This document shows, piece after piece, positions 1 to 64,000 of a stretch of DNA of 64,000 nucleotides (positions are counted from its first letter, which is position 1; every line of letters starts with the position of its first letter). Under the pieces are notes generated by a model, which was given only the letters and a program-made list of their open reading frames with translations, did no database searches and was not told the origin of the DNA. The position numbers and the translations under genes were made by a program. Source of the stretch: Ectothiorhodospira haloalkaliphila ATCC 51935 (lineage in GTDB: Bacteria > Pseudomonadota > Gammaproteobacteria > Ectothiorhodospirales > Ectothiorhodospiraceae); assembly GCF_000633935.1 (NCBI RefSeq), contig NZ_KK214998.1, forward strand, positions 534,046 to 598,045, written 5' to 3'.

Positions 1-444
1 CCTGCGGAACCAGGGGTCGGGAAAACGCCCGTGCATGAAATGCCGCTCCTGCAGGTCCAGCGCGGCCAGATCGCAGGCACGCAGGCCGATCAGTGCCGTG
101 GGCTCCGGATCTTCCTGAGTGGACTGAAACGACAGTTGTCCATCGGCGGATCGCTGCGCCCGCCAGATGGGCTCCCGTGGGCGGAAGGTCAGGGGCTTGA
201 GCGCCTGGGGGCCATTGGCCCAGGCGAAGCAGCGGGGGGTGTCCTGCTCCTGGAGGCGATAACGGCCGGGCTGCTGCACGTCGCGGACACCCGCGGGCAG
301 ATCATCCCAGCGTCTCAGCGGCTGGAACAGCAGGGTACCCTCCCGGGCCACCGGACCCAGGATGCGACCGAAGCCGGCGCCCCGCAGGGCCTCGAGAAGG
401 CGGTCGGCCTCGGCGCGCGGCAGGAAGACGGTTTGCTCGTCCAT
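1..444 (-). CDS. Fe-S hydrogenase/sulfhydrogenase beta-subunit-like protein, N-terminal part
   Basis: The gene starts at an ATG on the minus strand (444-442) and runs off the left edge, so only 148 codons are visible. The visible part begins MDEQTVFLPRAEADRLLEAL and contains the segment LIGLRACDLAALDLQERHF followed by a DPWFRR stretch. That pattern is typical of the 4Fe-4S subunit B family of sulfhydrogenases and related ferredoxin-like electron-transfer subunits, where a GxRxCDxxAL motif precedes the iron-sulphur domains. The cluster-binding cysteines would lie in the missing C-terminal part, so the assignment is tentative. It is divergent from hcp, and the 165-bp region between them holds a Crp/Fnr-type operator that could act on both genes. 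No convincing Shine-Dalgarno sequence precedes the start. Confidence 0.6.
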   Translation of the reverse strand, partial: MDEQTVFLPRAEADRLLEALRGAGFGRILGPVAREGTLLFQPLRRWDDLPAGVRDVQQPGRYRLQEQDTPRCFAWANGPQALKPLTFRPREPIWRAQRSADGQLSFQSTQEDPEPTALIGLRACDLAALDLQERHFMHGRFPDPWFRR

Positions 445-533
445 GATGAGAGGTTAGCGCAGGCCTTGCTACGCGGGGATGACAAATGCCGCAGGCACGA
501 TCCAGGTCAATATCCATGGCCCCCGGGTACGCC

Positions 534-547
534 TTGATGCCGGTCAA
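534..547. promoter_or_regulatory. FNR/DNR-type operator upstream of hcp
   Basis: The site reads TTGAT-GCCG-GTCAA and, counting one flanking base on each side (533-548), has complementary outer arms (CTTGA/TCAAG). It differs by one base from the FNR consensus TTGAT-N4-ATCAA. Nitrosative-stress and anaerobic regulators of the Crp/Fnr superfamily (FNR, DNR/NNR, HcpR) bind sites of this form and hcp genes are common targets. It lies 62 bp upstream of the hcp start, a spacing compatible with activation. Which regulator uses it cannot be read from the window. Confidence 0.6.
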
Positions 548-609
548 GGAGGGGCGGGCCTCCCGATCCGGATACTGCGGCCCTCGAGCCTATTCCCTGG
601 AGCATCACC

Positions 610-1905
610 ATGAACTGCAACCAATGCGAACAGACCTTCCGGCAGACTGCCTGCGTGACCTCCCCGGGCACCTGCGGCAAGGACGAGGACATGCACTCCC
701 TGCAGGAGTTGCTGATTTACGGCCTCAAGGGCATGGCGGCCTACGCCCATCATGCCCGTCGCCTGGGGCAGTCGGATGCGGAAGTGTCCGCATTCATGGA
801 GGAAGCCCTGTTCGCCACCATGACCAACGTGAACTTCGACATGGACTCCCTGCTGGAACTGTGTCTGCGCTGCGGTCAGATGAACCTCAAGGTGATGGAG
901 ATGCTGGACCGGGGTCACGTGGAGACCTTCGGTCAACCGGCCCCGGCTACCGTGAAGGAAGGCACCCAGGCCGGCCCCGGCATCCTGGTCACCGGCCACG
1001 ACCTGCTGGATCTGTGGGATCTGCTCAAGCAGGTGGAGGGCACCGACATCAAGGTGTACACCCACGGTGAAATGCTGCCGGCCCACATGTACCCCAAACT
1101 GCACAACCACCCGAACCTGGCCGGTCATTTCGGCGGCGCCTGGCAGATGCAGAAGCGGGAGTTCGACCAGTTCCCGGGGCCGGTGCTGGCCACCACCAAC
1201 TGTGTGCTGATTCCGCCGGCCAGCTACCGTGACCGCCTGTTCACCACCCGCGCCACGGCCGTGCCGCAAGGTCAGCGCATCACCCACGAGGACTTCTCCG
1301 CGGTGATCGAGGCGGCGCGTCGCTGTGCGCCCTGTGTGGATCAGCCCAAGGGTGAATCCACGGTGGGCTTCCACCACAGCGTGCTGCTGTCCCATGCCGA
1401 TACCCTGGTGGAGGCGGTCAAGGCCGGCAAGATCAGTCGCTTCTTCGTCATCGGTGGGTGCGACGGCGCCGCCAAGGGCCGCAACTACTTCAGCGATTAC
1501 GCCGAAGCGACCCCCGACGACAGCTTCATCCTCACCCTGGGCTGCGGCAAGTACCGCATCCGGGATCAGGAATACGGCGAGCACCTGGGCTTCCCCCGTC
1601 TGCTGGACATGGGACAGTGCAACGACGCCTACGGTGCCATCCGTGTGGCCCTCGCCCTGGCCGAGGCCTTTGAGTGCGAGGTGAATGAACTGCCCCTGAG
1701 CCTGGTGATCAGCTGGTTCGAGCAGAAGGCCGTGGCGGTGTTCCTCACCCTGCTGAGCCTGAACGTGAAGGGCATCACCCTGGGGCCGAATCCGCCGGCC
1801 TTTGTGTCCCCGAATGTCTTCGCATTGCTCCAGGAACGTTACGACCTGAAGCTGACGGGGAGCGACCCCCAGGGTGACGCGGCCCGCGCCGTGGCGACGA
1901 CCTGA
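610..1905 (+). CDS. hcp: Hybrid cluster protein (Hcp), short form
   Basis: Cytoplasmic redox enzyme of the hybrid-cluster family, described as a hydroxylamine reductase and, in enteric bacteria, a nitric oxide reductase. The N-terminal cluster cysteines are C3, C6, C15 and C22. All ligands expected for the hybrid 4Fe-2S-2O cluster can be matched: H130, E154, C198, C284 (in GGCDGAAKG), C312, C337, E371 and K373 (in WFEQKA). The protein has 431 residues, whereas class I and II members have about 550, because the helical region after the first cluster is much shorter. This resembles the shorter class III form. No hcr reductase gene follows. The start at 610 sits directly before the CxxC motif and is the only sensible one. 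Expression is probably induced anaerobically or by nitrosative stress through the 534-547 site. Confidence 0.93.
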   Translation: MNCNQCEQTFRQTACVTSPGTCGKDEDMHSLQELLIYGLKGMAAYAHHARRLGQSDAEVSAFMEEALFATMTNVNFDMDSLLELCLRCGQMNLKVMEMLDRGHVETFGQPAPATVKEGTQAGPGILVTGHDLLDLWDLLKQVEGTDIKVYTHGEMLPAHMYPKLHNHPNLAGHFGGAWQMQKREFDQFPGPVLATTNCVLIPPASYRDRLFTTRATAVPQGQRITHEDFSAVIEAARRCAPCVDQPKGESTVGFHHSVLLSHADTLVEAVKAGKISRFFVIGGCDGAAKGRNYFSDYAEATPDDSFILTLGCGKYRIRDQEYGEHLGFPRLLDMGQCNDAYGAIRVALALAEAFECEVNELPLSLVISWFEQKAVAVFLTLLSLNVKGITLGPNPPAFVSPNVFALLQERYDLKLTGSDPQGDAARAVATT

Positions 1906-2054
1906 TCATGCTGCGCCTCGGGGAAGGCAGCGCACCACTGGTGTTGCGCCTTTCCCGGGGCAGGATTGCAGGCCCGCAAAGGACCATGAATCCGGGATAT
2001 CGGCCCCAAATCCCTGTGATAAACTTCACACCCTGTTGATCGAAGGCCTGTCCC

Positions 2055-3506
2055 ATGAGCACCCACGTGGCCGGGGCCGTCCCGGAAAAGAAAACCCTGG
2101 CGGAGTGGACCGTCGCGCTGCGTGAGCGTGACATGCCGGTCTTTTCCAATACCGTGCAGGCCATCAACACCATCATCGAGGATGAGAAGAAGGGGGCCAT
2201 GGAAATGGCCACCGTCATCTTGCAGGACCCCAACCTCACTGCGCGAATCCTCAAGCTGAGCAATAGCAGCTATTTCAACCCCGGCCGCCGCAAGATCATC
2301 ACCGTCACCCGCGCCATCGTCATCATCGGCATTGATGTGATCCGCGAGATGGTGCTGGCCTGTGCCTTCTTCGAGGCCATCCTGTCCGCCAGCAACAAGA
2401 ATCGTGCCCACGAGGAGATCGCCCGCGCCATCCACTCCGCGGTGCAGGCCAAATACCTGGCCATCGCAACCCAGGATCCGTTTCCTGAAGAGGTGTTCAT
2501 TGCCGCCCTGCTGCAGAACATCGGTCACATTGCCTTCTGGTGTTTCTCGGGCGAGGAGGGCGACCGACTGCGGGATCTGCTGGATGAGGGCACCATGACC
2601 CAGCAGGCCGCAGAGCGTGAAGTGCTGGGCTTCAAGCTGGCCGATCTGGATGTGGCCCTGTGCAAGAGCTGGAACCTCAAGGGGCTGATCGAGGAGACCG
2701 TGAGCAAGCATGGCCGGGTTCGCGAGCCGCGGGTCAAGCTCGTGCATCTGGGCTGCGAGGTGGTGAACGTGCTCAAGCAGGGTGAGGAATCTCATCAGTA
2801 TCCGGCCTGCCTGGAGCAGATCGCCTCGCTCACTGGTCAGAACCAGCGAGAGATCGAGAGCCACCTGCGACAAAACACTGAATCCGCCGCCGGTATTGCC
2901 AGGCAATTCGGCGCCACGGAGGCGGCCGAGCTGATCCAGCGCAAGGCCCGTGAACTGATCGACCATGATGCTTCGGCCTCGCAGATGGATCGCAAGGAGT
3001 TGCAGGTGCAGATTCTGCGGGATATATCGAGCATCCTTTCCAGCAGCCGGATCGATATCAATCTGCTGCTGGAAACCATCATGGAAGGCATTCAGCGCGG
3101 CCTGGGAATGGACCGGGCCCTGTTCGCTGCGCTGTCCTCCGATCGTGCGGTGCTGCACGAGAAGGTTGCCCTGGGGTGGCGTAGACAGAGCCATACATAC
3201 AAGTTCACGCTGCCGCTGGTGTCCTCACCTCCCAACCTGTTTCACAAGGCAGTCTTCAGCCCCGAGGCGCACTGGCTCACACCGGAGGGTCAGCCCGGCC
3301 TGTACTCGCCCGCCGACGTGGATCGTATCGGCTGCCACCCCTGCTTCGTCATGTCCCTGAATTCGGGTGATAAACCTGTGGGCATGATTTACGCTGACCG
3401 GGCCTACAGCCAGGAGCCGTTGTCCCAGGAGGCGTTCAGGACCTTCGAGCACTTTGTTCAGCAGGGGAATATCGGTCTGACGCTCTATCGGCTGCAAGGG
3501 TCCTGA
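2055..3506 (+). CDS. HDOD domain signalling protein with C-terminal GAF-like region
   Basis: A 483-residue cytoplasmic protein. Residues about 20-215 match the HDOD fold, a catalytically degenerate relative of HD phosphohydrolases: the segments MPVFSNTVQAINTIIEDE, ILKLSNSSYFNPGRRKI and AALLQNIGHIAFW are characteristic, with NIGH in place of the metal-binding HD pair. The C-terminal part, from about residue 315, looks like a GAF domain (RDISSILSSSRIDINLLLETI, then a ligand-pocket-like region). Such proteins act as non-enzymatic regulators in stress, motility or c-di-GMP pathways, but the partner is unknown here. It stands alone after hcp, separated by 149 bp without a clear terminator. Confidence 0.85.
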   Translation: MSTHVAGAVPEKKTLAEWTVALRERDMPVFSNTVQAINTIIEDEKKGAMEMATVILQDPNLTARILKLSNSSYFNPGRRKIITVTRAIVIIGIDVIREMVLACAFFEAILSASNKNRAHEEIARAIHSAVQAKYLAIATQDPFPEEVFIAALLQNIGHIAFWCFSGEEGDRLRDLLDEGTMTQQAAEREVLGFKLADLDVALCKSWNLKGLIEETVSKHGRVREPRVKLVHLGCEVVNVLKQGEESHQYPACLEQIASLTGQNQREIESHLRQNTESAAGIARQFGATEAAELIQRKARELIDHDASASQMDRKELQVQILRDISSILSSSRIDINLLLETIMEGIQRGLGMDRALFAALSSDRAVLHEKVALGWRRQSHTYKFTLPLVSSPPNLFHKAVFSPEAHWLTPEGQPGLYSPADVDRIGCHPCFVMSLNSGDKPVGMIYADRAYSQEPLSQEAFRTFEHFVQQGNIGLTLYRLQGS

Positions 3507-3655
3507 GCGGTGCCGGACCAGCCCCGATGATGGCACCGCCGTCCATGGTCGACAGCCGGACGACTTGAGCAATCCCTCTCAAAGGCGAACCATGAGTGAC
3601 TGAGTGGCCTTTCGACCCGTGGGCCGGGGGGCGTGGATGATGCAAGGGGGTTCAC

Positions 3656-6034
3656 ATGGTCGGGATCAAGGTGGGTTGGACGGGTTCGGTGGCTGCGAGC
3701 TTTCTGCTGGCGGCGGGGCTGGCGTCTGCGCAGGATGTTTCCCAGGGGCGTTATCAGGTCCTGGAACTGGAGGGGGATCTGGAATGGGCGTCGGGGCCGT
3801 CCGAACTGATCTCCATGGAATCCCGGGAACAGGTGACCCTCCGGGCCCTGCGGGCCTTCGGTCGACTCCCCGAGGAGTTCTCCCGGCTTGCCCTGGACCT
3901 GCGGGGCCAGGGCGTGGACCTGTTTTCTGCCGGCCCTGCCGAGGTGCGCGAGCTGCTGGAACAGGCCCGGTCCGGTGACCTGAGGGCCGATCCCGCCGCG
4001 CTGGAAGCCCTGCTGGCGCTGCTGGAGGATCGGGATTACCTGGACTGGGAGCCGTTACGCCCTGGTGAGGCGCTGACCCTGACTGATGAGACCCGCTTTC
4101 GGGGCCAGGGCCAGTTGGTGCTGGAGGATGCCTCGGGTGAACGTCAGCGACTGGCCACCCGGGATGATGATCGCCACGGGCTCAGGGTGATGCCGGCTGA
4201 CGAGCATGGACTGCGGCCAGAAGAGGGCCCCGCATTGCCCGAACGCGTGGCGCAATGGTGGTCGGACTGGAATCAGCGTCTTGAAGCGCTGCAGGGGCCG
4301 CTTCAGATGGATGCCCCGCAGGAGCTGGTGCCATTGGGCGACGGACGCTTTCAGACCAGCCTGACTTCCGTGGCGGTGATGGCTCCCTGGCCCACTGTGG
4401 GCATGTCCACCTCCTGGGTTCCCCTGGATGACCTGACCGTCACGGTGGGACCTTTCGCGGACGAACGCATTCCCTTCCACGTGAGTCTGCCCTCCGAGGT
4501 GTCGGTGCTCACCGAGGATGGCGAACGCCTGGCCCGGGTGGACTTCACGGCACCCCGTCTTGAGGGGGTGTGGGCGGATGACCTGGGGGTGATGCTGGAA
4601 ACCCGCTTCACCATGGGGCCTTCCTCCATGACCGTGGGTTATGGACGGTCCCCGGATGCTCCGGTGGATCATCCACGAGATCATGGTCAACGCTTCGATC
4701 CGGAATCCCCCCGACGCATTGCCCTGGATGCAATGGACGTGACGCTGGATCTTCAGGACGCCGGGGCAGGCATCTTCAGCGGCCCACTGGCCGTGGAGAT
4801 CAAGGGCCTGGACGTGCTCAACATGGCAGATCAGTCGATGGTGACGCTGGGCCGGCTGGCATTCAATGCAGACTACCAGGGCATGGATCTGGCCACCCTC
4901 GCGAGACTGAGCGATCAGGCGGCCACGCCAGAGCAGCTGATGGAGCAGGACCCGGCGGAACTCCTGGCCAGTACGCTGAAGGCCATGGGAGGTTTTGAAT
5001 CGACAATGGAGATGTCGGAGTTGTTCATCAATGGGCCCGAGGATTATCAATTCTTCCGCATGACCGAGGGACATGTCCGGATCGGTTTCGTACCTTCCGC
5101 ACAGGGCGACCTGCATCGCGATCTGTGGGCCGGTGTGGCGGTGGAAGGCTGGTCCTTCGGAGATGGCGATCGGCGCGAGCAGGTGCAGTTCGAGATGAAA
5201 TCGGCCTCCATGGAGGGGCGACTGAACGGGCTGTCCTCCATGGCCCTGCTGCACCTGGGCATGCAGTCCATGATGACCGGGGGACTGGAGGATGAAGTGC
5301 TACTGGGGATGGCTCGCGAGATCCTGGGCGGTCTGAGTGTGACCATGAGTCTGGACGACGCCCGGGGCACGTTCGTGGACAGTCGGGAGGAGATTCGGGA
5401 AGAGATGGGTGTAGGGAGTTTCCATCTGAACCTTGCCCTGGAGGCTCTGGACGGGCCCGCACCCAACCTGAGCATGGATTATGCCCACGCGGGGGTGGTG
5501 CCGTTCGATGGCATGGTGCCTCCCGTAATGGAGAGCCTGTTGCCTGAAGGGGTGGCCCTGGAGCTGAAAGCCAAAGGTTTGCCAACGGGCTTCCTGGCCG
5601 ATGCCGGCGTGGTCGAAGGCCTTCAGACGGGACGCCTGGACCCCGTGGTGGTGATGCTTGAACAGTTGGTCGGCAATGACTCGCGTCTGGACATCCCCAA
5701 TGTGACCCTTGGATTCCCGGACGGACAGATCCTCATCAGTGGCCGGGGATGGGCCGAGAAGGCGGACGAAGCCGGGCCGGATCGGGTTTCCGGTGAATGG
5801 GACCTGAGCATCCACAATCTGGATGCCCTGGTGGAACCGCTGTTGGCCATGGCGGGCGAGGAGGAGCGTCGACAGATCAACGCCACGGTGGTGATGCTGA
5901 AGATGCTGGGAGAAACCCCCGAATCAGAGGCCCCCGGCAGCATCCATCAGTACCACATTCAGGCAGACAGCCTCGGGCAGATACTGATCAACGGGAACGA
6001 TCTGGCTCCGTTGCTGGATGGCCTGAATCGCTGA
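3656..6034 (+). CDS. Secreted DUF945-like protein with an unusual N-terminal module
   Basis: A 792-residue protein with a signal peptide (residues 1-25, cleavage probably after ASA). Much of it is a long amphipathic beta-rich region with many DLxLxNLD/LELKAKGLP-type segments, resembling the YdgA/DUF945 family of periplasmic proteins; the assignment is by style rather than a sharp motif. Residues about 59-125 form a separate module (TLRALRAFGRLPEEFSRLAL and following) that is clearly repeated in the secreted protein encoded at 19724-21586. The start has a good ribosome-binding site (AAGGGGG, five bases upstream). The 3' end overlaps the end of the convergent LuxR-type gene by 47 bp. Function unknown. 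Confidence 0.75.
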   Translation: MVGIKVGWTGSVAASFLLAAGLASAQDVSQGRYQVLELEGDLEWASGPSELISMESREQVTLRALRAFGRLPEEFSRLALDLRGQGVDLFSAGPAEVRELLEQARSGDLRADPAALEALLALLEDRDYLDWEPLRPGEALTLTDETRFRGQGQLVLEDASGERQRLATRDDDRHGLRVMPADEHGLRPEEGPALPERVAQWWSDWNQRLEALQGPLQMDAPQELVPLGDGRFQTSLTSVAVMAPWPTVGMSTSWVPLDDLTVTVGPFADERIPFHVSLPSEVSVLTEDGERLARVDFTAPRLEGVWADDLGVMLETRFTMGPSSMTVGYGRSPDAPVDHPRDHGQRFDPESPRRIALDAMDVTLDLQDAGAGIFSGPLAVEIKGLDVLNMADQSMVTLGRLAFNADYQGMDLATLARLSDQAATPEQLMEQDPAELLASTLKAMGGFESTMEMSELFINGPEDYQFFRMTEGHVRIGFVPSAQGDLHRDLWAGVAVEGWSFGDGDRREQVQFEMKSASMEGRLNGLSSMALLHLGMQSMMTGGLEDEVLLGMAREILGGLSVTMSLDDARGTFVDSREEIREEMGVGSFHLNLALEALDGPAPNLSMDYAHAGVVPFDGMVPPVMESLLPEGVALELKAKGLPTGFLADAGVVEGLQTGRLDPVVVMLEQLVGNDSRLDIPNVTLGFPDGQILISGRGWAEKADEAGPDRVSGEWDLSIHNLDALVEPLLAMAGEEERRQINATVVMLKMLGETPESEAPGSIHQYHIQADSLGQILINGNDLAPLLDGLNR

Positions 6035-7310
6035 TACCGGATTGGCGGACCATCTCCATCAGTTGGTGGCGCCTGCATGCACCGGTCTTCAGGTAGATCC
6101 GGTGCATGTAGGTCTTCACCGAAGACTCGGAAATGCCCAGGTTGGCGGCGATCTCCCGATAGGTCTTGTCCTCCATGACCTGCTTCAGCACATGCTGTTC
6201 CTGTTCGGACAGCAGTTGAGCAATCCCCGCGGGGACCGCAGGCATACCGACCGCTGCGGCATCACCCGAATCCAGCGATTCAGGTTCCCGACGCGTGAAC
6301 GGGATATGCAGCAGCAGGGCGGCCAGATTCAAAACGATCAGTGCCGCGAAGGCCAGCACCTCCGCGGCGCCACCCACACTCATGGCCAGCCATTTGCCGA
6401 GGATGATGCCCCCGCAAAGGGCCCCCACGCCGTAACAATAGGCAGTACTCACCGGATGATGCCTGAGGATTCGGGAGAGCAGGAACAGGTCCACCAGCCC
6501 GGCGGCGATCATCATGGCGAACATGGCGCCATGGATGCCCGGGGCGTGCGGGGCGATCTGCCACAGTGCAAACGCCACCAATGCGCCCAGCACAGCCGTC
6601 AGCATGGTGACCGTGGCCTGATAACGACCCAGCAGCCACAAGGCCAGGACGGCCCCCGCTCCATAGAACAGGACCTCGGAGCCCGGGGCCCAGGCCACCG
6701 CCCCGTAAGCGGGCATGAGGCCGCCGTACATGAGCCCGCTCACCACCTGGAACAGCAGTACAAAGGGAAGGTAACGCAGCAGTGGCTCCAGGGTGGTGGC
6801 GTCTTCAGGGCGCGGGTCCCCGGATTCACGGGACCGGGGGAACAGGCCCAGCAGCAACACGGCCAGGAGCATGAGTTTCATGGGGTCGGGCATGGGGGAG
6901 GCGATCAGCGCCAGGGCCAGAAGATTGCCGCCCGCCAGGGTGGCGACCCCGGTGGTGACGGGCTGTTCGGCACCTTTGAGATACTGGCCCACCCTCAGGG
7001 AGACCGGCACGGCGCCCAAACCCAGGGCGATCATCCAGATGGCCACCACCATGTCCGGGATCAGCGCTGATATCAGCGTCAGCAGGCTGGTGAGGATCAC
7101 GCCTGCCTGGCACAGGCGCTCGAGGCGCATGGAGGGCAAGCGGATCGCCGCATAACCCAGGGCCAACAGTCCCAGGGTGTGCGGGATCAGGAACCAGAGC
7201 ATCAACTCCGTCTTGCCCAGAAGCACCCCCGACATGGGGAATGTCGTCAGCCAGGCCACATATGAAGCGGTCGAACCTGCCGCTCGCCAATCGTTTTTCG
7301 ACAGGAACAT
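5988..7310 (-). CDS. Polytopic membrane protein fused to LuxR-type DNA-binding domain
   Basis: A 440-residue protein. Residues about 15-340 are a chain of roughly ten to twelve hydrophobic segments, organised like a major-facilitator-type or sensor membrane domain. After a short linker, residues about 365-430 form a LuxR/GerE helix-turn-helix: LLSEQEQHVLKQVMEDKTY, then REIAANLGISESSVKTYMHR, then a basic IYLKTGACRRHQLME tail. This would be a membrane-anchored one-component transcription factor that senses a ligand or membrane state and binds DNA directly. It is transcribed away from the nine-gene envelope operon that starts 147 bp upstream on the other strand, so it is a good candidate regulator of that operon. 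The DNA-binding motif looks intact. Confidence 0.82.
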   Translation of the reverse strand: MFLSKNDWRAAGSTASYVAWLTTFPMSGVLLGKTELMLWFLIPHTLGLLALGYAAIRLPSMRLERLCQAGVILTSLLTLISALIPDMVVAIWMIALGLGAVPVSLRVGQYLKGAEQPVTTGVATLAGGNLLALALIASPMPDPMKLMLLAVLLLGLFPRSRESGDPRPEDATTLEPLLRYLPFVLLFQVVSGLMYGGLMPAYGAVAWAPGSEVLFYGAGAVLALWLLGRYQATVTMLTAVLGALVAFALWQIAPHAPGIHGAMFAMMIAAGLVDLFLLSRILRHHPVSTAYCYGVGALCGGIILGKWLAMSVGGAAEVLAFAALIVLNLAALLLHIPFTRREPESLDSGDAAAVGMPAVPAGIAQLLSEQEQHVLKQVMEDKTYREIAANLGISESSVKTYMHRIYLKTGACRRHQLMEMVRQSGISDSGHPATEPDRSR

Positions 7311-7456
7311 CGTCTACTCAAATGACTGATTTGGCGGCAAGTCTACACCAGGGTTGACAGTGGTCCAAAGCATGGTTGACACGCTGACGACTCGCCATGT
7401 GCGGGCGCGGGGAGGATGATGTGATCATTGCCCATGTTGTTGTCTGAGGAGGTGCC

Positions 7457-9619
7457 ATGACCATCCCGGAAATTTCCGCTACCCGACGCCCGGTGCTGTC
7501 GCTCTGCCTGCCGCTGCTGATGGCTTTTGGTCTTGGTACGGCCCAGGCCGACCTTTCGGCGCTGGAAGGCACCGTGGGTCATGCCCCGGCGGGAGGGAGC
7601 CCCTCTCTCTGGGACCTGGAGGGCGACACGGGCCACGCCGCTGCGGCATCCGAGCCCCGGGATGACGGCATTCGCTGCGCGGGGGAAGGGCCGTGCGTGG
7701 AGGTGTCCACCGAACTGGCGCTGCGGGTGCTGCCGCGCCCGTTCTCCCATGTGTACGCCGAGCGCCAGGCGGATGAGTCGGCCATCATCCAGGCCAATGT
7801 GGCAGCCTTCCGGCCACTGTATGTGTTTGCCCGGGAGGGGGTGGATCTGGACCGCGGCGGAGATCCTGAAGGCTGGTATCAGGTAGGTCAGGGCCGGGAC
7901 GCCCCGCTGGGCTGGATGCAGGCCCGTGATGTATTCGAGTGGCGCCAGGCGCTGCTGGTGTCCTACACCCATCCGGGAGACCCCATCGAGGGCCGCAGTC
8001 CGGTGCTCATGTTCCAGGACCTGGCCTCGCTGGAGTCCCTGGTGGACGACATGGACATGGCGGGTCGTGCCCGATCCCTGTATACGGACATCCGCGAGGG
8101 TGAGGTACCCGAGTCGGTGGTAAGCATGGAGCCGGAGCGTTTCGTGGACATTACCCGGCAGTTCTACATGCTGCCGATCCTGGACTGGGAGCAGACACGG
8201 ATACGTGGTGACGATGCCCGCCTGTTGCAACTGGCGGCGGCGGTGCCCCGGGCGCGGGGCGCCGACACCCTGACCAATCCCGAGTATGCCGACCAGTCCC
8301 GTGTGGGACGCGGCGAGGCAGGTGCTGGACTCCAGGATCTCAAGGTGGACCTGGTGTTCGTGATCGACACCACGCGCAGCATGCAGCCGTTCATCGACAT
8401 GACCCGGGACGCGGTGGCGCGGATGACGCGTGAGTTCACCGGCGAGACCTCGGCGCGGTTTCGTTTTGGTCTGGTCACCTTCCGTGACAGCATCGAGGTC
8501 ATCCCGGCGCTGGAATACGTGACCCGCAACCACACCCCCGAACTGGTGGACGGCGAAGCGCTGGTGGACCTGCTGGCCCATTCGGCCCGGGCCACCGAGG
8601 TGGGCAGTCTGGACTACGCTGAGGAGGGGTTTGCTGGCGTGGACACGGCGCTGCGCTCTGCCTGGCGGGAGGATGCCCTGCGTTTCATGATCCTGGTGGG
8701 GGACGCCAGTTCCCATCCCAAGGGCCATGCCCAGAACGTGACCGGCAAGGACGAAGTGGACCTGCGCCGGGAACTGGATGATGCCCAGGTACACCTGCTG
8801 GCCATCCATCTTCAGGATCCGCGTGCCGAGGCGGACCATCCCATTGCCCATGCCCAGTTCAGTCACCTGTCCCGGGTGCGGGGCGATGCCGGTCGTTCGG
8901 CCATCGAGGCAGTGGATGCCTTCGAGCAGGCGCAGTATCTGGCCCTGGTGGAACAGGTGACCGATGACATCAACAACCTGCTGCGGCAGGCCATGGGTGG
9001 CCCGGCCGGCCCGGCGGCTTCGACAGGGCAGGTTGCCACGTCCACCGCCGGTACGGGCGATGCCGAGCTGGAATCGGTATCGGCCCTGTGGCAGGCGGCC
9101 CTGGTCGAATACATCGGCCGCGAGGCCACCCCCCCCAAGGACATCGTGGCCTGGTCGCTGGATCGTGACCTGGTGAATCCGGCGGACCGGTCGCTGGATG
9201 TGCGGGTACTGGTCACCCGTGAACAGCTGAGCACCCTGTCCCAGTCCCTGGACCGGGTGGTGCAGGCGCTGATGCGGGCGGAGGTCACCCAGGCGCAGTT
9301 CTTCGAGGCGCTGCAGGGGGTGGCCGGACAGACCATGAAGCAGCCCGACGAGATCGGCCAGGGCGCCCAGCTGGCGGATACGGGTCTGTTGCCGGCGTTC
9401 ATCCAGAGCCTGCCGTATCGCAGCGACATCCTGTCGCTGACCGATGAGATGTTTGCCAGCATGACCACGCAGCAGCGTGCCGAGCTGGAGTGGAGCCTGC
9501 TGGCCAAGCTGGAGCAGTACCGTGCCATCAACGAGCAGGTGGATGTGTGGTTCCAGCTCAACGACACGGATGACGACCGGGACCGGGTGTACCCATTGCA
9601 CCTGGATTACCTGCCCTGA
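7457..9619 (+). CDS. Secreted von Willebrand factor A domain protein
   Basis: A 720-residue exported protein that opens the envelope operon. Residues 1-32 are a signal peptide ending in AQA. Residues about 75-160 look like an SH3-type bacterial domain (PLYVFAREGVD, then GWYQVGQ and LGWMQARDVFEW). The VWA domain covers about 290-510: a MIDAS motif VFVIDTTRSMQPFI, RFGLVTFRD, and ILVGDASSHP. This combination resembles the C-terminal half of PpkA-type proteins, but there is no kinase domain here. The rest is helical with no recognised domain. VWA domains bind partners through a divalent cation, so a scaffolding role in the periplasm is likely. Start chosen for its strong GAGGAGG ribosome-binding site. 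Confidence 0.85.
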   Translation: MTIPEISATRRPVLSLCLPLLMAFGLGTAQADLSALEGTVGHAPAGGSPSLWDLEGDTGHAAAASEPRDDGIRCAGEGPCVEVSTELALRVLPRPFSHVYAERQADESAIIQANVAAFRPLYVFAREGVDLDRGGDPEGWYQVGQGRDAPLGWMQARDVFEWRQALLVSYTHPGDPIEGRSPVLMFQDLASLESLVDDMDMAGRARSLYTDIREGEVPESVVSMEPERFVDITRQFYMLPILDWEQTRIRGDDARLLQLAAAVPRARGADTLTNPEYADQSRVGRGEAGAGLQDLKVDLVFVIDTTRSMQPFIDMTRDAVARMTREFTGETSARFRFGLVTFRDSIEVIPALEYVTRNHTPELVDGEALVDLLAHSARATEVGSLDYAEEGFAGVDTALRSAWREDALRFMILVGDASSHPKGHAQNVTGKDEVDLRRELDDAQVHLLAIHLQDPRAEADHPIAHAQFSHLSRVRGDAGRSAIEAVDAFEQAQYLALVEQVTDDINNLLRQAMGGPAGPAASTGQVATSTAGTGDAELESVSALWQAALVEYIGREATPPKDIVAWSLDRDLVNPADRSLDVRVLVTREQLSTLSQSLDRVVQALMRAEVTQAQFFEALQGVAGQTMKQPDEIGQGAQLADTGLLPAFIQSLPYRSDILSLTDEMFASMTTQQRAELEWSLLAKLEQYRAINEQVDVWFQLNDTDDDRDRVYPLHLDYLP

Positions 9620-9629
9620 AGGAGCGACC

Positions 9630-10382
9630 GTGTCCACGCCCATGATCCGTATCACCGGCCTCGGCAAGGACCGCTCCCAGGGAGGGAGTGTCTTCACTCT
9701 GGAGGTGCCACAGTTCTCGGTGGAGCCGGGTGAACTGGTGGCCGTGGTGGGTGCCAGCGGCTGTGGCAAGAGCACCTTGCTGGACATCCTCGCCCTGGTG
9801 ATGGCCCCCACGCGGGCCGAGGATTTTGGCTTTCGCGCCGGTGAGGCGGATTCGGAGCATGATATCCGCCGCCTCTGGCGCCTGGGGGACGAGGCGAGCC
9901 TGGCGGCCTTGCGTCGGGATTATCTGGGCTATGTGCTGCAGACCGGGGGCCTGCTGCCGTTTCTCAGTGTGCGGGAGAATATCGAACTCTCGGCCAGAAT
10001 CCGTGGTTGTGGTCCCGCCGGGCAGCGGCTGTACGTGCTGGCCGAGCGTCTGGGCCTGGAGGGTTGCCTTGATCGCATGCCCGGCGCCCTCTCCGTGGGG
10101 CAACGTCAGCGGGTGGCCATCGCCCGGGCCCTGGTGCACGCCCCGCGACTGGTCCTGGCCGACGAGCCCACGGCGGCCGTGGACAAGGCCCGTGCTCGGG
10201 CAGTGATGGCCGATCTGGAGGCCCTGGCCCGGGACGAAGGGGTGGCCGTGGTCCTGGTGACACATGATGTGGACCTGGTCAGCGGTCATGCCGATCGTAC
10301 TTACACATTCGATGTGGTGCAGACCTCGGAGAATGTCACCCGCTCCACCTGTTACCCTCTTCAACAAGGGGTGGCCGCGTGA
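9630..10382 (+). CDS. ABC transporter ATP-binding protein (MacB/LolD class)
   Basis: A 250-residue nucleotide-binding subunit. It has Walker A GASGCGKST, a Q-loop (VLQTGGLLPF), a signature reading LSVGQRQ instead of the usual LSGGQ, Walker B LVLADEPT and an H-loop VTHD. The GTG start at 9630 was chosen because AAGGAG lies five bases before it; an ATG at 9642 is the alternative. A longer reading starting inside the upstream gene is unlikely. It overlaps the permease by four bases (GTGA), so the two proteins should be made together as the motor of a MacB/LolCDE/FtsX-like complex. An insert between Walker A and the Q-loop (about residues 60-85) is unusual. Confidence 0.92.
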   Translation: MSTPMIRITGLGKDRSQGGSVFTLEVPQFSVEPGELVAVVGASGCGKSTLLDILALVMAPTRAEDFGFRAGEADSEHDIRRLWRLGDEASLAALRRDYLGYVLQTGGLLPFLSVRENIELSARIRGCGPAGQRLYVLAERLGLEGCLDRMPGALSVGQRQRVAIARALVHAPRLVLADEPTAAVDKARARAVMADLEALARDEGVAVVLVTHDVDLVSGHADRTYTFDVVQTSENVTRSTCYPLQQGVAA

Positions 10383-12217
10383 AGCATCCTGTTCCGGCAC
10401 ATCCCATCAGACTCATACCGGGGCTGGCCGCTTCCCACCTGCGTCACGACTGGATCCTCACCCTGTGCCTGGTGGTGGCCCTGGCGGCGGTGATTGCCCC
10501 GCTGCTGGTGCTGATGGGCCTCAAGAGCGGCACTATCGAGACCCTGCGGGAGCGGCTGGTGGAGGACCCGGTCTACCGGGAGATCCGTCCAGCCCATACC
10601 CGGGAGTTCCCGTCGGAGTGGTTCGAGCAGGTGGCCCGCTGGCCGGGTGTGGATTTCCTCACCCCCACCATCCTGCCCCTGTCCTCCGTGCTGCAGGTGG
10701 TCCACCCTCAGACTGGTCGCAGCGAATTGTTCGACCTGATCCCCACCGGACCCGGCGATCCGCTGTTGCTGGAAAACGGTGCCCGCATCCCCGGCGATGG
10801 CCAGCTGGTGCTGTCCGCAGAGGCGGCCCGGCGCATGGGTGTCTCCGCCGGGGATGCGTTGCAGGTGAGGGTCACCCGCACCCGGGGTACACGCACCGAG
10901 GAGGCCCGCGAGACCTTCCAGGTGCTCTCCGTGCTGGATGCCCGCGCGGGCAGTCTGCCCCGGGTGTACGCGCCGCTGGATCTGGTGGTGGACGTGGAGG
11001 CCTACAAGGAGGGCTATGGCGCACCTGACCGGGGCTGGGCCGGAGACACGCCTGAGCCCTTCCTCAGTTTCGATGGTGCCATCCTGCTGCTGGAAGAGCC
11101 CCTGGACCCCATTGCCCGTACGGGCCTCATCATCAACACGGGTTTTGCGCGCCTCGCCGATGCCGATCGGCAGCAGTCCCAGCAACGTCTGGGTGTGCCG
11201 GTGCCCGAGTCACTGACCGTCTACGATGTCTTCACCCCTGGTAGCGCCGTCACCGTCTCCAACCTCAGGGCCATCGAGCAGAAGCTGCGCGGACGCGAGG
11301 CCGTGGTGCTCCCCTATGTGGACGCGCTTCCACTCGTGGACGACCAGGGTCGAAAAATGGTGCTGGCCGGCCTGTCCTTGTCGCCTCGCCAGGCCCGATT
11401 ACTCCAGGCCCCCGTGCCGCCATGGGGCGGTTTTACCGGCCGTGCTGCACCGGCAGGCGAACTCACCTCCGTGCTGGTGCCCAAGGATCATTCCAGTGAC
11501 TCCGTACAGGTGGTCAGTGACGGGGCGAACACCCTGACACTGCATCTGGATGTCGTCGGGGCCGGCGACTGGCAGCATCCGGTGGTGCCGGTGGAGTTGC
11601 TGGGCGTGCTGCGCACTGGCACGCAGCGGGCCCTGACCTATCGCGCTGATACGGGAAGCTTCGAGATGGCGCGGGGAGGCTACCGGGGTTTTCGCCTCTA
11701 TGCCCAAAGCATCGACGATGTCCCCGCACTGGCAGCGCGCCTGCAGGAGCAGGGGCTTGAATTCGTGGCCCAGGTGGAGGCCATTGAGCGTATTCAGGTG
11801 CTGGACGAGGGGTTGGGGCGGCTGTTCTGGCTGATCGCCCTGCTGGGCATCAGCGGTGGCACGGCGGTCCTGGTGGCCAGTTTGTATGCCGCCGTGGAGC
11901 GTCTGCGTCGGGACCTGGGCGTGTTGCGCCTGCTGGGGCTGGCCCGTTGGCATGTCTTCTTCTTCCCCGTGGCCCAGGGGGTGATGATTGCGGCCCTGGG
12001 GCTGCTGGCGGCACTCGGTGGATACGCGTCTCTGGCCTGGGCCATCAACCGCACCTTTGCCAGCGAGCTGGCACCGGGCGAGCGGTTCTGCACCCTGCCG
12101 GGTGAGCAGATTCTGATAGCCATTGCCGCCACCCTGGCCCTGGCGGTGCTGGCCTCGCTGGTGGCCGCCTGGCGGGCCACCCGCATCGATCCGGCGGAGG
12201 CCATTCGTGAACATTAA
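10379..12217 (+). CDS. MacB/FtsX-type ABC permease
   Basis: A 612-residue inner-membrane protein with the MacB topology: one N-terminal membrane helix (about residues 23-45), a large periplasmic domain (about 46-480), then three C-terminal helices. The end carries the FtsX-family tail WRATRIDPAEAIREH. Proteins of this architecture usually do not move substrates through the membrane but transmit ATP-driven movement to periplasmic partners (lipoprotein release, efflux coupling, activation of hydrolases). There is no membrane-fusion protein (MacA) or outer-membrane channel gene beside it; instead the neighbours are a VWA protein, FGE-fold proteins, lipoproteins and a protease, which suggests a dedicated mechanotransmission role. 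It overlaps the next gene by 11 bp. Confidence 0.9.
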   Translation: MKHPVPAHPIRLIPGLAASHLRHDWILTLCLVVALAAVIAPLLVLMGLKSGTIETLRERLVEDPVYREIRPAHTREFPSEWFEQVARWPGVDFLTPTILPLSSVLQVVHPQTGRSELFDLIPTGPGDPLLLENGARIPGDGQLVLSAEAARRMGVSAGDALQVRVTRTRGTRTEEARETFQVLSVLDARAGSLPRVYAPLDLVVDVEAYKEGYGAPDRGWAGDTPEPFLSFDGAILLLEEPLDPIARTGLIINTGFARLADADRQQSQQRLGVPVPESLTVYDVFTPGSAVTVSNLRAIEQKLRGREAVVLPYVDALPLVDDQGRKMVLAGLSLSPRQARLLQAPVPPWGGFTGRAAPAGELTSVLVPKDHSSDSVQVVSDGANTLTLHLDVVGAGDWQHPVVPVELLGVLRTGTQRALTYRADTGSFEMARGGYRGFRLYAQSIDDVPALAARLQEQGLEFVAQVEAIERIQVLDEGLGRLFWLIALLGISGGTAVLVASLYAAVERLRRDLGVLRLLGLARWHVFFFPVAQGVMIAALGLLAALGGYASLAWAINRTFASELAPGERFCTLPGEQILIAIAATLALAVLASLVAAWRATRIDPAEAIREH

Positions 12218-13886
12218 CCTTCCTGTTGCGCGCGGCCTGGGGGCTTTGCTCTTCTGCCTGGCCTTGTTGATGGCACCGCTGACCGGCCTTGCCGAGGTAC
12301 CTCCCCAGTCGGTCTTCAACCCCCGCCCCGCCGCGGGTGACCTGATCCTGCCCATGCCCGACGGGGCCGAGATGGTCTTTCGTAGCGTATCGGTGCCCGG
12401 GCAGGGTTTCTGGGGCGACCGGGATCGGGTGATCCAGATCGGGGATGCCAGCGGGGGCATCTTCGAGGGGCTGCAACGCACTCAGATCAGTGGCTCCTTC
12501 GCACGGGATGATGGCAGCTGGTATCTGGTGCTGGGCAAGTACGAACTCACCCGGGCCCAGTACATCGCCGTCATGGGCCTGGAAACCCTGCTGGAAACCA
12601 GCGGTGATCCCCAGGTGCGGGAGCTCCCCCAACTCAGGGGGCGGGAGTTGCGCGATGCCCTGATGCAGCCGCTGGCTTATGTGAGTCATCAGGACATCCA
12701 GGCCTTCCTGCGGGCATACAACCACTGGCTGTTCGATCCTGATCACCCTGAGCGCCGTGCCAGGCTGCCCCGGGTGGATGGGGTGCCCGGTTTCATGCGT
12801 CTGCCCACGGAGGAGGAATGGGAGTATGTGGCCCGGGGCGGCATGCCGGCCCTGGAGGCGGGTACCTTCAATGATCGGTTGCCATTCCCCACCCGCCAGG
12901 CGAACGAATACGCATGGCATCTGGACAATGCCCGCCATGAATTGCGCCCGGTGGGTTTGCGAGAGGCCGACGGGCTGGGCTTTCACGACCTGCTGGGCAA
13001 CGTGCAGGAGATGACCTCGGGCCTCTTCCGTCCGGAGATCTGGCAGGGCAAGCCGGGGGGTGTGGCAGTACGGGGCGGCAGTGTCTCCACCCCCGCCTCG
13101 GAGCTGCGCAGCTCCCTCCGTGCCGAATTGGACATCTATGCCTGGAACGCCGACGCAGAACGGGTGGAGGAGCGACGTTCCTTCAACACCGGGGCCAGGC
13201 TGGCCATTGGTGCCAACGTCCTGGTCAGCTCCGCCCAGCAGGCGCGCATTGAGCAGGAGTATGAGGCCTACCGCGAGGATCTGCGCCGCACCATGCCGGT
13301 GGGCCGCACCCTGGACAACCTGGTGGCCCAGGCCTCGGTTCAGTTGGGGACGGTGGATCCCATCCTGGATCGACTCATGGCGCAAAACCCCGACCTGGTG
13401 GAGCCGCTGCGGGCCGTGCAGGCGCAGATGGACCGGGCACGGGAGCGACTGGAACTGGCTCAGCGTGAGAGCGCCCGCAGCCTGACTCAGGATGCCGCCC
13501 GCAACGGCGTGAACCTGAGCGTGTACCTGTCCCGCCTGGCGCGTCTGGACGACACCCTGGGGCGGGCCCGCCGGCTGGCGGAAATCTCCACCCGCTATCA
13601 GGACCAGGTGGATGCCGTGGAGCGCTCCATTCACGACCTGGAAATCGCCGCCGGCGAACAGTTGCGGGGCTACCAGGACAAGGTGGCCGAGCTTGGGGAC
13701 TATGAGCCCCAGTACATCGAACACGCCTTCCAGGTGCTGGATGCCACGGAGTTGCCGCCCCGTGAACGTCTGGTGATGGAAGTGCTGCGCGAGCACGTGG
13801 ACGTGTTCAGCGAACAGCGTCGCTCGGACCCGCAGGTCTGGATGCAGGATTTCCGCGAGCGCTTTGAAGGCTTTGAAGACAATTGA
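12207..13886 (+). CDS. Exported FGE-sulfatase-fold protein with C-terminal coiled coil
   Basis: A 559-residue protein. A signal peptide (to about residue 30, LTGLAE) is followed by a formylglycine-generating-enzyme (SUMF1) fold: KYELTRAQYIAVMG, RLPTEEEWEYVARGGMPALE, FHDLLGNVQEM and AVRGGSV. The catalytic cysteine pair of true FGE enzymes is absent; the only cysteine seen is in the signal peptide, so this copy should be non-catalytic, perhaps a binding module. Residues about 350-560 are charged and helical, probably a long coiled coil. The GTG start at 12207 was chosen because GGAGG precedes it and because a signal peptide follows directly; an upstream in-frame start would place an arginine- and tryptophan-rich run in front of it. 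Confidence 0.85.
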   Translation: MNINLPVARGLGALLFCLALLMAPLTGLAEVPPQSVFNPRPAAGDLILPMPDGAEMVFRSVSVPGQGFWGDRDRVIQIGDASGGIFEGLQRTQISGSFARDDGSWYLVLGKYELTRAQYIAVMGLETLLETSGDPQVRELPQLRGRELRDALMQPLAYVSHQDIQAFLRAYNHWLFDPDHPERRARLPRVDGVPGFMRLPTEEEWEYVARGGMPALEAGTFNDRLPFPTRQANEYAWHLDNARHELRPVGLREADGLGFHDLLGNVQEMTSGLFRPEIWQGKPGGVAVRGGSVSTPASELRSSLRAELDIYAWNADAERVEERRSFNTGARLAIGANVLVSSAQQARIEQEYEAYREDLRRTMPVGRTLDNLVAQASVQLGTVDPILDRLMAQNPDLVEPLRAVQAQMDRARERLELAQRESARSLTQDAARNGVNLSVYLSRLARLDDTLGRARRLAEISTRYQDQVDAVERSIHDLEIAAGEQLRGYQDKVAELGDYEPQYIEHAFQVLDATELPPRERLVMEVLREHVDVFSEQRRSDPQVWMQDFRERFEGFEDN

Positions 13887-13915
13887 TCACGATATCCCTG
13901 CAGGGGGCAAGCACC

Positions 13916-14560
13916 ATGAACATCATCAAAACCACTCTTCCCGTCATCCTCGCCGGTGCCCTCGTCACCGGCTGTGCCCATATGGATGATACGGATCGCA
14001 CCCGTACCGAGGGCACGGCAGCCGGCGCCCTGCTGGGGGGACTTCTGGGGTATGCCGTGGACGGTGAGCGCGGCGCCGTGATCGGCGGCCTGCTCGGTGC
14101 CGGCGCCGGTTATGTGGTGGGCAATGAGGTGGCCAAGCGCAAGAAGGCCTACGCGACCACTGAGGACTTTCTGGACGGTGAAGCCACCCGGGTGGCCGAG
14201 TTCAATACCACCACGGTGGCCTACAACCAGGAGATGAAGACCGAGATCGCCGCCCTGGAGCGGGAATCCCGCGACCTGAGGGCCCGCTACGATGCCGGCT
14301 CCGAGGACAAGAAACGTCTGCAGGCTCGGCGCCAGGATCTGCAGCGCCAACTGGCTCGCAGCGAGAAGCTGGAAAAGGCCCTGGAGGAAGAACTCAAGGT
14401 GCAGGAGGCCATCCTGGCCGAGGAGGGGAAGGACCGGCCCGCCAATGATCCCTACCTGGCACGCCTGGAACGGGAAGTGGCCGAGTTGCAGGGCAATCTT
14501 GAAGAATTGCGCGAGGGTAGCAGCCAGTTGGCCCGCATCGATCAGAGGCTGTCGGTATGA
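13916..14560 (+). CDS. Glycine-zipper lipoprotein with coiled-coil tail
   Basis: A 214-residue lipoprotein. The lipobox is LVTGC (cysteine 20). Residues about 33-75 form a glycine-zipper segment (GTAAGALLGGLLGYAV, then GAVIGGLLGAGAGYVVGNE), of the kind found in outer-membrane-associated lipoproteins that insert or oligomerise in membranes. The remainder is a strongly charged helical region (about residues 100-210) likely to form a coiled coil. The ATG at 13916 was chosen because the lipoprotein signal begins there and a purine-rich GGGGG precedes it. It overlaps the next gene by four bases. Confidence 0.82.
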   Translation: MNIIKTTLPVILAGALVTGCAHMDDTDRTRTEGTAAGALLGGLLGYAVDGERGAVIGGLLGAGAGYVVGNEVAKRKKAYATTEDFLDGEATRVAEFNTTTVAYNQEMKTEIAALERESRDLRARYDAGSEDKKRLQARRQDLQRQLARSEKLEKALEEELKVQEAILAEEGKDRPANDPYLARLEREVAELQGNLEELREGSSQLARIDQRLSV

Positions 14561-15099
14561 GACGCGTGACATTGATGGTGGCCGTGATGGGCTCCCTGGG
14601 CCTGGTGGGCTGCGCCACCTCCACCGACCCCCGTGAGGGTGGCCTGCTGGGGGGTATCCAGGGGATGAGCACCGGCGCCTACGATCAGCGGGTGCAGGAA
14701 CGCGAGGATCGTCTGGAGCAACTACGCCAGACCCAAAGGGAACTGCAGACCGAGCGTGAGGACCTGGAAGCCCGCAAGGCCCGCCAGAGCCGCGAGGTGG
14801 CCCTGGAGCGGGAGCGTCTGGCGGCCCTGGATCGGGATGTGACCGGTCTGAGTCGTCAGGTGGAGGGGCTTTCCGCCCGCCATGGCGAGGATGATGCCCG
14901 GGTGAAGGAATTGCAGACGCGCCTGGATGATCTCCAGGGACGCATGCAGTCCCAGCAATCCGCCCTGGACGCCCTGGAAGGCACGGGAATGGGGGATACG
15001 GAAACGGACCTGCGCCGTCGACAGCTGGAAGAACAGCGCAACGCCCTGCGCGAGGAGTTTGATCTGCTGATGGAGTTGTCGCTGGATCTGGCCAGATGA
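14557..15099 (+). CDS. Coiled-coil lipoprotein
   Basis: A 180-residue lipoprotein with lipobox LVGC (cysteine 19). After a short glycine-rich stretch (GGLLGGIQGMSTGAY) almost the entire protein is a heptad-rich coiled coil (EDRLEQLRQTQRELQTERED and onward to residue 180). No enzymatic domain is visible. The preceding gene also encodes a lipoprotein with a coiled coil; the two overlap by ATGA and may form a hetero-oligomer. The downstream protease gene also overlaps by ATGA, so translation appears coupled along this part of the operon. Confidence 0.78.
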   Translation: MRRVTLMVAVMGSLGLVGCATSTDPREGGLLGGIQGMSTGAYDQRVQEREDRLEQLRQTQRELQTEREDLEARKARQSREVALERERLAALDRDVTGLSRQVEGLSARHGEDDARVKELQTRLDDLQGRMQSQQSALDALEGTGMGDTETDLRRRQLEEQRNALREEFDLLMELSLDLAR

Positions 15100-16223
15100 G
15101 GAGAGTGGCCCTTGCCCTGCTGGTGCTGGGCCTGATCGTGCCAGGGCCGGCCCTGACCGAGGCGGCCGCGCCCCTGGATGAGATCCGCCAGCTGTTGCGC
15201 CAGCACCTGTACGAGGCCCCGCCGGAGTCGGTCCTGGCTGGGCTTCGGGCCGGCCACCTGAATGCGGATCTGGCCAGCGTGGACCCGTATGCCCGGCATT
15301 TCCCCGACAGGGAAGCGGCACGGCTCGATCGTGACGCGCCCACCTGGACGGGCATCGGCGCGGATCTGCAACTGGAGTCGGGCCAGGTGTGGCTGCAGAC
15401 CTACCAGGGTGGCCCGGCAAAACGGGCCGGCCTGCCGGATCGGGCCCGATTGCTGGAGATCGATGGTCAGTCGTTGACGGACTGGCAGGCGGATGCCTTG
15501 ATGAATGCGCTTCGCGGCGAGGCGGGTTCCCGCGTGGAACTGACATGGCAGGAGAGTGCCGCGGGCCCCAAGCGCAGAACGGTGCTCACCCGCGAGCCCT
15601 TCCGACCCCTGGATGTGGAACTGGTGGAGCCCTGGGACCGGGGCGTGGTCCGGGTGCGTGATTTTCTTGCCGGACGCACCCGACCCGCCCTGATGGCCAC
15701 CTGGGACTTCCTGGATCGGGTGAGCCCCGAGGCCTCCGACGCGGATACCCCCCTGGTGATGGACCTGCGCCATGCCGGTGGCGGTGACCTGCATGAGGCC
15801 CTGGACCTGGCGGGGCTGTTTCTGCCGCCGGGGGCTTCCCTGGGCGGCGTCATGGCACGCGGCGGGGAAATCCGCAGCTTCAGCGCCCCCGAAGGGGCCA
15901 AGCTCTCCATGCCCCTGGTATTGCTGGTGGGCCCGCAGACGGCCAGTGCGGCGGAGGTGTTCGCCGGCATCCTGCAACACCATGGGCGCGCCCGTCTGGT
16001 GGGTCAGCCCACCTTCGGCAAATGCAGTTCCCAGACCGACCGACGTCTGTCGGATGGCTCCGTGCTGCGGTTCACCAACCGTGAAGTCCTGTTGCCCGAT
16101 GGCCAGAGCTGCAGTGGTCGAGGCCTTCGCCCGGATGTGGAGGTGGGGGATGCCGTGCTGAGCGACCTGCAACGCCTCATGTCGCTGGCCATGGCCCTGG
16201 AGGCGGGGCGGGGAGTGCAGTAA
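15096..16223 (+). CDS. Periplasmic S41 (C-terminal processing) protease
   Basis: A 375-residue exported serine protease. A signal peptide (about residues 1-22) precedes a short helical region, a PDZ-like domain (about 85-165; GIGADLQLESGQVWL, GGPAKRAGLPDRARLLEIDG) and the S41 catalytic domain. The nucleophile is the serine in GPQTASAAEVFAGIL and the general-base lysine is in GQPTFGKCSSQT, both in the expected order, so the enzyme should be active. Family members trim or mature envelope proteins and are often tethered or regulated by lipoproteins, which fits the two lipoprotein genes just upstream. It ends in TAATG shared with the next start. Confidence 0.88.
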   Translation: MRRVALALLVLGLIVPGPALTEAAAPLDEIRQLLRQHLYEAPPESVLAGLRAGHLNADLASVDPYARHFPDREAARLDRDAPTWTGIGADLQLESGQVWLQTYQGGPAKRAGLPDRARLLEIDGQSLTDWQADALMNALRGEAGSRVELTWQESAAGPKRRTVLTREPFRPLDVELVEPWDRGVVRVRDFLAGRTRPALMATWDFLDRVSPEASDADTPLVMDLRHAGGGDLHEALDLAGLFLPPGASLGGVMARGGEIRSFSAPEGAKLSMPLVLLVGPQTASAAEVFAGILQHHGRARLVGQPTFGKCSSQTDRRLSDGSVLRFTNREVLLPDGQSCSGRGLRPDVEVGDAVLSDLQRLMSLAMALEAGRGVQ

Positions 16224-19200
16224 TGACCAGGTTTCCACATGCAGGGTGGCGGTCCAGGCCCGGACGCGGGGCCGGCAGGCATGGATTCATCCTCCGGTGT
16301 GCCATGGCGCTCGTGCTGTTCACCTTGTGCGGCGTGGCCCAGGCCTGGACTCCCGGGCTGAAAACCGCGGCACAGATGGTGGCCCAGGGGACTGCCACAC
16401 CGCATCAGGAGATGCTGGTGTTCTTCTCCAACCGGGAAGTGAATCTGGCCGCCGTGTGGCGCGAACTGCCCATCGATCAGTACAACGCGGTTCAGGAGCA
16501 TTTTCACGCCCTGAACCGCCAGTTTTCCCGTCAGGCGGTGGAGAATGCCGGGTTTCGGGCCGAGTTCGGCGGGCGGGGCTTCAATCCCGGCACCGACACC
16601 GACGTGAATGTGCTGGCCACCGGCGGGCGTCGCATCACCCTGGAGGATATCCAGCGGATCGAGGCCGAATATCAGCGTGTGATCCGTGAGCATTTCGGTC
16701 GCCAGGGGGTCCGGACACCGGTGGAGCGGTTCGACACCGACACGGACTTCATGCCCCACCCCAACCACACGGACCAGTTTGATCAGATCGTCCGGCACAT
16801 CAACCAGCGGGGCGGGACCGCCTACGCCACGCCGGGGGCGGTGCGTACCCAGATGGCCCTGGCCCAGGGGGCACCAGGGGATTTCATCCCCATCAGCATC
16901 AACGACGCCATGGACTTCTCGGCGGAGATGCGCCGCCTGAGTCAGGCCAGCGATCGCAGCGCCAACGCCTGGCTGCGGGAGGCGGAGGCGATGCAGCCTG
17001 TCAATCCCCGGCGGGCCGAACTGTTTCGGGCTCAGGCGCAGCTGGCGGAATCCCAGTCCGCCAAGTACATCAGCCGTCAATTCAGCCTGGACAACCACCT
17101 GCGGCTGCAGCATGACCTGAACCCCGTTCCCCTGGGGGATACCGGCCTGGACCAGGCCCTCTCCAGGCTCCATGACATGGGTCGCGGCGTGGCCACGGCC
17201 AGGGATGCCGCCGCGGTGCGTGCCATGAACCGACACGGCCTGCAGCGTGCCTCGGATCAACTGGTGGACACCTTCGGCACCCTGGCCCGCCTCAACCCCA
17301 CCCAGGGTGGACAGTTCAGTCGGGCCATCGCCCAAGAGATCAGCCGCATGAGTCCCTCCAAGGCGGGTGAGGCCATCGGTCGTCTGGAGCGTAGCGTCGG
17401 CGGCGACTTTGCCCAGAGCGTGGCCCGCGAAACCCGCAGACTCCATGCCACGCGGCGCATTGAAGCGGTGCCCAATGCCGCACCTCCTCCACGGGGGGTG
17501 AGCGCCGTGCGGATCATGATGGCGGGTGTATCCGGCTATTTCATGGGCAGGGAAGGGGTGTACCACGCCCTGGATCAGACCGAGGCCGACGATACGGCAT
17601 TTGATTTCTTCATGCGCGTGTACCAGAACGCCGCCTGGTATGGCACCGGCGTGGGCCATGCCTACGAAGAAGCGGAACGGGCCGAGATCCAGCGCTTCAT
17701 GCGCGAAGTGGAGCGAGGCAATGATCCCAGCCTCACCCGCCATGTGTCCGCGACCCTGCTGCAGATCCCCTATCTCATGGCCAGGGACAGCGTCACCGGC
17801 ATCCTGTACCTGCCCGATGCCATTGTCGAGGCCATCACCGGCACCAAGGAAGCGGAGGCCCGGGAGCAGGCATCGAAGGAGTTCCTGGCCGAAATACGGC
17901 GGCTGGTGCGTCATCGCGAGCAGATCGATGAGGCCTTTGCCCATGCCGAGGCAATGGGTGTCAGGCCGGAGGATTCGGATCGATTCCTCGATTGTCTGTG
18001 CAATCAATGCGGCGGCATGCTGGGGGGATACTTCTGCGTGGGCTCGGGTTGCAGACGCCCCATGGGGTCGGGTCCCTGCGTGTGCAAGGGCCCTCTCAAT
18101 ACCTGGAATACCCCGATCCCGAGTGGTACCGAGGATAGCCTGGGTTGCTTCAATGCCATCACGCGCAGAAACCATCAGGAGGCACAGGCGGTTTTCGACA
18201 GCTGGCAGGCGCGTATTCCCAAGGAAAACTACAAGAGCGTCGAGGCCGACGTGGAAGAGGTCAAATGGCTCCTGGAGCAGGGTGACTTTGAACAGGCAGC
18301 GCGTAGCTATCAACCCATTGCGCCGGTACTTGCTGGGGTGGTGGATGCCATCGCCACGGATGACGGCGTGATGCACACGCCGCTGGATCGGCACCTGGAG
18401 GGGCGTATTGCGGGAGAGCTCATCAATCAGGCCCGTGATCACCAGGCCCGGCAGGAATATCAACAGGCCCTGGACGCCTATCAGGCCGCGTTGTCTGTTT
18501 GGCCTGATGATGAGGTGAAGGCCAGGGCAGCACGGTTGGAGAGATACCTGGCCGTGCAGGACCCCCAGGAGGCCGCCAGCAGGGCCGAAGCGGCTCGCGT
18601 GGCTCCCGGTCAGCCGGGGGACGACAGGGAGGGGATGGCGTTGACACCGCCAAGGGAACAGGCCATGGCGATCGAGCGCGGATCGCTGGATGGCCAGCAG
18701 CGGGAGCAGGCACATGAACTCCGCGTGGAGGGGCATGGGCACCTGACCGTGGAAGTGCAGGCCGATGGCGATCTGCAACTGGCTCTGCAGTTGCGGCATG
18801 CGGAGGGTGCGGATGTGCTGACTCAGGACCGTCACGGACGCCGGGACAGCCGACGGGTGGAGCAGCCTGATCTTGCCCCGGGTCTTTACGAGGTGCGGGT
18901 CCTGCGCCAGAGCGGGGAGGGGGATTACGTGCTCACGCCCCAGTTGCGCAGGGTGTCCATACCCAATGACCGGGAACCCAACGATTCTGCCGAGCAGGCG
19001 CAATCCATTCCCGTGAATCAGGTCTCCACCGGCTTGCTCGGCTATCGCAACCACGAGGGTCGGGACACGGAAGACTGGTACCAGGTGACGTTGCCTGCCC
19101 ATGGGCGACTGACGGTGGACATCGAAGCCGAAGAGGCCCTGCGGCTTGCCGCGCAGCTGAGGGATGAGGCGAGCACGGGAGTGCTGCATCAGGACCACCA

Positions 19201-19690
19201 CGGCCGCAGATCGCAAAGGCAGCTGGAACGGGCCGATCTCGCGCCTGGAACCTACCATGTACGCATCATGCGTCATGAGGGTCATGGGGGATACACACTC
19301 TTGCCTCGACTGGACGCCGTGGGCGAGGCCGGTGAACTGGCCCGCCACGACAGCATGGAGCTGGCCCGTCCCATCGAGGCGGGGCATGAGGTCACCGGTC
19401 TGCTGGGCTACCGGGATGCCACGGGGCGCGATACCGAGGACTGGTTTCGCCTGACCCTCCCCACCTCCGGCCAGCTTTTCGTATACGTCCGGGCCGATGA
19501 AGATTTGCAACTGGCGGCGCAACTGCGTGATGCCGGTGGATCCCGCAACCTTGCCGAGGATCATCATGGCCGGGAATCCCGTCGTCGTCTGGAGCTTGGG
19601 GATCTGGAGCCAGGCACCTATTACCTGCGGGTTTACCGCCAGGCGGGGCAGGGAAGCTATCGACTGACCACGAGACTACACGCCAGGTAA
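16223..19690 (+). CDS. Large secreted protein with Cys cluster and three C-terminal repeats
   Basis: An 1155-residue protein, not recognised as a whole. An N-terminal basic stretch leads to a signal peptide core ending GVAQA (about residue 42). Residues about 120-140 contain GTDTDVNV. A hydrophobic helix lies near residue 430. At about residues 590-625 there is a cluster of eight cysteines (spaced CxCxxC, single Cys, single Cys, CxC), possibly disulphides or a metal site. The last 350 residues consist of three tandem units of about 110 residues, each with a xLxLAxQLRD core, an (D/R)HxGRxxxRxxE segment and LxPGxYxxRxxR; units two and three also share GRDTEDW. These look like pre-peptidase C-terminal (PPC)-type beta domains. 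A TPR-like stretch precedes the repeats (about residue 740). Confidence 0.75.
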   Translation: MTRFPHAGWRSRPGRGAGRHGFILRCAMALVLFTLCGVAQAWTPGLKTAAQMVAQGTATPHQEMLVFFSNREVNLAAVWRELPIDQYNAVQEHFHALNRQFSRQAVENAGFRAEFGGRGFNPGTDTDVNVLATGGRRITLEDIQRIEAEYQRVIREHFGRQGVRTPVERFDTDTDFMPHPNHTDQFDQIVRHINQRGGTAYATPGAVRTQMALAQGAPGDFIPISINDAMDFSAEMRRLSQASDRSANAWLREAEAMQPVNPRRAELFRAQAQLAESQSAKYISRQFSLDNHLRLQHDLNPVPLGDTGLDQALSRLHDMGRGVATARDAAAVRAMNRHGLQRASDQLVDTFGTLARLNPTQGGQFSRAIAQEISRMSPSKAGEAIGRLERSVGGDFAQSVARETRRLHATRRIEAVPNAAPPPRGVSAVRIMMAGVSGYFMGREGVYHALDQTEADDTAFDFFMRVYQNAAWYGTGVGHAYEEAERAEIQRFMREVERGNDPSLTRHVSATLLQIPYLMARDSVTGILYLPDAIVEAITGTKEAEAREQASKEFLAEIRRLVRHREQIDEAFAHAEAMGVRPEDSDRFLDCLCNQCGGMLGGYFCVGSGCRRPMGSGPCVCKGPLNTWNTPIPSGTEDSLGCFNAITRRNHQEAQAVFDSWQARIPKENYKSVEADVEEVKWLLEQGDFEQAARSYQPIAPVLAGVVDAIATDDGVMHTPLDRHLEGRIAGELINQARDHQARQEYQQALDAYQAALSVWPDDEVKARAARLERYLAVQDPQEAASRAEAARVAPGQPGDDREGMALTPPREQAMAIERGSLDGQQREQAHELRVEGHGHLTVEVQADGDLQLALQLRHAEGADVLTQDRHGRRDSRRVEQPDLAPGLYEVRVLRQSGEGDYVLTPQLRRVSIPNDREPNDSAEQAQSIPVNQVSTGLLGYRNHEGRDTEDWYQVTLPAHGRLTVDIEAEEALRLAAQLRDEASTGVLHQDHHGRRSQRQLERADLAPGTYHVRIMRHEGHGGYTLLPRLDAVGEAGELARHDSMELARPIEAGHEVTGLLGYRDATGRDTEDWFRLTLPTSGQLFVYVRADEDLQLAAQLRDAGGSRNLAEDHHGRESRRRLELGDLEPGTYYLRVYRQAGQGSYRLTTRLHAR

Positions 19691-19723
19691 CGGTCGGATG
19701 GCACTGTCCTATAGGAGTGACCC

Positions 19724-21586
19724 ATGTTCATCAATGCCGGATCTCCCTTGAAGGCGTTCCCCAGGGGCATCATCATTCACTTGGCGGTCTGGTTGCTGCT
19801 TTCGGCCTGCATGGTCGCTGCAATGGTCCAGGCAGCCACGGGGAACGATCAGCAACCACTCGCGCCGACGCCGGCACCTGCGGCCGAAGACAGCGCTCTG
19901 CCTGCCGAATTGGTGGAACTGGCGAGCGAAGGTCGGCTGACCGTTCGGGCCCTGCGGGGCTGGGACCAATTGCCGGAGCGCTTCAGCCAGCTCGCGCTGG
20001 ATCTGCGCCCGCATGACATTGATCTGCTGAGCGCCAATCAGGACACGGTGGAGGCGCTGATTGCCCGCGCGGCGGATGCCCCTTATCTCTCCGAGCGGGT
20101 TCAGGAACTCAGGGAACTGGCGCAGCTGCTGGCCCTTTACGCGCAGCCGGCCCTGGAGACTGCGTCCGAGGGTACTGACGAATCCAAAAACGCAACACGG
20201 GTTGGATCCCAGGTCGAGACGCAGATCGGGCAGGGTCTGCCGCCTGATGGGGTGTCGGGGTGGGTCCTGGTGTCGGCCGAGCCCCGTTATTGGCAGAGCT
20301 CGGACAGTCGGCAAAGCACCTTTTCCTTCAACTTCAATACGGACAGTGCCGTCGATCGGGCCCAGGTCCGCCAGTCCTCTCGCGGCTACTCGCGGCTGGT
20401 CAACCTGGCCTTTGACTGGCGCTGGGACGAGCCGCCTCAATATGCCTTCAAGGAGGAGACCTGGGTGGGGCGGATCGAGTTGAGGAACGTCGGGAGCGAT
20501 GTGGAATACCTGAGCGGTTCGGCCCCCGAGATCGATCCAATGTCCGGTGGGTTTGCCGTTGGCGCACAGTATCGTTCCGGTACGCGACCGATCATGGATC
20601 GCGGTTCGGCCGCCACCGGCCGGTTCTCGCCGGACAACCCGGATTCCGTGGGCACCCCGCTGGCCGAGGCGGAAATCCGTTGGCCGAATCGGGGTTGCCC
20701 AGGCGATCAGTTCACTGTCGAGCTGCGGGTCTCGGCCTGGTCGGGTCGCGGCACCATGGTCTGGACCTATGAGTATCATCCCAATGTGCGGCGCTCGCCC
20801 CTGTTCGCCGACGTGGTTGCCGAGGGGGCGCTGCAGAACCCTGAGCCTGCGGTGGTCGATCTGGAAACCATCCGGGATTGCCCCCAGTGCCCGGAGATGG
20901 TGGTCATCCCGGCAGGCAGTTTCGTCATGGGGTCACCGGAGTCCGAGCATGGTCGACATGAGCAGGAAGGGCCGCAGACAACCATCACCATCGCCAGCCG
21001 CTTCGCCATCGCCAGAACGCCGGTCACCCAGGCGCAGTGGTCCGCCTTGCTGGACTCCACGCCCTTCCGTTTTCCGGACTGCCCGGACTGTCCCGCCGAC
21101 AACGTGTCTTACAGCATGGCCCTGGAGTATCTGCGTCGCTTGAGTGAGAAGACCGGTCACACGTACCGATTGCCCAGTTCAGCGGAATGGGAATACGCCT
21201 GTCGTGCCGGCACCGATCTGCGCTTTTGCGGCAGCAATCACATTGACGATGTGGCCTGGTACCTATGCAACAGCGACGGTCGGTCACAGCCTGTGGCCTC
21301 CAAGGCGGCCAATGCCTTCGGCCTGTATGACATGAGCGGCAATGTCATGGAGTGGACCCGGGATTGCTATACGGAAGACTATGAACTGATGCCGACGGAT
21401 GGCAGCCCGCTCACGGAACGCGCCTCCTGCACGCTCAGGGTCTCCCGGGGGGGCGGCTCGTTCAGTGAAGGCGATCAGGTGCGTGCCGCGGCCCGGGGCG
21501 CGGGGGGCATGATGGGCATGGGCGATGATGGATTTCGGCCGGTCCGGGTTCTGCCGGACCCGGACCCGAGCGCGGAGGCGGAATGA
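19724..21586 (+). CDS. Exported protein: LPE-LALDLR module plus FGE-sulfatase fold
   Basis: A 620-residue protein that ends the envelope operon, 33 bp after the preceding gene, with GGAG before its ATG. Signal sequence to about residue 38. Residues about 70-140 repeat the module seen in the 3656-6034 product (LTVRALRGWDQLPERFSQLA and following). Residues about 180-370 are an unrecognised beta-rich region. Residues about 385-610 are an FGE/SUMF1 fold: EMVVIPAGSFVMGSPE, TPVTQAQWSALL, YRLPSSAEWEYACRAG, YDMSGNVMEWTRDCY and VSRGGGSF. The region equivalent to the FGE active-site cysteines reads GGSFSEGDQVRAAARG, so formylglycine formation is unlikely. Several CPxCP-like pairs elsewhere may form disulphides. 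Confidence 0.85.
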   Translation: MFINAGSPLKAFPRGIIIHLAVWLLLSACMVAAMVQAATGNDQQPLAPTPAPAAEDSALPAELVELASEGRLTVRALRGWDQLPERFSQLALDLRPHDIDLLSANQDTVEALIARAADAPYLSERVQELRELAQLLALYAQPALETASEGTDESKNATRVGSQVETQIGQGLPPDGVSGWVLVSAEPRYWQSSDSRQSTFSFNFNTDSAVDRAQVRQSSRGYSRLVNLAFDWRWDEPPQYAFKEETWVGRIELRNVGSDVEYLSGSAPEIDPMSGGFAVGAQYRSGTRPIMDRGSAATGRFSPDNPDSVGTPLAEAEIRWPNRGCPGDQFTVELRVSAWSGRGTMVWTYEYHPNVRRSPLFADVVAEGALQNPEPAVVDLETIRDCPQCPEMVVIPAGSFVMGSPESEHGRHEQEGPQTTITIASRFAIARTPVTQAQWSALLDSTPFRFPDCPDCPADNVSYSMALEYLRRLSEKTGHTYRLPSSAEWEYACRAGTDLRFCGSNHIDDVAWYLCNSDGRSQPVASKAANAFGLYDMSGNVMEWTRDCYTEDYELMPTDGSPLTERASCTLRVSRGGGSFSEGDQVRAAARGAGGMMGMGDDGFRPVRVLPDPDPSAEAE

Positions 21587-21715
21587 GCCATGGTGTACCT
21601 GCCCTGACAGCCATGCCATGAGGCATGAGTCGCGGGGCTGGCGGGATTGGCGTTGTGCCCACCTGTTCAGGTATTTTGCTGTCCATCCCGACCCTTTCCC
21701 AACCGAGGAGTCCCC

Positions 21716-21985
21716 ATGGTCACCGCCATCATCCTGATGAATGTCCAGCGTCAGAAGATCAACCAGATCGCCGAGGAACTGGCCGATATGGAACAGATCA
21801 CCGAGGTCTTTTCCGTCAGCGGTCAGTATGACCTGATCGCCATCGCGCGCGTGCCCAGGAACGATGATCTGGCCGAGGTGGTGACCCGTCGACTGCTGAC
21901 CATCGACGGCCTGGAGAAGACCAACACACTGCTGGCCTTCAAGGCGTACTCCCGGCACGATCTGGAGGCCATGTTCTCCGTTTGA
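21716..21985 (+). CDS. Stand-alone Lrp/AsnC ligand-binding (RAM) domain protein
   Basis: An 89-residue protein that is only the regulation-of-amino-acid-metabolism domain of Lrp/AsnC proteins, without the DNA-binding half: MVTAIILMNVQRQKINQIAE, VFSVSGQYDLIAIARVP and a C-terminal FKAYSRHDLEAMF. Such stand-alone domains bind amino acids and can oligomerise with, or modulate, full-length Lrp-like regulators. The ATG at 21716 has a GAGGAG ribosome-binding site. It is separated from the preceding operon by 130 bp. Confidence 0.9.
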   Translation: MVTAIILMNVQRQKINQIAEELADMEQITEVFSVSGQYDLIAIARVPRNDDLAEVVTRRLLTIDGLEKTNTLLAFKAYSRHDLEAMFSV

Positions 21986-22062
21986 TGTGATCCCGACCGA
22001 CCCAGGGCTGCGTGGTTTGCCTCGCGCCAGGGTGGGTATTCATTCATTTGCAAGGAACCCCC

Positions 22063-22641
22063 ATGACCCAGATTCAGCATCGCGAGGCCTGGCTGTTGGC
22101 CTCGCGGGAGTTTGACGAAAATCGAAGTGAAAGCCTTTGGCAGCGGTGCCTGGAGCAGTGCGACCAGGACCCCAACGAGGCCAAGGCCCAGTACCTGAAC
22201 GAGGCGGCCGCCCTCTACGACCAGCACCTGGCCCAGGGGCGTGGCGAGGGTACACCGCATCCTGACGGCTCCGGTGGGGTGCGCCGTGGCAGGCCACCCA
22301 AGCAACCCCGGGTGGGCCTCTGGGCGCGTCTGAAGGAGCCTTCGCCGCTCAACCCCGTGGTTGCAGCCATCCCGCTGGGCCTGGTGGCCCTCTGGATCAT
22401 CCTGGGCTACATCTTCGCCCAGACCCGCCCACCCTTCGTGGTATGGGGTGTGTTGCTGGCCATCATCTACGTGCCGGCTGCCGCAATCATCGGGTATGCC
22501 GCCCTGTTCACCCTGCGTTATCGGCTCAGCGGGACCTTTCGGCGTGAGCGGGCCGCCGAAGTGGAGGGTCTGAGCCTCTGGGCCATTGTCTCGGTCCTGC
22601 TGTTTGGTGCCATCAGCACGTTTCTGCTTTGGGCCATGTAG
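22063..22641 (+). CDS. Hypothetical membrane protein with three TM helices
   Basis: A 192-residue protein with no recognised family. The first 100 residues are hydrophilic and helical (LASREFDENRSESLWQRCLE, then a small TPR-like stretch and a basic RRGRPPKQPR patch). Three hydrophobic helices follow at about 103-125, 128-156 and 172-192, the last ending the protein. The start at 22063 is supported by AAGGA nine bases upstream. It could be a small membrane anchor; nothing in the neighbourhood fixes its role. Confidence 0.65.
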   Translation: MTQIQHREAWLLASREFDENRSESLWQRCLEQCDQDPNEAKAQYLNEAAALYDQHLAQGRGEGTPHPDGSGGVRRGRPPKQPRVGLWARLKEPSPLNPVVAAIPLGLVALWIILGYIFAQTRPPFVVWGVLLAIIYVPAAAIIGYAALFTLRYRLSGTFRRERAAEVEGLSLWAIVSVLLFGAISTFLLWAM

Positions 22642-22735
22642 CGTCGGGCTCCCTGCGCAGGGTAGATATGACTTATTTTTCGTGGGATATTGGCTACCCA
22701 CATAAATACTCCGGGAAACCACAGGTAAGTGTGCC

Positions 22736-24049
22736 ATGCTGATCAAGCCTGTTGACGACCTCGCCCCCCACATTGAGGAACTAAACCGTCTGCTTGAGCG
22801 GGCCAGCGAAGAACCGGCCCGGCAGATCCGGGCGAGGATCCTGGCCCTGGAGGGGCGGCTGGCCGCAGCCGCCGAACTGGATCAGCAACTGGCCGACTCC
22901 GATCAGGCTGTGGTCATCCATGACCTGCAACTGGAAGTGCGGGGCACGTCCGTTCACTTCGATCATGTGGTGTTCAACCGCCGCATGGAGGCGTTCGTGC
23001 TGGATTCCCGCTTCTTCAATACCGGGGTCAGGGTGGAGGCCGAGGAGCGCTTCTTCCATGTGGATGAGGAAGTGGACGGCAACCCGCTGGAGGTCATCGA
23101 CCCGCTGAACGATCTGGCCGAGCAGGTGCGAGCCCTGGGCAACGCGGTGTTGTTCATGTCCTGGCCCCATCGTTTGGGCGTGAGGCTCATTCCACAGGTC
23201 CACGGCCGCATCGTGGTGGGGCCCGATGCCCATGTGCACCTGGCTGGCGAGCACAACCCGGGTGGCCAGGTCACCTGGCTGGAGGATGTTCTGGAACAAG
23301 GCCTTCGGGGCAAGCCAGGGCAGGGTGGAAACTACCTGGCCATGTTACGTGCCCTGGCCTCCACCGTGAGCATCCAGGCCCTTCAGGGCTGTGCCGAGGC
23401 GCTGGTCGGGCGGCATGTGGCACGTGCGCCGGATTATGAGGCCGAATTCGGCATCAGTGATCAGGCAGCCTCCCCCGGGGTGGCGCCGGAGCAGGCAGCA
23501 CGGCCCGAGGATGCCGATACCGCGCCCGCCGCACCAGCAGCACCCAGGGAGGACGACGCCAAGCCCCGCACCCAACGGGGTCGTGCGGGCGCCCGTGGTG
23601 CTAGGAAGTCCTCCAAATCCGCCACCCAGGAGGGCGCGGCCCCCAAAGGAAAGGCGAAACCCGCAGCCCGAGGCAAGACCGGGGAGGCGGCCAAGGAGAC
23701 CGCGGGCCAACGCCGCAGCAAGGCAAAATCTGCGGGGGGGAAGGCACAGAAGTCATCCACGGCGGCTTCCGATGCCCCCTCGCCACCGGCCTCCCATCGG
23801 GATGAAGGCCAGGCGTCCGAGAAGAAATTACCTTCCTCCCGTATCGCCTCCGCCCTGGGCATGAAGACCGCCCCTTTCCTCGACCTGCTGGCTGAGCAGG
23901 GCCTGCTGGAGCAAAAGGACGGCGCCTGGCAACTCACGGAAAAGGGGACCGAGCGCGGCGGCGAACAACGGGGCAGCGGCAACCGTATCTCCTTCGCCTG
24001 GCCTGAGTCGGTCAAGGAAGAGGCGAGGGCGGCAAGGGACGGGGGTTGA
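22736..24049 (+). CDS. NERD-like domain protein with long Ala/Lys-rich linker
   Basis: A 437-residue protein. Residues about 58-120 resemble the nuclease-related NERD domain: VVIHDLQLEVRGTSVHFDHV followed by FVLDSRFFNTG, in the place where NERD proteins have a DH motif and an E-T-K core. Here that core reads D-S-R, so nuclease activity is doubtful. Residues about 245-365 are a low-complexity run rich in Ala, Lys, Arg and Pro, which may bind nucleic acid or be disordered. The last 70 residues (RIASALGMKTAPFLDLLAEQ, then WQLTEKGTERGGEQRG) look like a small winged-helix domain seen in other phage- or regulator-associated proteins. An AT-rich patch (about 22669-22720) upstream may carry its promoter. 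Confidence 0.6.
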   Translation: MLIKPVDDLAPHIEELNRLLERASEEPARQIRARILALEGRLAAAAELDQQLADSDQAVVIHDLQLEVRGTSVHFDHVVFNRRMEAFVLDSRFFNTGVRVEAEERFFHVDEEVDGNPLEVIDPLNDLAEQVRALGNAVLFMSWPHRLGVRLIPQVHGRIVVGPDAHVHLAGEHNPGGQVTWLEDVLEQGLRGKPGQGGNYLAMLRALASTVSIQALQGCAEALVGRHVARAPDYEAEFGISDQAASPGVAPEQAARPEDADTAPAAPAAPREDDAKPRTQRGRAGARGARKSSKSATQEGAAPKGKAKPAARGKTGEAAKETAGQRRSKAKSAGGKAQKSSTAASDAPSPPASHRDEGQASEKKLPSSRIASALGMKTAPFLDLLAEQGLLEQKDGAWQLTEKGTERGGEQRGSGNRISFAWPESVKEEARAARDGG

Positions 24050-24111
24050 TTCGGGCGGCCTCCTGCCATGCCTGGTGGTCTTCAAGGGAGATCATGACCG
24101 CGGGCTGTGCC

Positions 24112-25587
24112 CTAGCGCTTTCGGGTTAAATCCAGCCGCCGCACAAAATCCTCCAGAATGCGGCGGTACAGGTCCTCCTTGAGGAGGGCGTCCTCCACGC
24201 CCGCGTCCAGGCTCGGGTTGTCGTTGACCTCGATCACCATCATGCCACGGTCTGTCTGTTTCAGATCCACCCCGTAAAGCCCATCGCCGATGAGATTGGC
24301 GGCCTTGAGGGCCGTCTTGATCACCATGGGAGGGACATCCTCCACTGCCAGGGTACGCGCACCCCCTTGCCGCAGTCGGCCCTTGGCCTGGTGGTTCACG
24401 ATCTGCCAGTGTTTTCGGGACATCAGGTACTGGCATGCGTAAAGGGGTTGCTTGTTGAGCACGCCAATGCGCCAGTCAAACTCCGTGTAAACGAATTCCT
24501 GGGCCAGGATCAGATCCGATTCCTTCAGCAGCCTGCGGCCGATCTCTTCCAGTTCGGCACGGTTCTCGGCCTTGAACACGCCTCGGGAGAATGATCCGTC
24601 CGGGATCTTCAGGACCACGGGATAGCCGATATGCTCCTCAGCGGTGAGGAGGTTTTCTCGGCGCAGCACCAGCGTGCGGGGCGTGGGGACCTTGTTGGCC
24701 GAGAGCCGTTCAGCCAGGTAGACCTTGTTGGTGCACTTGAGGATGGAATCGGGGTCGTCGATCACCACCATGCCCTCGCTGCTGGCCTTGCGAGCGAAGC
24801 GGTAGGTGTGATGGTCGATGCGGGTGGTTTCGCGGATGAACAGGGCATCGTATTCCGCCAGGCGCCCGAAATCCCGTCGGTCGATCAGGTCCACCTCCAG
24901 CCCCATGGTGCGTCCCAGGCGTACAAAGTGGTTCAGGGCCGCCCGGTTGGAGGGCGGCAGATCCTCTTCCGGGTTTTGCAGGATGGCCAGATCATACTTG
25001 TAGCTGCGGGTGCCCCGGGGTTTGCGCCAAGGGCGCTTGAGATAGGTTTCCAGGGCGCTGAAAAAGGCGTCCTCCTGCTCGGCATCCAGGCTGTTCAGGG
25101 CCATGGGCTTGAGGGCTTCGATCCGCCACTGGCCCACCAACCGGAATTCCACCTTGAACAATGGGGTGGGGAAGACGGTGAACAACTGCTGGGCGATCTC
25201 CCGTAGTTCCTTGGGTGCGCACTGCCCGAAGAAGACGGTGATCTCGAACGCCGTGGGTTCCAGTCCCGAGCGTTTGCGCCCCAGTACCCGGGCCACCTTG
25301 CGGTCGATGTCCTCGGTGTCCAGGCTGTAGATGGACTTGCGGGAGAGGTCCTGCAGGGTTCGCACCGAGGGCACCACCTTGTGTTGCCGGGCCTCGGCCA
25401 GCAGCGAACAGTAGTAACCCACGCTCAGGTAGCGAAGGCTGCGGCACAGGTTGATCACCCGCAAGCGGCTTTTGCCGGCGGCATGGTCCGGGTGGGTGAG
25501 GTAGTCCGCGGCCAGCACCACGGGGTAGTCCGGGAAATGGGGCTTCCAGTCTCCGGGTTGCTCGATGAGCAGGACATGATCCGACAT
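24112..25587 (-). CDS. RimK family ATP-grasp ligase with RLAN N-terminal domain
   Basis: A 491-residue cytoplasmic ligase. Residues about 1-190 match the RimK-like ATP-grasp N-terminal (RLAN) domain found fused to some RimK homologues ([20 protein letters not shown]). The ATP-grasp domain covers about 240-485, with ATP-binding [18 protein letters not shown] and the metal-binding [13 protein letters not shown] near the end. Enzymes of this family attach amino acids such as glutamate to a carboxyl group of a protein or small molecule; the substrate of the RLAN group is unknown. AAGGA lies before the start. The next gene upstream on the same strand is a GNAT-C39 fusion, a recurring partner of this ligase type. 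Confidence 0.9.
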
Positions 25588-25633
25588 GGGGGCTTCCTTG
25601 TGGCTTGTTGCGCGGGGTTCGGGCTTTGTGTGG

Positions 25634-26791
25634 TTACGAATCGGCTCGGGGGCCGATCACCAGGACCGCCTTGAGTCCCGCCTTGCCATAGCGGGCCATG
25701 CGCTCGAAATCCCGTTGCAGGATGGGCATGTTCAACGAGTCCAGCGGGGTTTCACCGTTGTCGTAGTCCACGAAGGGATCATGCACGTAGATGAAGTGCT
25801 CATCAAAGCCGGTCACCACCACCCAATGGGGAAACTTCTCGCCGTAGATCTGGTAGGAACTGATGAGCACCACGGGGATGCCGCCGGCATCAAAACGCGC
25901 CCGCAGGTCCACCGGTGTCAGGTGCCCGTAATGCACCGGAATGCCCAGGCCGTGGATCTCGTCCAGCATGTCTTCCTGAACCAGACGCATCACCTCTTTC
26001 TTGTCCTGGCTGCGCACGGAATCCAGTAGCGGTATCTGTTCATCGCCCAGGGTGAGTTCCACGGAAAAGCCCCGATGGGCCGCAGCCAGGGCCAGCCCGA
26101 AAGGCCCGCAACCCCCATGGCCCGAGGTCATGTAGATGGTGGTGGCCTCCCGCCAAAGGCGAAGTTCCAGCTTGCGGTCCAGGGTCAGCGTCGGGTCCTG
26201 GGCCTTCATGGCCATCATCAGACAGGAAGGGCCACAGGTGAAATCCAGGGTCTGCTCGTAAAACGGCACGCGGACCATCTCCGGTCGCAGATCGGCTGCC
26301 AGTGATTTTTCGTAGCGCCAGGCATCCATGTGATCTTCGTAATAGTCGTCATACTCACCGAAACGTCGATAGCCCAGGGACTCGAACAAATACTGCGAGG
26401 CCGTGTTGTCCTTGCGGATCTCCAGGCGCAGGTAGGCGCAGTCCCTGGCCCGGGCAGCGGCTTCGGCCGCCCGCACCAGGTTTCGGCCCAGGCCCTGCCC
26501 CCGGGCGGCGGCGTCCAGGGCGATGGAATACAGCCTTGCGCTTGACGTGCCGCGGCTGAACAGCACGAGCACGTAACCCCCAGGGCCCTTGCCGGTGTCG
26601 TGCACCAGGGTGTGTGCATTGGCCTTGGTCAGCATGTAGCGGAATTGCCGTCGGGAGAGGCGATCTGTGGGGAAGCAGCGCTGCTCCAGGGCCACGAGTG
26701 CAGGGATATCGGTCATCCGGGCAGGCCGGATCACACCCTCGGGAGTCGAGGCAGTGTCGGCGCAAGGCAGGGGGGCAGTGGCGTGTTCCAT
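25634..26791 (-). CDS. GNAT acetyltransferase fused to C39-like cysteine peptidase
   Basis: A 385-residue bifunctional protein. Residues about 18-165 are a RimI-type N-acetyltransferase with acetyl-CoA loop RGQGLGRNL and a typical RxDNxxSxxLFESLGY segment. Residues about 195-375 are a papain-like domain of the C39/DUF3335 kind: nucleophile in [15 protein letters not shown], histidine in [11 protein letters not shown] and aspartate in VHDPF. All three catalytic residues are in place. It lies 46 bp upstream of the RimK-type ligase on the same strand, and the pair is likely one operon. Acetylation, cleavage and ligation in one locus suggests processing and tagging of a peptide or protein; this role is inference from family association. 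Confidence 0.9.
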
Positions 26792-26894
26792 GGCATCATC
26801 GAGTGGCCGTCAAGCCTTCAGAATTGGGCATGGCCGGGGTTTCGTCAATTGCCAAACGCCGCCGCCGGTCGGCTGGACCGACCCATGATCTGCC

Positions 26895-27803
26895 CTAGCG
26901 GGAACGTCGCCACCCGGCGATGAGGCCGCCCATCACGATGAGCGCGCCACCGATCCAGTCCCTGGGGCCCAGCAGCTCGCCGGCCAGCCAGGCGGCTGAG
27001 ACGGCGCCAGCCACCAGCTCGAAGATGAGGATTACCGAGGACTGGCGCACCGGGAGCCAGGTCACGCCCACCTGCACCGTCAGGGTCATGGTGGTCATGA
27101 TCGTCATGCCCACCAGCAGGGCCACGGCGATGGTCCATGGGTCCGGCGTGAGGCCGATGCCCAGGGTGCCCGCAGCCCCCATGGCCAGCAGGGGGGCTCC
27201 AGACCAGGCCGCCAGGGTCTTCACCCGCAGCGGCATCCAGTAGGCATAGCGCACCTGGATATTGGTGGCCGAGAAGGCCATGCCCGCCAGCAGGCCCAGC
27301 AGATCCGCCCGGGTCAGGGCCAGGCCGGTGTTGGTGGGCCAGAGCATCACAAGGGCACCGGTCATGGCCAGGGTCAGGGCGAACAGCGCCTGCGGGGTGA
27401 GCGGTTCGCGTAAAAGCAGGCGCGCGAGGATGACCGCCCACACCGGCGACAGGTAGAAGAACAATAGCACCCTGACCACATCGCCCTCGATCATGCCCAG
27501 GGAGAAGGCGGTGCCCGACAGCGCCGAGGTGAGCGCAATGCCGGCAAATCGCCCCGGGTGACGGCGCACCCAGCCAAGATGGTGCCGTGCCACCACCAGC
27601 CCCACCAGGCTTGCACCGAGATAGATGAAGGCTACCGACCACAGGCCGTGCAGGCCGGCCTGTTCCAGCCAGCGCAGGGGGATCCAGAAACACCCCCAGA
27701 GCCCGGCGCCGATGAGCAGGGCGCCCACAGCCAGGCCATGGCCAGGTCCTTGTTGGATCAGGGTGGAAGTATCGCGGGTCGGGGCGGGGTTGTGGGTGGA
27801 CAT
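26895..27803 (-). CDS. DMT superfamily (EamA) transporter
   Basis: A 302-residue inner-membrane carrier with ten hydrophobic segments arranged as two EamA repeats (LLIGAGLWGCFWIPLRWLEQ at the start; IFELVAGAVSAAWLAGE near the end). Members export metabolites or amino acids; the substrate is not predictable. The start is the ATG at 27803; a TTG codon just before it is not needed. It lies 103 bp upstream of the GNAT-C39 gene on the same strand and could belong to the same transcription unit, possibly exporting a product of the ligase pathway, but that is speculative. Confidence 0.88.
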   Translation of the reverse strand: MSTHNPAPTRDTSTLIQQGPGHGLAVGALLIGAGLWGCFWIPLRWLEQAGLHGLWSVAFIYLGASLVGLVVARHHLGWVRRHPGRFAGIALTSALSGTAFSLGMIEGDVVRVLLFFYLSPVWAVILARLLLREPLTPQALFALTLAMTGALVMLWPTNTGLALTRADLLGLLAGMAFSATNIQVRYAYWMPLRVKTLAAWSGAPLLAMGAAGTLGIGLTPDPWTIAVALLVGMTIMTTMTLTVQVGVTWLPVRQSSVILIFELVAGAVSAAWLAGELLGPRDWIGGALIVMGGLIAGWRRSR

Positions 27804-27854
27804 CAAATACGGGCCTTGTGATTGAGGCGGGAACCGCGAGTCGCCAAGCCATCA

Positions 27855-27948
27855 TGGGAGCGGCCCTTGGCCGCGAAGGATTTCAGCGCAGGGCCAGTCC
27901 AGGCGGCGCACTGCTGTCGCAGGGCATCGCTGGCAGGCCAGCTCCCAC
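27855..27948. repeat. Pair of inverted REP-like palindromic elements
   Basis: Two short palindromes face each other in the gap between the EamA gene and the DUF3634 gene. The first (27855-27877) begins TGGGAGCGGCCCTTGGCC and has a GCGGCC/GGCCGC stem. The second (27925-27948) is GCTGGC-AG-GCCAGC followed by TCCCA, i.e. the opposite orientation of the same TGGGAGC head. This layout is that of paired REP elements (BIME) known from pseudomonads and related bacteria, which are mobilised by RAYT transposases. No RAYT gene lies in the window. Confidence 0.7.
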
Positions 27949-27982
27949 GAAAAGGAGGCTGTCCGTTTTTCGCTTCCCGAGG

Positions 27983-28315
27983 CTAACCGGCGGCTCGGCG
28001 GCCGCCGCCACCGTTGCCACCTGGGGGAGGGGTCCAGACGTTGCGAAAGGGCTGGTGGGTGTGTTCGGGGATGTCCCGGGAGAAGCTCAGCCGGACTCCC
28101 TGTCCCGTGCGGATGCCCTGGATCCGGCCCTGCTTGAGGCCATACATGCGTGCCACATCCCCGCAGCCCCTCAGGAAGTCCGGCGGTGGCGTGCCACGTT
28201 GTGCCTGGGCCTTGCCGTCCTGGAGCTTCACCACAAAGGCGATCCGCGCATGCCAGATGAGCAGGCCCGCGCCCACGGCGAGGATGGCGAACATGAGCAG
28301 CAGGGGCATCAGCAT
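27983..28315 (-). CDS. DUF3634 family membrane-anchored protein
   Basis: A 110-residue protein with an N-terminal hydrophobic helix (MLMPLLLMFAILAVGAGLLI) and a soluble part with the DUF3634 signature: FVVKLQDGKAQAQRGTPPPD, FLRGCGDVA and a final FRNVW. The family is common in gammaproteobacteria and has no known function. The C terminus is glycine- and proline-rich. The start at 28315 is the first Met of the hydrophobic helix; a Met two codons later is possible, and longer upstream readings add an arginine-rich, unconvincing stretch. Confidence 0.72.
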   Translation of the reverse strand: MLMPLLLMFAILAVGAGLLIWHARIAFVVKLQDGKAQAQRGTPPPDFLRGCGDVARMYGLKQGRIQGIRTGQGVRLSFSRDIPEHTHQPFRNVWTPPPGGNGGGGRRAAG

Positions 28316-28463
28316 GGCAGGGCGTCGTGGTTCACGTTTGGTGAACCGATAACCATCGCATGGCCTGGCACGCGTTCGCAAGCCGTGGTCCAATCCCTGC
28401 TGCAACGGGGCCTGATTGCGTTAAGCTGAGGGTCCATCTTCCCCGGCTCACTGGAGTCTTTCC

Positions 28464-28952
28464 ATGCTCATCACACGACGTCGTCTCCTGCTGGCCTCCG
28501 GTGCCCTGTTGCTGAGCGGTTGCGCCGCCATGCGCAGTGACTTCGAGACGCCGTCGGTGAGCCTGGAGTCCTTCCGCGTCGTGCCCAATCAGGGCATGAC
28601 GCCCCGGTTTGCCCTGGGCCTGCGGGTGGTCAATCCCAACCCCGCCAGCCTGCCCCTGCGGGGCATGAGCTACGCCGTGGATTTCGAGGGGCACCAGTTG
28701 ATCACCGGTGTAGCCAGCGACCTTGAGACCATCCCGGCGTTTGGTGAGTCACGCTTTGAGGTGGAAGCGGGGCTGGATCTGATCAACAGCCTGCGTCTGC
28801 TCAATGATCTGATGGCCCGCGCCGATCGCGATCACCTGAACTACAAGGTGCGGGCGCGGCTGGATGCGGGTGGTTTCAGCCGCCTGATCACCATGGAGGA
28901 AACGGGTCAGATTCCCATCTCAGCCCTGAGTGGTCGGCCGGCACCACGGTGA
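28464..28952 (+). CDS. LEA type 2 (WHy) domain lipoprotein
   Basis: A 162-residue lipoprotein with a twin-arginine-like RRR stretch and lipobox LLSGC (cysteine 20). The remainder is a single LEA_2/WHy domain (VSLESFRVVPNQGMTPRFAL, LRVVNPNPASLPLRGMSYAV). Bacterial proteins of this kind are linked to desiccation or osmotic stress but biochemical function is not established. GGAG lies eight bases before the ATG. It is followed after six bases by arfB. Confidence 0.86.
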   Translation: MLITRRRLLLASGALLLSGCAAMRSDFETPSVSLESFRVVPNQGMTPRFALGLRVVNPNPASLPLRGMSYAVDFEGHQLITGVASDLETIPAFGESRFEVEAGLDLINSLRLLNDLMARADRDHLNYKVRARLDAGGFSRLITMEETGQIPISALSGRPAPR

Positions 28953-28958
28953 GTTGTC

Positions 28959-29375
28959 ATGCTGCATATTTCCAACAACGTGACCCTGGGCGACTGGGAG
29001 GTAGAGATCAGCCAGATCCGCGCTCAGGGGGCGGGCGGTCAGAATGTGAATAAGGTGGCCTCGGCGGTGCATCTGCGTTTTGATATCCAGCGTTCTTCAC
29101 TGCCGCGCCTGTACAAGGACCGGTTGCTGCGGATGTCGGATCAGCGCATCAGCAAGGATGGCGTGATCATCATCAAGGCCCAGCGTTTCCGCACCCTGGA
29201 ACAGAACCGCGAAGATGCCCTGGAGCGGTTGCGGGAGTTGATCCAGGAGGCCGGGCGGCCGGTCAAGAAGCGCAAGCCCACGCGGCCGACACTGGCCTCC
29301 AAACGGCGACGCCTGGAGAAGAAGATTCAGCGCGGTCGGACCAAGGCGTTACGGGGGCCGGTCAGGTCGGATTGA
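28959..29375 (+). CDS. arfB: Alternative ribosome-rescue factor / peptidyl-tRNA hydrolase ArfB
   Basis: A 138-residue class I release-factor-like protein (YaeJ/ArfB). The catalytic GGQ is at residues 26-28 within RAQGAGGQNVNKVASAVHLR, and the C-terminal basic tail (KKRKPTRPTLASKRRRLEKK and following) is the part that enters the empty mRNA channel of stalled ribosomes. It hydrolyses the peptidyl-tRNA to release ribosomes stuck on mRNAs without a stop codon. Length and layout are normal. Confidence 0.95.
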   Translation: MLHISNNVTLGDWEVEISQIRAQGAGGQNVNKVASAVHLRFDIQRSSLPRLYKDRLLRMSDQRISKDGVIIIKAQRFRTLEQNREDALERLRELIQEAGRPVKKRKPTRPTLASKRRRLEKKIQRGRTKALRGPVRSD

Positions 29376-29401
29376 GTCCGACGCGCTTCTGCCATCGACG
29401 G

Positions 29402-29439
29402 CCCTCACCCCAACCCCTCTCCCGCTTGCGGGAGAGGGG
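29402..29439. repeat. Intergenic palindromic repeat with 12-bp perfect stem
   Basis: The core is a hairpin with arms CCCCTCTCCCGC (29414-29425) and GCGGGAGAGGGG (29428-29439) and a TT loop, preceded by the CCCTCACCCCAA leader (29402-29413). This leader-plus-hairpin sequence is a familiar dispersed intergenic repeat in many proteobacterial genomes. It lies between arfB and the YhiN-type gene and could also end transcription of arfB, although no T-run follows. Confidence 0.75.
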
Positions 29440-29466
29440 CCCGGACTACTGTTAAACTCCGCCACC

Positions 29467-30660
29467 ATGCCAACCCCTCCCACTCATTACGACGTCATCA
29501 TCATCGGCGCCGGTGCCGCTGGCCTCATGTGTGCCGGGGTGGCCGGACAACGGGGCCAGCGCGTGCTGGTGCTGGACCATGCCAACAAACCGGGCAAGAA
29601 GATCCTCATGTCCGGCGGCGGGCGCTGCAACTTCACCAACCTGCACTGCACCGCCGAGGATTTCATCAGCGCCAATCCCCACTTTGCCAAATCCGCCCTG
29701 AGCCGTTTCAGCCCCTGGGACTTCATCGCCCTGGTGGAGCGCTACGGCATTCCCTACCACGAACGGGAACACGGCCAACTGTTCTGCGACCGCTCCGCCA
29801 AGGACATCCTCAACATGCTGCTGGCGGAATGCGAGGTCGGTCATGTGGAGATCCGCACCCGCACCGCCATCAAGGATGTGCGCATCGGCGCGCCCCATCA
29901 GGTGGACACACCCACGGGGACCGTGCAGGCCGACGCCCTGGTGATTGCCACCGGGGGCTATTCCATTCCCACCATGGGGGCCACCGGGTTCGGCTTTGAC
30001 CTGGCCCGATCCCTGGATATCCCCGTGCGCGCCACACGCCCCGGGCTGGTGCCCCTCACGCTGGAGGGCAAGGCCCTCAAGCGCCTGGAGGACCTGAGCG
30101 GCATCGCCCTGGATGCCGAGGCAGGATTTGATGGCCAGAGCTTCCGGGAGAACCTGCTGTTCACCCATCGGGGGCTGAGCGGGCCGGCGGTATTGCAGGT
30201 GTCATCCTACTGGGAGCCGGGGCAGCCGGTGGAGATCGATCTCTTCCCGGGCGTGAACCTGGGCGATCACATCCGTAGCGTGCGCACGCAGCGTCCGAAG
30301 ATGGAATTGAAGACCCTGCTGGGAGAGCGACTCACCCGACGGGTGGCGCAACGCTGGTGTGATCTTTGGGTGGAGAGCAAGCCCCTGGATCAGCTCAGTG
30401 ACGAGGACATTGCCCAGGTGGAGCGGGTGTGCCAGTCATGGCAGGTGTGGCCGTCGGGCACGGAAGGGTATCGCGTGGCCGAGGTCACGGTGGGCGGGGT
30501 GGATACGGATGCCCTGTCCTCCAAGACCCTGGAGTGTCGGGCCTATCCGGGGCTGTACTTCATTGGAGAGGTGGTGGATGTCACCGGTCATCTGGGTGGC
30601 TTCAACTTCCAATGGGCCTGGGCATCCGGTCATGCGGCGGGCTGTGCGCTGGCTGGATAG
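29467..30660 (+). CDS. NAD(P)/FAD-dependent oxidoreductase, YhiN/BaiN (HI0933) family
   Basis: A 397-residue flavoprotein. The FAD-binding Rossmann motif is IIIGAGAAGLMCAGVAG at residues 10-26; the family hallmark MSGGGRCNFTN follows at about residue 51-61, and the C-terminal FAD-contact motif is LYFIGEVVDVTGHLGGFNFQ. Members are widespread; one homologue (BaiN) reduces bile-acid intermediates, but the physiological substrate in most bacteria is unknown. It stands alone on the plus strand, converging with the DUF2058 gene 21 bp downstream. Confidence 0.92.
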   Translation: MPTPPTHYDVIIIGAGAAGLMCAGVAGQRGQRVLVLDHANKPGKKILMSGGGRCNFTNLHCTAEDFISANPHFAKSALSRFSPWDFIALVERYGIPYHEREHGQLFCDRSAKDILNMLLAECEVGHVEIRTRTAIKDVRIGAPHQVDTPTGTVQADALVIATGGYSIPTMGATGFGFDLARSLDIPVRATRPGLVPLTLEGKALKRLEDLSGIALDAEAGFDGQSFRENLLFTHRGLSGPAVLQVSSYWEPGQPVEIDLFPGVNLGDHIRSVRTQRPKMELKTLLGERLTRRVAQRWCDLWVESKPLDQLSDEDIAQVERVCQSWQVWPSGTEGYRVAEVTVGGVDTDALSSKTLECRAYPGLYFIGEVVDVTGHLGGFNFQWAWASGHAAGCALAG

Positions 30661-30681
30661 CCCGCCTCGCGCGGTGGACAC

Positions 30682-31227
30682 TCACCACATCAGGTCATCC
30701 GGTATCTCGTAACCGGCGTAGGGGTCATCCTCATCCTTCGCCTTGTCCCGGGGGTCGGGGTCATTGCAGACCACCACTCGGTCGGCATCCCGCTCGGCGA
30801 TCTTGTCGGCCCCCTCCCGGGTCACCACCTCGTAGCCATCCTCCAGGGCGACAATGGCCATCCGCCCGTTGCCCAGCCGATCCCGTTGCTCCGGGGTGAC
30901 ATGCAGGTGGCGGATCAACTTGCCGTGCTGGAAGTTATAGGCGATCTCGCCACCCTCCCGGTCCTGGCGATGAGTGTCGATCAACTGGCGGATCTGCGCC
31001 TCCAGGGCCTTGCGCTCGGCGGCCTCCTTCTGCTGACGGTTCAGCTCGCGGGAGCGTTCCGCCTCCCGGCGCCGCGCCTCCTCGGCCGCGCTGGGCTGGG
31101 CCGGTTCCGCCGCCGCATTGCCTTTGCCCTTCTTTTTCTTCTTTGGCGAGGCGTGCCGCGCCTGCTTGAGTTTTTTCTCATCCACCAGCCCCGCTTTCAG
31201 GAGCTGTTCATGCAGGGAGTTGGCCAT
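30682..31227 (-). CDS. DUF2058 (YaiL-like) nucleoid-associated-type protein
   Basis: A 181-residue protein with the DUF2058 layout: an N-terminal LHEQLLKAGLVDEKKLKQAR, a lysine run (KKKKKGKGN) and a charged helical middle, then a compact C-terminal domain (IAYNFQHGKLIRHLHVTPEQ; GRMAIVALEDGYEVV). The family is conserved in gammaproteobacteria and of unknown function; the lysine-rich segment suggests nucleic-acid contact. The end, DPYAGYEIPDDLMW, is typical for the family. Confidence 0.88.
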   Translation of the reverse strand: MANSLHEQLLKAGLVDEKKLKQARHASPKKKKKGKGNAAAEPAQPSAAEEARRREAERSRELNRQQKEAAERKALEAQIRQLIDTHRQDREGGEIAYNFQHGKLIRHLHVTPEQRDRLGNGRMAIVALEDGYEVVTREGADKIAERDADRVVVCNDPDPRDKAKDEDDPYAGYEIPDDLMW

Positions 31228-31315
31228 GGGACTATCCGCGGGTGTGGGCTGGAAATGTTGGCTTGGGAAAGGGGCGACATTCTACGCCGCCCGCCCGAGC
31301 CAGAGCCAGTCCGGG

Positions 31316-33340
31316 TCAATCCTTGGGTTGGGAATCCTCCGGGGTGTGCCGTGGTGGTAGCAGGAAGCCTTGCGGATCCTTGCGCAATTCCCGCCCGTAG
31401 GCGCGCATCAACTGACGCAGGTCTCCCAGGCGCACACCCCGTGAGCGCAGCGCCACATACATGGCCAGGGCAAAGCTCACCCATAGATTAACCGCCCCGA
31501 TCACCAGCACGAACAGGAAGTACATCAGGAAGGTGGCACTCTGCATGGCCTCGATGGAGGCGACATAGCCCAGGTTGGCCGAGGCAAAGGCCACATGGCG
31601 GATATCCAGGGGCAGTCCCAGCAAAAGCCCGATGAATCCGGTGACCCCGAGCAGCACGCCAAAGAGGAAGTTGCCCATCAGAGCCCCGTAGTTCTTGTCC
31701 AGATAGTCAGCAATGCGATGACGCAACCCCATGGGCGTCACACGGGCCAGCAGGGGATTATCCCGCAGCCGGGCCCCCAGTTGCAGATAGGCGCTGCGAT
31801 TGTCGAAATAGCCTGCGATGAGCCCGGCGACGAACAACCAGACGCCGGCGATGGCCGCGTGGAATATGGCCAGACCCGCCAACGGACGCAGTTCCAGCAG
31901 GTGATAGTGCATCTGGGCCTCATCCATCACCGGCTGGTTCAACCAGGCCAGCGAGGCCCAGCCCACCAGCAGGGCCACCGGCAGCGCCAGGCTCACGTTG
32001 CCCAGCACCGCCACGAATTGGGATCGACCCACCTGGATCAGCAACCGGGCGATCTGTGCCTGGTTGGCCGCGCCCTTTTCACCGGCCTCGATGGCAGCCG
32101 ACAGTCGGGCGGCCGTCATGGCGGGCTGCTTGGTGGCCACAGTGAAATGCAGGATATGGATCAGCACGAAGCCCAGGCCATAGTTAAGGCTTACCCAGAA
32201 GGTTTCCACGCCCGGGGACAGGCCCATCTGCATGAGCTGGATCTTGATCAGGGCCATGAACGCTATGATCAGGCCGGCGCCGGCGCCGGAACCCAGCATC
32301 TGCAGATATTCGCGTCGGTTCTGGGTGATGTAGTGCTCACCGGTCTCGCCGGATTGCTCGGTGATGCTGCGCGACACCAGCTTGATGTTGTCCTGCCACA
32401 GGGCGCGCAGGCTACGCTGCCGGGCGTTCTGCACCACCATTTCCCTGAATAGCCGGGCCCCGGCACAGCGCTGGCAGGTGTTGTCGTCGCGCTTGAGGAT
32501 GTCCAGCAAGTCGCTGATGCGGGTGAGAGTCTGATCCAGACGCTCCAGTAGATGGGTCAGGCTCATGCTGCTGCCATGGGTGACTGCCCGCTTGTGAAAG
32601 CGATCCACCTGATCCATGCATTGTTGCAGGAGCACCCGGGCGTGCTCGTCGTCGTGGGCATCCTGTTTCGGGTCTTCAAGCCATTGGGCGTAGTACCGCA
32701 CATAGGCCGACAGTTCCCGCTCCAGGGCCACGAAGGGGGAGTTGCGTTCGGCAATGTCCGGGTCCAGGCGCAGCAGCTCCGGCTCCAGTTCTTCGGCGGC
32801 CACCCATAGGGAGAGCATCTCAAGTGAATAGAGCACTTGTTCCCGGGCACGCGTCAGGGCCGGGCCATTGGTGTCATCCAGGTCCACCAGAGCGTCCAGC
32901 AGCAGGATCCAGGCATCATCGGGCACCTGGGTGACCCATACGGTGTCACCAGGTCGATTGAAAACCTGGGAGAGCACATCCCGCAGATTTTCCGGGTCGC
33001 GCGGCCGAGGGTTGATCCGCTCATAGAAACGCTGGCCCAACTCCCGCACGAAGCCCCGTCGAGAGAACAGACCAATTTCGGTGTACAGCGAGAGATGTCG
33101 TGCCTCCGCCATGGAGGTTTGCAGGTGCTTGCGCAGGTCAGGCGCGGCGGGCTGCTCGCCTTTCTGGCTGCGGCCTTTCTGAGCATCATGCAACTGTTGG
33201 ATCCGTTCCACCACATCTTCGGTGGTTTCCGCTCCATCGGGGCGAAGCCAGTCCACCACGGCGCCGAGCAGGGGGACCAGGCCGGGGTGTTCTGACGTGT
33301 TGAGGCTTTCAAGCAGGGATTCGAGAGATTGCCTTGGCAT
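31316..33340 (-). CDS. Gcr-type membrane protein (family named 'site-specific recombinase')
   Basis: A 674-residue protein of the Pfam family SpecificRecomb/Gcr. The first 330 residues are soluble and helical (including a CQRC pair); the rest contains about seven membrane helices (VAVLGNVSLALPVALLVGW, FHAAIAGVWLFVAGLIAGYF, YGALMGNFLFGVLLGVTGFI and others). Despite the family name there is no tyrosine or serine recombinase motif in it, and a polytopic membrane protein is unlikely to be a recombinase, so the name should not be taken as function. It is divergent from the osmoprotectant operon. Confidence 0.85.
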   Translation of the reverse strand: MPRQSLESLLESLNTSEHPGLVPLLGAVVDWLRPDGAETTEDVVERIQQLHDAQKGRSQKGEQPAAPDLRKHLQTSMAEARHLSLYTEIGLFSRRGFVRELGQRFYERINPRPRDPENLRDVLSQVFNRPGDTVWVTQVPDDAWILLLDALVDLDDTNGPALTRAREQVLYSLEMLSLWVAAEELEPELLRLDPDIAERNSPFVALERELSAYVRYYAQWLEDPKQDAHDDEHARVLLQQCMDQVDRFHKRAVTHGSSMSLTHLLERLDQTLTRISDLLDILKRDDNTCQRCAGARLFREMVVQNARQRSLRALWQDNIKLVSRSITEQSGETGEHYITQNRREYLQMLGSGAGAGLIIAFMALIKIQLMQMGLSPGVETFWVSLNYGLGFVLIHILHFTVATKQPAMTAARLSAAIEAGEKGAANQAQIARLLIQVGRSQFVAVLGNVSLALPVALLVGWASLAWLNQPVMDEAQMHYHLLELRPLAGLAIFHAAIAGVWLFVAGLIAGYFDNRSAYLQLGARLRDNPLLARVTPMGLRHRIADYLDKNYGALMGNFLFGVLLGVTGFIGLLLGLPLDIRHVAFASANLGYVASIEAMQSATFLMYFLFVLVIGAVNLWVSFALAMYVALRSRGVRLGDLRQLMRAYGRELRKDPQGFLLPPRHTPEDSQPKD

Positions 33341-33463
33341 GGGTTCCCGCCGTTTGGATCCGTTTCATGGGGGTGACGAGGAGTCGCACTACCGCTCGAT
33401 TGTTGCGGCACTGGAGCGGAAAAGCCAGACCTCGGGCGCTGGAGTCGACCATGCGGAGGCCCT

Positions 33464-33469
33464 TATACT
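33464..33469 (+). promoter_or_regulatory. Possible -10 element for the osmoprotectant operon
   Basis: TATACT, preceded by CT, lies 30 bp before the start of the substrate-binding protein gene. No good -35 box is visible at the proper distance, which would fit a stationary-phase/osmotic sigma factor, as used by the E. coli yehZYXW operon. Low confidence because it rests on one hexamer. Confidence 0.3.
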
Positions 33470-33499
33470 CCCGCCAGATCCACAAGCATTGGAAGAGTC

Positions 33500-34411
33500 A
33501 TGTCTCGCTTCATGAAAGGACTGTTTGCACTGGCGCTTGGCGCCCTTTGCGCCGTTTCCGTGGCACAGGCCGGCAAGCCGGTGGTGGTGTCTTCGAAGAT
33601 TGATACCGAGGGTGCCGTGCTGGGTCAGATCATCCTCCAGCGGCTTGAGGCGGGTGGCATCGAAGTCCGTGACCGGCTGCAGTTGGGGGGCACGAGCATC
33701 CTCCGCGGGGCATTGAATTCGGGCGATATCGATATCTACCCCGAATACACCGGCAACGGCGCCTTCTTCTTCGATATGACCGACAGCGACGTATGGCATG
33801 ACGCCGAACAGGCCTACGCCACCGTGCGTGAGCGAGACGCGGAAAACGGCTTGATCTGGCTCGCTCCGGCCGATGCCAACAATACCTGGGCCATGAGTGT
33901 GCGCGGTGATCTGGCCCGGGCCCATGGTCTCGTCACGCTGCAGGACCTGGCCGATTATCTGAATCGGGGAGGGGAATTCAAGTTCGCCGCCAGCGCCGAA
34001 TTCGTCGAGTCGGAGCAGGCCCTGCCAGCCTTCCAGTCAGCCTATGGGTTCGAACTGCGTCCGGATCAGCTGCTGGTGTTGTCGGGGGGTAATACCGCGG
34101 CCACAATGCGCGCCGCCGCCCGTCAGACCAGTGGTGTCAATGCCGCCATGACCTACGGTACCGACGGCGGCATTCAGGCCCTGGATCTGGTGGTGCTGGA
34201 GGACACCCTGGGAGTGCAGCCGGTTTACCAGCCGGCCCCGGTGGTGAGGCAGATGGTGCTTGAGGCCCACCCTGAGATTGCCGATCTGCTGGAGCCCGTG
34301 TTCCGGGCACTGAACATGGAGACCCTGCAGCACCTGAATGGTCAGGTGGCAGTGCAGGGGCTCTCGGCCCGGCGGGTGGCCGCGGACTTCCTCTCGGATC
34401 TGGGTGAGTAA
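33500..34411 (+). CDS. osmF: Osmoprotectant ABC transporter substrate-binding protein (YehZ/OsmF-like)
   Basis: A 303-residue periplasmic protein with signal peptide ending VAQA (about residue 23). It carries the OpuAC/YehZ-type features: SSKIDTEGAVLGQIILQRLE, a DIDIYPEYTGNGAFFF segment that contributes to the quaternary-amine pocket, and LVLSGGNTAATMRAA. Members bind glycine betaine or related solutes with low affinity. It is the first gene of a four-gene operon (substrate protein, permease, ATPase, permease) and the next gene starts seven bases later. Confidence 0.92.
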   Translation: MSRFMKGLFALALGALCAVSVAQAGKPVVVSSKIDTEGAVLGQIILQRLEAGGIEVRDRLQLGGTSILRGALNSGDIDIYPEYTGNGAFFFDMTDSDVWHDAEQAYATVRERDAENGLIWLAPADANNTWAMSVRGDLARAHGLVTLQDLADYLNRGGEFKFAASAEFVESEQALPAFQSAYGFELRPDQLLVLSGGNTAATMRAAARQTSGVNAAMTYGTDGGIQALDLVVLEDTLGVQPVYQPAPVVRQMVLEAHPEIADLLEPVFRALNMETLQHLNGQVAVQGLSARRVAADFLSDLGE

Positions 34412-34418
34412 GTAACCC

Positions 34419-35582
34419 ATGTCTCGTGACGCCAGGCCCAATCGGGTCCTGGTCAGTCTGATGAGCTTGGGGCTGCTGACCTGGCTGGGACTGGATGCCC
34501 TCAGTGTGGCCCCCAATCGGCTGGTGCAGGGGACGCCCCTGAGTCCGGTTGAGGCCCTGGGATGGATGGTCACGTTGCTGGGGGCTATGTTCATGGCCTG
34601 CGTGGTGTGGCTGGCCTGGCGCCCCTCCTCTGCCAGGCTCTGGACAGCCCTGGGGCTGGTGACGGGCCTGCTGGTGGCCATGCCCCTGTGGTTGTCCGGT
34701 GCTGTTGTGGCCGTGCTGGACCCGGATATGCCTCAGGCGAGGGTGGGCATCGGCCCCGGTCTCTGGGTGCTGCTGTTCCTGTGGTTGCTGGTGCTGGTGG
34801 AGTTGCGCATTCGCTTGCGGTTGCGCCGCGTGTGGGTATGGAGCCTGCTGCTGTTCGTCATCGCCATATGGGGCATGGCATTGAGCCAATGGCTCACGCC
34901 GCTGGCGCTGGTTCAGGAATACCAGGCCCGCAGCGAACAATTCCTGGAAGCCGTGCTTTACCACCTGGCATTGGTGGGGGCAGCAGTGGGTGCCAGCCTG
35001 CTGATTGGGCTGGGCATGGCGTTGGCGATGCGTCGTTTCGATGGCCTGCGGCGCCTGGGATTCGGGGTGCTGAACTCCCTGCAGACCATTCCCAGCCTTG
35101 CCCTGTTCGGGCTTTTGCTGGCGCCGCTGGCCTGGTTGGGCAATCAGGTGCAATGGTTGGGTGCCCTGGGCGTGAGCGGGATTGGCTGGGCCCCCGCCTG
35201 GCTGGCCCTGGTGGCGTACAGCCTGCTGCCCATGGTGCGCAATACCTACGTGGCCCTGGAAGGGGTGGATCCGGGCGTGATCGAATCGGCCCGCGGCATG
35301 GGCATGAGCCCTGTTCAGGTCTTTTTCCAGGTGCGCCTGCCGCTGGCCCTGCCGGTGATGCTGGAGGGTATCCGTATCACCACCGTTCAGGCCATCGGCC
35401 TGACGGCCGTGGCGGCGCTCATCGGCGCCGGTGGGCTGGGCACCTTCATCTTCCAGGGGCTGGGGCAGGCAGCGATGGATCTGGTGCTGCTGGGGGCGCT
35501 GCCCATCATCGCCATGGCCCTGGTGGCCGATGCCCTGCTGGGCGCCCTGGCGGAACGAATGCGACGGCGGGAGGCCGCATGA
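34419..35582 (+). CDS. yehY: Osmoprotectant ABC transporter permease (YehY-like)
   Basis: A 387-residue inner-membrane protein. The first 150 residues are a separate block of about five hydrophobic helices, as in YehY, and the rest is the standard binding-protein-dependent permease domain with the EAA loop VIESARGMGMSPVQVFFQVRLP. It ends with a four-base ATGA overlap with the ATPase gene. Together with the second permease (36513-37310) it forms the membrane channel for the osmF-type binding protein. Confidence 0.9.
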   Translation: MSRDARPNRVLVSLMSLGLLTWLGLDALSVAPNRLVQGTPLSPVEALGWMVTLLGAMFMACVVWLAWRPSSARLWTALGLVTGLLVAMPLWLSGAVVAVLDPDMPQARVGIGPGLWVLLFLWLLVLVELRIRLRLRRVWVWSLLLFVIAIWGMALSQWLTPLALVQEYQARSEQFLEAVLYHLALVGAAVGASLLIGLGMALAMRRFDGLRRLGFGVLNSLQTIPSLALFGLLLAPLAWLGNQVQWLGALGVSGIGWAPAWLALVAYSLLPMVRNTYVALEGVDPGVIESARGMGMSPVQVFFQVRLPLALPVMLEGIRITTVQAIGLTAVAALIGAGGLGTFIFQGLGQAAMDLVLLGALPIIAMALVADALLGALAERMRRREAA

Positions 35583-36520
35583 TCGAGCTCTTTGACGTAA
35601 CCCGGCGGTTTGGCGACGAGACGGCGGTGGACCGCATCTCGCTGCGAGTGGAACGGGGTGAGTTCTGTGTGCTGGTAGGGACTTCCGGCTGCGGCAAGTC
35701 CACCACCCTGCGCATGATCAACCGACTCATCGAACACAGCGAGGGCGAGATCCATCTGGATGGCCAGCCGATCCGGGATTTCCAGGAGGATCAGTTGCGC
35801 CGCCGCATCGGCTATGCCATCCAGAGCACCGGGCTGTTTCCCCACTGGACGGTGGGTCGGAATATCGGGCTGGTGCCCCGCCTGCTGCAGTGGTCCGGGT
35901 CACGCATTCAGGAACGGGTGGAGGCGCTGATGGATTTGCTGGGGCTGCCGCCGGAGTTTGCCCACAAGTACCCGCACCAGTTGTCCGGCGGCCAGGCCCA
36001 GCGGGTGGGGGTGGCGCGGGCGCTGGCGGCCGACCCGGAGATTCTGCTGATGGACGAGCCTTTCGGGGCCCTGGACCCCATCACTCGCCAGACCCTGCAG
36101 GGAGAGCTGCGCGATCTGCAAGCGCGCCTGGGCAAGACCATCGTCTTCGTCACCCACGACATGGACGAGGCCCTGACACTGGCCGATCGGCTGGTGGTGA
36201 TGCACGAGGGCCGCATTGTGCAGCAGGGACGCCCTACCGAACTGCTGAGGGCACCCGCGAATGATTTCGTGGCGTCCTTGCTGGGCGGGGATGACCGGGG
36301 GCTCAAGGAGGCGGCCCTGATCCGGGTGGAGGAACGCATGCTTCCAGTGGCACCGGAGGCCGAGGGTATGCCTATGGTGCGTCGGCACGCCACGGTGAAC
36401 CAGGCCCTGTCACTGATGCTGTGGCATCACACGCGGCATCTGCTCGTGGTGGACGAGGACGACTCCCCCGTGGGCCAACTCTCTCTGGATGTGCTGATGC
36501 ACAAGGCACGTCATGAGTGA
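35579..36520 (+). CDS. yehX: Osmoprotectant ABC transporter ATP-binding protein (YehX-like)
   Basis: A 313-residue nucleotide-binding subunit with Walker A VGTSGCGKSTT, signature LSGGQAQR, Walker B LLMDEPFGALD and H-loop VTHDMDEA. After the ATPase domain (to about residue 240) the C-terminal region contains one CBS-like unit (VNQALSLMLWHHTRHLLVVD), where osmoregulated homologues such as OpuA sense ionic strength with a CBS pair. The start is the ATG at 35579, which overlaps the permease stop; a longer reading from upstream would cover the whole permease in another frame and is not credible. Confidence 0.93.
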   Translation: MIELFDVTRRFGDETAVDRISLRVERGEFCVLVGTSGCGKSTTLRMINRLIEHSEGEIHLDGQPIRDFQEDQLRRRIGYAIQSTGLFPHWTVGRNIGLVPRLLQWSGSRIQERVEALMDLLGLPPEFAHKYPHQLSGGQAQRVGVARALAADPEILLMDEPFGALDPITRQTLQGELRDLQARLGKTIVFVTHDMDEALTLADRLVVMHEGRIVQQGRPTELLRAPANDFVASLLGGDDRGLKEAALIRVEERMLPVAPEAEGMPMVRRHATVNQALSLMLWHHTRHLLVVDEDDSPVGQLSLDVLMHKARHE

Positions 36521-37310
36521 GGTGGCCATCCAGGGAAGCGAGGGGGGCAATCGGCGATCCCGTTGGCGGTTTATCGTACCCCTGATCTGGCTGGCGGCCC
36601 TGCTGATGCTGGCTGTGGGCATGACCACCCTGGAACCCCTGTTTCGCCTGCTGGAGCCGGATCTTCGCCAGGTGATCTACGTCCGGGAAAGCTTTCTGGT
36701 GCTGCTGGGTCAGCATGTCCTGATGGTGGCAGTGGCGGCGTTGCTGGCCACCTGCGTGGGTGTGGGGGCGGCGGTGGCGGTCACGCGGGCGGCCGGGCGC
36801 GATTTCATGCCCATGGTGGCGCAACTGGCCTCCATCGGTCAGACCTTCCCGCCGGTGGCGGTGCTGGCGCTGGCCGTGCCGGTGCTGGGTTTTGGCACGG
36901 TGCCGGTGATCGTGGCCCTGGTGCTGTATGGTCTGCTGCCCATCGTACGCAATACCCTGGCGGGGCTGCAGGGGGTTTCTGCGGAAGTGCTTGAGGCGGC
37001 CCGGGGCATGGGCATGACTCCAAGGCAGGTATTGCTTCAGGTGGAATTGCCGCTGGCAGCGCCGGTGATTCTGGCCGGCATCCGCACCTCGGTGACCATC
37101 AATGTGGCCACCGCGGCCCTGGGAGCGACGGTGGGGGCCAGCAATCTGGGTGACCCGATCATCTCTGGCATCGTCAATGGCAATACCCCCTATATCATTC
37201 AGGGGGCGGTGATGATCGGACTGCTGGCCCTCGCCGTGGACAGTCTCTTCGAGCGATTGCAGCCTCGGGTGCCCGGACAGGCCAGCGATGGTCAAGCCGC
37301 CAACGGATAG
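36513..37310 (+). CDS. yehW: Osmoprotectant ABC transporter permease (YehW-like)
   Basis: A 265-residue permease with six hydrophobic segments and the EAA loop VLEAARGMGMTPRQVLLQVELP, followed by GATVGASNLGDPIISGI. It overlaps the ATPase gene by eight bases and closes the operon. It pairs with the longer YehY-type permease. No terminator hairpin with a T-run follows; the next gene is the LH1 beta gene after 247 bp. Confidence 0.92.
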   Translation: MSEVAIQGSEGGNRRSRWRFIVPLIWLAALLMLAVGMTTLEPLFRLLEPDLRQVIYVRESFLVLLGQHVLMVAVAALLATCVGVGAAVAVTRAAGRDFMPMVAQLASIGQTFPPVAVLALAVPVLGFGTVPVIVALVLYGLLPIVRNTLAGLQGVSAEVLEAARGMGMTPRQVLLQVELPLAAPVILAGIRTSVTINVATAALGATVGASNLGDPIISGIVNGNTPYIIQGAVMIGLLALAVDSLFERLQPRVPGQASDGQAANG

Positions 37311-37557
37311 CAGCGCCATAGCCCCTGGCGCACCCCGGCCGGGACCGGGAGGATGCCACCAGAAAGAAGCCGCCCATCACCCGGTGGATGGTGGTCAGTG
37401 GTTCCCGCTACAGGGGCGGTTTTTGGTGGATTCCGGGATTTAGTTGTTCTGGATCACTATTGTGGACCTTCTTCCGGTGTAGTGTCGGCCTCGTTGTAAG
37501 AGATCGCGTTGTGTCGACGCGGTATATGTCGATAAGGCTGATTTGGAGGCTATTCAA

Positions 37558-37716
37558 ATGATGGGTGAAACGAAAGGTTCTCTTTCGGGGCTGAACGAAG
37601 AAGAAGCCATGGAGTTTCATGGTGTCTTCATGACCAGCATGATGGGCTTCCTGGCGGTTGCCGCTGTGGCTCACGTTCTGGCCTGGATGTGGCGTCCCTG
37701 GGGTGTGTCCTGGTAA
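37558..37716 (+). CDS. pufB: Light-harvesting 1 (LH1) beta polypeptide
   Basis: A 52-residue antenna polypeptide, shorter than typical gene-calling cut-offs. It has the beta-type pattern LSGLNEEEAMEFHGVF, a single membrane helix containing the bacteriochlorophyll-ligating histidine 39 (VAVAHV-type, in AAVAHVLAW) and the C-terminal WMWRPWG motif; histidine 21 is the second conserved one. GGAGG lies about ten bases before the ATG; a second Met follows directly. It forms a pair with the alpha gene downstream. Unlike a complete puf operon, no pufL, pufM or pufC follows, so this is an isolated antenna copy. Confidence 0.92.
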   Translation: MMGETKGSLSGLNEEEAMEFHGVFMTSMMGFLAVAAVAHVLAWMWRPWGVSW

Positions 37717-37721
37717 GACCC

Positions 37722-37738
37722 TTCGCCTCAATGGCGAA
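37722..37738. other. Stem-loop between pufB and pufA
   Basis: Perfect six-base arms TTCGCC and GGCGAA with a TCAAT loop, five bases after the pufB stop. The pufB-pufA gap here is 90 nt. The hairpin may adjust relative translation or stability of the two cistrons; there is no T-run, so it is not an intrinsic terminator. Confidence 0.55.
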
Positions 37739-37806
37739 TCAGGTCTGAAGCACTACCCTCAGCGAAGCAGTAAAAGCAGGTTCTTTCCGATATAGGAGAT
37801 TTCAAT

Positions 37807-38004
37807 ATGTGGCGTACTTGGCTGCTGTTCGATCCGCGCAGAGCGCTGGTTGCCCTGTTTGCATTCCTGGCCGTGCTGGCCCTTTTGATCCACTTCATCC
37901 TGTTGAGCACTGAGCGCTTCAACTGGATGCACACCGCCTCCCTGGTCGACACGACCGAGCAGGTTGCAATGCAGGCTCAGACGGGCAAGTCGACCCTGGC
38001 CTAA
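37807..38004 (+). CDS. pufA: Light-harvesting 1 (LH1) alpha polypeptide
   Basis: A 65-residue alpha antenna polypeptide with the LH1 signature [17 protein letters not shown] at the cytoplasmic end and [15 protein letters not shown] after the membrane helix; histidine 29 ligates bacteriochlorophyll. A ribosome-binding site AGGAG precedes the ATG. The C-terminal extension after NWM ([20 protein letters not shown] and following) is hydrophilic and not of a form I recognise. The sequence style is LH1 rather than LH2 because of the [12 protein letters not shown] start and the STERFNW motif. Confidence 0.94.
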
Positions 38005-38033
38005 CTGGCCCAGAGTTGTCTGTACCCGATCTT

Positions 38034-38070
38034 CCGGGCGGGATGGCTTCGAAGTTCTCATCCCGCCCGG
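38034..38070. other. Strong stem-loop after pufA
   Basis: Perfect twelve-base arms CCGGGCGGGATG (38034-38045) and CATCCCGCCCGG (38059-38070) around a 13-nt loop, 30 bases after the pufA stop. No T-run follows. In other purple bacteria, stable hairpins at this position protect the short pufBA mRNA from 3' decay and raise antenna expression, and a similar role is likely. Confidence 0.65.
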
Positions 38071-38353
38071 CATCCGGGCCATTCCTTCGCCAGCACCTCA
38101 AGACCCCATCTGGTTCCAGTCCTCGCCCACGAAGGACTGTCTCTTGTCAGTACCCTTTTCCTCCCATCCCCACCGATCGGTAGCCTTTTGCCGTGGCACG
38201 CCTGTCCATGCAGGCTAATGACACCCGTTCCGGGTCGTCCACTCCTTCCTGAATTGTCGTTCGGCGTGGTCATCGACAGAAATCTTCTGAGTGATCTGCT
38301 AGGTTAAGTTGAGGGCCAACACTGACCCGAGCCGAGCCAAAGGAGATGTCATC
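38071..38353. other. Intergenic stretch without recognisable gene
   Basis: With the pufA 3' region this forms a gap of about 350 bp before the DUF2189 gene. I see no coding pattern, tRNA or repeat in it beyond the pufA stem-loop at its left end. A ribosome-binding site (AAAGGAGAT) lies at its right end. Confidence 0.6.
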
Positions 38354-39214
38354 GTGGACAACCTGATCAAGCGCCGGTATCCGGAAGATTCCGACGAAAT
38401 TCAACCACGGCAGACCTTGGACAGCGGTACGCCGCCCGTTCGACGAATATCTGGCGATGCCCCCCTGCGATGGCTTGTAGAGGGATGGAAGGATCTTTGG
38501 CGGGCACCGGCAGGGTTGGCTCACGGGTTGCTGGTTGCTGCCCTCGGGCTGGGGATTCTCTGGCTCACCTGGGGCCAACCATGGCTCACCATGGCGTTGA
38601 TATCCGGATTTCTGCTGGTGGGGCCTGCATTGGCGGTGGGAGTGAATGAACTCGCTCGACAACTGGAGCATGGTGATCAGGGCAATCTGAGCATCCCACA
38701 AAGCTTTCGAGCCTTACCGGCGCTGGGCTCGTCCCTGTGGCTGTTTGCGGCAATGCTGGCTGCCATGTTCCTCATCTGGACCGGCTACATGGCCCTATGG
38801 ATCGGCGTCATGAATGTGGGTGTGCTTGGGCAACCAGGGAGCCTGGGCGAGTTGCTTGGCACCATGCTGTCCACTACCCGCGGCATCGTTTCCCTGATTG
38901 GGGTCGTGGTGGCTGGGGCGGCCTTGGCCGTCGCTGCCTTCGCGCTGAGCGTGGTCACGGTACCTGCGATGCTGGATCGTCGCGCAGGGGTTGTGGACGC
39001 CATGGCGATCAGCCTGAAAGTGCTCAGCCGAAATCCGATACCCATGCTGGCTTGGGCAGCATTGATCACCGCATTGTTCGGCCTGTCGGTGCTGACTGCA
39101 CTCATCGCGCTGATCCTGGTTTTTCCCTGGATTGGCTTCGCCATGTGGCATGGATACCGTGAGATGGTGGTCCACGACGAGGATCCCAAGACCTCTGAGA
39201 GCGAAACGTCATAG
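38354..39214 (+). CDS. DUF2189 family membrane protein
   Basis: A 286-residue protein with about six membrane helices. It shows the DUF2189 pattern: VRRISGDAPLRWLVEGWKDL, a GISGFLLVGPALAVGVNELA-like segment (LLVGPALAVGVNELARQLE) and VFPWIGFAMWHGYREMV near the end. Function unknown. The GTG at 38354 was chosen as start because AAAGGAG precedes it by nine bases; a TTG at 38309 would add 15 residues without such a site. It converges with the Mrp operon, ending four bases before it. Confidence 0.85.
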   Translation: MDNLIKRRYPEDSDEIQPRQTLDSGTPPVRRISGDAPLRWLVEGWKDLWRAPAGLAHGLLVAALGLGILWLTWGQPWLTMALISGFLLVGPALAVGVNELARQLEHGDQGNLSIPQSFRALPALGSSLWLFAAMLAAMFLIWTGYMALWIGVMNVGVLGQPGSLGELLGTMLSTTRGIVSLIGVVVAGAALAVAAFALSVVTVPAMLDRRAGVVDAMAISLKVLSRNPIPMLAWAALITALFGLSVLTALIALILVFPWIGFAMWHGYREMVVHDEDPKTSESETS

Positions 39215-39218
39215 GTAC

Positions 39219-40895
39219 TCATTTCCAACCATTTGCTTCGATGATCAGCACCATGACGATCAGCGCAGCCACCGCAGTATGGCCGAGCCGCCAGTGGCTG
39301 GCACGCTCTCCGACGATTGCCGGGGCACGGCGCCCGATGCGCGCTGCGGCGCGGCGTTGGCGGGCGACGAACTTTTCGGCACCCTTGGCGACCCGCACGA
39401 AGGGGCGGGCGATTTGATCCCGGAACACCTGTGGCCCGACCGCAAGGGCACGGGCACGAATCCATGCACCCAGGGCTAGCGTCGCGCCCAGAAGCAGCGG
39501 CCACGTCTCGGTCGGTCCCGCTGCACTGATGGGCGCGGCGAGGGGGCCGGCGGCTGTGGGCCAGATGAATGGAAGCGCCGCCGCCGCCATGACCAGACCC
39601 AGGGTCGACAGAACCAACCCCTCGGGAACGGCAATGGACGGGGCGGCCGGGGGCTTGCGCCACAGGGTGATGCCAAAGCGTGCCATGAGCAGGGTGGTGG
39701 CCAGCCCCGACAGCGTCAGCCCCACGATCAGCCAGGGAAGCCAGGCCTCGGATCCGTCCGCGAGGGCCGATTTCAGCGCCTCCTTTGCCAGGGCACCAGA
39801 GGTGGCGGGTGCGCCCGCCAGCACCAGCGCCGGCACGGCCACGATGATGAGGGCCAGCACGCGCCCGCTCTGCCCTGTTTGGGCACCGAACAGCCCGGCG
39901 CCGAGAAAGAGGGCGCCCTTGGCCAGGGCATGATGGGCTGCCATGAACACCAGCACCGCCAGCAGCGCCGGCCAGGCGGCGGGTGCCATCAGCCCGGCCC
40001 CCAGTCCCAGCGCGATCAATCCCATCTGGCTGACGCTGGAAAAGCCCAGCACCGTCTTGGGGTTGTCCTGGCTCAGCCCCAGCAGCACCGCAGCAAAGAT
40101 GGTGACGAGCCCTGTCGCCATCATCACCGTGCCGTGGTCGGGCAGTGCCTGCGTGCCCAGGGGCAGGGTGGCCAGCATACCGAAGAGCCCGGCCTTGATC
40201 ATGGCCCCCGACAGCACGGCGCTGGCGGGCACCGGGGCCGCACCGTGGGCCGGTGGCAGCCAGAAGTGAAGCGGCATGATGCCGAGCTTGACGGAAAAGC
40301 CCAGGAGCAGAAGGGATGCGCTGAGCCCCGAGAGTTCGGCGCTGCGCAGATCTGCCAGCAGCCGTGAGCCCGCCTCGCTGGCGGCAAGCGCAAGGCCGGC
40401 AAACAGGGCCAGTTCCCCCAGGATGACGAAGGCGATGTACAGCCGGCCCGCCTCGAAGGCTGCCTGCGAGCGGGCCTGCACCACCAGTCCATAGGAGGCG
40501 AAGCTCATGAGCGCAAAGAAGGCGTAAAAACCGAGGGCATCCTGGGCGATGATCAGTCCCAGATTACCCGTCATCGCCAGCAGGAAGCATACCGCGAAGC
40601 CGCGCTCGCCCGGCGTGCCGCTGAACCATTCCCGCGCTGCGGCCCCGGCCGCGATCCACAACAGCGCGGTGAAACCCAGGAACAGCCGCGAGACCTCATC
40701 CAGCCCGAAGGAAGCCCCCATCAGCAACCAATCGCCGCGCACACCGAGCGGTACGGGAGCCAGCAGTGCCAGCAACAGGGCCGGCAGCGCCGCCAGCGGC
40801 ATCAGCCGCCAGATGAAGGGCCGCGCCGCCGGAAACACCATCAGCATGGCCAGCAGGGTGGGCAGCAACAGGGGCAGGATAAACACGATCTTCAT
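39219..40895 (-). CDS. Mrp-type antiporter: third NuoL/M/N-like subunit, lacking a key Glu
   Basis: A 558-residue polytopic protein of the proton-conducting transporter family, the last gene of the Mrp operon. It carries PLHFWLPPAHGAAPVPASAV with a conserved lysine in the following IKAGLFG. The conserved glutamate of the TM5 region, seen as MLEVIS in the first and FYEMLT in the second antiporter-like subunit, is replaced here (FYAFFALMSFASYGL), so proton pumping by this copy is uncertain. The start overlaps the upstream stop by one base. Upstream readings add unsupported residues. Confidence 0.85.
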   Translation of the reverse strand: MKIVFILPLLLPTLLAMLMVFPAARPFIWRLMPLAALPALLLALLAPVPLGVRGDWLLMGASFGLDEVSRLFLGFTALLWIAAGAAAREWFSGTPGERGFAVCFLLAMTGNLGLIIAQDALGFYAFFALMSFASYGLVVQARSQAAFEAGRLYIAFVILGELALFAGLALAASEAGSRLLADLRSAELSGLSASLLLLGFSVKLGIMPLHFWLPPAHGAAPVPASAVLSGAMIKAGLFGMLATLPLGTQALPDHGTVMMATGLVTIFAAVLLGLSQDNPKTVLGFSSVSQMGLIALGLGAGLMAPAAWPALLAVLVFMAAHHALAKGALFLGAGLFGAQTGQSGRVLALIIVAVPALVLAGAPATSGALAKEALKSALADGSEAWLPWLIVGLTLSGLATTLLMARFGITLWRKPPAAPSIAVPEGLVLSTLGLVMAAAALPFIWPTAAGPLAAPISAAGPTETWPLLLGATLALGAWIRARALAVGPQVFRDQIARPFVRVAKGAEKFVARQRRAAARIGRRAPAIVGERASHWRLGHTAVAALIVMVLIIEANGWK

Positions 40896-42394
40896 CAGAA
40901 TGCCTCCGCCGAATATTCCAGGGTGACGATGAAGCGGGTCCATTCAAGCGGGCTGAAGGGCGCATTGGCCAGGCCCCCGGCCACCAACACCAGGGCGGCG
41001 GTGGCCGTGGGCGGCGCGGCCAGCATCCAGCCGATGGGCCGACGGACCGGCGCATCCTGCGGCGCGGCGTCCGGTTGCCTGAACCAGGCCCGGTGGAGCA
41101 TGGGCAGGAAATAGGCGGCATTGAGCAGGCTGGATCCCAGCAGGAGGGGGATCACCCAGCCTTGCCCGGCATCGAGCCCACCCGCGGCCAGATACCATTT
41201 GCTCACGAATCCCGCCAATGGCGGCAGGCCGATCATGCCCAGTGCGGCCAGCGTGAAGGCCGCCATCGAGCCCGGCATGATCAGGCCCACGCCGTTCATC
41301 CGGCTGACCTGCTTGATGCCCAGCCCCTCGGCCAGGTTGCCCGCCACCATGAACAGGGTGATCTTCATGATGCCCTGATGAATCAGATGGGCGAGCGCGC
41401 CCATGGCCGCAATGGGGCTGGCGAGCGCGACGCCCAGGGCGATGTAGCTGACCTGGCTGACGGTGGACCAGGCCAGGCGGCGCTTGATGTCGTCCTGGCC
41501 CAGCGCGCGGATCGAGCCGTAGAGGATGGTGATGGCGGCCAGGACGGCCAGCGCGGTGGTCAGCCCCAGGGCCTGGGCCGTCTCGATCCCGTAGACCTCA
41601 TAGACCACGCGGATGATGCCGAAGGCGCCGGCCTTGACCACCGCCACCGCGTGCAGCAGTGCGGACACCGGCGCCGGGGCCACCATGGCAACGGGCAGCC
41701 AGCTGTGCAGCGGCACCATCGCCGCCTTCACTCCCAGCCCGATGATGAGCACGGCGAACAGCAGTTGCGCGGCCAGGGGGGTGTCTTCGGCAACCCCTTC
41801 CAGGATGCCGCCGGGCACGAAATCGGTGCTGCCCGCCAGCACCCAGAGCCCGAGTGTGCCCAGCAGCAGCACCAGTCCCCCGCCCAGGGTGTAGATCAGG
41901 TAGATGCGCCCCGCCCGCAGCGCCGCGGCGGTGCCGTAATGGATCACCAGCGGGTAGGTGGCCAGGGTAAGCATCTCGTAGAACAGCAGAAACGTGAACA
42001 GATTGCCCGCCAGCGCGATCCCCACCGTGGCGGCCACGCAGAGGCTGAAGAACCCGAAGAAGCGTGCCCGGTGCGGACCCTTCTCCAGGTAGCCCACCGC
42101 ATACACCGTGGTGATCAGCCACAGCACCGCCGAGAGGGCAATGAACAGGATGGCCAGCGGATCGGCCTGAAGGTTGAGGTCCAGCCCCGGCAGCACCGTC
42201 CACCGCAGGTCGTAGATCACGCCCTGACTCACCTTCCAGCTCAGCCAGGCCACCAGCAGGACCTTGACCAGGGCCGCGCCCAGATTGATGGCCGTGCGCA
42301 GGCCGGCACTGCGCTCGGGCAATGCCAGCAATACGGGGGCCGCGCACAGCGGGATGAGCAGAATGATCAGCGGCAACAGCGAAGCGTTGTTCAT
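40895..42394 (-). CDS. Mrp-type antiporter: second NuoL/M/N-like subunit
   Basis: A 499-residue membrane protein of the MnhD/NuoM type. Conserved points are FTFLLFYEMLTLATYP (TM5 glutamate), MVPLHSWLPVAMVAPAPVSA and the lysine in HAVAVVKAGAFGII. The ATG at 42394 overlaps the preceding mnhD stop (ATGA). It would form part of the proton channel of the complex together with the MnhD copy upstream. Confidence 0.88.
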   Translation of the reverse strand: MNNASLLPLIILLIPLCAAPVLLALPERSAGLRTAINLGAALVKVLLVAWLSWKVSQGVIYDLRWTVLPGLDLNLQADPLAILFIALSAVLWLITTVYAVGYLEKGPHRARFFGFFSLCVAATVGIALAGNLFTFLLFYEMLTLATYPLVIHYGTAAALRAGRIYLIYTLGGGLVLLLGTLGLWVLAGSTDFVPGGILEGVAEDTPLAAQLLFAVLIIGLGVKAAMVPLHSWLPVAMVAPAPVSALLHAVAVVKAGAFGIIRVVYEVYGIETAQALGLTTALAVLAAITILYGSIRALGQDDIKRRLAWSTVSQVSYIALGVALASPIAAMGALAHLIHQGIMKITLFMVAGNLAEGLGIKQVSRMNGVGLIMPGSMAAFTLAALGMIGLPPLAGFVSKWYLAAGGLDAGQGWVIPLLLGSSLLNAAYFLPMLHRAWFRQPDAAPQDAPVRRPIGWMLAAPPTATAALVLVAGGLANAPFSPLEWTRFIVTLEYSAEAF

Positions 42395-43857
42395 GGCGCA
42401 CCGCCGAAGGGATAGCCGATGTTCATGAAGGCCAGGATCGGCGCGGCCAGCAGGCCGAGGCCGAGCGCACACAGGGCCAGAGTCAGCGGTGCCGCGTCGG
42501 CCAGCGCCCAGCCCTGATGCTCACCCACGGTGGTGCGCTGCCGGTCGAAGCGCAGGAAGCCGGTGAGAACCCGGGAGAAATAGGCCACGCTCAACATGGT
42601 CGCGATCATGGTCACCGCGATCCAGTGCCAGTATCCGCTGGTCATCGCCCCTTCCATCAGGATCCACTTGCCCGCAAAGCCCAGGCTAGGTGGCAGGCCC
42701 ACCAGGCTGATGGCGGCCAGGGCAAAGCTGAGCTGCGCCAGGGTGGGGCGCACCGGGGAGCGGTCGAGTTCACGGATGCGGTCATGGCCGATCTCCTCCT
42801 TGATGCGCCCGGCGGCCAGGAACATCGCCGCCTTGGCGATGGCATGGGCCAGCATCAGCAGCGCGGCGGCCTTCCAGCTTTCCGCCACTCCGTCGGCGCC
42901 GGCACGGGCAAAGGCCACAAAGACGAGCCCGATCTGGGCCACCGTGGACCAGGCCACCAGCAGCTTCAGCCGTTCGGCGCGCAGCGCCTGGATCGAGCCC
43001 CACAGGATCGCACCCACCCCCAGCAGTCCGATGAGCGCGACCAGCACCTCCGAGAGTGGCAGCAGGTACTGCGCCAGGCGCAGCACGATATAGAGCGATG
43101 CCTTGACCACCAGCGCCGAGAGCAGTGCCGAGGCCGGCGCGGTGGCATTGGCGTGGGCCTGGGGCAGCCACACGTGGAGCGGGAACAGGGCCGTCTTGAG
43201 CGCCAGCCCCGCGACCATCAGCGCCAGCGCGGCCCCCAGCGCGGGGGATGGCGGGGCCGCCAGCAGCCCCGCAAAGTCCAGCCGGCCGAGTTCCAGATAC
43301 ACGAACCCCACGCCCAGAAGGAACAGCAGTGCCCCCAGGATCGAGGCATACATGTACTCAAGCCCCGCGCGCACCGCCTCGATCCGGCCCGAAAGCACCG
43401 TCAGCCCGACGGCGGCCAGGGAAATCACCTCCAGCATCACGTAGAGGTTGAACAGGTCCGTGGAGAGGTAGACGCCATTGAGACCGCTGAGCAACAACAG
43501 CCACAGGGGCCAGAAGTAACGACGCATGCGCTCCGGGGCGCGGTGATGGGCGTAGCTATTCAGCGCGCCGAGGCTGACCAGCAACCCGACCCCCGTGGTC
43601 ATGGCCATCAGTGTCGCACTCAAGCCATCGGCCCGCAGATCGATCCCCAGCGGTGCCCCCCAGTTGCCCAAGGGTGTGACCACAGCCCCCTCGGTCAGCA
43701 CCTGCAGCACCAGCGCGCTGGCCATCAGCGCGGTGAGCACGACCGCGCCCACACCCACCCAATGGGCCTGGCGGGGCAGCAGGAAGGCCAGTATCGCGCC
43801 TGCCAGTGGGGCGAAGACGACGGCGGTCAGCCAGTCGATGGCCGGCATCTCAATCAT
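42391..43857 (-). CDS. mnhD: Mrp antiporter subunit D
   Basis: A 488-residue polytopic subunit. Conserved elements: LFNLYVMLEVISLAAVGLTV with the TM5 glutamate, PLHVWLPQAHANATAPASAL and LVVKASLYIVLRL with the lysine. It overlaps mnhC by eight bases. In Mrp complexes MnhD and MnhA-type subunits carry the proton path; here MnhA as a single large protein is not present and its parts are on separate genes. Confidence 0.92.
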   Translation of the reverse strand: MIEMPAIDWLTAVVFAPLAGAILAFLLPRQAHWVGVGAVVLTALMASALVLQVLTEGAVVTPLGNWGAPLGIDLRADGLSATLMAMTTGVGLLVSLGALNSYAHHRAPERMRRYFWPLWLLLLSGLNGVYLSTDLFNLYVMLEVISLAAVGLTVLSGRIEAVRAGLEYMYASILGALLFLLGVGFVYLELGRLDFAGLLAAPPSPALGAALALMVAGLALKTALFPLHVWLPQAHANATAPASALLSALVVKASLYIVLRLAQYLLPLSEVLVALIGLLGVGAILWGSIQALRAERLKLLVAWSTVAQIGLVFVAFARAGADGVAESWKAAALLMLAHAIAKAAMFLAAGRIKEEIGHDRIRELDRSPVRPTLAQLSFALAAISLVGLPPSLGFAGKWILMEGAMTSGYWHWIAVTMIATMLSVAYFSRVLTGFLRFDRQRTTVGEHQGWALADAAPLTLALCALGLGLLAAPILAFMNIGYPFGGAP

Positions 43858-44140
43858 GGTGCTCGTGCTCCAGGGTGTGCAGGCGACGGATGAGGGCGAG
43901 GGCCACGGCGGTGGCGCTGATCATCACCACGATCCCGGTGATCACCAGGGCATGCGGTACCGGATCAGGGGCCTCGGGCGGCGCCTTCCAGGCGGCGACC
44001 ACGAGCATGAAACCGGCCCCCACCGAGCACAGCTTCAGGGCCAGCACCCGGCGCAGGGGATCCACCAGCACGAGCGCGCCGCACAGCCCCACCACAAAGA
44101 CGCCCAGGCCGGTCAGGCCGAAGATCAGTCCAGTACTCAT
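43850..44140 (-). CDS. mnhC: Mrp antiporter subunit C (NuoK-like)
   Basis: A 96-residue protein with three membrane helices, related to NuoK: FGLTGLGVFVVGLCGALVL, then KLCSVGAGFMLVVAAW, then PHALVITGIVVMISATAVAL. It overlaps the upstream DUF4040/MnhB gene by four bases and the downstream mnhD by eight. Confidence 0.92.
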   Translation of the reverse strand: MSTGLIFGLTGLGVFVVGLCGALVLVDPLRRVLALKLCSVGAGFMLVVAAWKAPPEAPDPVPHALVITGIVVMISATAVALALIRRLHTLEHEHHD

Positions 44141-45090
44141 GAACGGCCCCCCTGGGTAGAGATCGCTTCGGGCTCGCGGCCGTGGAAGAGCGCGGCCAGC
44201 GTCGCGGCGATGGACAGGGTGACCAGTCCCTCGATCAGCAGGATCAGGGTTTTGGCGTGATCGGCCGGGTATTCGAACGGCACCCGTCCCCCGCCGGCCA
44301 CCAGCAGCGCCACGGCGGCAAAGCCCGCCACGCCCAGGACGAACACCCCCCGCGCCAGCGGCCGATGCGACGGCTGTGGCTGATACCGCTGGGTGAGCAG
44401 CAGCAGAATGCCCACGGCTGCCAGCACCGCGCCGCCCTGAAAGGCCCCGCCCGGCGCCGAAGTCCCCACCCAGAGCAGGTAGGCGCCGATGACCGTTATC
44501 GCCGGCAGCACGAGGCGGGCGAAGCCGCGAGGAAGATCACCCAGTTCTGGCCCCAGTGTCGGCTGCGGCGCCTGACTGACGCCGCGGTCGATCATCCACA
44601 CTGCGATCACGGCCACCAGCAACACCACCACCTCCATCAGCGTGTCGTAGGCACGGAAATTCAGCAGGACGGCGGTCACCGGATGCTCCACGCCGCTGTC
44701 GGCCAGGTTGTCCGCGACCGCCACGCCCAGCCCGGGTGTTCCCAGCGGCGTGGCCAGAAAGGCCCCGACCAGCCCGGCGAGGACAAGGGCGCAAAGCCCC
44801 ATGTTGATCACCATCACGCCCCGGGGCAGCGCCGGCCAGCGCTCCGGCTCGGTGCGCACCTGCCGCCAGGTGGCGAGCAGCAGTGCCCCGGTCAGCCCGG
44901 TGCCGATGGCGGCCTCGGCCAGCGCCACATCCGGGGCGGCCAGACGCACCCAGGCCAGCGCGCTCATCAGCCCGAACACGATCACCAGCACGATCATCGC
45001 GAACCGATCCCGCACCACCAGCACGGTCACGGCCAGCGAGACGATGGCGAGCCCGAGGATCACATCGAAGAGCAGGAGCGGATCGATCAT
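44137..45090 (-). CDS. Mrp antiporter: DUF4040 (MbhD/E-like) region fused to subunit B
   Basis: A 317-residue membrane protein. The first part (about residues 1-100) is the MbhD/DUF4040 type that normally ends canonical MrpA (FGLMSALAWVRLAAPDVALA; AAIGTGLTGALLLATW). A middle part with LNFRAYDTLMEVVVLLVAVI corresponds to the MbhE-like segment. The last 150 residues are MnhB (GAFQGGAVLAAVGILLLL). The ATG at 45090 lies two bases before the mnhG stop codon begins. The fusion corresponds to the C-terminal part of MrpA plus MrpB, separated from the NuoL-like part. Confidence 0.88.
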   Translation of the reverse strand: MIDPLLLFDVILGLAIVSLAVTVLVVRDRFAMIVLVIVFGLMSALAWVRLAAPDVALAEAAIGTGLTGALLLATWRQVRTEPERWPALPRGVMVINMGLCALVLAGLVGAFLATPLGTPGLGVAVADNLADSGVEHPVTAVLLNFRAYDTLMEVVVLLVAVIAVWMIDRGVSQAPQPTLGPELGDLPRGFARLVLPAITVIGAYLLWVGTSAPGGAFQGGAVLAAVGILLLLTQRYQPQPSHRPLARGVFVLGVAGFAAVALLVAGGGRVPFEYPADHAKTLILLIEGLVTLSIAATLAALFHGREPEAISTQGGRS

Positions 45091-45091
45091 G

Positions 45092-45388
45092 TCAGCGTCC
45101 CCGGACCGGGGCGTTCGAGCGCAGCACATGGCCCGCGATCAGATGACCGGAGACCGCGCTGGAGACGGCGACCAGGCCCCATATCAGCAGGATCCGCAGC
45201 ATCTCGCCGACCGAGCCGACCAGCAGGGCCACCCCGAGACAGGTGAGGCCCAGGCCCAGCCCATCGGCCTTGGTCAGGGCATGCAGCCGGCACAGGGTGT
45301 CGGGAAAGCGCAGCAGCCCGATGGTGCCGACCACAAAGAAGGCCGCGCCAGCCGCAATCAGCACGAGGGCCAGAAGCTCGATGGACAT
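45092..45388 (-). CDS. mnhG: Mrp antiporter subunit G
   Basis: A 98-residue protein with three membrane helices. It has the MnhG pattern VVGTIGLLRFPDTLCRLHAL followed by TKADGLGLGLTCLGVALLVG. The ATG at 45388 overlaps the last base of the mnhF stop. A longer reading in the same frame extends through mnhF into mnhE and is spurious. Confidence 0.92.
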   Translation of the reverse strand: MSIELLALVLIAAGAAFFVVGTIGLLRFPDTLCRLHALTKADGLGLGLTCLGVALLVGSVGEMLRILLIWGLVAVSSAVSGHLIAGHVLRSNAPVRGR

Positions 45389-45648
45389 CAGTGATCCTCC
45401 CTGCGGGTGACGACGACGAAGCAGATCAGGGTGATGGCCGCGAGAAGCGCGAAGACCAGGGCCACATCCAGAAGCACGGGCATTTCCATCAACAGCGAAA
45501 GGATCAGCAGGATCGCCACCGCCGCGGTCCCCAGGAGCTGCGCCGCCAGCATGCGCTCTGCCGGTTGCGGTCCGCGCAGGACCGGGACGAGTCCCGCGAG
45601 GATCGAGGCGAGCAGCACCAGCGCGATGATGGAGAGTGCGAGGGTCAT
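45388..45648 (-). CDS. mnhF: Mrp antiporter subunit F
   Basis: An 86-residue protein with three membrane helices: LALSIIALVLLASILAGLVP, GTAAVAILLILSLLM and VALVFALLAAITLICFVVV. It has the typical MnhF length and its order between E and G. It overlaps mnhE by four bases. Confidence 0.9.
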   Translation of the reverse strand: MTLALSIIALVLLASILAGLVPVLRGPQPAERMLAAQLLGTAAVAILLILSLLMEMPVLLDVALVFALLAAITLICFVVVTRREDH

Positions 45649-46340
45649 GGGGTGTTCTCCAGGGCCAGGTGTGGGGGCACCGTGCGCAGCCTGAAGAGGG
45701 CGGCGACACGGGCCTCAAGCGGACGTAGCTGCGCCTCGAGATCGGCGTCCGTGTCCAGCATGTGGATGAGCAGGAGCTCGTCATGGAGCCCCGCCGTCAG
45801 GGTGCCCGGCAGCAGGGTGATGACGTTGGCGAACAGCAGCCGCGGCGCCCCTTCCGGCAGCCGGGTGCGAAACACCCGGCAACCAGGCGCCAGACGGGGA
45901 CGCCGCCCAAGGGCTCGCCGGGCGACGTCGAGTGCCCCCAGCAGCAGACGCAGCGCGAACCAGGGGCCAAAACGCAGTGCCCCCACCGGCGAGAGGCGCC
46001 AGCGTGGTGGCGCCGGGTAGAGAAAGATCAGCGCCGTCGCGGCCAGGATGGCCGGGCCACCGATCATCCAGCCCTGGGCCGTCCCGCCGGTGAGCGCCAC
46101 CCACAGCCCCGCAAGGACGGCCAGGCTGAAACCTGCACGGGCAATGTGGCGGCGGACGCGACGCGGTGGGTGGGCATCCACGACGATGCCGGGAAGATCG
46201 GCCTCCCGGGTTAGCCGCGCGGGGAGCCCATGGCCTGCCCCTTGCCCATGCACGCCAAGGGGGAACTGGACAGGGCGGCTGGCGGGCCGCTCCAGGAGTG
46301 GCTGGGGCGTTGCTGAAAGGCGGTCAGCGTACTGGTTCAT
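45645..46340 (-). CDS. mnhE: Mrp antiporter subunit E
   Basis: A protein of up to 231 residues and the first gene of the operon. The C-terminal two-thirds is MnhE: a hydrophobic start (AGFSLAVLAGLWVALTGGTA), then GPWFALRLLLGALDVARRAL, FANVITLLPGTLTAGLHDEL and LLIHMLDTD. The first 55 residues from the ATG at 46340 are proline- and arginine-rich and unlike the family, so the real start may be an internal GTG or CTG near residue 52-53 (about 46185). A candidate ECF-type promoter lies at 46445-46471. Confidence 0.85.
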   Translation of the reverse strand: MNQYADRLSATPQPLLERPASRPVQFPLGVHGQGAGHGLPARLTREADLPGIVVDAHPPRRVRRHIARAGFSLAVLAGLWVALTGGTAQGWMIGGPAILAATALIFLYPAPPRWRLSPVGALRFGPWFALRLLLGALDVARRALGRRPRLAPGCRVFRTRLPEGAPRLLFANVITLLPGTLTAGLHDELLLIHMLDTDADLEAQLRPLEARVAALFRLRTVPPHLALENTP

Positions 46341-46444
46341 GATGCGTCTCCGTGGGCAGCCGGATCACCTGTTCGCGCCAGGAAGGCGCCCGCTCGGGCT
46401 GCCAACCGTTGCGCGCGCTGAAGCCTGGCTTGTTCGTCGATAAG

Positions 46445-46471
46445 AACGCGCGAGGGGGGGCGCTTCATCCC
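46445..46471 (-). promoter_or_regulatory. Candidate ECF-type promoter upstream of the Mrp operon
   Basis: On the minus strand GGGATGAAG is followed, 18 bases after GGGAT, by CGTT. It matches the sites at the sigma-factor and DUF2333 genes except for one extra spacer base, so it is weaker. The -10 lies 105 bp before the annotated mnhE start. Confidence 0.4.
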
Positions 46472-46524
46472 GAGGGTCGAGTCGGTAGTGATCAAGCCAT
46501 GACGCAATCACGCAGGAAGATGAA

Positions 46525-46550
46525 GGGATTATCTTCCCGCCAGCAGCGTT
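46525..46550 (+). promoter_or_regulatory. Candidate ECF-type promoter upstream of the DUF1127-like gene
   Basis: GGGAT (46525-46529), 17 bases, CGTT (46547-46550), the same spacing as the sigma-factor site at 48067-48092. The following bases (TATC instead of GAAA) differ. It lies 28 bp before the ATG at 46579. Confidence 0.45.
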
Positions 46551-46578
46551 CTTCGGGTGGATGCACCAGAACGAGGAC

Positions 46579-46917
46579 ATGAACGCAATGCTCAGCTATC
46601 TGCCCGATATGAAGACGTCCACCGCCGCCCTGGGGCGGCGTTGTGGCGATGGGTTGCTCGGCCTGTGGAGCCGGGTGTTTCATCGCAATGCCCAGGCCGA
46701 CGAGTCCTGGCTGGAAAAACGTGATATGGCGGTGATCACCGCCACCCTGATGCGGCTATCCGAGCGCCAGCTCAGCCGGATCGGCATGAGCCGGCGCACC
46801 CTGGCCCTGGATGTGGAAGACCTGGCGGCCCGTGCCCAAAGGGAGCTTCAGGTCAGTCCCGTCGTGCTGGAGGTGGTGAAGTCGGGTGGGTCGCGGCGGG
46901 TGATCAGGCACGAGTAG
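46579..46917 (+). CDS. DUF1127-like small protein
   Basis: A 112-residue protein. Its middle contains ITATLMRLSERQLSRIGMSR followed by TLALDVEDLAARA, which resembles the short DUF1127 helix motif (LSDRxLxDIGLxRxxL). The N-terminal 35 residues are not conserved in that family. DUF1127 proteins are small stress- or RNA-related regulators. Starts at 46561, 46579 or 46588 are all possible; GAGG at 46574-46577 is best spaced for 46588. It is transcribed divergently from the Mrp operon and ends just before a strong terminator. Confidence 0.6.
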   Translation: MNAMLSYLPDMKTSTAALGRRCGDGLLGLWSRVFHRNAQADESWLEKRDMAVITATLMRLSERQLSRIGMSRRTLALDVEDLAARAQRELQVSPVVLEVVKSGGSRRVIRHE

Positions 46918-46933
46918 GACGTCCTGAGCCGCC

Positions 46934-46968
46934 AACACCCCGAGGGATGGTGTTTCCCTCGGGGTGTT
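46934..46968. terminator. Bidirectional intrinsic terminator-like hairpin
   Basis: Perfect 14-base arms AACACCCCGAGGGA and TCCCTCGGGGTGTT with a seven-base loop, followed by CATCTTT. It lies between the ends of the DUF1127-like gene and the convergent DUF2333 gene and probably serves both. Confidence 0.8.
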
Positions 46969-46973
46969 CATCT

Positions 46974-47972
46974 TTACCGGGTGGCGCGCACCACGCGGCT
47001 GATCTCGTCCAGCTGAAGGACGGCACGCTTGAGGTAGAACCCCTGCAGTTGCAGGTGATTGGCGACAATGCTGTTGGCCCCACTGCCGTTGAGCACCACC
47101 CGCGGCTGCAGTTGTGAGGCCCGGCGCAGACTGTCGATGGCCTGTGCCCAGACCCGCTCGAGTCCGTGGGCGGCGATCACGCTCTGATAGTCCTCGCCCA
47201 GTTCACGCAGCAGCAGATAGAACGCATAGCTCATGCCCTTGTTGAAGTAGAGCATGCGGTTGGATGTGAAGTTGATGATGAATGGGTCGGTATCCACCAG
47301 GGCATCCAGCCGGGCCGCCCGTGAGCCCAGGTCGGTGGCGATGCGGTCCACGGTCATCACCAGGGCGTCGCTGCGCGTTTCAAAGACGGCCTCTCCCCGG
47401 GCTACGCGCTGGTTGTAGTTGATCAGGGCGGCGTGAGCGGCCCGGTATTGCGCATCGGCCGGCTGCACGGGCAGGAGTGACTGGTTGAGATCGAACAACC
47501 AGACATCGGGTGGGAACTGCAACAGCCCCGCCGCCCGTTCAAGATCATTGTCAATCGCCCCCGAGCCTCGCAGCCGTCCGATCTGGGTTTCCAGTTCGAG
47601 GGTGAAACGGCCCACCCCTCGCATCATTCCACTCTGGAAGCTGGGCATGTTGATGTGAAAGGCCGTGGGGTAGAAGAATGGGTCGTTGGGGCTCCAGCGA
47701 TGGGTGATGGTCTCGCGCTCGATCAGGGCAGCCGCCATGTCCACCGCGCGGCTTCCCCCCTCGATCGGGGTGGGCGGGGTGAAGCTCGGGTCGGCATCGA
47801 TCCGGTTCATCATGCTGCCCGCCACGCCGAAGTAGAGCCCGAACGCAATCGTCAGCATGAGCGTGCTGCGCTTGGTCACGGAGAGCAGACCCGTGCCAAA
47901 GATGCGCGCGCGCAAGGAGACCCTGCGGCGTCGCATCAGTGTTGGGGGTTGGGGTATCAGATCTTGGTACAT
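46974..47972 (-). CDS. DUF2333 family protein
   Basis: A 332-residue protein with one N-terminal membrane helix (about residues 37-55, STLMLTIAFGLYFGVAGSMM) and a long soluble part, probably periplasmic. Family features are WSPNDPFFYPTAFHINMPSF and VWLFDLNQSLLPVQPADAQY, plus FNKGMSYAFYLLLRELGEDY. The function of DUF2333 is not known. It is divergent from the ECF sigma-factor gene and has a promoter-like sequence matching that gene's own, 33 bp upstream of its start. Confidence 0.88.
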   Translation of the reverse strand: MYQDLIPQPPTLMRRRRVSLRARIFGTGLLSVTKRSTLMLTIAFGLYFGVAGSMMNRIDADPSFTPPTPIEGGSRAVDMAAALIERETITHRWSPNDPFFYPTAFHINMPSFQSGMMRGVGRFTLELETQIGRLRGSGAIDNDLERAAGLLQFPPDVWLFDLNQSLLPVQPADAQYRAAHAALINYNQRVARGEAVFETRSDALVMTVDRIATDLGSRAARLDALVDTDPFIINFTSNRMLYFNKGMSYAFYLLLRELGEDYQSVIAAHGLERVWAQAIDSLRRASQLQPRVVLNGSGANSIVANHLQLQGFYLKRAVLQLDEISRVVRATR

Positions 47973-48004
47973 GGTGGCTCCTGTCCGTTGATGCTTATCC
48001 AGAG

Positions 48005-48030
48005 AACGCGCGGGCGCGCGGTTTCATCCC
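48005..48030 (-). promoter_or_regulatory. Candidate ECF promoter for the DUF2333 gene
   Basis: On the minus strand GGGATGAAA (48030-48022), 13 bases, CGTT (48008-48005). The nine-base upstream element and the spacing are identical to those of the site at 48067-48092 in front of the sigma gene. -10 of the CGTT type is typical of several ECF groups. Confidence 0.6.
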
Positions 48031-48066
48031 ACCCGGGGCGGCCGCGCAAAAAAATCTCATCCGGCA

Positions 48067-48092
48067 GGGATGAAATCCGAGCGTGCCGCGTT
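48067..48092 (+). promoter_or_regulatory. Candidate autoregulated ECF promoter for the sigma-factor gene
   Basis: GGGATGAAA (48067-48075), 13 bases, CGTT (48089-48092). The -10 lies 74 bp before the sigma-factor ATG. With the mirror-image site at 48005-48030 it forms a divergent promoter pair, as expected if the ECF sigma factor drives its own gene and the DUF2333 gene. Confidence 0.6.
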
Positions 48093-48165
48093 TTATCCGC
48101 TCATACGATGACGTAACAACGCACCGAGCAGGGTGACATCACGAGCGCCGGATGGGAGTTCCGCC

Positions 48166-48663
48166 ATGAGCCTGAAGAGCGAGCTTCACACACATATCCA
48201 GAGCCTGCGCCGCTACGCGCTGGTGCTGACCCGCAACCGCGATGCGGCCGAGGACCTGGTGCAGGAGACGTTGACCAAGGCCATCGCCCGGGCGGAGACC
48301 TGGCAGCCTGGCACCGCGCTGCGTCCGTGGCTTTTTCGGATCCTGCACAACACCCATGTCAGCGAGATACGTCGCCGGCAGGTCCGTGAGGCCGCTGCGG
48401 CCGATCTGCCCGAGCCGATTTCCCCGGAGACGCAGTCGCATCATGCGGACCTGCGCCAGGTGCTCGCGGCACTGGACCAGCTGCCCGAGGCACAACGCAC
48501 GCCCATCGTGCTCGTGGCGCTTGAGGGTATGAGCTACAAGGAGGCGGCCTGCAGTCTCGATGTGCCGCTGGGCACCTTCATGTCGCGGCTTGGCCGCGGC
48601 CGCGAGGCCCTGCGCAGACTCATGGATCAGCCCCAATCCCGGAATGACAGTCTTTCAGCCTGA
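48166..48663 (+). CDS. ECF subfamily RNA polymerase sigma factor
   Basis: A 165-residue sigma factor with only regions 2 and 4. Region 2 reads LRRYALVLTRNRDAAEDLVQ with ETLTKAI; region 4 reads LPEAQRTPIVLVALEGMSYK and EAACSLDVPLGTFMSRLGRG. The ATG at 48166 was chosen because a GGGAG lies a few bases upstream and the protein then begins at the normal position. The next gene, ten bases downstream, encodes a membrane anti-sigma factor, so activity is probably controlled by release from the membrane. Confidence 0.93.
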   Translation: MSLKSELHTHIQSLRRYALVLTRNRDAAEDLVQETLTKAIARAETWQPGTALRPWLFRILHNTHVSEIRRRQVREAAAADLPEPISPETQSHHADLRQVLAALDQLPEAQRTPIVLVALEGMSYKEAACSLDVPLGTFMSRLGRGREALRRLMDQPQSRNDSLSA

Positions 48664-48673
48664 GGAGACCATC

Positions 48674-49474
48674 ATGCAACGCAATGACGACCCCATACCC
48701 GATCACGTACACGATCCCGAACTACAGGCCTACCTGGATGGCCGCCTATCGCCGGAGGCCGCCGCCGAAGTGGAGGCGCGGCTGGCAGGGGACGAAACCC
48801 TCTCCGACGCCGCGGCACAGTGGCAGCATCACCGCAATCTCATCCGCGACGCTGCCGACGTGCTGGACACCGGTGACTCCAACCTGCGCACCGCTGCCCT
48901 GGAGCGCGACCTGGCGCGCCGGCTGGCAGAGCGCCAGCGGCATGCACGTCTGGCTTCGCCGAGGCTCGGCCAGTTCGCCGCCTCGGTGGCCATCTTCGTC
49001 CTGGGCTGGGGGGCGCACATGGGCTATGAGCGGCTGAGCGTGCCCGATCACCCGGATTACGTCGCCGAGGCGCTGTCGGCCCATCAGGTGTTCGCCCATG
49101 ATGATCGATATCCGGTGGAGTTTCGTGCCGACGAGATGGAGCAGGCGGTGGGCTGGTTATCAGCGCAGATGCAGCGCAAGGTCGACAGCCCCAAGCTGGA
49201 TAACCTGGGTCTTGAGGTGGTCGGCGCGCGGCTCCTGGGAACGCAGAACGGGCCGAGCGGGCTGTTCATCTACGAGAACGCCGAAGGTCAGCGCCTATCG
49301 GTGCTCATTTCCGCGCATGAGGAAGGCATGCCCGAAATCCCGCTGCGCGTGTCGCGCCAGGGAGCACAGACGGTCGCCTACTGGAGCGACGAGTCGATCG
49401 ATTACGCGGTTCTCGGGGGCCACGACCGGGCCATGCTCACTCAGGTCGCCGCCGCTGTGTCCATGAGCCGATGA
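48674..49474 (+). CDS. Membrane anti-sigma factor
   Basis: A 266-residue protein. The N-terminal cytoplasmic part (DPELQAYLDGRLSPEAAAEV, ARLAGDETL) is the zinc-finger-less anti-sigma domain type, one membrane helix lies at about residues 98-116 (LGQFAASVAIFVLGWGAHMG), and the remaining 145 residues are periplasmic. No HxxxCxxC ZAS motif is present. Partner of the ECF factor encoded ten bases upstream; GAGGAG precedes its ATG. Confidence 0.9.
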   Translation: MQRNDDPIPDHVHDPELQAYLDGRLSPEAAAEVEARLAGDETLSDAAAQWQHHRNLIRDAADVLDTGDSNLRTAALERDLARRLAERQRHARLASPRLGQFAASVAIFVLGWGAHMGYERLSVPDHPDYVAEALSAHQVFAHDDRYPVEFRADEMEQAVGWLSAQMQRKVDSPKLDNLGLEVVGARLLGTQNGPSGLFIYENAEGQRLSVLISAHEEGMPEIPLRVSRQGAQTVAYWSDESIDYAVLGGHDRAMLTQVAAAVSMSR

Positions 49475-49549
49475 AGACGTTGCTGACGGCCGAGAGCTAT
49501 TGGCATAAAGGATGCCGGTTGCCGGGATTCCCTCCGCCCGACATTGAGT

Positions 49550-49612
49550 GGGCTCAAGGTTCCACAACATGGTGTGGGGTAGACTGTTTAGAATACGTCC
49601 ACACTTGAGCCC
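49550..49612. repeat. Inverted repeat with nested hairpin upstream of a diguanylate cyclase
   Basis: Perfect nine-base arms GGGCTCAAG (49550-49558) and CTTGAGCCC (49604-49612) enclose 45 bases that themselves contain CCACA/TGTGG arms. It occupies most of the 200-bp gap before the PAS-GGDEF gene. It could form a structured leader or a protein-binding site; no known element is recognised. Confidence 0.45.
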
Positions 49613-49674
49613 GATGTCACAGCGAACATCGAGCGAGCATGGATTGATATTTCCCTTATCAGAGCTATCCCAGG

Positions 49675-51861
49675 ATGCCGCAAGAGCCGCAAAAAACCGT
49701 CATGGAAATCCAGGAAGGTGACACGAACAGCGGCATCGATGGGGTTGGTACTGAACCATCGGACGGTTCCAGATCTCCCCCCTGCATCTCCCTTGAGACC
49801 GAACTGCTGGAGGCACAGCGCATTGCCCAGGTGGGCAGTTGGCTGTCGGATTTCCAGGAGAACGTGATTCGTTGGTCTCCGGAGGTTTACCGGATTTTTG
49901 GGCTTTCTCCCAATGCCTGGCATGCCACCCATGAGGCGTTCATGTCATTGGTGCACCCCGAGGATCGAGGCAGGGTGCAGGCGGCCGTTGATGCCGCGCT
50001 CGCGGGTGATGCCTACGATATCGAGCACCGCATTCTGCGCCCCGATGGGAAGATACGCATCGTCCGTGAACGCGGCAAAGTGGAGTTTGATGGTGCCGGC
50101 CGACCGCTGCAAATGATCGGCACCGTGCACGACATCACCGATCGCAAATGGCAGGAGGAGGAACTGCGACGTAGGGAACTGCGCTTCCGCCTCGCTCAAC
50201 AGGCGGCACGATTCGGTATCTGGGAATGGGAGCTGGCCGAAGACCGGATCCATTGGGACGCCAACTGCTGGATCATGCTGGGCTACGCGCCCGACACCCC
50301 CGGTGTTTTGAGTTATGCCCAGTGGCGGGCCATGGTTCATCCCGATGATCTGGAGGACGTGGACGAACAGTGGCGTCGTCAGCTGGCAGGAAACGACCGT
50401 TTCACCATCGAGTTTCGCTATGAATGTTCCCATGGTGGCTGGGCGTGGGTACAGGGTCGCGGTCAGGTCATCGAATATGATGATGAAGGCCAGCCCCAGC
50501 GACTGATGGGCACCCACGTGGATATCAGCCAGATCAAGCGTGCTGAACAACAGGCCCATCAAGCCCAGCAACGCGCCAAGGCGTATCTGAACACTGCCGG
50601 GGTGATCATGCTGACCCTGGGGAGAAATGGCATCATCGAAATGGCCAATCAGCGCGCCTGCAGCACCCTGAAATGCGATGCGCGGTCCATAGTCGGCCTG
50701 GACTGGTTTGAGCAGTTTGTGCCCGAGCGTTATCGCCATGACATGCGGGCACGATTCAACGCCATGATGACGAATCATATCCTGCGGCTTCATGAGTCCA
50801 GGATGGATTCCCCTATCCTCACGCGCACCGGAGAGAAACGCTGGATTCGTTGGACGGCTGTGACCCTGCGGGATGAACGCGGACTCCCCGAGGCGGTGCT
50901 CTGCTCTGGAGAGGACATCACGGAGCAGCGTCATGCCTGGCAGGAGAAGGAAAAGATCGTCCAGATCCTGGAAGCGGCGCCGGATATCGTATGCTCCTGC
51001 GATGAACATGGCCGTATCCATTACATGAATCGAGCCGGCCTGGCGTTCTGGAATCTGCCGGATGGTCTCCCGCAGCCGGGTGAGCCAGCCCCCGTTTCTC
51101 TGCAGGACCTGCAGCCGGACTGGGCGATTCAGCGGGTGCTGAAGGAAGGTTTTCCGGCAGCCTTGCAGACCGGGCACTGGTGTGTAGAGTCGGCGATCAT
51201 CAATGCTCAGGGAGAAGAAACACCCGTTCACCAGACGGTGGTGGCGCATCCGCCGGAAAACGGCGATGCCCTGCGTTTTTCAACCCTGATAAGGGATATC
51301 AGCCTGCAAAAACGCTATGAGACGGAACTGCATCGGCAAGCCTTCGAGGATACCCTGACAGCCATCCCCAACCGGCGCCATTTCGAAAGCGTGCTGGAAA
51401 AGGAACTGCAGCGTGCAGAACGCTACGGTCACCCGTTCTCCGTCATGCTCCTGGATGTGGATCATTTCAAATCACTCAATGATCGCTTTGGTCACGAAGT
51501 GGGCGACGAAGTCTTGTACGCTCTGGCGCAACGCCTGGACCAATGCCGGCGGGCTTCGGACACGCTCGCCCGTTGGGGTGGGGAGGAGTTCATCGCCCTG
51601 TTGCCAGAGATACTACTGGACCAGGCAATTCAGGCGGCAGAGGGCATGCGACGCCGTATCGAGGACGAGCCCTTCAAGACGGTTGGGCGCGTGACGATCA
51701 GTCTCGGCGTTGCCCAATTCTTTCCTGGCGAGACGATGCGCGATCTCATCAGACGCGCCGATCAAGCGCTTTACCAGGCGAAGAGCCAGGGACGAAACCA
51801 GGTGGCGGGGTTCTTTCCGGGTAGTCCGTCACCTGACTCCCCCTGCAAAGGCAGGGGGTGA
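49675..51861 (+). CDS. Multi-PAS diguanylate cyclase
   Basis: A 728-residue soluble sensor. Three PAS domains of the PAS_3/PAS fold with DITxR/K-type ends can be followed (ending near HDITDRKWQEE, HVDISQIKRAEQ and EDITEQRHAWQ), and a fourth PAS-like region lies before the catalytic domain. The GGDEF domain occupies about residues 555-715 with active-site GGEEF near 634. An RxxD inhibitory site (RASD) lies five residues before it, so product feedback is expected. There is no EAL domain or membrane helix. The stop codon follows directly on a hairpin. Confidence 0.92.
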   Translation: MPQEPQKTVMEIQEGDTNSGIDGVGTEPSDGSRSPPCISLETELLEAQRIAQVGSWLSDFQENVIRWSPEVYRIFGLSPNAWHATHEAFMSLVHPEDRGRVQAAVDAALAGDAYDIEHRILRPDGKIRIVRERGKVEFDGAGRPLQMIGTVHDITDRKWQEEELRRRELRFRLAQQAARFGIWEWELAEDRIHWDANCWIMLGYAPDTPGVLSYAQWRAMVHPDDLEDVDEQWRRQLAGNDRFTIEFRYECSHGGWAWVQGRGQVIEYDDEGQPQRLMGTHVDISQIKRAEQQAHQAQQRAKAYLNTAGVIMLTLGRNGIIEMANQRACSTLKCDARSIVGLDWFEQFVPERYRHDMRARFNAMMTNHILRLHESRMDSPILTRTGEKRWIRWTAVTLRDERGLPEAVLCSGEDITEQRHAWQEKEKIVQILEAAPDIVCSCDEHGRIHYMNRAGLAFWNLPDGLPQPGEPAPVSLQDLQPDWAIQRVLKEGFPAALQTGHWCVESAIINAQGEETPVHQTVVAHPPENGDALRFSTLIRDISLQKRYETELHRQAFEDTLTAIPNRRHFESVLEKELQRAERYGHPFSVMLLDVDHFKSLNDRFGHEVGDEVLYALAQRLDQCRRASDTLARWGGEEFIALLPEILLDQAIQAAEGMRRRIEDEPFKTVGRVTISLGVAQFFPGETMRDLIRRADQALYQAKSQGRNQVAGFFPGSPSPDSPCKGRG
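51839..51858 (+). terminator. Hairpin at the 3' end of the diguanylate cyclase gene
   Basis: Arms CCCCCTGC and GCAGGGGG with an AAAG loop lie immediately before the stop codon (51859-51861). No T-run follows, so termination strength is uncertain. Confidence 0.5.
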
Positions 51862-51877
51862 GTCTGGAAGCTGGCAT

Positions 51878-51940
51878 CTAGGTCTGCCAGTGTTCGGCCT
51901 CACTGCCGTGATAGCCAGGTATGATCAGTGTGGTAGCCAT
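51878..51940 (-). pseudogene. 5' remnant of an RBBP9/YdeN-type serine hydrolase
   Basis: On the minus strand an ATG at 51940 opens 20 codons reading MATTLIIPGYHGSEAEHWQT, then a TAG. This is the recognisable start of the small RBBP9/YdeN alpha/beta hydrolases (typical form: V-P-G-x-x-G-S-x-x-x-H-W-Q-x-W). The nucleophile and the rest of the protein are absent; the sequence continues for a few more codons (MPASR) into the end of the neighbouring gene. The gene has therefore been truncated, leaving its first 60 bases. Confidence 0.6.
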
Positions 51941-52075
51941 GAGAATGTTCCTGAGCGATCTCGGCCCTGACTATAAGGGATATTGCGAACTGTCAATAAC
52001 TGATGAATCGTTGTGGTGTGAGGCCGTTTTGGCATAAACGACTCGCACGTCCTGAGTTCACTGTTAGGGGGTTGG

Positions 52076-53635
52076 ATGACAAAGCCAATCGTATCGGCAG
52101 TAAAACCCACGGGTGTCCCGCTCGAAAAGGACAAGGAGTATTACTTTTGTCGTTGCGGGCGCTCCAGCGATCAACCCTTCTGCGATGGCTCCCACCAGGG
52201 GACCGGCATCGAGCCGATCGCCTTCAAGCCCCGCAAGGATGGCAAGAACTGGCTGTGCATGTGCAAGCAGTCGGGCGATCTTCCCTATTGCGATGGCACC
52301 CACGCACAGGTGCCGGAGAGCGCGGTGGGAGAGGAATTTGGTGGCCTTGATGAGGACGCGGAAGAGGCCGGCGACGATGCCGCTCCCACACCGCGCAACA
52401 CCGGGACGGAACCCCACGTGGAGCTCATTCATGCCCTCGCGCGAGGTGGGCTGGAAGAGGTGGGGGCCATGGGGCCCACGGTGGCCATGGGCGTGCCGCG
52501 GGATCGGATGCCATCCTGGGATGATATTCAGATTCTGACAGCGCAGTTCGCGCGCCGCCCGCTTGCCGGCGATATGGATGTGGACAGCGCGCTGGTGATC
52601 GGGCCGGAGGCCCGGCGCCCGCTGCGTCTGGAGATGCCGCTGTTGGTCACGGACATGAGCTTTGGTGCGCTCTCCCGCGAGGCCAAGATCGCGCTGGCGC
52701 GAGGCGCCGAACAGGCCGGTACCGGCATCTGCTCCGGCGAAGGCGGCATGCTGCCGGAAGAACAGGCCGAAAACTCGCGCTACCTCTTCGAACTGGGGCC
52801 GGCGCGTTATGGCTACTCCGAGGAAATACTCGATAAGGTGCAGGCCTTCCACTTCAAGGGCGGCCAAGGCGCGAAGACCGGTGTCGGCGGCGTGTTGCCG
52901 GGCGCGAAGATCTCGGAAGAGATTGCCAAGGTGCGCGGGATCAACACCGGCCAGGATGCGGTGTCGCCACCGGTGATCCCGGACCTGGAAACGCCCGCCG
53001 ATTTCCGACGCTTTGCGGATTCGGTCCGCGAACGCACCGGCGGCATTCCCGTTGGCTTCAAGCTCTCCGCGAACCACATTGAACAGGATCTTGCCTTCGC
53101 GCTCGATGCAGGCGCTGACTACGTGATCCTGGATGGCCGCGGTGGCGGCACCGGGGCCGCGCCGGCCCTGCTCAGGGACCACATCAGCGTGCCGACCATC
53201 TCCGCACTGGCGCGCGCACGACGTTATCTGGACCTTCGAGGTGCGAGCGGGCGGGTCACCCTGATCATCACCGGTGGGCTGCGCACCCCGGCGGACTTCG
53301 TCAAGGCCCTGGCGCTGGGCGCCGATGGCATTGCACTGGGCAACAGTGCCATTCAGGCAGTGGGCTGTGTGGGTGCCCGCATCTGCCACACCAATCGCTG
53401 CCCAACAGGTGTGGCGACTCAGGATCCGGAACTGCGCAAGCGCCTGGATCCGGATGCAGGGAGCGCCGGGCTCGCCCGCTTCCTCGGGGCCTCCCTGCAG
53501 CTGATGCAGGTGCTGGCTCGCGCCACGGGCCGGTCACGCCTGGCGGACCTCGATCGGGAGGACCTGATCACCTTCAATCGCGACCTGGTGGAGATGGCTC
53601 GGGTGCCCTATGCCGGCGAGTCCGGCGGCGGTTGA
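52076..53635 (+). CDS. Two CDGSH Fe-S domains fused to an FMN glutamate-synthase domain
   Basis: A 519-residue protein. Two CDGSH-type [2Fe-2S] motifs occur at the start: C25, C27, C36, H40 (CRCGRSSDQPFCDGSH) and C61, C63, C72, H76 (CMCKQSGDLPYCDGTH). From about residue 170 it is the GltB/GltS-like FMN domain: PLLVTDMSFGALSREAKIAL, GGQGAKTGVGGVLPG, NTGQDAVSPPVIP and GGTGAAPALLRD. The glutaminase half of GltB is absent, so a redox role with FMN and the Fe-S centres is more likely than glutamate synthesis. It is 87 bp upstream of the betT-like gene. Confidence 0.9.
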   Translation: MTKPIVSAVKPTGVPLEKDKEYYFCRCGRSSDQPFCDGSHQGTGIEPIAFKPRKDGKNWLCMCKQSGDLPYCDGTHAQVPESAVGEEFGGLDEDAEEAGDDAAPTPRNTGTEPHVELIHALARGGLEEVGAMGPTVAMGVPRDRMPSWDDIQILTAQFARRPLAGDMDVDSALVIGPEARRPLRLEMPLLVTDMSFGALSREAKIALARGAEQAGTGICSGEGGMLPEEQAENSRYLFELGPARYGYSEEILDKVQAFHFKGGQGAKTGVGGVLPGAKISEEIAKVRGINTGQDAVSPPVIPDLETPADFRRFADSVRERTGGIPVGFKLSANHIEQDLAFALDAGADYVILDGRGGGTGAAPALLRDHISVPTISALARARRYLDLRGASGRVTLIITGGLRTPADFVKALALGADGIALGNSAIQAVGCVGARICHTNRCPTGVATQDPELRKRLDPDAGSAGLARFLGASLQLMQVLARATGRSRLADLDREDLITFNRDLVEMARVPYAGESGGG

Positions 53636-53722
53636 ATAAATCACTGGACAGGGGTGAAAAAATGGGTTTTAAGTTTCCTGTGATCCAGATGCGCTTCAGC
53701 GGGGTGGGTTACAGGAGGGTAT

Positions 53723-55798
53723 ATGGCTCAGGAAGCGGAAGGTAGGCAGGTACCCGACCAGGGGCTCAATCATGTCGTCTTTTATGGGGCAGCCGTCGGC
53801 ATTGTAGCCTTTGCGCTTTGGGCAATGTTGTTTACCGAGCAGGCCGGTGCGGTGATCGGCGGTGTACTGGCCTGGATTTCCAACACCTTTGGTTGGTTCT
53901 ATTTTATTGCCGTGGTCGCCTACCTGGTGTTTGTGGTGGCCATCGGCCTGTCCCGCTATGGCAGTATTCGCCTTGGTCCGGAACACTCGCGACCGGATTT
54001 CAACATCCTCACCTGGGCCGCCATGCTCTTTGCCGCGGGCATCGGCATTGACCTGCTGTTTTTCTGTGTGGCCGAACCGGTCAGTCATTATCTGGCACCA
54101 CCGGTGGGTGAGGCGGGCACTGTCGAGGCCGCCCGTCAGGCCTTGAGCCTGACCTTTCTTCACTGGGGCCTTTCCGGGTGGGGTATCTACACGCTGGTGG
54201 GCATGTCACTGGCCTTTTTCAGTTACCGCCACGGCCTGCCACTGACCATTCGCTCCGCGCTGTACCCACTGATCGGCAAGCGTATCTATGGGCCGATCGG
54301 GCACTCGGTGGATATTGCTGCCGTGCTGGGCACGGTGTTCGGCATCGCCACAAGTCTGGGCATTGGCATCATCCAGCTCAATTTCGGCCTCAATTACATG
54401 TTCGGCATTGCCGAGAGCACGGTCACGCAAGCGGTGCTGGCCCTGATGATCGTGGTCTTTGCAGCCATATCGGCCATCACCGGTGTCGAGCGCGGCATCC
54501 GGCGACTGTCTGAGTTCAATATGCTGCTGGCACTGTTGCTGCTTTTGTTTGTGCTGTTTTCCGGCAAGACGGTGATGCTGCTGAACGCGCTCGTGATGAA
54601 TATCGGCGACTATCTGTCGAGCTATGTCAGCCTGTCGTTCAATACCTATGCCTTTGATCCGCCCGCCGACTGGCTCAATGCCTGGACCGTCTTCTTCTGG
54701 GCCTGGTGGATTGCCTGGGGGCCTTTCGTTGGCATGTTCCTGGCGCGGATTTCGCGCGGACGCACGATTCGCGAGTTTGTTGCCGGTACGCTGATTCTTC
54801 CGCTGGCCTTCATGATGGCCTGGATGGCCACCATGGGTAACAGCGCCATCGATCTGATCGCCACCGGCAGCGGTGTGGAGAACTTTGGCGAGCAGGCCAT
54901 GAATAACCCTGGCTCGTCCATCTATCTTTTCCTGGAGAGCCTGCCCTGGACGGGTGTGACCACGGTAGTGGTGAGCATTCTGGCCATTGTGTTCTTTGTC
55001 ACCTCGGGTGACTCCGGGTCGCTGGTGCTGTCGAATCTGACATCCGTGATTCGAGACCCCAACGAGGACGCCGCCAACTGGATGCGCATCCTCTGGGCGG
55101 CCATCATTGGCCTGCTGACCCTGGCCCTGCTGATGACCGATGGCCTGGAAGCCCTGCAGAGCGCCGTGGTGATCATGGGGCTGCCCTTTGCTGTGGTGCT
55201 GTTCCTGATGATGTTCGGGCTGTTCAAGGGACTCACGCTGGAGGGACTGAAGTTTGATAGTCACCAGCGCAGCCTTTCCGGCCACCTCTCTGGCCGCACC
55301 GGACGAGTCAGCCAGGATGGCTGGAAGCAACGTCTGGCACGTGCCATGCACTTCCCCAATTTCAATGAGGCGCAACGCTTCCTGGCAGATACTGCCAGAC
55401 CGGCCATGGAGCAGGTGCGTGATCAGTTGCGTGAGCAGTCCATCAAGGCCGAAGTCGAGTTCGAAAAGGGTGAGTCGTTGCATATTGCGCTGACCGTTGA
55501 TCTGGGTGGTGAGCAGGACTTCACCTACCAGATCTGGCCGTTCAAGGCGCGCATGCCTGCATTCCCGTTGCGCGCCACCCGGCCCCGGGCCAATTACTAC
55601 AGGCTGGAAGTCCACCTGAGCGAAGGAGGGCAAGGTTACGATGTGGCTGGTTACAGCAAGGAGCAACTGATTGCCGATATGCTGGACCAGTACGAACGTC
55701 ATCTGGACTTTCTCCATTCCCGGCAGCACAGTCTCGGTGGCAACACGCAGGTTCCCGACGGGCCTGACAAGGCCGCCGGCAAGGAGTCCAATACATGA
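53723..55798 (+). CDS. betT: BCCT family transporter, BetT-type with C-terminal domain
   Basis: A 691-residue membrane carrier with twelve helices and a soluble C-terminal extension of about 170 residues, as in proton-coupled choline transporters (BetT). The family's signature is FWAWWIAWGPFVGMFLARIS followed by RGRTIREFV. The AGIGIDLLFFCVAEPVSHY segment has Asp where sodium-coupled carriers have Gly, which favours proton coupling. Strong GGAGGG before the ATG. It overlaps the choline dehydrogenase gene by ATGA. Substrate choline is inferred from that neighbour. Confidence 0.9.
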   Translation: MAQEAEGRQVPDQGLNHVVFYGAAVGIVAFALWAMLFTEQAGAVIGGVLAWISNTFGWFYFIAVVAYLVFVVAIGLSRYGSIRLGPEHSRPDFNILTWAAMLFAAGIGIDLLFFCVAEPVSHYLAPPVGEAGTVEAARQALSLTFLHWGLSGWGIYTLVGMSLAFFSYRHGLPLTIRSALYPLIGKRIYGPIGHSVDIAAVLGTVFGIATSLGIGIIQLNFGLNYMFGIAESTVTQAVLALMIVVFAAISAITGVERGIRRLSEFNMLLALLLLLFVLFSGKTVMLLNALVMNIGDYLSSYVSLSFNTYAFDPPADWLNAWTVFFWAWWIAWGPFVGMFLARISRGRTIREFVAGTLILPLAFMMAWMATMGNSAIDLIATGSGVENFGEQAMNNPGSSIYLFLESLPWTGVTTVVVSILAIVFFVTSGDSGSLVLSNLTSVIRDPNEDAANWMRILWAAIIGLLTLALLMTDGLEALQSAVVIMGLPFAVVLFLMMFGLFKGLTLEGLKFDSHQRSLSGHLSGRTGRVSQDGWKQRLARAMHFPNFNEAQRFLADTARPAMEQVRDQLREQSIKAEVEFEKGESLHIALTVDLGGEQDFTYQIWPFKARMPAFPLRATRPRANYYRLEVHLSEGGQGYDVAGYSKEQLIADMLDQYERHLDFLHSRQHSLGGNTQVPDGPDKAAGKESNT

Positions 55799-57492
55799 GC
55801 GAGTCACGATTTGAAGAGGCATTCGACTACATCATCGTGGGTGCCGGTTCGGCGGGCTGTGTGCTGGCCGATCGGCTCAGTGCGGACGGTCAGCACTCGG
55901 TCCTGGTGCTGGAGTTTGGTGGTAAGGACAATTCGATCTTCATTCAGATGCCGACGGCCTTTTCCATACCGCTCAACAAGCCGAAATACGACTGGGGGTT
56001 GTACTGCGAACCTGAGCCAGGCCTGGCTGGCCGTCGCCTGCACCATGCCCGTGGCAAGGTGATTGGCGGGTCCTCTTCGATCAACGGCATGGCCTATGTG
56101 CGCGGTTGTGCCGGGGACTTTCAGGAGTGGGAGCAGGCGGGTGCCAAAGGGTGGGGTTATGAGGATGTACTGCCCTATTTTCGCCGTGCCGAGGATTGTG
56201 TATACGGCGAGGATGATTATCGAGATACCGGCGGTCCGGTGGGTGTGTGCAATGGCAACAATATGCGCAACCCGCTGTATCGGGCCTTCATCGAGGCGGG
56301 TCGGCAGGCCGGTTACGGTGAGACCAGCGATTACAATGGCTATCGGCAGGAAGGCTTTTGCCGCATGGACATGAGCGTGCGCGACGGGGTGCGCAGCTCG
56401 ACCGCCAATGCCTACCTCAAGCCAGCCCTCAAGCGCGGCAACCTGACGCTGCGCATGCATGCGCTGACCACGCGGGTGGTGATGCAGGGAAAGCGGGCCG
56501 TTGGCGTGGAGTACCGGCAGCAAGGTCAGGTGCACCGGGTAGGTGCCAACCGGGAGGTCGTCCTCAGTGCCAGCACCTTCAATTCGCCCAAGCTGCTGAT
56601 GCTTTCCGGTATCGGATCGGCGGATCAGCTGCGTGAGCACGGTATCGATGTGGTGCACGATCTACCCGGAGTGGGGCAGAACCTGCAGGACCATCTGGAG
56701 GTCTGGGTGCAGCAGCGCTGTACGCAGCCGATCACTCTCAATGGCTGGCTGAATCCCCTGGGCCAGTTGCGGATTGGTGCGCAATGGTTCTTCGCCCGTT
56801 CTGGCCTGGGTGCGACCAACCATTTCGAGTCCAATGCCTACATCCGCAGTCGACCCGGGCTGAAATGGCCTGATCTGCAATACCATTTCCTGGCTGGGGC
56901 CATCGCCTACGACGGCAGCAAGGCCGTCAAGGGTCACGGTTTTCAGGCGCATCTGGGTGCCAACAAGCCGTTGAGTCGCGGTGCGGTTACGCTGAGGTCC
57001 GCCAACCCCGAGGAGGCCCCGCGACTGGTGTTCAACTATCTGCAGGAAGAGGCCGACCGCCAGGCCTATCGCGACGGGGTGCGCCTGACGCGCGAAATCT
57101 TCGCTCAAGCGGCTTTCGATCCATACCGTGGCGATGAGGTCTCACCGGGGCCGAATGTGCATACGGATGATGAAGTTGATGACTGGGTGGCACAGACAGC
57201 TGCAACCGCCTACCACGCCTGTGGCACGTGCCGTATGGGCGAGGACGAGAACGCTGTGGTCGATTCGCAGTGTCGGGTGCGCGGCGTGGAGGGGCTGCGA
57301 GTGGTGGATTCGTCCATCATGCCCACGGTCACCAACGGCAACATCAATGCACCGACCATCATGATCGGCGAGAAGGCCGCCGACCACATCATGGGCCGCG
57401 ATCCGCTTCCGCGCTCCGAGGTGCCTGTGTTCGAGCCTGAGGGGTGGCAGCAGCAACAGCGGGAAAACAGGCCGGGGGTGATGTCCAGCTAA
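55795..57492 (+). CDS. betA: GMC oxidoreductase, choline dehydrogenase
   Basis: A 565-residue FAD enzyme of the GMC family. FAD-binding DYIIVGAGSAGCVLADRLSA at residues 10-29, GMC signature GGSSSINGMAYVRG near residue 93, and the active-site histidine in AYHACGTCRMGEDENAVVD followed by VTNGNINAPTIMIGEK. It oxidises choline to betaine aldehyde, and possibly on to glycine betaine. A betB aldehyde dehydrogenase and a betI repressor are not in the window. The overlap with the transporter gene implies joint expression. Confidence 0.93.
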   Translation: MSESRFEEAFDYIIVGAGSAGCVLADRLSADGQHSVLVLEFGGKDNSIFIQMPTAFSIPLNKPKYDWGLYCEPEPGLAGRRLHHARGKVIGGSSSINGMAYVRGCAGDFQEWEQAGAKGWGYEDVLPYFRRAEDCVYGEDDYRDTGGPVGVCNGNNMRNPLYRAFIEAGRQAGYGETSDYNGYRQEGFCRMDMSVRDGVRSSTANAYLKPALKRGNLTLRMHALTTRVVMQGKRAVGVEYRQQGQVHRVGANREVVLSASTFNSPKLLMLSGIGSADQLREHGIDVVHDLPGVGQNLQDHLEVWVQQRCTQPITLNGWLNPLGQLRIGAQWFFARSGLGATNHFESNAYIRSRPGLKWPDLQYHFLAGAIAYDGSKAVKGHGFQAHLGANKPLSRGAVTLRSANPEEAPRLVFNYLQEEADRQAYRDGVRLTREIFAQAAFDPYRGDEVSPGPNVHTDDEVDDWVAQTAATAYHACGTCRMGEDENAVVDSQCRVRGVEGLRVVDSSIMPTVTNGNINAPTIMIGEKAADHIMGRDPLPRSEVPVFEPEGWQQQQRENRPGVMSS

Positions 57493-57644
57493 GACCTGAA
57501 AAGACGGGGAGATGGGGGACCGCTGTCGACTCTTATGGGAAGCTTCCATGATCCAGGGCTTTGCATCCCCCCGCGGCATTGAGTGCGCTCCAGCGTCGCG
57601 CCTGCGCGCCGGCTTCAACGTTACAGGGTGAGTTGGCTTTCAAC

Positions 57645-58997
57645 TCAATCCTGGTCCGCCTCGGTCTCGGTACAGACCCGATTGCGGCCGGCCTTCTTGG
57701 CCGCATAGAGCGCCATGTCGGCACGGCTGACGAAGGCTTCATGGCTGTCGTGTTCTTCAAGATGTGAAGAGGCGAGACCGGCGCTGACGGTGATGCGGAG
57801 CGAGTGCTCGCGGATCAAAAAAGGCGCCGCCTCGATCTGCTGGCGCAGGCGCTCAATGAAATTCCGTGCCTGGGCCACGTTGGTATCGGGCATCAGGATC
57901 AGAAACTCTTCACCACCCCAGCGCGCGACCCAGTCGGATTCGCGGGTACTGGCTCGGAGCACCATGGCGACCTCTTGAAGCAGTTGATCGCCCACGAGAT
58001 GACCATAGGTGTCGTTGACGCGTTTGAAAAAATCCAGATCAAGGATGGCGATCGCATTGGGGCGGTGTCCCCGCTGTCCTTGTGCCTGAATGCCACGGAT
58101 CACATGCCACATGCCACGCCGATTGAGCAGTCCGGTCAGTGGATCATGGTCGGCATGGTAGGCGAGGCGCAACTCGGCCTCCTTGCGCCGGTGAATGTCG
58201 ATCCGCAAACCACTGACTGCAACGGCGATTCCGTCTGGACTGCGTTCATAAACGCGCGCGTGGTCCTGTAGCCAGATCCAGCGTCCATCGCGATGCCGGA
58301 AACGGTACTCGGCGGTGAAGTCGTCCACACCACCATGGATGACTTGCCCCGTTTGCTCGGCGAAGGCCGCCAGGTCCTCGGGATGGACGTTCGCCCGCCA
58401 CCACTCGTCGGTGATGACGATCTCGCCGGGTTGATAGCCGATCTGGGCCAGATAACGCTGGTCCGGGCACACCTGGCCAGTGCTGAAATTGGCGGTATAC
58501 GTGCCGATGCCGCCGGCCTCAAGGGCGAGGTCGAGCATTCGTTGAGTCTGCAGGAGCTGCAGTTCCGCGACTTTGCGGTCATGGATATCACGACCGACAC
58601 CGATAATGGCAGTGACTTCTCCCCGCTCATCCAGCACGGCCACATCGGACCACCCGAACCAGCGCCAGCCTTCCTGGGTCAGGGCCCGTTGTTCCAGATA
58701 GCAGCGGTGCGGCGGGTGATAGAGGCTTGCTATCGCGGCGTCGGTCTGGGCCTGGTCATCGGGATGAACCAAGGCCATGAAACGTTGGCCGATCAGATCC
58801 TCTTCGCGCTTCCCGAAGGTGCTGCAATAGCCCGGGTTCACGTAGAGGAAACGGCCCTCGTTATCGACCTTGACGACTAGGTCATTCTGCTGCTCGACCA
58901 GGAGTCGATAATGCTCTTCACCGCCGGGCAGGGGGGCGTTGGACTCTGGCGATGCCTTGCCACTGGTCGGCGGTTGCCTCGGTGGACGCTGATCCAT
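57645..58997 (-). CDS. PAS-PAS-GGDEF diguanylate cyclase
   Basis: A 450-residue soluble protein. Two PAS domains (YRLLVEQQNDLVVKVDNEGR to VGRDIHDRK; ALEAGGIGTYTANFS to LRIDIHRRK) precede a GGDEF domain with LDLDFFKRVNDTYGHLVGDQ and the active site GGEEF. An RESD (RxxD) inhibitory site lies five residues before it. The ATG at 58997 was preferred to a GTG at 59045 that would add 16 residues and has no ribosome-binding site. It is the last of four closely spaced minus-strand genes. Confidence 0.9.
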   Translation of the reverse strand: MDQRPPRQPPTSGKASPESNAPLPGGEEHYRLLVEQQNDLVVKVDNEGRFLYVNPGYCSTFGKREEDLIGQRFMALVHPDDQAQTDAAIASLYHPPHRCYLEQRALTQEGWRWFGWSDVAVLDERGEVTAIIGVGRDIHDRKVAELQLLQTQRMLDLALEAGGIGTYTANFSTGQVCPDQRYLAQIGYQPGEIVITDEWWRANVHPEDLAAFAEQTGQVIHGGVDDFTAEYRFRHRDGRWIWLQDHARVYERSPDGIAVAVSGLRIDIHRRKEAELRLAYHADHDPLTGLLNRRGMWHVIRGIQAQGQRGHRPNAIAILDLDFFKRVNDTYGHLVGDQLLQEVAMVLRASTRESDWVARWGGEEFLILMPDTNVAQARNFIERLRQQIEAAPFLIREHSLRITVSAGLASSHLEEHDSHEAFVSRADMALYAAKKAGRNRVCTETEADQD

Positions 58998-59110
58998 TGT
59001 GGCTTGCCCCCGCTCTGGGTGCCTTAAGGAGAATGATCTGCTCACTTTATCGCACGCTGGCAGCCAACCTGTACAGTGGGCAGGTGACGTCGGATGGGCG
59101 CCCAGTCAGG

Positions 59111-60127
59111 CTACCGATTGGATTTGCCCACGATGTTTCGCATCAAGCGGCCCAGGATGTCGGTGCCGGTGAGCAATCGTGGCTGGTCTGTCCATGACAG
59201 CACCACGTCGTCCTCGACAATGTCATCCCCCCTCGGCCCGGAATGCAGGCGGAACCGCGGAATCAGTTCACCGAGTTTGCGAGTGCCGCTGGTCACGATG
59301 ATTGGACGGTGGCAGTGTCGGAGGGGATTGAAGTGCTCGGGAGCGAATATGGCCTCCCGCAGGAAGTCATTCACACTGAGGACCAGCCGGGGCCAGTCGT
59401 CGGAATCGACAATGACCACCCAACTCTTGCCCGAGCGGTTGATTTGACAGAGAAACGGGTCCTTGGGATCGGCGGTGATTTTTGGGAACAAGGGCCTTGT
59501 TCCATCGAATTCAAGACACAGTACGCTCCCCGGATCCACCGGCTCGCCTTCGTCTCGTATCGGGACATCGTCCAGCTCCAGGAAATTCAGCGCACCCTGT
59601 CCTTCGACCCGTGCGATCTCGGACTCGGTGGTCTCCATGTGGAGCTGGATCACCCGACGCAGATCACGCTCCGGAAAGTAGCGGATGTTCTCGCCGCCCA
59701 GCCAGGCATCCAGTGCCCAGGCAGTGGGCCGTGCCACCGGGTAGAGCAGCACCTGGTAGACCCGCAGCACCGGCGCCAGCATCGACGCCATGCGCAGTGC
59801 GTTGCGGGTGAAATAGGATTGCGGAATGATTTCCGCGAAGATCGTGATGACAACGGTGGAGAACAGGAAGGCGATCACGCCGCTCATCACGGAGCCGGAA
59901 AGCAACGCCAGCAGCACGTTCACCCCCACGTTGCCCCAGAGGATCGTGACCAGTGCGAAGTTTGCGTCCTCACGCAGCCCCAGCACGCGTTCCGATAGTT
60001 TGTTGCCCTTGCGTGCCTCGACCTCCAGTTCCAGCTTGCTGAGCGAGAACAGCCCCAGGTTCAGACCGGACAGCATTGCCGACTGAGACAGGCAAAGCAG
60101 GATTCCGATCCAGGTGAGCAGCGTCAT
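59111..60127 (-). CDS. CNNM/DUF21 transmembrane protein (CorC/HlyC-related)
   Basis: A 338-residue membrane protein with a DUF21/CNNM membrane domain in the first 140 residues (MLSGLNLGLFSLSKLELEVE; FAEIIPQSYFTRNALRMA), then a diverged soluble part where a CBS pair usually lies. CNNM proteins are linked to magnesium and possibly sodium transport. GGAGG precedes the start. The terminal CorC_HlyC domain of many relatives is not visible. Confidence 0.85.
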   Translation of the reverse strand: MTLLTWIGILLCLSQSAMLSGLNLGLFSLSKLELEVEARKGNKLSERVLGLREDANFALVTILWGNVGVNVLLALLSGSVMSGVIAFLFSTVVITIFAEIIPQSYFTRNALRMASMLAPVLRVYQVLLYPVARPTAWALDAWLGGENIRYFPERDLRRVIQLHMETTESEIARVEGQGALNFLELDDVPIRDEGEPVDPGSVLCLEFDGTRPLFPKITADPKDPFLCQINRSGKSWVVIVDSDDWPRLVLSVNDFLREAIFAPEHFNPLRHCHRPIIVTSGTRKLGELIPRFRLHSGPRGDDIVEDDVVLSWTDQPRLLTGTDILGRLMRNIVGKSNR

Positions 60128-60188
60128 TTCATCGCCTCCAGCGACATCAACTCAAGGACGAAGCGTCCTGAAACCAGGGAGCCGCTGA

Positions 60189-62336
60189 TCACTCGCCGAC
60201 GCGCCTCAGCAGAATCATGGCGCGAGCCTCCACGGTGAACGTGCCCCCGGCGTCGTGATGCCGATCCTCATCGACCCATCCCTCGGCGGTATCCAGTTCC
60301 ACCCGCCAGCGTTTGCACCAGCTGGCCTCGGGCAAGGTGAACTCCAGGGGCTCATGGTGGGCGTTGAAGGCCAGAAAAAATCGATCATCGACGATGCGCT
60401 CGCCGCGCGGCCCGGGGGAGGGCAGGGACTCACCATTGATGAATATCCCCAGCGATCTGGCAAAGTCTTCTCCCCAGTGATCCTCTTCCATACACTCCCC
60501 GTCGAGTGTGAACCAGGCAATGTCTTCCACATCGTGGCCATGGATGGCCCGACCCTCGAAAAAGCGTCGCCGCCGGAACACCGGGTGATCATGCCGAAAA
60601 CGCACCAGACGGCGCGTGAATTCAAGCAGCGACGTGTCCACCTGTGACCAGTCATACCAGGCCAGTTCGTTGTCCTGGCAGTACACGTTGTTGTTGCCCT
60701 GTTGTGTGCGTCCCAGTTCATCTCCCCCCAGCAGCATGGGCGCACCCTGGGACAGCATCAGGGTGGTCAGGAAGTTGCGCTGCTGCCGGGCGCGCAGGGC
60801 GTTCACCTGCGGGTCCTCGCTGGGGCCTTCCTCGCCACAGTTCCAGGAGCGATTGTCATCGGCACCATCCTGGCTATCTTCGCCGTTGGCCTCATTGTGT
60901 TTATCGTTGTAGGACACCAGGTCCCGCAGGGTGAAACCATCGTGGGCCGTCACGAAGTTGATGCTGGCATGGGGCATCCGGGAGGAGGACTCGTACAGGT
61001 CGGGGCTGCCCGTCAGCCGGTACGCGAATTCACCCAGGGTCTGGTCCTCGCCGCGCCAGAAATCACGAACGGTATCGCGGTACTGGCCATTCCACTCCGA
61101 CCACAGCACCGGGAAATTGCCCACCTGATAGCCCCCCTCGCCGATGTCCCAGGGTTCGGCGATGAGCTTTACCTGGCTGATGATGGGGTCCTGCTGGATG
61201 ATGTCGAAGAACGCCGAGAGCCGGTCCACCTCGTGCAGTTCCCGGGCCAGGGTCGAGGCCAGGTCGAAGCGAAACCCATCCACGTGCATCTCCAGCACCC
61301 AGTAACGCAGCGAGTCCATGATCAGCTGCAGGACATGGGGATGGCGCATGTTCAGGGAATTGCCGGTGCCCGTGTAGTCCATGTAGTGACGGGGTTCATC
61401 GGGCATCAGCCGGTAGTAGGCGGCGTTGTCCAGTCCCTTGAGGCTGAGCATGGGCCCCAGGTGATTGCCTTCGCTGGTATGGTTGTAGACCACGTCCAGA
61501 ATCACCTCCAGTCCCGCCTCATGCAGTGCCTTGACCATCCCCTTGAACTCCCGAAGCAGTTCATTGGGGTCGTCGCTGGAGCCATATTCATTGTGAGGTG
61601 CCAGATAGCCGATGCTGCTGTAGCCCCAGTAATTGCGCAGGCCTCTCTCCTCAAGGTGTGAGTAATGGATGAACTGATGCACCGGCATCAGCTCCACCGC
61701 CGTGACGCCCAGGGACTTGAGATGCTCAATGGCGACCGGATGGGCCAGGCCGGCATAGGTACCGCGCACCGCCTCGGGGATATCCGGGTGGCGGACGGTG
61801 AAGCCCTTGACGTGGGTCTCGTAGATCACGGACTCGTGCCAGGGCGTGCGGGGATGGCGATCCTTTTCCCAGTCGAAGTGCGTGTCCACGACGACGGAAT
61901 GGGGCACATGAGGGGCACTGTCCTGGTCGTTGAAACTGTTGTCGGGATCATCGAAACGGTAGGGGAACACCGCTTCGTTCCATTTCACCCGCCCCGCAAT
62001 CGCCCTGGCGTAGGGGTCCAGTAACAGCTTGTGGGGATTGCACCGCAGACCCTGCTCCGGGTCCCAGGGGCCGTGAATGCGAAACCCGTAGCGCTGCCCC
62101 GGGCCGATGCCGGGCACATAGCCATGCCAGCACAGGGCCGAGACCTCCGTCAGATCAAAGGACTCGGTCTGTTCCCCCTGCTCATCAAGCAGACACAACT
62201 CCACCCGCTCTGCCACCTCCGAGAACACCGAGAAGTTGGTGCCCTCTCCGTCAAAGGTGGCGCCCAGGGGGTAGGGCATCCCGGGCAGTAGCCGGGGCGA
62301 CGCGTCATGGGAGGGCGTATCGGGTGTGGCCGTCAT
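60189..62336 (-). CDS. glgX: Glycogen debranching enzyme GlgX
   Basis: A 715-residue isoamylase-type GH13 enzyme that removes side chains from glycogen limit dextrins. It starts with a carbohydrate-binding N-terminal domain (PYPLGATFDGEGTNFSVFSE) and carries the GH13 motifs DVVYNHT, DGFRFDLAS with the nucleophile Asp, AEPWD with the acid Glu, and FVTAHDGFTL. The GNNNVYCQDNELAWYDW segment is typical for GlgX. Length is normal. A ribosome-binding site AGGAG precedes the start. Confidence 0.95.
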   Translation of the reverse strand: MTATPDTPSHDASPRLLPGMPYPLGATFDGEGTNFSVFSEVAERVELCLLDEQGEQTESFDLTEVSALCWHGYVPGIGPGQRYGFRIHGPWDPEQGLRCNPHKLLLDPYARAIAGRVKWNEAVFPYRFDDPDNSFNDQDSAPHVPHSVVVDTHFDWEKDRHPRTPWHESVIYETHVKGFTVRHPDIPEAVRGTYAGLAHPVAIEHLKSLGVTAVELMPVHQFIHYSHLEERGLRNYWGYSSIGYLAPHNEYGSSDDPNELLREFKGMVKALHEAGLEVILDVVYNHTSEGNHLGPMLSLKGLDNAAYYRLMPDEPRHYMDYTGTGNSLNMRHPHVLQLIMDSLRYWVLEMHVDGFRFDLASTLARELHEVDRLSAFFDIIQQDPIISQVKLIAEPWDIGEGGYQVGNFPVLWSEWNGQYRDTVRDFWRGEDQTLGEFAYRLTGSPDLYESSSRMPHASINFVTAHDGFTLRDLVSYNDKHNEANGEDSQDGADDNRSWNCGEEGPSEDPQVNALRARQQRNFLTTLMLSQGAPMLLGGDELGRTQQGNNNVYCQDNELAWYDWSQVDTSLLEFTRRLVRFRHDHPVFRRRRFFEGRAIHGHDVEDIAWFTLDGECMEEDHWGEDFARSLGIFINGESLPSPGPRGERIVDDRFFLAFNAHHEPLEFTLPEASWCKRWRVELDTAEGWVDEDRHHDAGGTFTVEARAMILLRRVGE

Positions 62337-62354
62337 TGGAACAACTCCTGGTTG

Positions 62355-63860
62355 TCAATTCGGCGGGGTGGAGTCTGAGCGCAGGGCCTGAATCAGTGCC
62401 ACCCCCATGAGCACCATGATAATGGAAAAGGGGACCGCCGCGACCAGCGAGGCAGTCTGAAGTGCTCCCAGCCCGCCAGCGAAGAGCAGCGCGGCGGCGA
62501 TGGCCGAGACCAGAAAGGTCCACACCACGCGCACCGGCGTGGGGGGCGATAGCCGCCCGCCGCTGCTCATGGAACCCAGGATGTACGAGGCCGCAGCCGC
62601 AGAGGTGATCAGGAAGGTCACCACCAGCAACAGGGCGACCCAGGAGAGCAGGGTGCCCAGGGGGAGCGTTTCCAGCAGCTGGAACAGCGAGGCCGACACG
62701 TCATCGCTGACCGACCCGGCCAGGCCGGCGTTTTGTTCCAGGTCCCGATACAGTGCGGTGCCGCCGAACACGGCAAACCAGAAGCAGGCGATCATGGGGG
62801 GCACGGTCAACACCGCCGCCACGTACTCGCGAATGGTCCTTCCCCGCGATACCCGCGCCACGAAGGCCCCCACAAAGGGCGACCAGGCGATGATCCACGC
62901 CCAGTAGAACAGGGTCCATTGCCGCGTCCAGCCATCGCCCTCCCCAGGACCGAGCCTCAGGCTGTAAGTCAGGAAATGGTGTGCATAGTCCCACAGCCCC
63001 AGGAAGAAGGTCTTCACGATGTACAGGGTAGGCCCGAGCAGGAACACCGCCACCAACAACCCCAGGACCAGACTCAGATTGAGGATGCTCAGGTATTGAA
63101 TGCCCGTTCCCAACCGCGTGAGCGTGAAGCCCAGGTACACCACGGCCAGGGTCACCACAATAAGCAGATGGACATGGGGTGTGTTGGGCACACCGAACAG
63201 GGTGTGAAGGCCACCATTGGTCTGTAGCACACCCATTCCCAGGGAGGTGGCCATGCCCAGTACGGTGGCGATGATGGCCAGTATGTCCACCGAATCTCGC
63301 AGCCGGGGGCCATGACCGGTCAGCGGATGCAGGGCGGTGGAGATGCGCCCATCCTCCCGGCGATGGAATTCGAAATAGGCAATCACCAGGCCCACCAAGC
63401 CGAAGATGGCCCACTGGCTCACACCCCAATGGAAAAACGCATACCCCATGGCCAGGCGGCCCGCAGCCTCTGTCTGTGGCTCCGCGCCCCCCAGAGGCGG
63501 CAGTACAAAGTGACTCAGGGGCTCGGCCACCCCCCAGAAGACCAGCCCGATACCAAAGCCAGCCGAGAACAACATCCCGATCCAGGCAAAAAAGCCGAAC
63601 TCGGGTCGGTCGTCCGGTTGCCCCAGACGGACACGCCCCCAGGGGCTCAGGGCCAGCCCGACCAGAAACACCACGAAGCCGAACACCGCCAGCAGATAAA
63701 GCCAGTCGAAATTGATGCTCACCAGCCGGTAGAGCCGATCGGCGGTGGCCGCGAATGGCCCCGGCAGCAGAATGCCCAGCAATGAAAGCACCCCGATGAC
63801 CGCCGCCGAGACGGAAAACACCGGATTTTTTACCAGCGTTACAAGAGAGTGCTCGCGCAT
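62355..63860 (-). CDS. BCCT family transporter (glycine betaine type)
   Basis: A 501-residue twelve-helix carrier. Signature FYWAWIIAWSPFVGAFVARVS followed by RGRTIREYV. The GIGLVFWGVAEPLSHFV segment has Gly at the position where the other BCCT protein in this window has Asp, pointing to sodium coupling. The long C-terminal domain of BetT is absent. Start is the ATG at 63860; a GTG nine bases upstream is less likely. The stop lies 18 bases before glgX, so the two may be co-transcribed. Confidence 0.9.
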   Translation of the reverse strand: MREHSLVTLVKNPVFSVSAAVIGVLSLLGILLPGPFAATADRLYRLVSINFDWLYLLAVFGFVVFLVGLALSPWGRVRLGQPDDRPEFGFFAWIGMLFSAGFGIGLVFWGVAEPLSHFVLPPLGGAEPQTEAAGRLAMGYAFFHWGVSQWAIFGLVGLVIAYFEFHRREDGRISTALHPLTGHGPRLRDSVDILAIIATVLGMATSLGMGVLQTNGGLHTLFGVPNTPHVHLLIVVTLAVVYLGFTLTRLGTGIQYLSILNLSLVLGLLVAVFLLGPTLYIVKTFFLGLWDYAHHFLTYSLRLGPGEGDGWTRQWTLFYWAWIIAWSPFVGAFVARVSRGRTIREYVAAVLTVPPMIACFWFAVFGGTALYRDLEQNAGLAGSVSDDVSASLFQLLETLPLGTLLSWVALLLVVTFLITSAAAASYILGSMSSGGRLSPPTPVRVVWTFLVSAIAAALLFAGGLGALQTASLVAAVPFSIIMVLMGVALIQALRSDSTPPN

Positions 63861-63868
63861 GGCTCCCA

Positions 63869-63889
63869 CGCCCTGAGGATGGCAGGGCG
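63869..63889. other. Hairpin just upstream of the BCCT gene
   Basis: Perfect seven-base arms CGCCCTG and CAGGGCG with a seven-base loop, eight bases upstream of the BCCT ATG. It would overlap the leader and could affect translation. Beyond it (63890-64000) no gene is recognised in the last 110 bp. Confidence 0.4.
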
Positions 63890-64000
63890 TCCCCTGTCCC
63901 CTGAGTGTTGAGCCACCTTGCCATGGGGGCAGGGTCAGTTCAAACCCACCGCCGTCCGGGGCTTGCTCTGGATGCCTCTGCCACGATGGAGTCGGTGGCA

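Follow-up and report, generated by a model that had tools for sequence, protein, structure and literature searches.

The operon at positions 7457 to 21586 of the window, the stretch of 64,000 nucleotides from Ectothiorhodospira haloalkaliphila ATCC 51935 that was analysed, begins with five genes that homology identifies, firmly for the first four and probably for the fifth, as a kinase-less PpkA(ectodomain)-TagT-TagS-TagR-TagQ envelope sensor with the same gene order. The initial annotation had not recognised the set as a described system, but a relative exists: TagQRST together with the ectodomain of PpkA, found in T6SS-linked loci and in a SrfABC-linked version (PMC3608642). Our best reading of the operon, to which we assign a probability of about 55%, is an envelope sensor or transducer whose output would be the proteolytic handling of exported client proteins. 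The sensing role is transferred by analogy from the TagQRST-PpkA of Pseudomonas, and the output step is what we infer. P. aeruginosa senses outer-membrane damage via TagQRST-PpkA (PMC11881912), and TagS and TagT in T6SS only modulate baseplate assembly (PMC6657622). The features are as follows, TVRAL denoting an N-terminal domain of about 90 residues common to FGE2 and the upstream 792-aa protein.

3656..6034, + strand, exported 792-aa protein with TVRAL domain
3758..4078, + strand, TVRAL domain of the 792-aa protein
5988..7310, - strand, divergent LuxR-type regulator, long membrane region at the N-terminus
7457..9619, + strand, exported VWA protein, 720 aa, without kinase domain
9630..10382, + strand, ABC ATPase, TagT-like
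10379..12217, + strand, FtsX/MacB/LolC-type permease, TagS-like, 612 aa
11060..11686, + strand, periplasmic insert of the permease, ~200 residues (about residues 228-436)
12207..13886, + strand, FGE-fold periplasmic protein FGE1, TagR-like
13916..14560, + strand, Gly-zipper lipoprotein with coiled coil (lip1), TagQ-like
14557..15099, + strand, second coiled-coil lipoprotein (lip2)
15096..16223, + strand, predicted S41 C-terminal-processing protease with PDZ domain
16223..19690, + strand, variable accessory: exported, 1155 aa, C-terminal PPC-type repeats, one TPR
19724..21586, + strand, variable accessory FGE2: exported, N-terminal TVRAL domain, C-terminal FGE/PvdO-like domain
19880..20134, + strand, TVRAL domain of FGE2

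All nine reading frames of the operon are open in the window sequence, and the Pfam matches (FtsX, ABC_tran, FGE-sulfatase twice, Peptidase_S41 with PDZ, PPC/TPR) fit the genes as first described. The genes are tightly packed, as had been claimed. ABC/permease, lip1/lip2 and lip2/S41 overlap by 4 bases, permease/FGE1 by 11 and S41/1155-aa gene by 1; the gaps are 10 bases (VWA/ABC), 29 (FGE1/lip1) and 33 (1155-aa gene/FGE2). No site resembling a promoter or terminator that would divide the nine genes into separate units was found above shuffled background. Outside the ATPase and the permease, the export signals that had been noted are there: read by eye, the N-termini of the VWA protein, FGE1, S41, the 1155-aa protein and FGE2 carry Sec-like signals, and the two lipoproteins carry the lipoboxes LVTGC and GLVGC, with Ala at +2, which supports an outer-membrane location.

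Over its whole length, the VWA protein aligns with the extracytoplasmic portion of PpkA. The VWA families of Pfam score slightly below cut-off and a sequence search of the family against the PDB gave no match; the AlphaFold model of gene 1 has a clear VWA fold with a MIDAS, at Z 18 to integrin I domains in a structure comparison covering residues 285-555. The MIDAS residues D304/T306/S308 and D416 are conserved, and no kinase match was obtained in gene 1. Against the PpkA ectodomain of three T6SS-linked loci, each from its own genome, the VWA profile scored 610-622 bits over its whole length; the other matches in those loci were 243-259 bits for the ATPase, 395-425 for the permease and 246-255 for FGE1, among them values of 620 bits for the VWA profile, 417 for TagS and 255 for TagR. 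The order ppkA-tagT-tagS-tagR-tagQ of the T6SS loci L146 and L151 equals that of the operon, as does that of L152 as far as tagR. Walker A, the LSVGQ signature, Walker B and the H-loop are all intact in the ATPase. Lip1 aligned with the TagQ-type profile at 99.8% in hhalign, within Gly-zipper and coiled-coil segments that can inflate scores, and its direct HMM match is weak (16-17 bits). The operon resembles the TagQRST-PpkA of the H1-type T6SS of Pseudomonas in that its VWA ectodomain, ATPase, permease and FGE-fold protein, and probably its Gly-zipper lipoprotein, are homologous; unlike it, it lacks the kinase half and the T6SS linkage and has a permease insert, an S41 protease and TVRAL proteins.

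The nine genes had been proposed to be conserved as a block. This was borne out for genes 1 to 7 (VWA-ABC-permease-FGE-lip1-lip2-S41), which form a conserved unit and a lineage of their own, while genes 8 and 9 are variable accessories outside it. This seven-gene order was found again in 21 named loci of several phyla (gammaproteobacteria, desulfobacteria and Opitutales/PVC MAGs), so the grouping is not due to chance; cultured, non-pathogenic carriers include Ectothiorhodospira shaposhnikovii and Halomonas cerina. The S41-linked loci form one supported clade, set apart from the others by a branch with full support. Its constant marks are the dedicated protease and the insert of about 200 residues in the periplasmic part of the permease, which is missing in the TagS-type permeases of about 400 aa; the permease is ~601-656 aa long in this lineage, apart from one split and one over-extended reading frame, versus 392-437 aa elsewhere. 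Structure models were built from sequences of the window and of related loci. The model of the permease (pLDDT 89) has four helices with a periplasmic domain between TM1 and TM2, and its nearest solved folds are LolE, LolC and MacB (Z 20-23). Lip2 also adjoins FGE genes in many related operons. FGE1 has no cysteine beyond the signal peptide and so is not a catalytic FGE; FGE2 reads RVSRGGGSF, without the catalytic Cys motif, and both proteins lack the active-site cysteine pair of formylglycine-generating enzymes. With a PF03572 match of 112 bits and the Ser-Lys dyad motifs ASAAE (serine) and TFGK (lysine), the S41 gene product is, by its sequence, a C-terminal-processing protease.

In the mechanism that we propose, the outer-membrane lipoproteins lip1 and lip2 would hold the non-catalytic FGE1 at the outer membrane, and a disturbance of that membrane would alter the contact between them. 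The ATPase and the four-helix permease may act as a mechanotransmitter, by analogy with the type VII ABC systems LolCDE, MacB and FtsEX, and pass the change to the periplasmic VWA protein or reset it; the MIDAS site would bind a partner or a peptide in extended form. The VWA half in T6SS would next make the kinase half of the same protein dimerise. Since the operon has no kinase, the signal presumably stays in the periplasm, where it would gate the S41 protease, which would trim, release or remove exported clients, possibly including the TVRAL proteins, whose genes lie next to the operon and at other places in the genome. The first suggestion was right in placing an ABC motor in the inner membrane beside VWA and FGE-fold proteins of the periplasm, together with lipoproteins and a protease.

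The operon could instead be a transport and assembly machine, in which the ABC complex would spend ATP on carrying exported proteins from the face of the inner membrane to the outer-membrane lipoproteins; FGE and VWA would serve as chaperones, and S41 would carry out the maturation. This reading is rather unlikely. The folds nearest to the permease, its extra periplasmic insert, the variable large exported proteins encoded after the operon and the client-like profile of TVRAL all speak for it, but the operon showed no recognisable MacA-like adaptor and no homologue of TolC or LolA, and its best characterised homologues (TagQRST) work in signalling. The likeness to LolCDE, MacB and FtsEX lies in permease fold and ATPase type; partners, extra insert and low sequence identity set the operon apart from them.

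The handling of a large exported protein had been suggested, an idea that the phylogenetic profile of TVRAL supports indirectly. The 1155-aa protein is variable and a near-orphan, almost private to a few genomes. It was rejected as a conserved substrate: its N-terminal part was not found elsewhere in 398 genomes of the phylum, where only PPC-like C-terminal matches occur. It also lacks the TVRAL domain, a point against our best reading. An Allochromatium reading frame 3' of S41 matches it, which makes its gene one of several alternative genes after S41.

TVRAL is a previously undescribed N-terminal domain, with no Pfam or PDB match above noise. It was found in 10 of 144 relatives, exactly the carriers of operon class 1, and in two of 369 genomes of the class, the source genome (G000) and G179, both with this type of operon. 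Six of the 11 named clade-1a genomes have it and none of 39 others. TVRAL proteins are of beta-propeller, FGE-fold, ankyrin and unknown types, and in some other genomes a homologue of the 792-aa protein is encoded between lip2 and S41, within the operon. We suggest, tentatively and as a guess more apt to fail than to hold, that TVRAL is a client-recognition domain and that the VWA-S41 unit would bind or process the scattered exported proteins carrying it when the envelope is disturbed; if true, this would make the operon a new quality-control or surface-release system of the periplasm, derived from the T6SS sensor. The domain supplies a concrete list of proteins to consider as clients. It does not mark clients universally, as the search found it neither in the five other clade-1a genomes nor in the deeper branch linked to S41, some of these genomes being MAGs. 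G013 has TVRAL proteins, but the locus read there holds just part of the operon (lip2-VWA-ABC). That TVRAL proteins and operon are carried by the same mobile elements, without working together, would agree with the patchy distribution within the family but is improbable, given that eight of the 10 TVRAL genomes have dispersed copies, on other contigs or at least 100 kb away and in varied architectures, yet none was found in the other 134 relatives searched.

Exosortase/PEP-CTERM-type sorting involves scattered exported proteins with a C-terminal tripartite tag and a processing enzyme. The TVRAL proteins are likewise scattered and exported, share one domain and track a putative processing locus; TVRAL differs in being a domain of about 90 aa after the signal peptide.

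SrfABC-linked TagQRST/VWA operons were reported in host-associated Deltaproteobacteria (PMC3608642), and we found them in many Pseudomonas, Pantoea and Gilliamella. They share VWA-ABC-permease-FGE-lipoproteins and the absence of T6SS from the locus; they differ by SrfA/B/C upstream, a permease of ~400 aa and, in the fetched loci, the lack of a detected S41. SrfA/B/C had no match among the reading frames of the window. Stand-alone triads found here in gammaproteobacteria have homologous VWA, ATPase and permease genes, but no FGE, lipoproteins or protease, and a small upstream TM/Sel1-like membrane protein. NTP-driven VWA conflict systems were set aside: in those considered from PMC7159879, the partners of VWA are MoxR AAA+ or GTPases rather than an ABC transporter. 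As an autonomous module, the envelope half of the T6SS retaliation sensor occurs with at least three types of neighbour (kinase with T6SS, SrfABC, S41), most sampled copies having no fused kinase, and what TagQ and TagR sense, the job of the ABC pair and the ligand of the PpkA ectodomain become testable outside T6SS.

The T6SS of the source genome was rejected as direct partner, and its control in trans by the operon, as a split TagQRST module with one of two kinases elsewhere, is very unlikely: the sole TssC (G000:C4:1441488) is far from the operon with no Tag genes beside it and the only two Ser/Thr kinases are unlinked to the operon, as such a split would have it, but the carriers G002, G003, G013, G023 and G031 (98% complete or more) show no TssC, no Fha scored over the family cut-off in G000, and the VWA protein carries a signal peptide and lacks a kinase.

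Two neighbours belong with the operon, the upstream 792-aa protein and the membrane-bound LuxR-type regulator, whose gene adjoining the VWA gene is conserved in the genus Ectothiorhodospira and in one Wenzhouxiangella MAG.

The initial annotation had described nine tightly packed genes, and this observation is sound: all nine frames are open, the packing is as stated, and no promoter- or terminator-like site above shuffled background that might split the set was found inside the unit.

7457-21586 (+): nine genes, for a VWA protein, an ABC ATPase, a permease, an FGE-fold protein (FGE1), two lipoproteins (lip1, lip2), an S41 protease, a 1155-residue PPC/TPR protein and a second FGE-fold protein (FGE2)
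3656-6034: upstream gene for a 792-residue protein carrying the TVRAL domain
2055-3506: HDOD-GAF signalling protein, right upstream of the latter and in the same place in the close relative G007

The family names were backed by Pfam and NCBIfam. The VWA match of gene 1 lies slightly below the curated cut-off; the domain is clear in its AlphaFold model (Z 18 against integrin I domains). Signal-peptide and lipobox calls were made by eye. The VWA protein starts with a signal peptide and keeps the MIDAS residues, and a family search of it found no kinase. The ATPase motifs and the S41 dyad motifs are intact, FGE1 is devoid of the catalytic cysteines, and structure comparison of the permease model shows it to be LolC/LolE/MacB-like. 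Near its N-terminus (7550-7640) the VWA protein repeats a LEGTxGH or LEGDTGH motif, which related VWA proteins of the window's lineage also retain.

The set had been presented as unrecognised, but a relative was identified, the TagQRST-PpkA sensor of the Pseudomonas H1-T6SS. Comparison T6SS loci were located via the Fha family, read, and compared with profiles built from the window's own family. One of them (L146) has the order tssM, tagF-like, pppA-like, a 1016-residue kinase-VWA protein, ATPase, permease, FGE protein and lipoprotein, the N-terminal kinase half and the names tssM, tagF and pppA being taken from sequence and position. The VWA profile matched residues 411-1016 in full (620 bits), as did the ATPase (259 bits), permease (417 bits) and FGE (255 bits) profiles their counterparts, and two further loci (L151, L152) were consistent. 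The lip1 link to the T6SS-locus lipoprotein is weaker (16 bits direct, 99.8% profile-profile) and due in part to Gly-zipper and coiled-coil. From these profile matches in the same order, genes 1-5 are read as colinear with ppkA(ectodomain)-tagT-tagS-tagR-tagQ. In the T6SS system the kinase is fused to the VWA domain, whereas the window protein has a signal peptide instead. The set is firmly a kinase-less TagQRST/PpkA-ectodomain lineage with an S41 protease. Thiohalocapsa sp. ML1 has a separate 549-residue kinase-like ORF upstream of its VWA-ABC-permease-FGE-lipoprotein set, like a split PpkA.

Arrangements were surveyed in 80 named loci and many more. The window type, from VWA to S41, is complete and colinear at 21 named loci, including Ectothiorhodospira, Allochromatium, Halomonas cerina, Desulfopila, Desulfovibrio and Succinivibrionaceae MAGs, and Opitutales/PVC MAGs, with one extra, rearranged copy (L179). 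Conservation is confined to genes 1-7 of the nine; genes 8 and 9 vary, and downstream of S41 other carriers encode NHL beta-propeller proteins, TPR-like ones or exported proteins of unknown type. Three other arrangements were seen: SrfA-SrfB-SrfC followed by VWA-ABC-permease, often with FGE and lipoproteins (Pseudomonas, Pantoea, Gilliamella, Roseomonas relatives), with no labelled S41 gene among the loci read; T6SS with kinase-VWA; and VWA-ABC-permease with a small Sel1-like membrane protein. Since a SrfABC, TagQRST and PpkA neighbourhood without T6SS was described in host-associated Deltaproteobacteria (PMC3608642), T6SS-free copies are not new in themselves. In a 100-row FastTree tree of the three shared proteins, which has some long branches, a branch with support 100 sets the S41-linked type apart. 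Its permeases are about 601-656 residues long, besides one split ORF and one 815-residue outlier, against about 392-437 in every other class, so that a periplasmic insert of ~200 residues is a mark of this lineage. One SrfABC-VWA-ABC-FGE operon (L092) ends in a second, membrane-anchored VWA protein (3196-4443 of that locus). In G007 (C1:2076000-2095900) the VWA gene is duplicated; the second copy (13815-16940 of that locus), about 90% identical with a different N-terminal region, sits between S41 and the big PPC gene.

TVRAL, a domain of ~90 residues following the signal peptide (alignment consensus ...LTVRALRAWGxLP...LALxLRxxGxDLLxA...), is common to FGE2, the 792-residue protein, NHL proteins of other Ectothiorhodospira and others, and had no match above noise in Pfam or PDB. 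It was found in exactly 10 of 144 relatives (G000, the window's own genome, G002, G003, G005, G007, G009, G013, G023, G031 and G043), the same ten same-family genomes in which the VWA search found the window-type operon, only partial in G013. No TVRAL-negative relative covered by the VWA search had this operon. The pattern gives p about 1e-15 with phylogeny ignored; within the window's genus it is 6/6 vs 0/4 (p 0.005) and within a second genus 3/3 vs 0/27 (p 0.0002). In a class sample of 369 genomes TVRAL occurred in G000 and G179 only, as expected beforehand from their being the only ones seen with the long-permease operon; S41 was confirmed in G179. Among 50 named genomes it was present in 6/11 of the window's sub-clade, 0/14 of the deeper S41-type and 0/25 of the other types. 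Co-occurrence would be trivial for copies adjoining the operon, but not for dispersed ones, and copies lie far from it in 8 of the ten genomes (two on another contig of G000). The dispersed proteins reach 1472 residues and some are ankyrin-rich; two exported ones (L269, L273) carry many ankyrin repeats after TVRAL (11 Ank_2 stretches), an uncommon feature in proteins predicted to lie in the periplasm or at the surface.

Judging by its homology with TagQRST-PpkA, the window unit too is expected to cross the envelope and to respond to the condition of the envelope, and without a kinase it needs another output. Proteolytic handling of exported clients may be that output, as suggested by the constant presence of S41 and by the TVRAL profile; the specific version with TVRAL proteins as clients is tentative (probability about 0.3). 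The main rival is a role in transport or assembly. Service to the T6SS of the same genome is unlikely because several operon carriers have no TssC. The interpretation first proposed finds partial support: its ABC motor in the inner membrane next to periplasmic VWA and FGE-fold proteins, lipoproteins and a protease holds, the set is not nameless, and proteolytic handling serves as a working hypothesis.

The T6SS cluster of the window's own genome (G000:C4:1433000-1449000, TssC and likely neighbours) has no adjoining TagQRST/PpkA genes. The N-terminal part of the 1155-residue protein (16223-17660) is without a Pfam family, and a GTDTDVNV motif in this part is, by eye, reminiscent of nucleotidyltransferases. 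AT skew is strongly positive at 40000-46000 and 62000-64000 relative to the rest of the window. In Ectothiorhodospira, the gene immediately upstream of VWA is divergent and encodes a LuxR-type protein that has a long membrane region.
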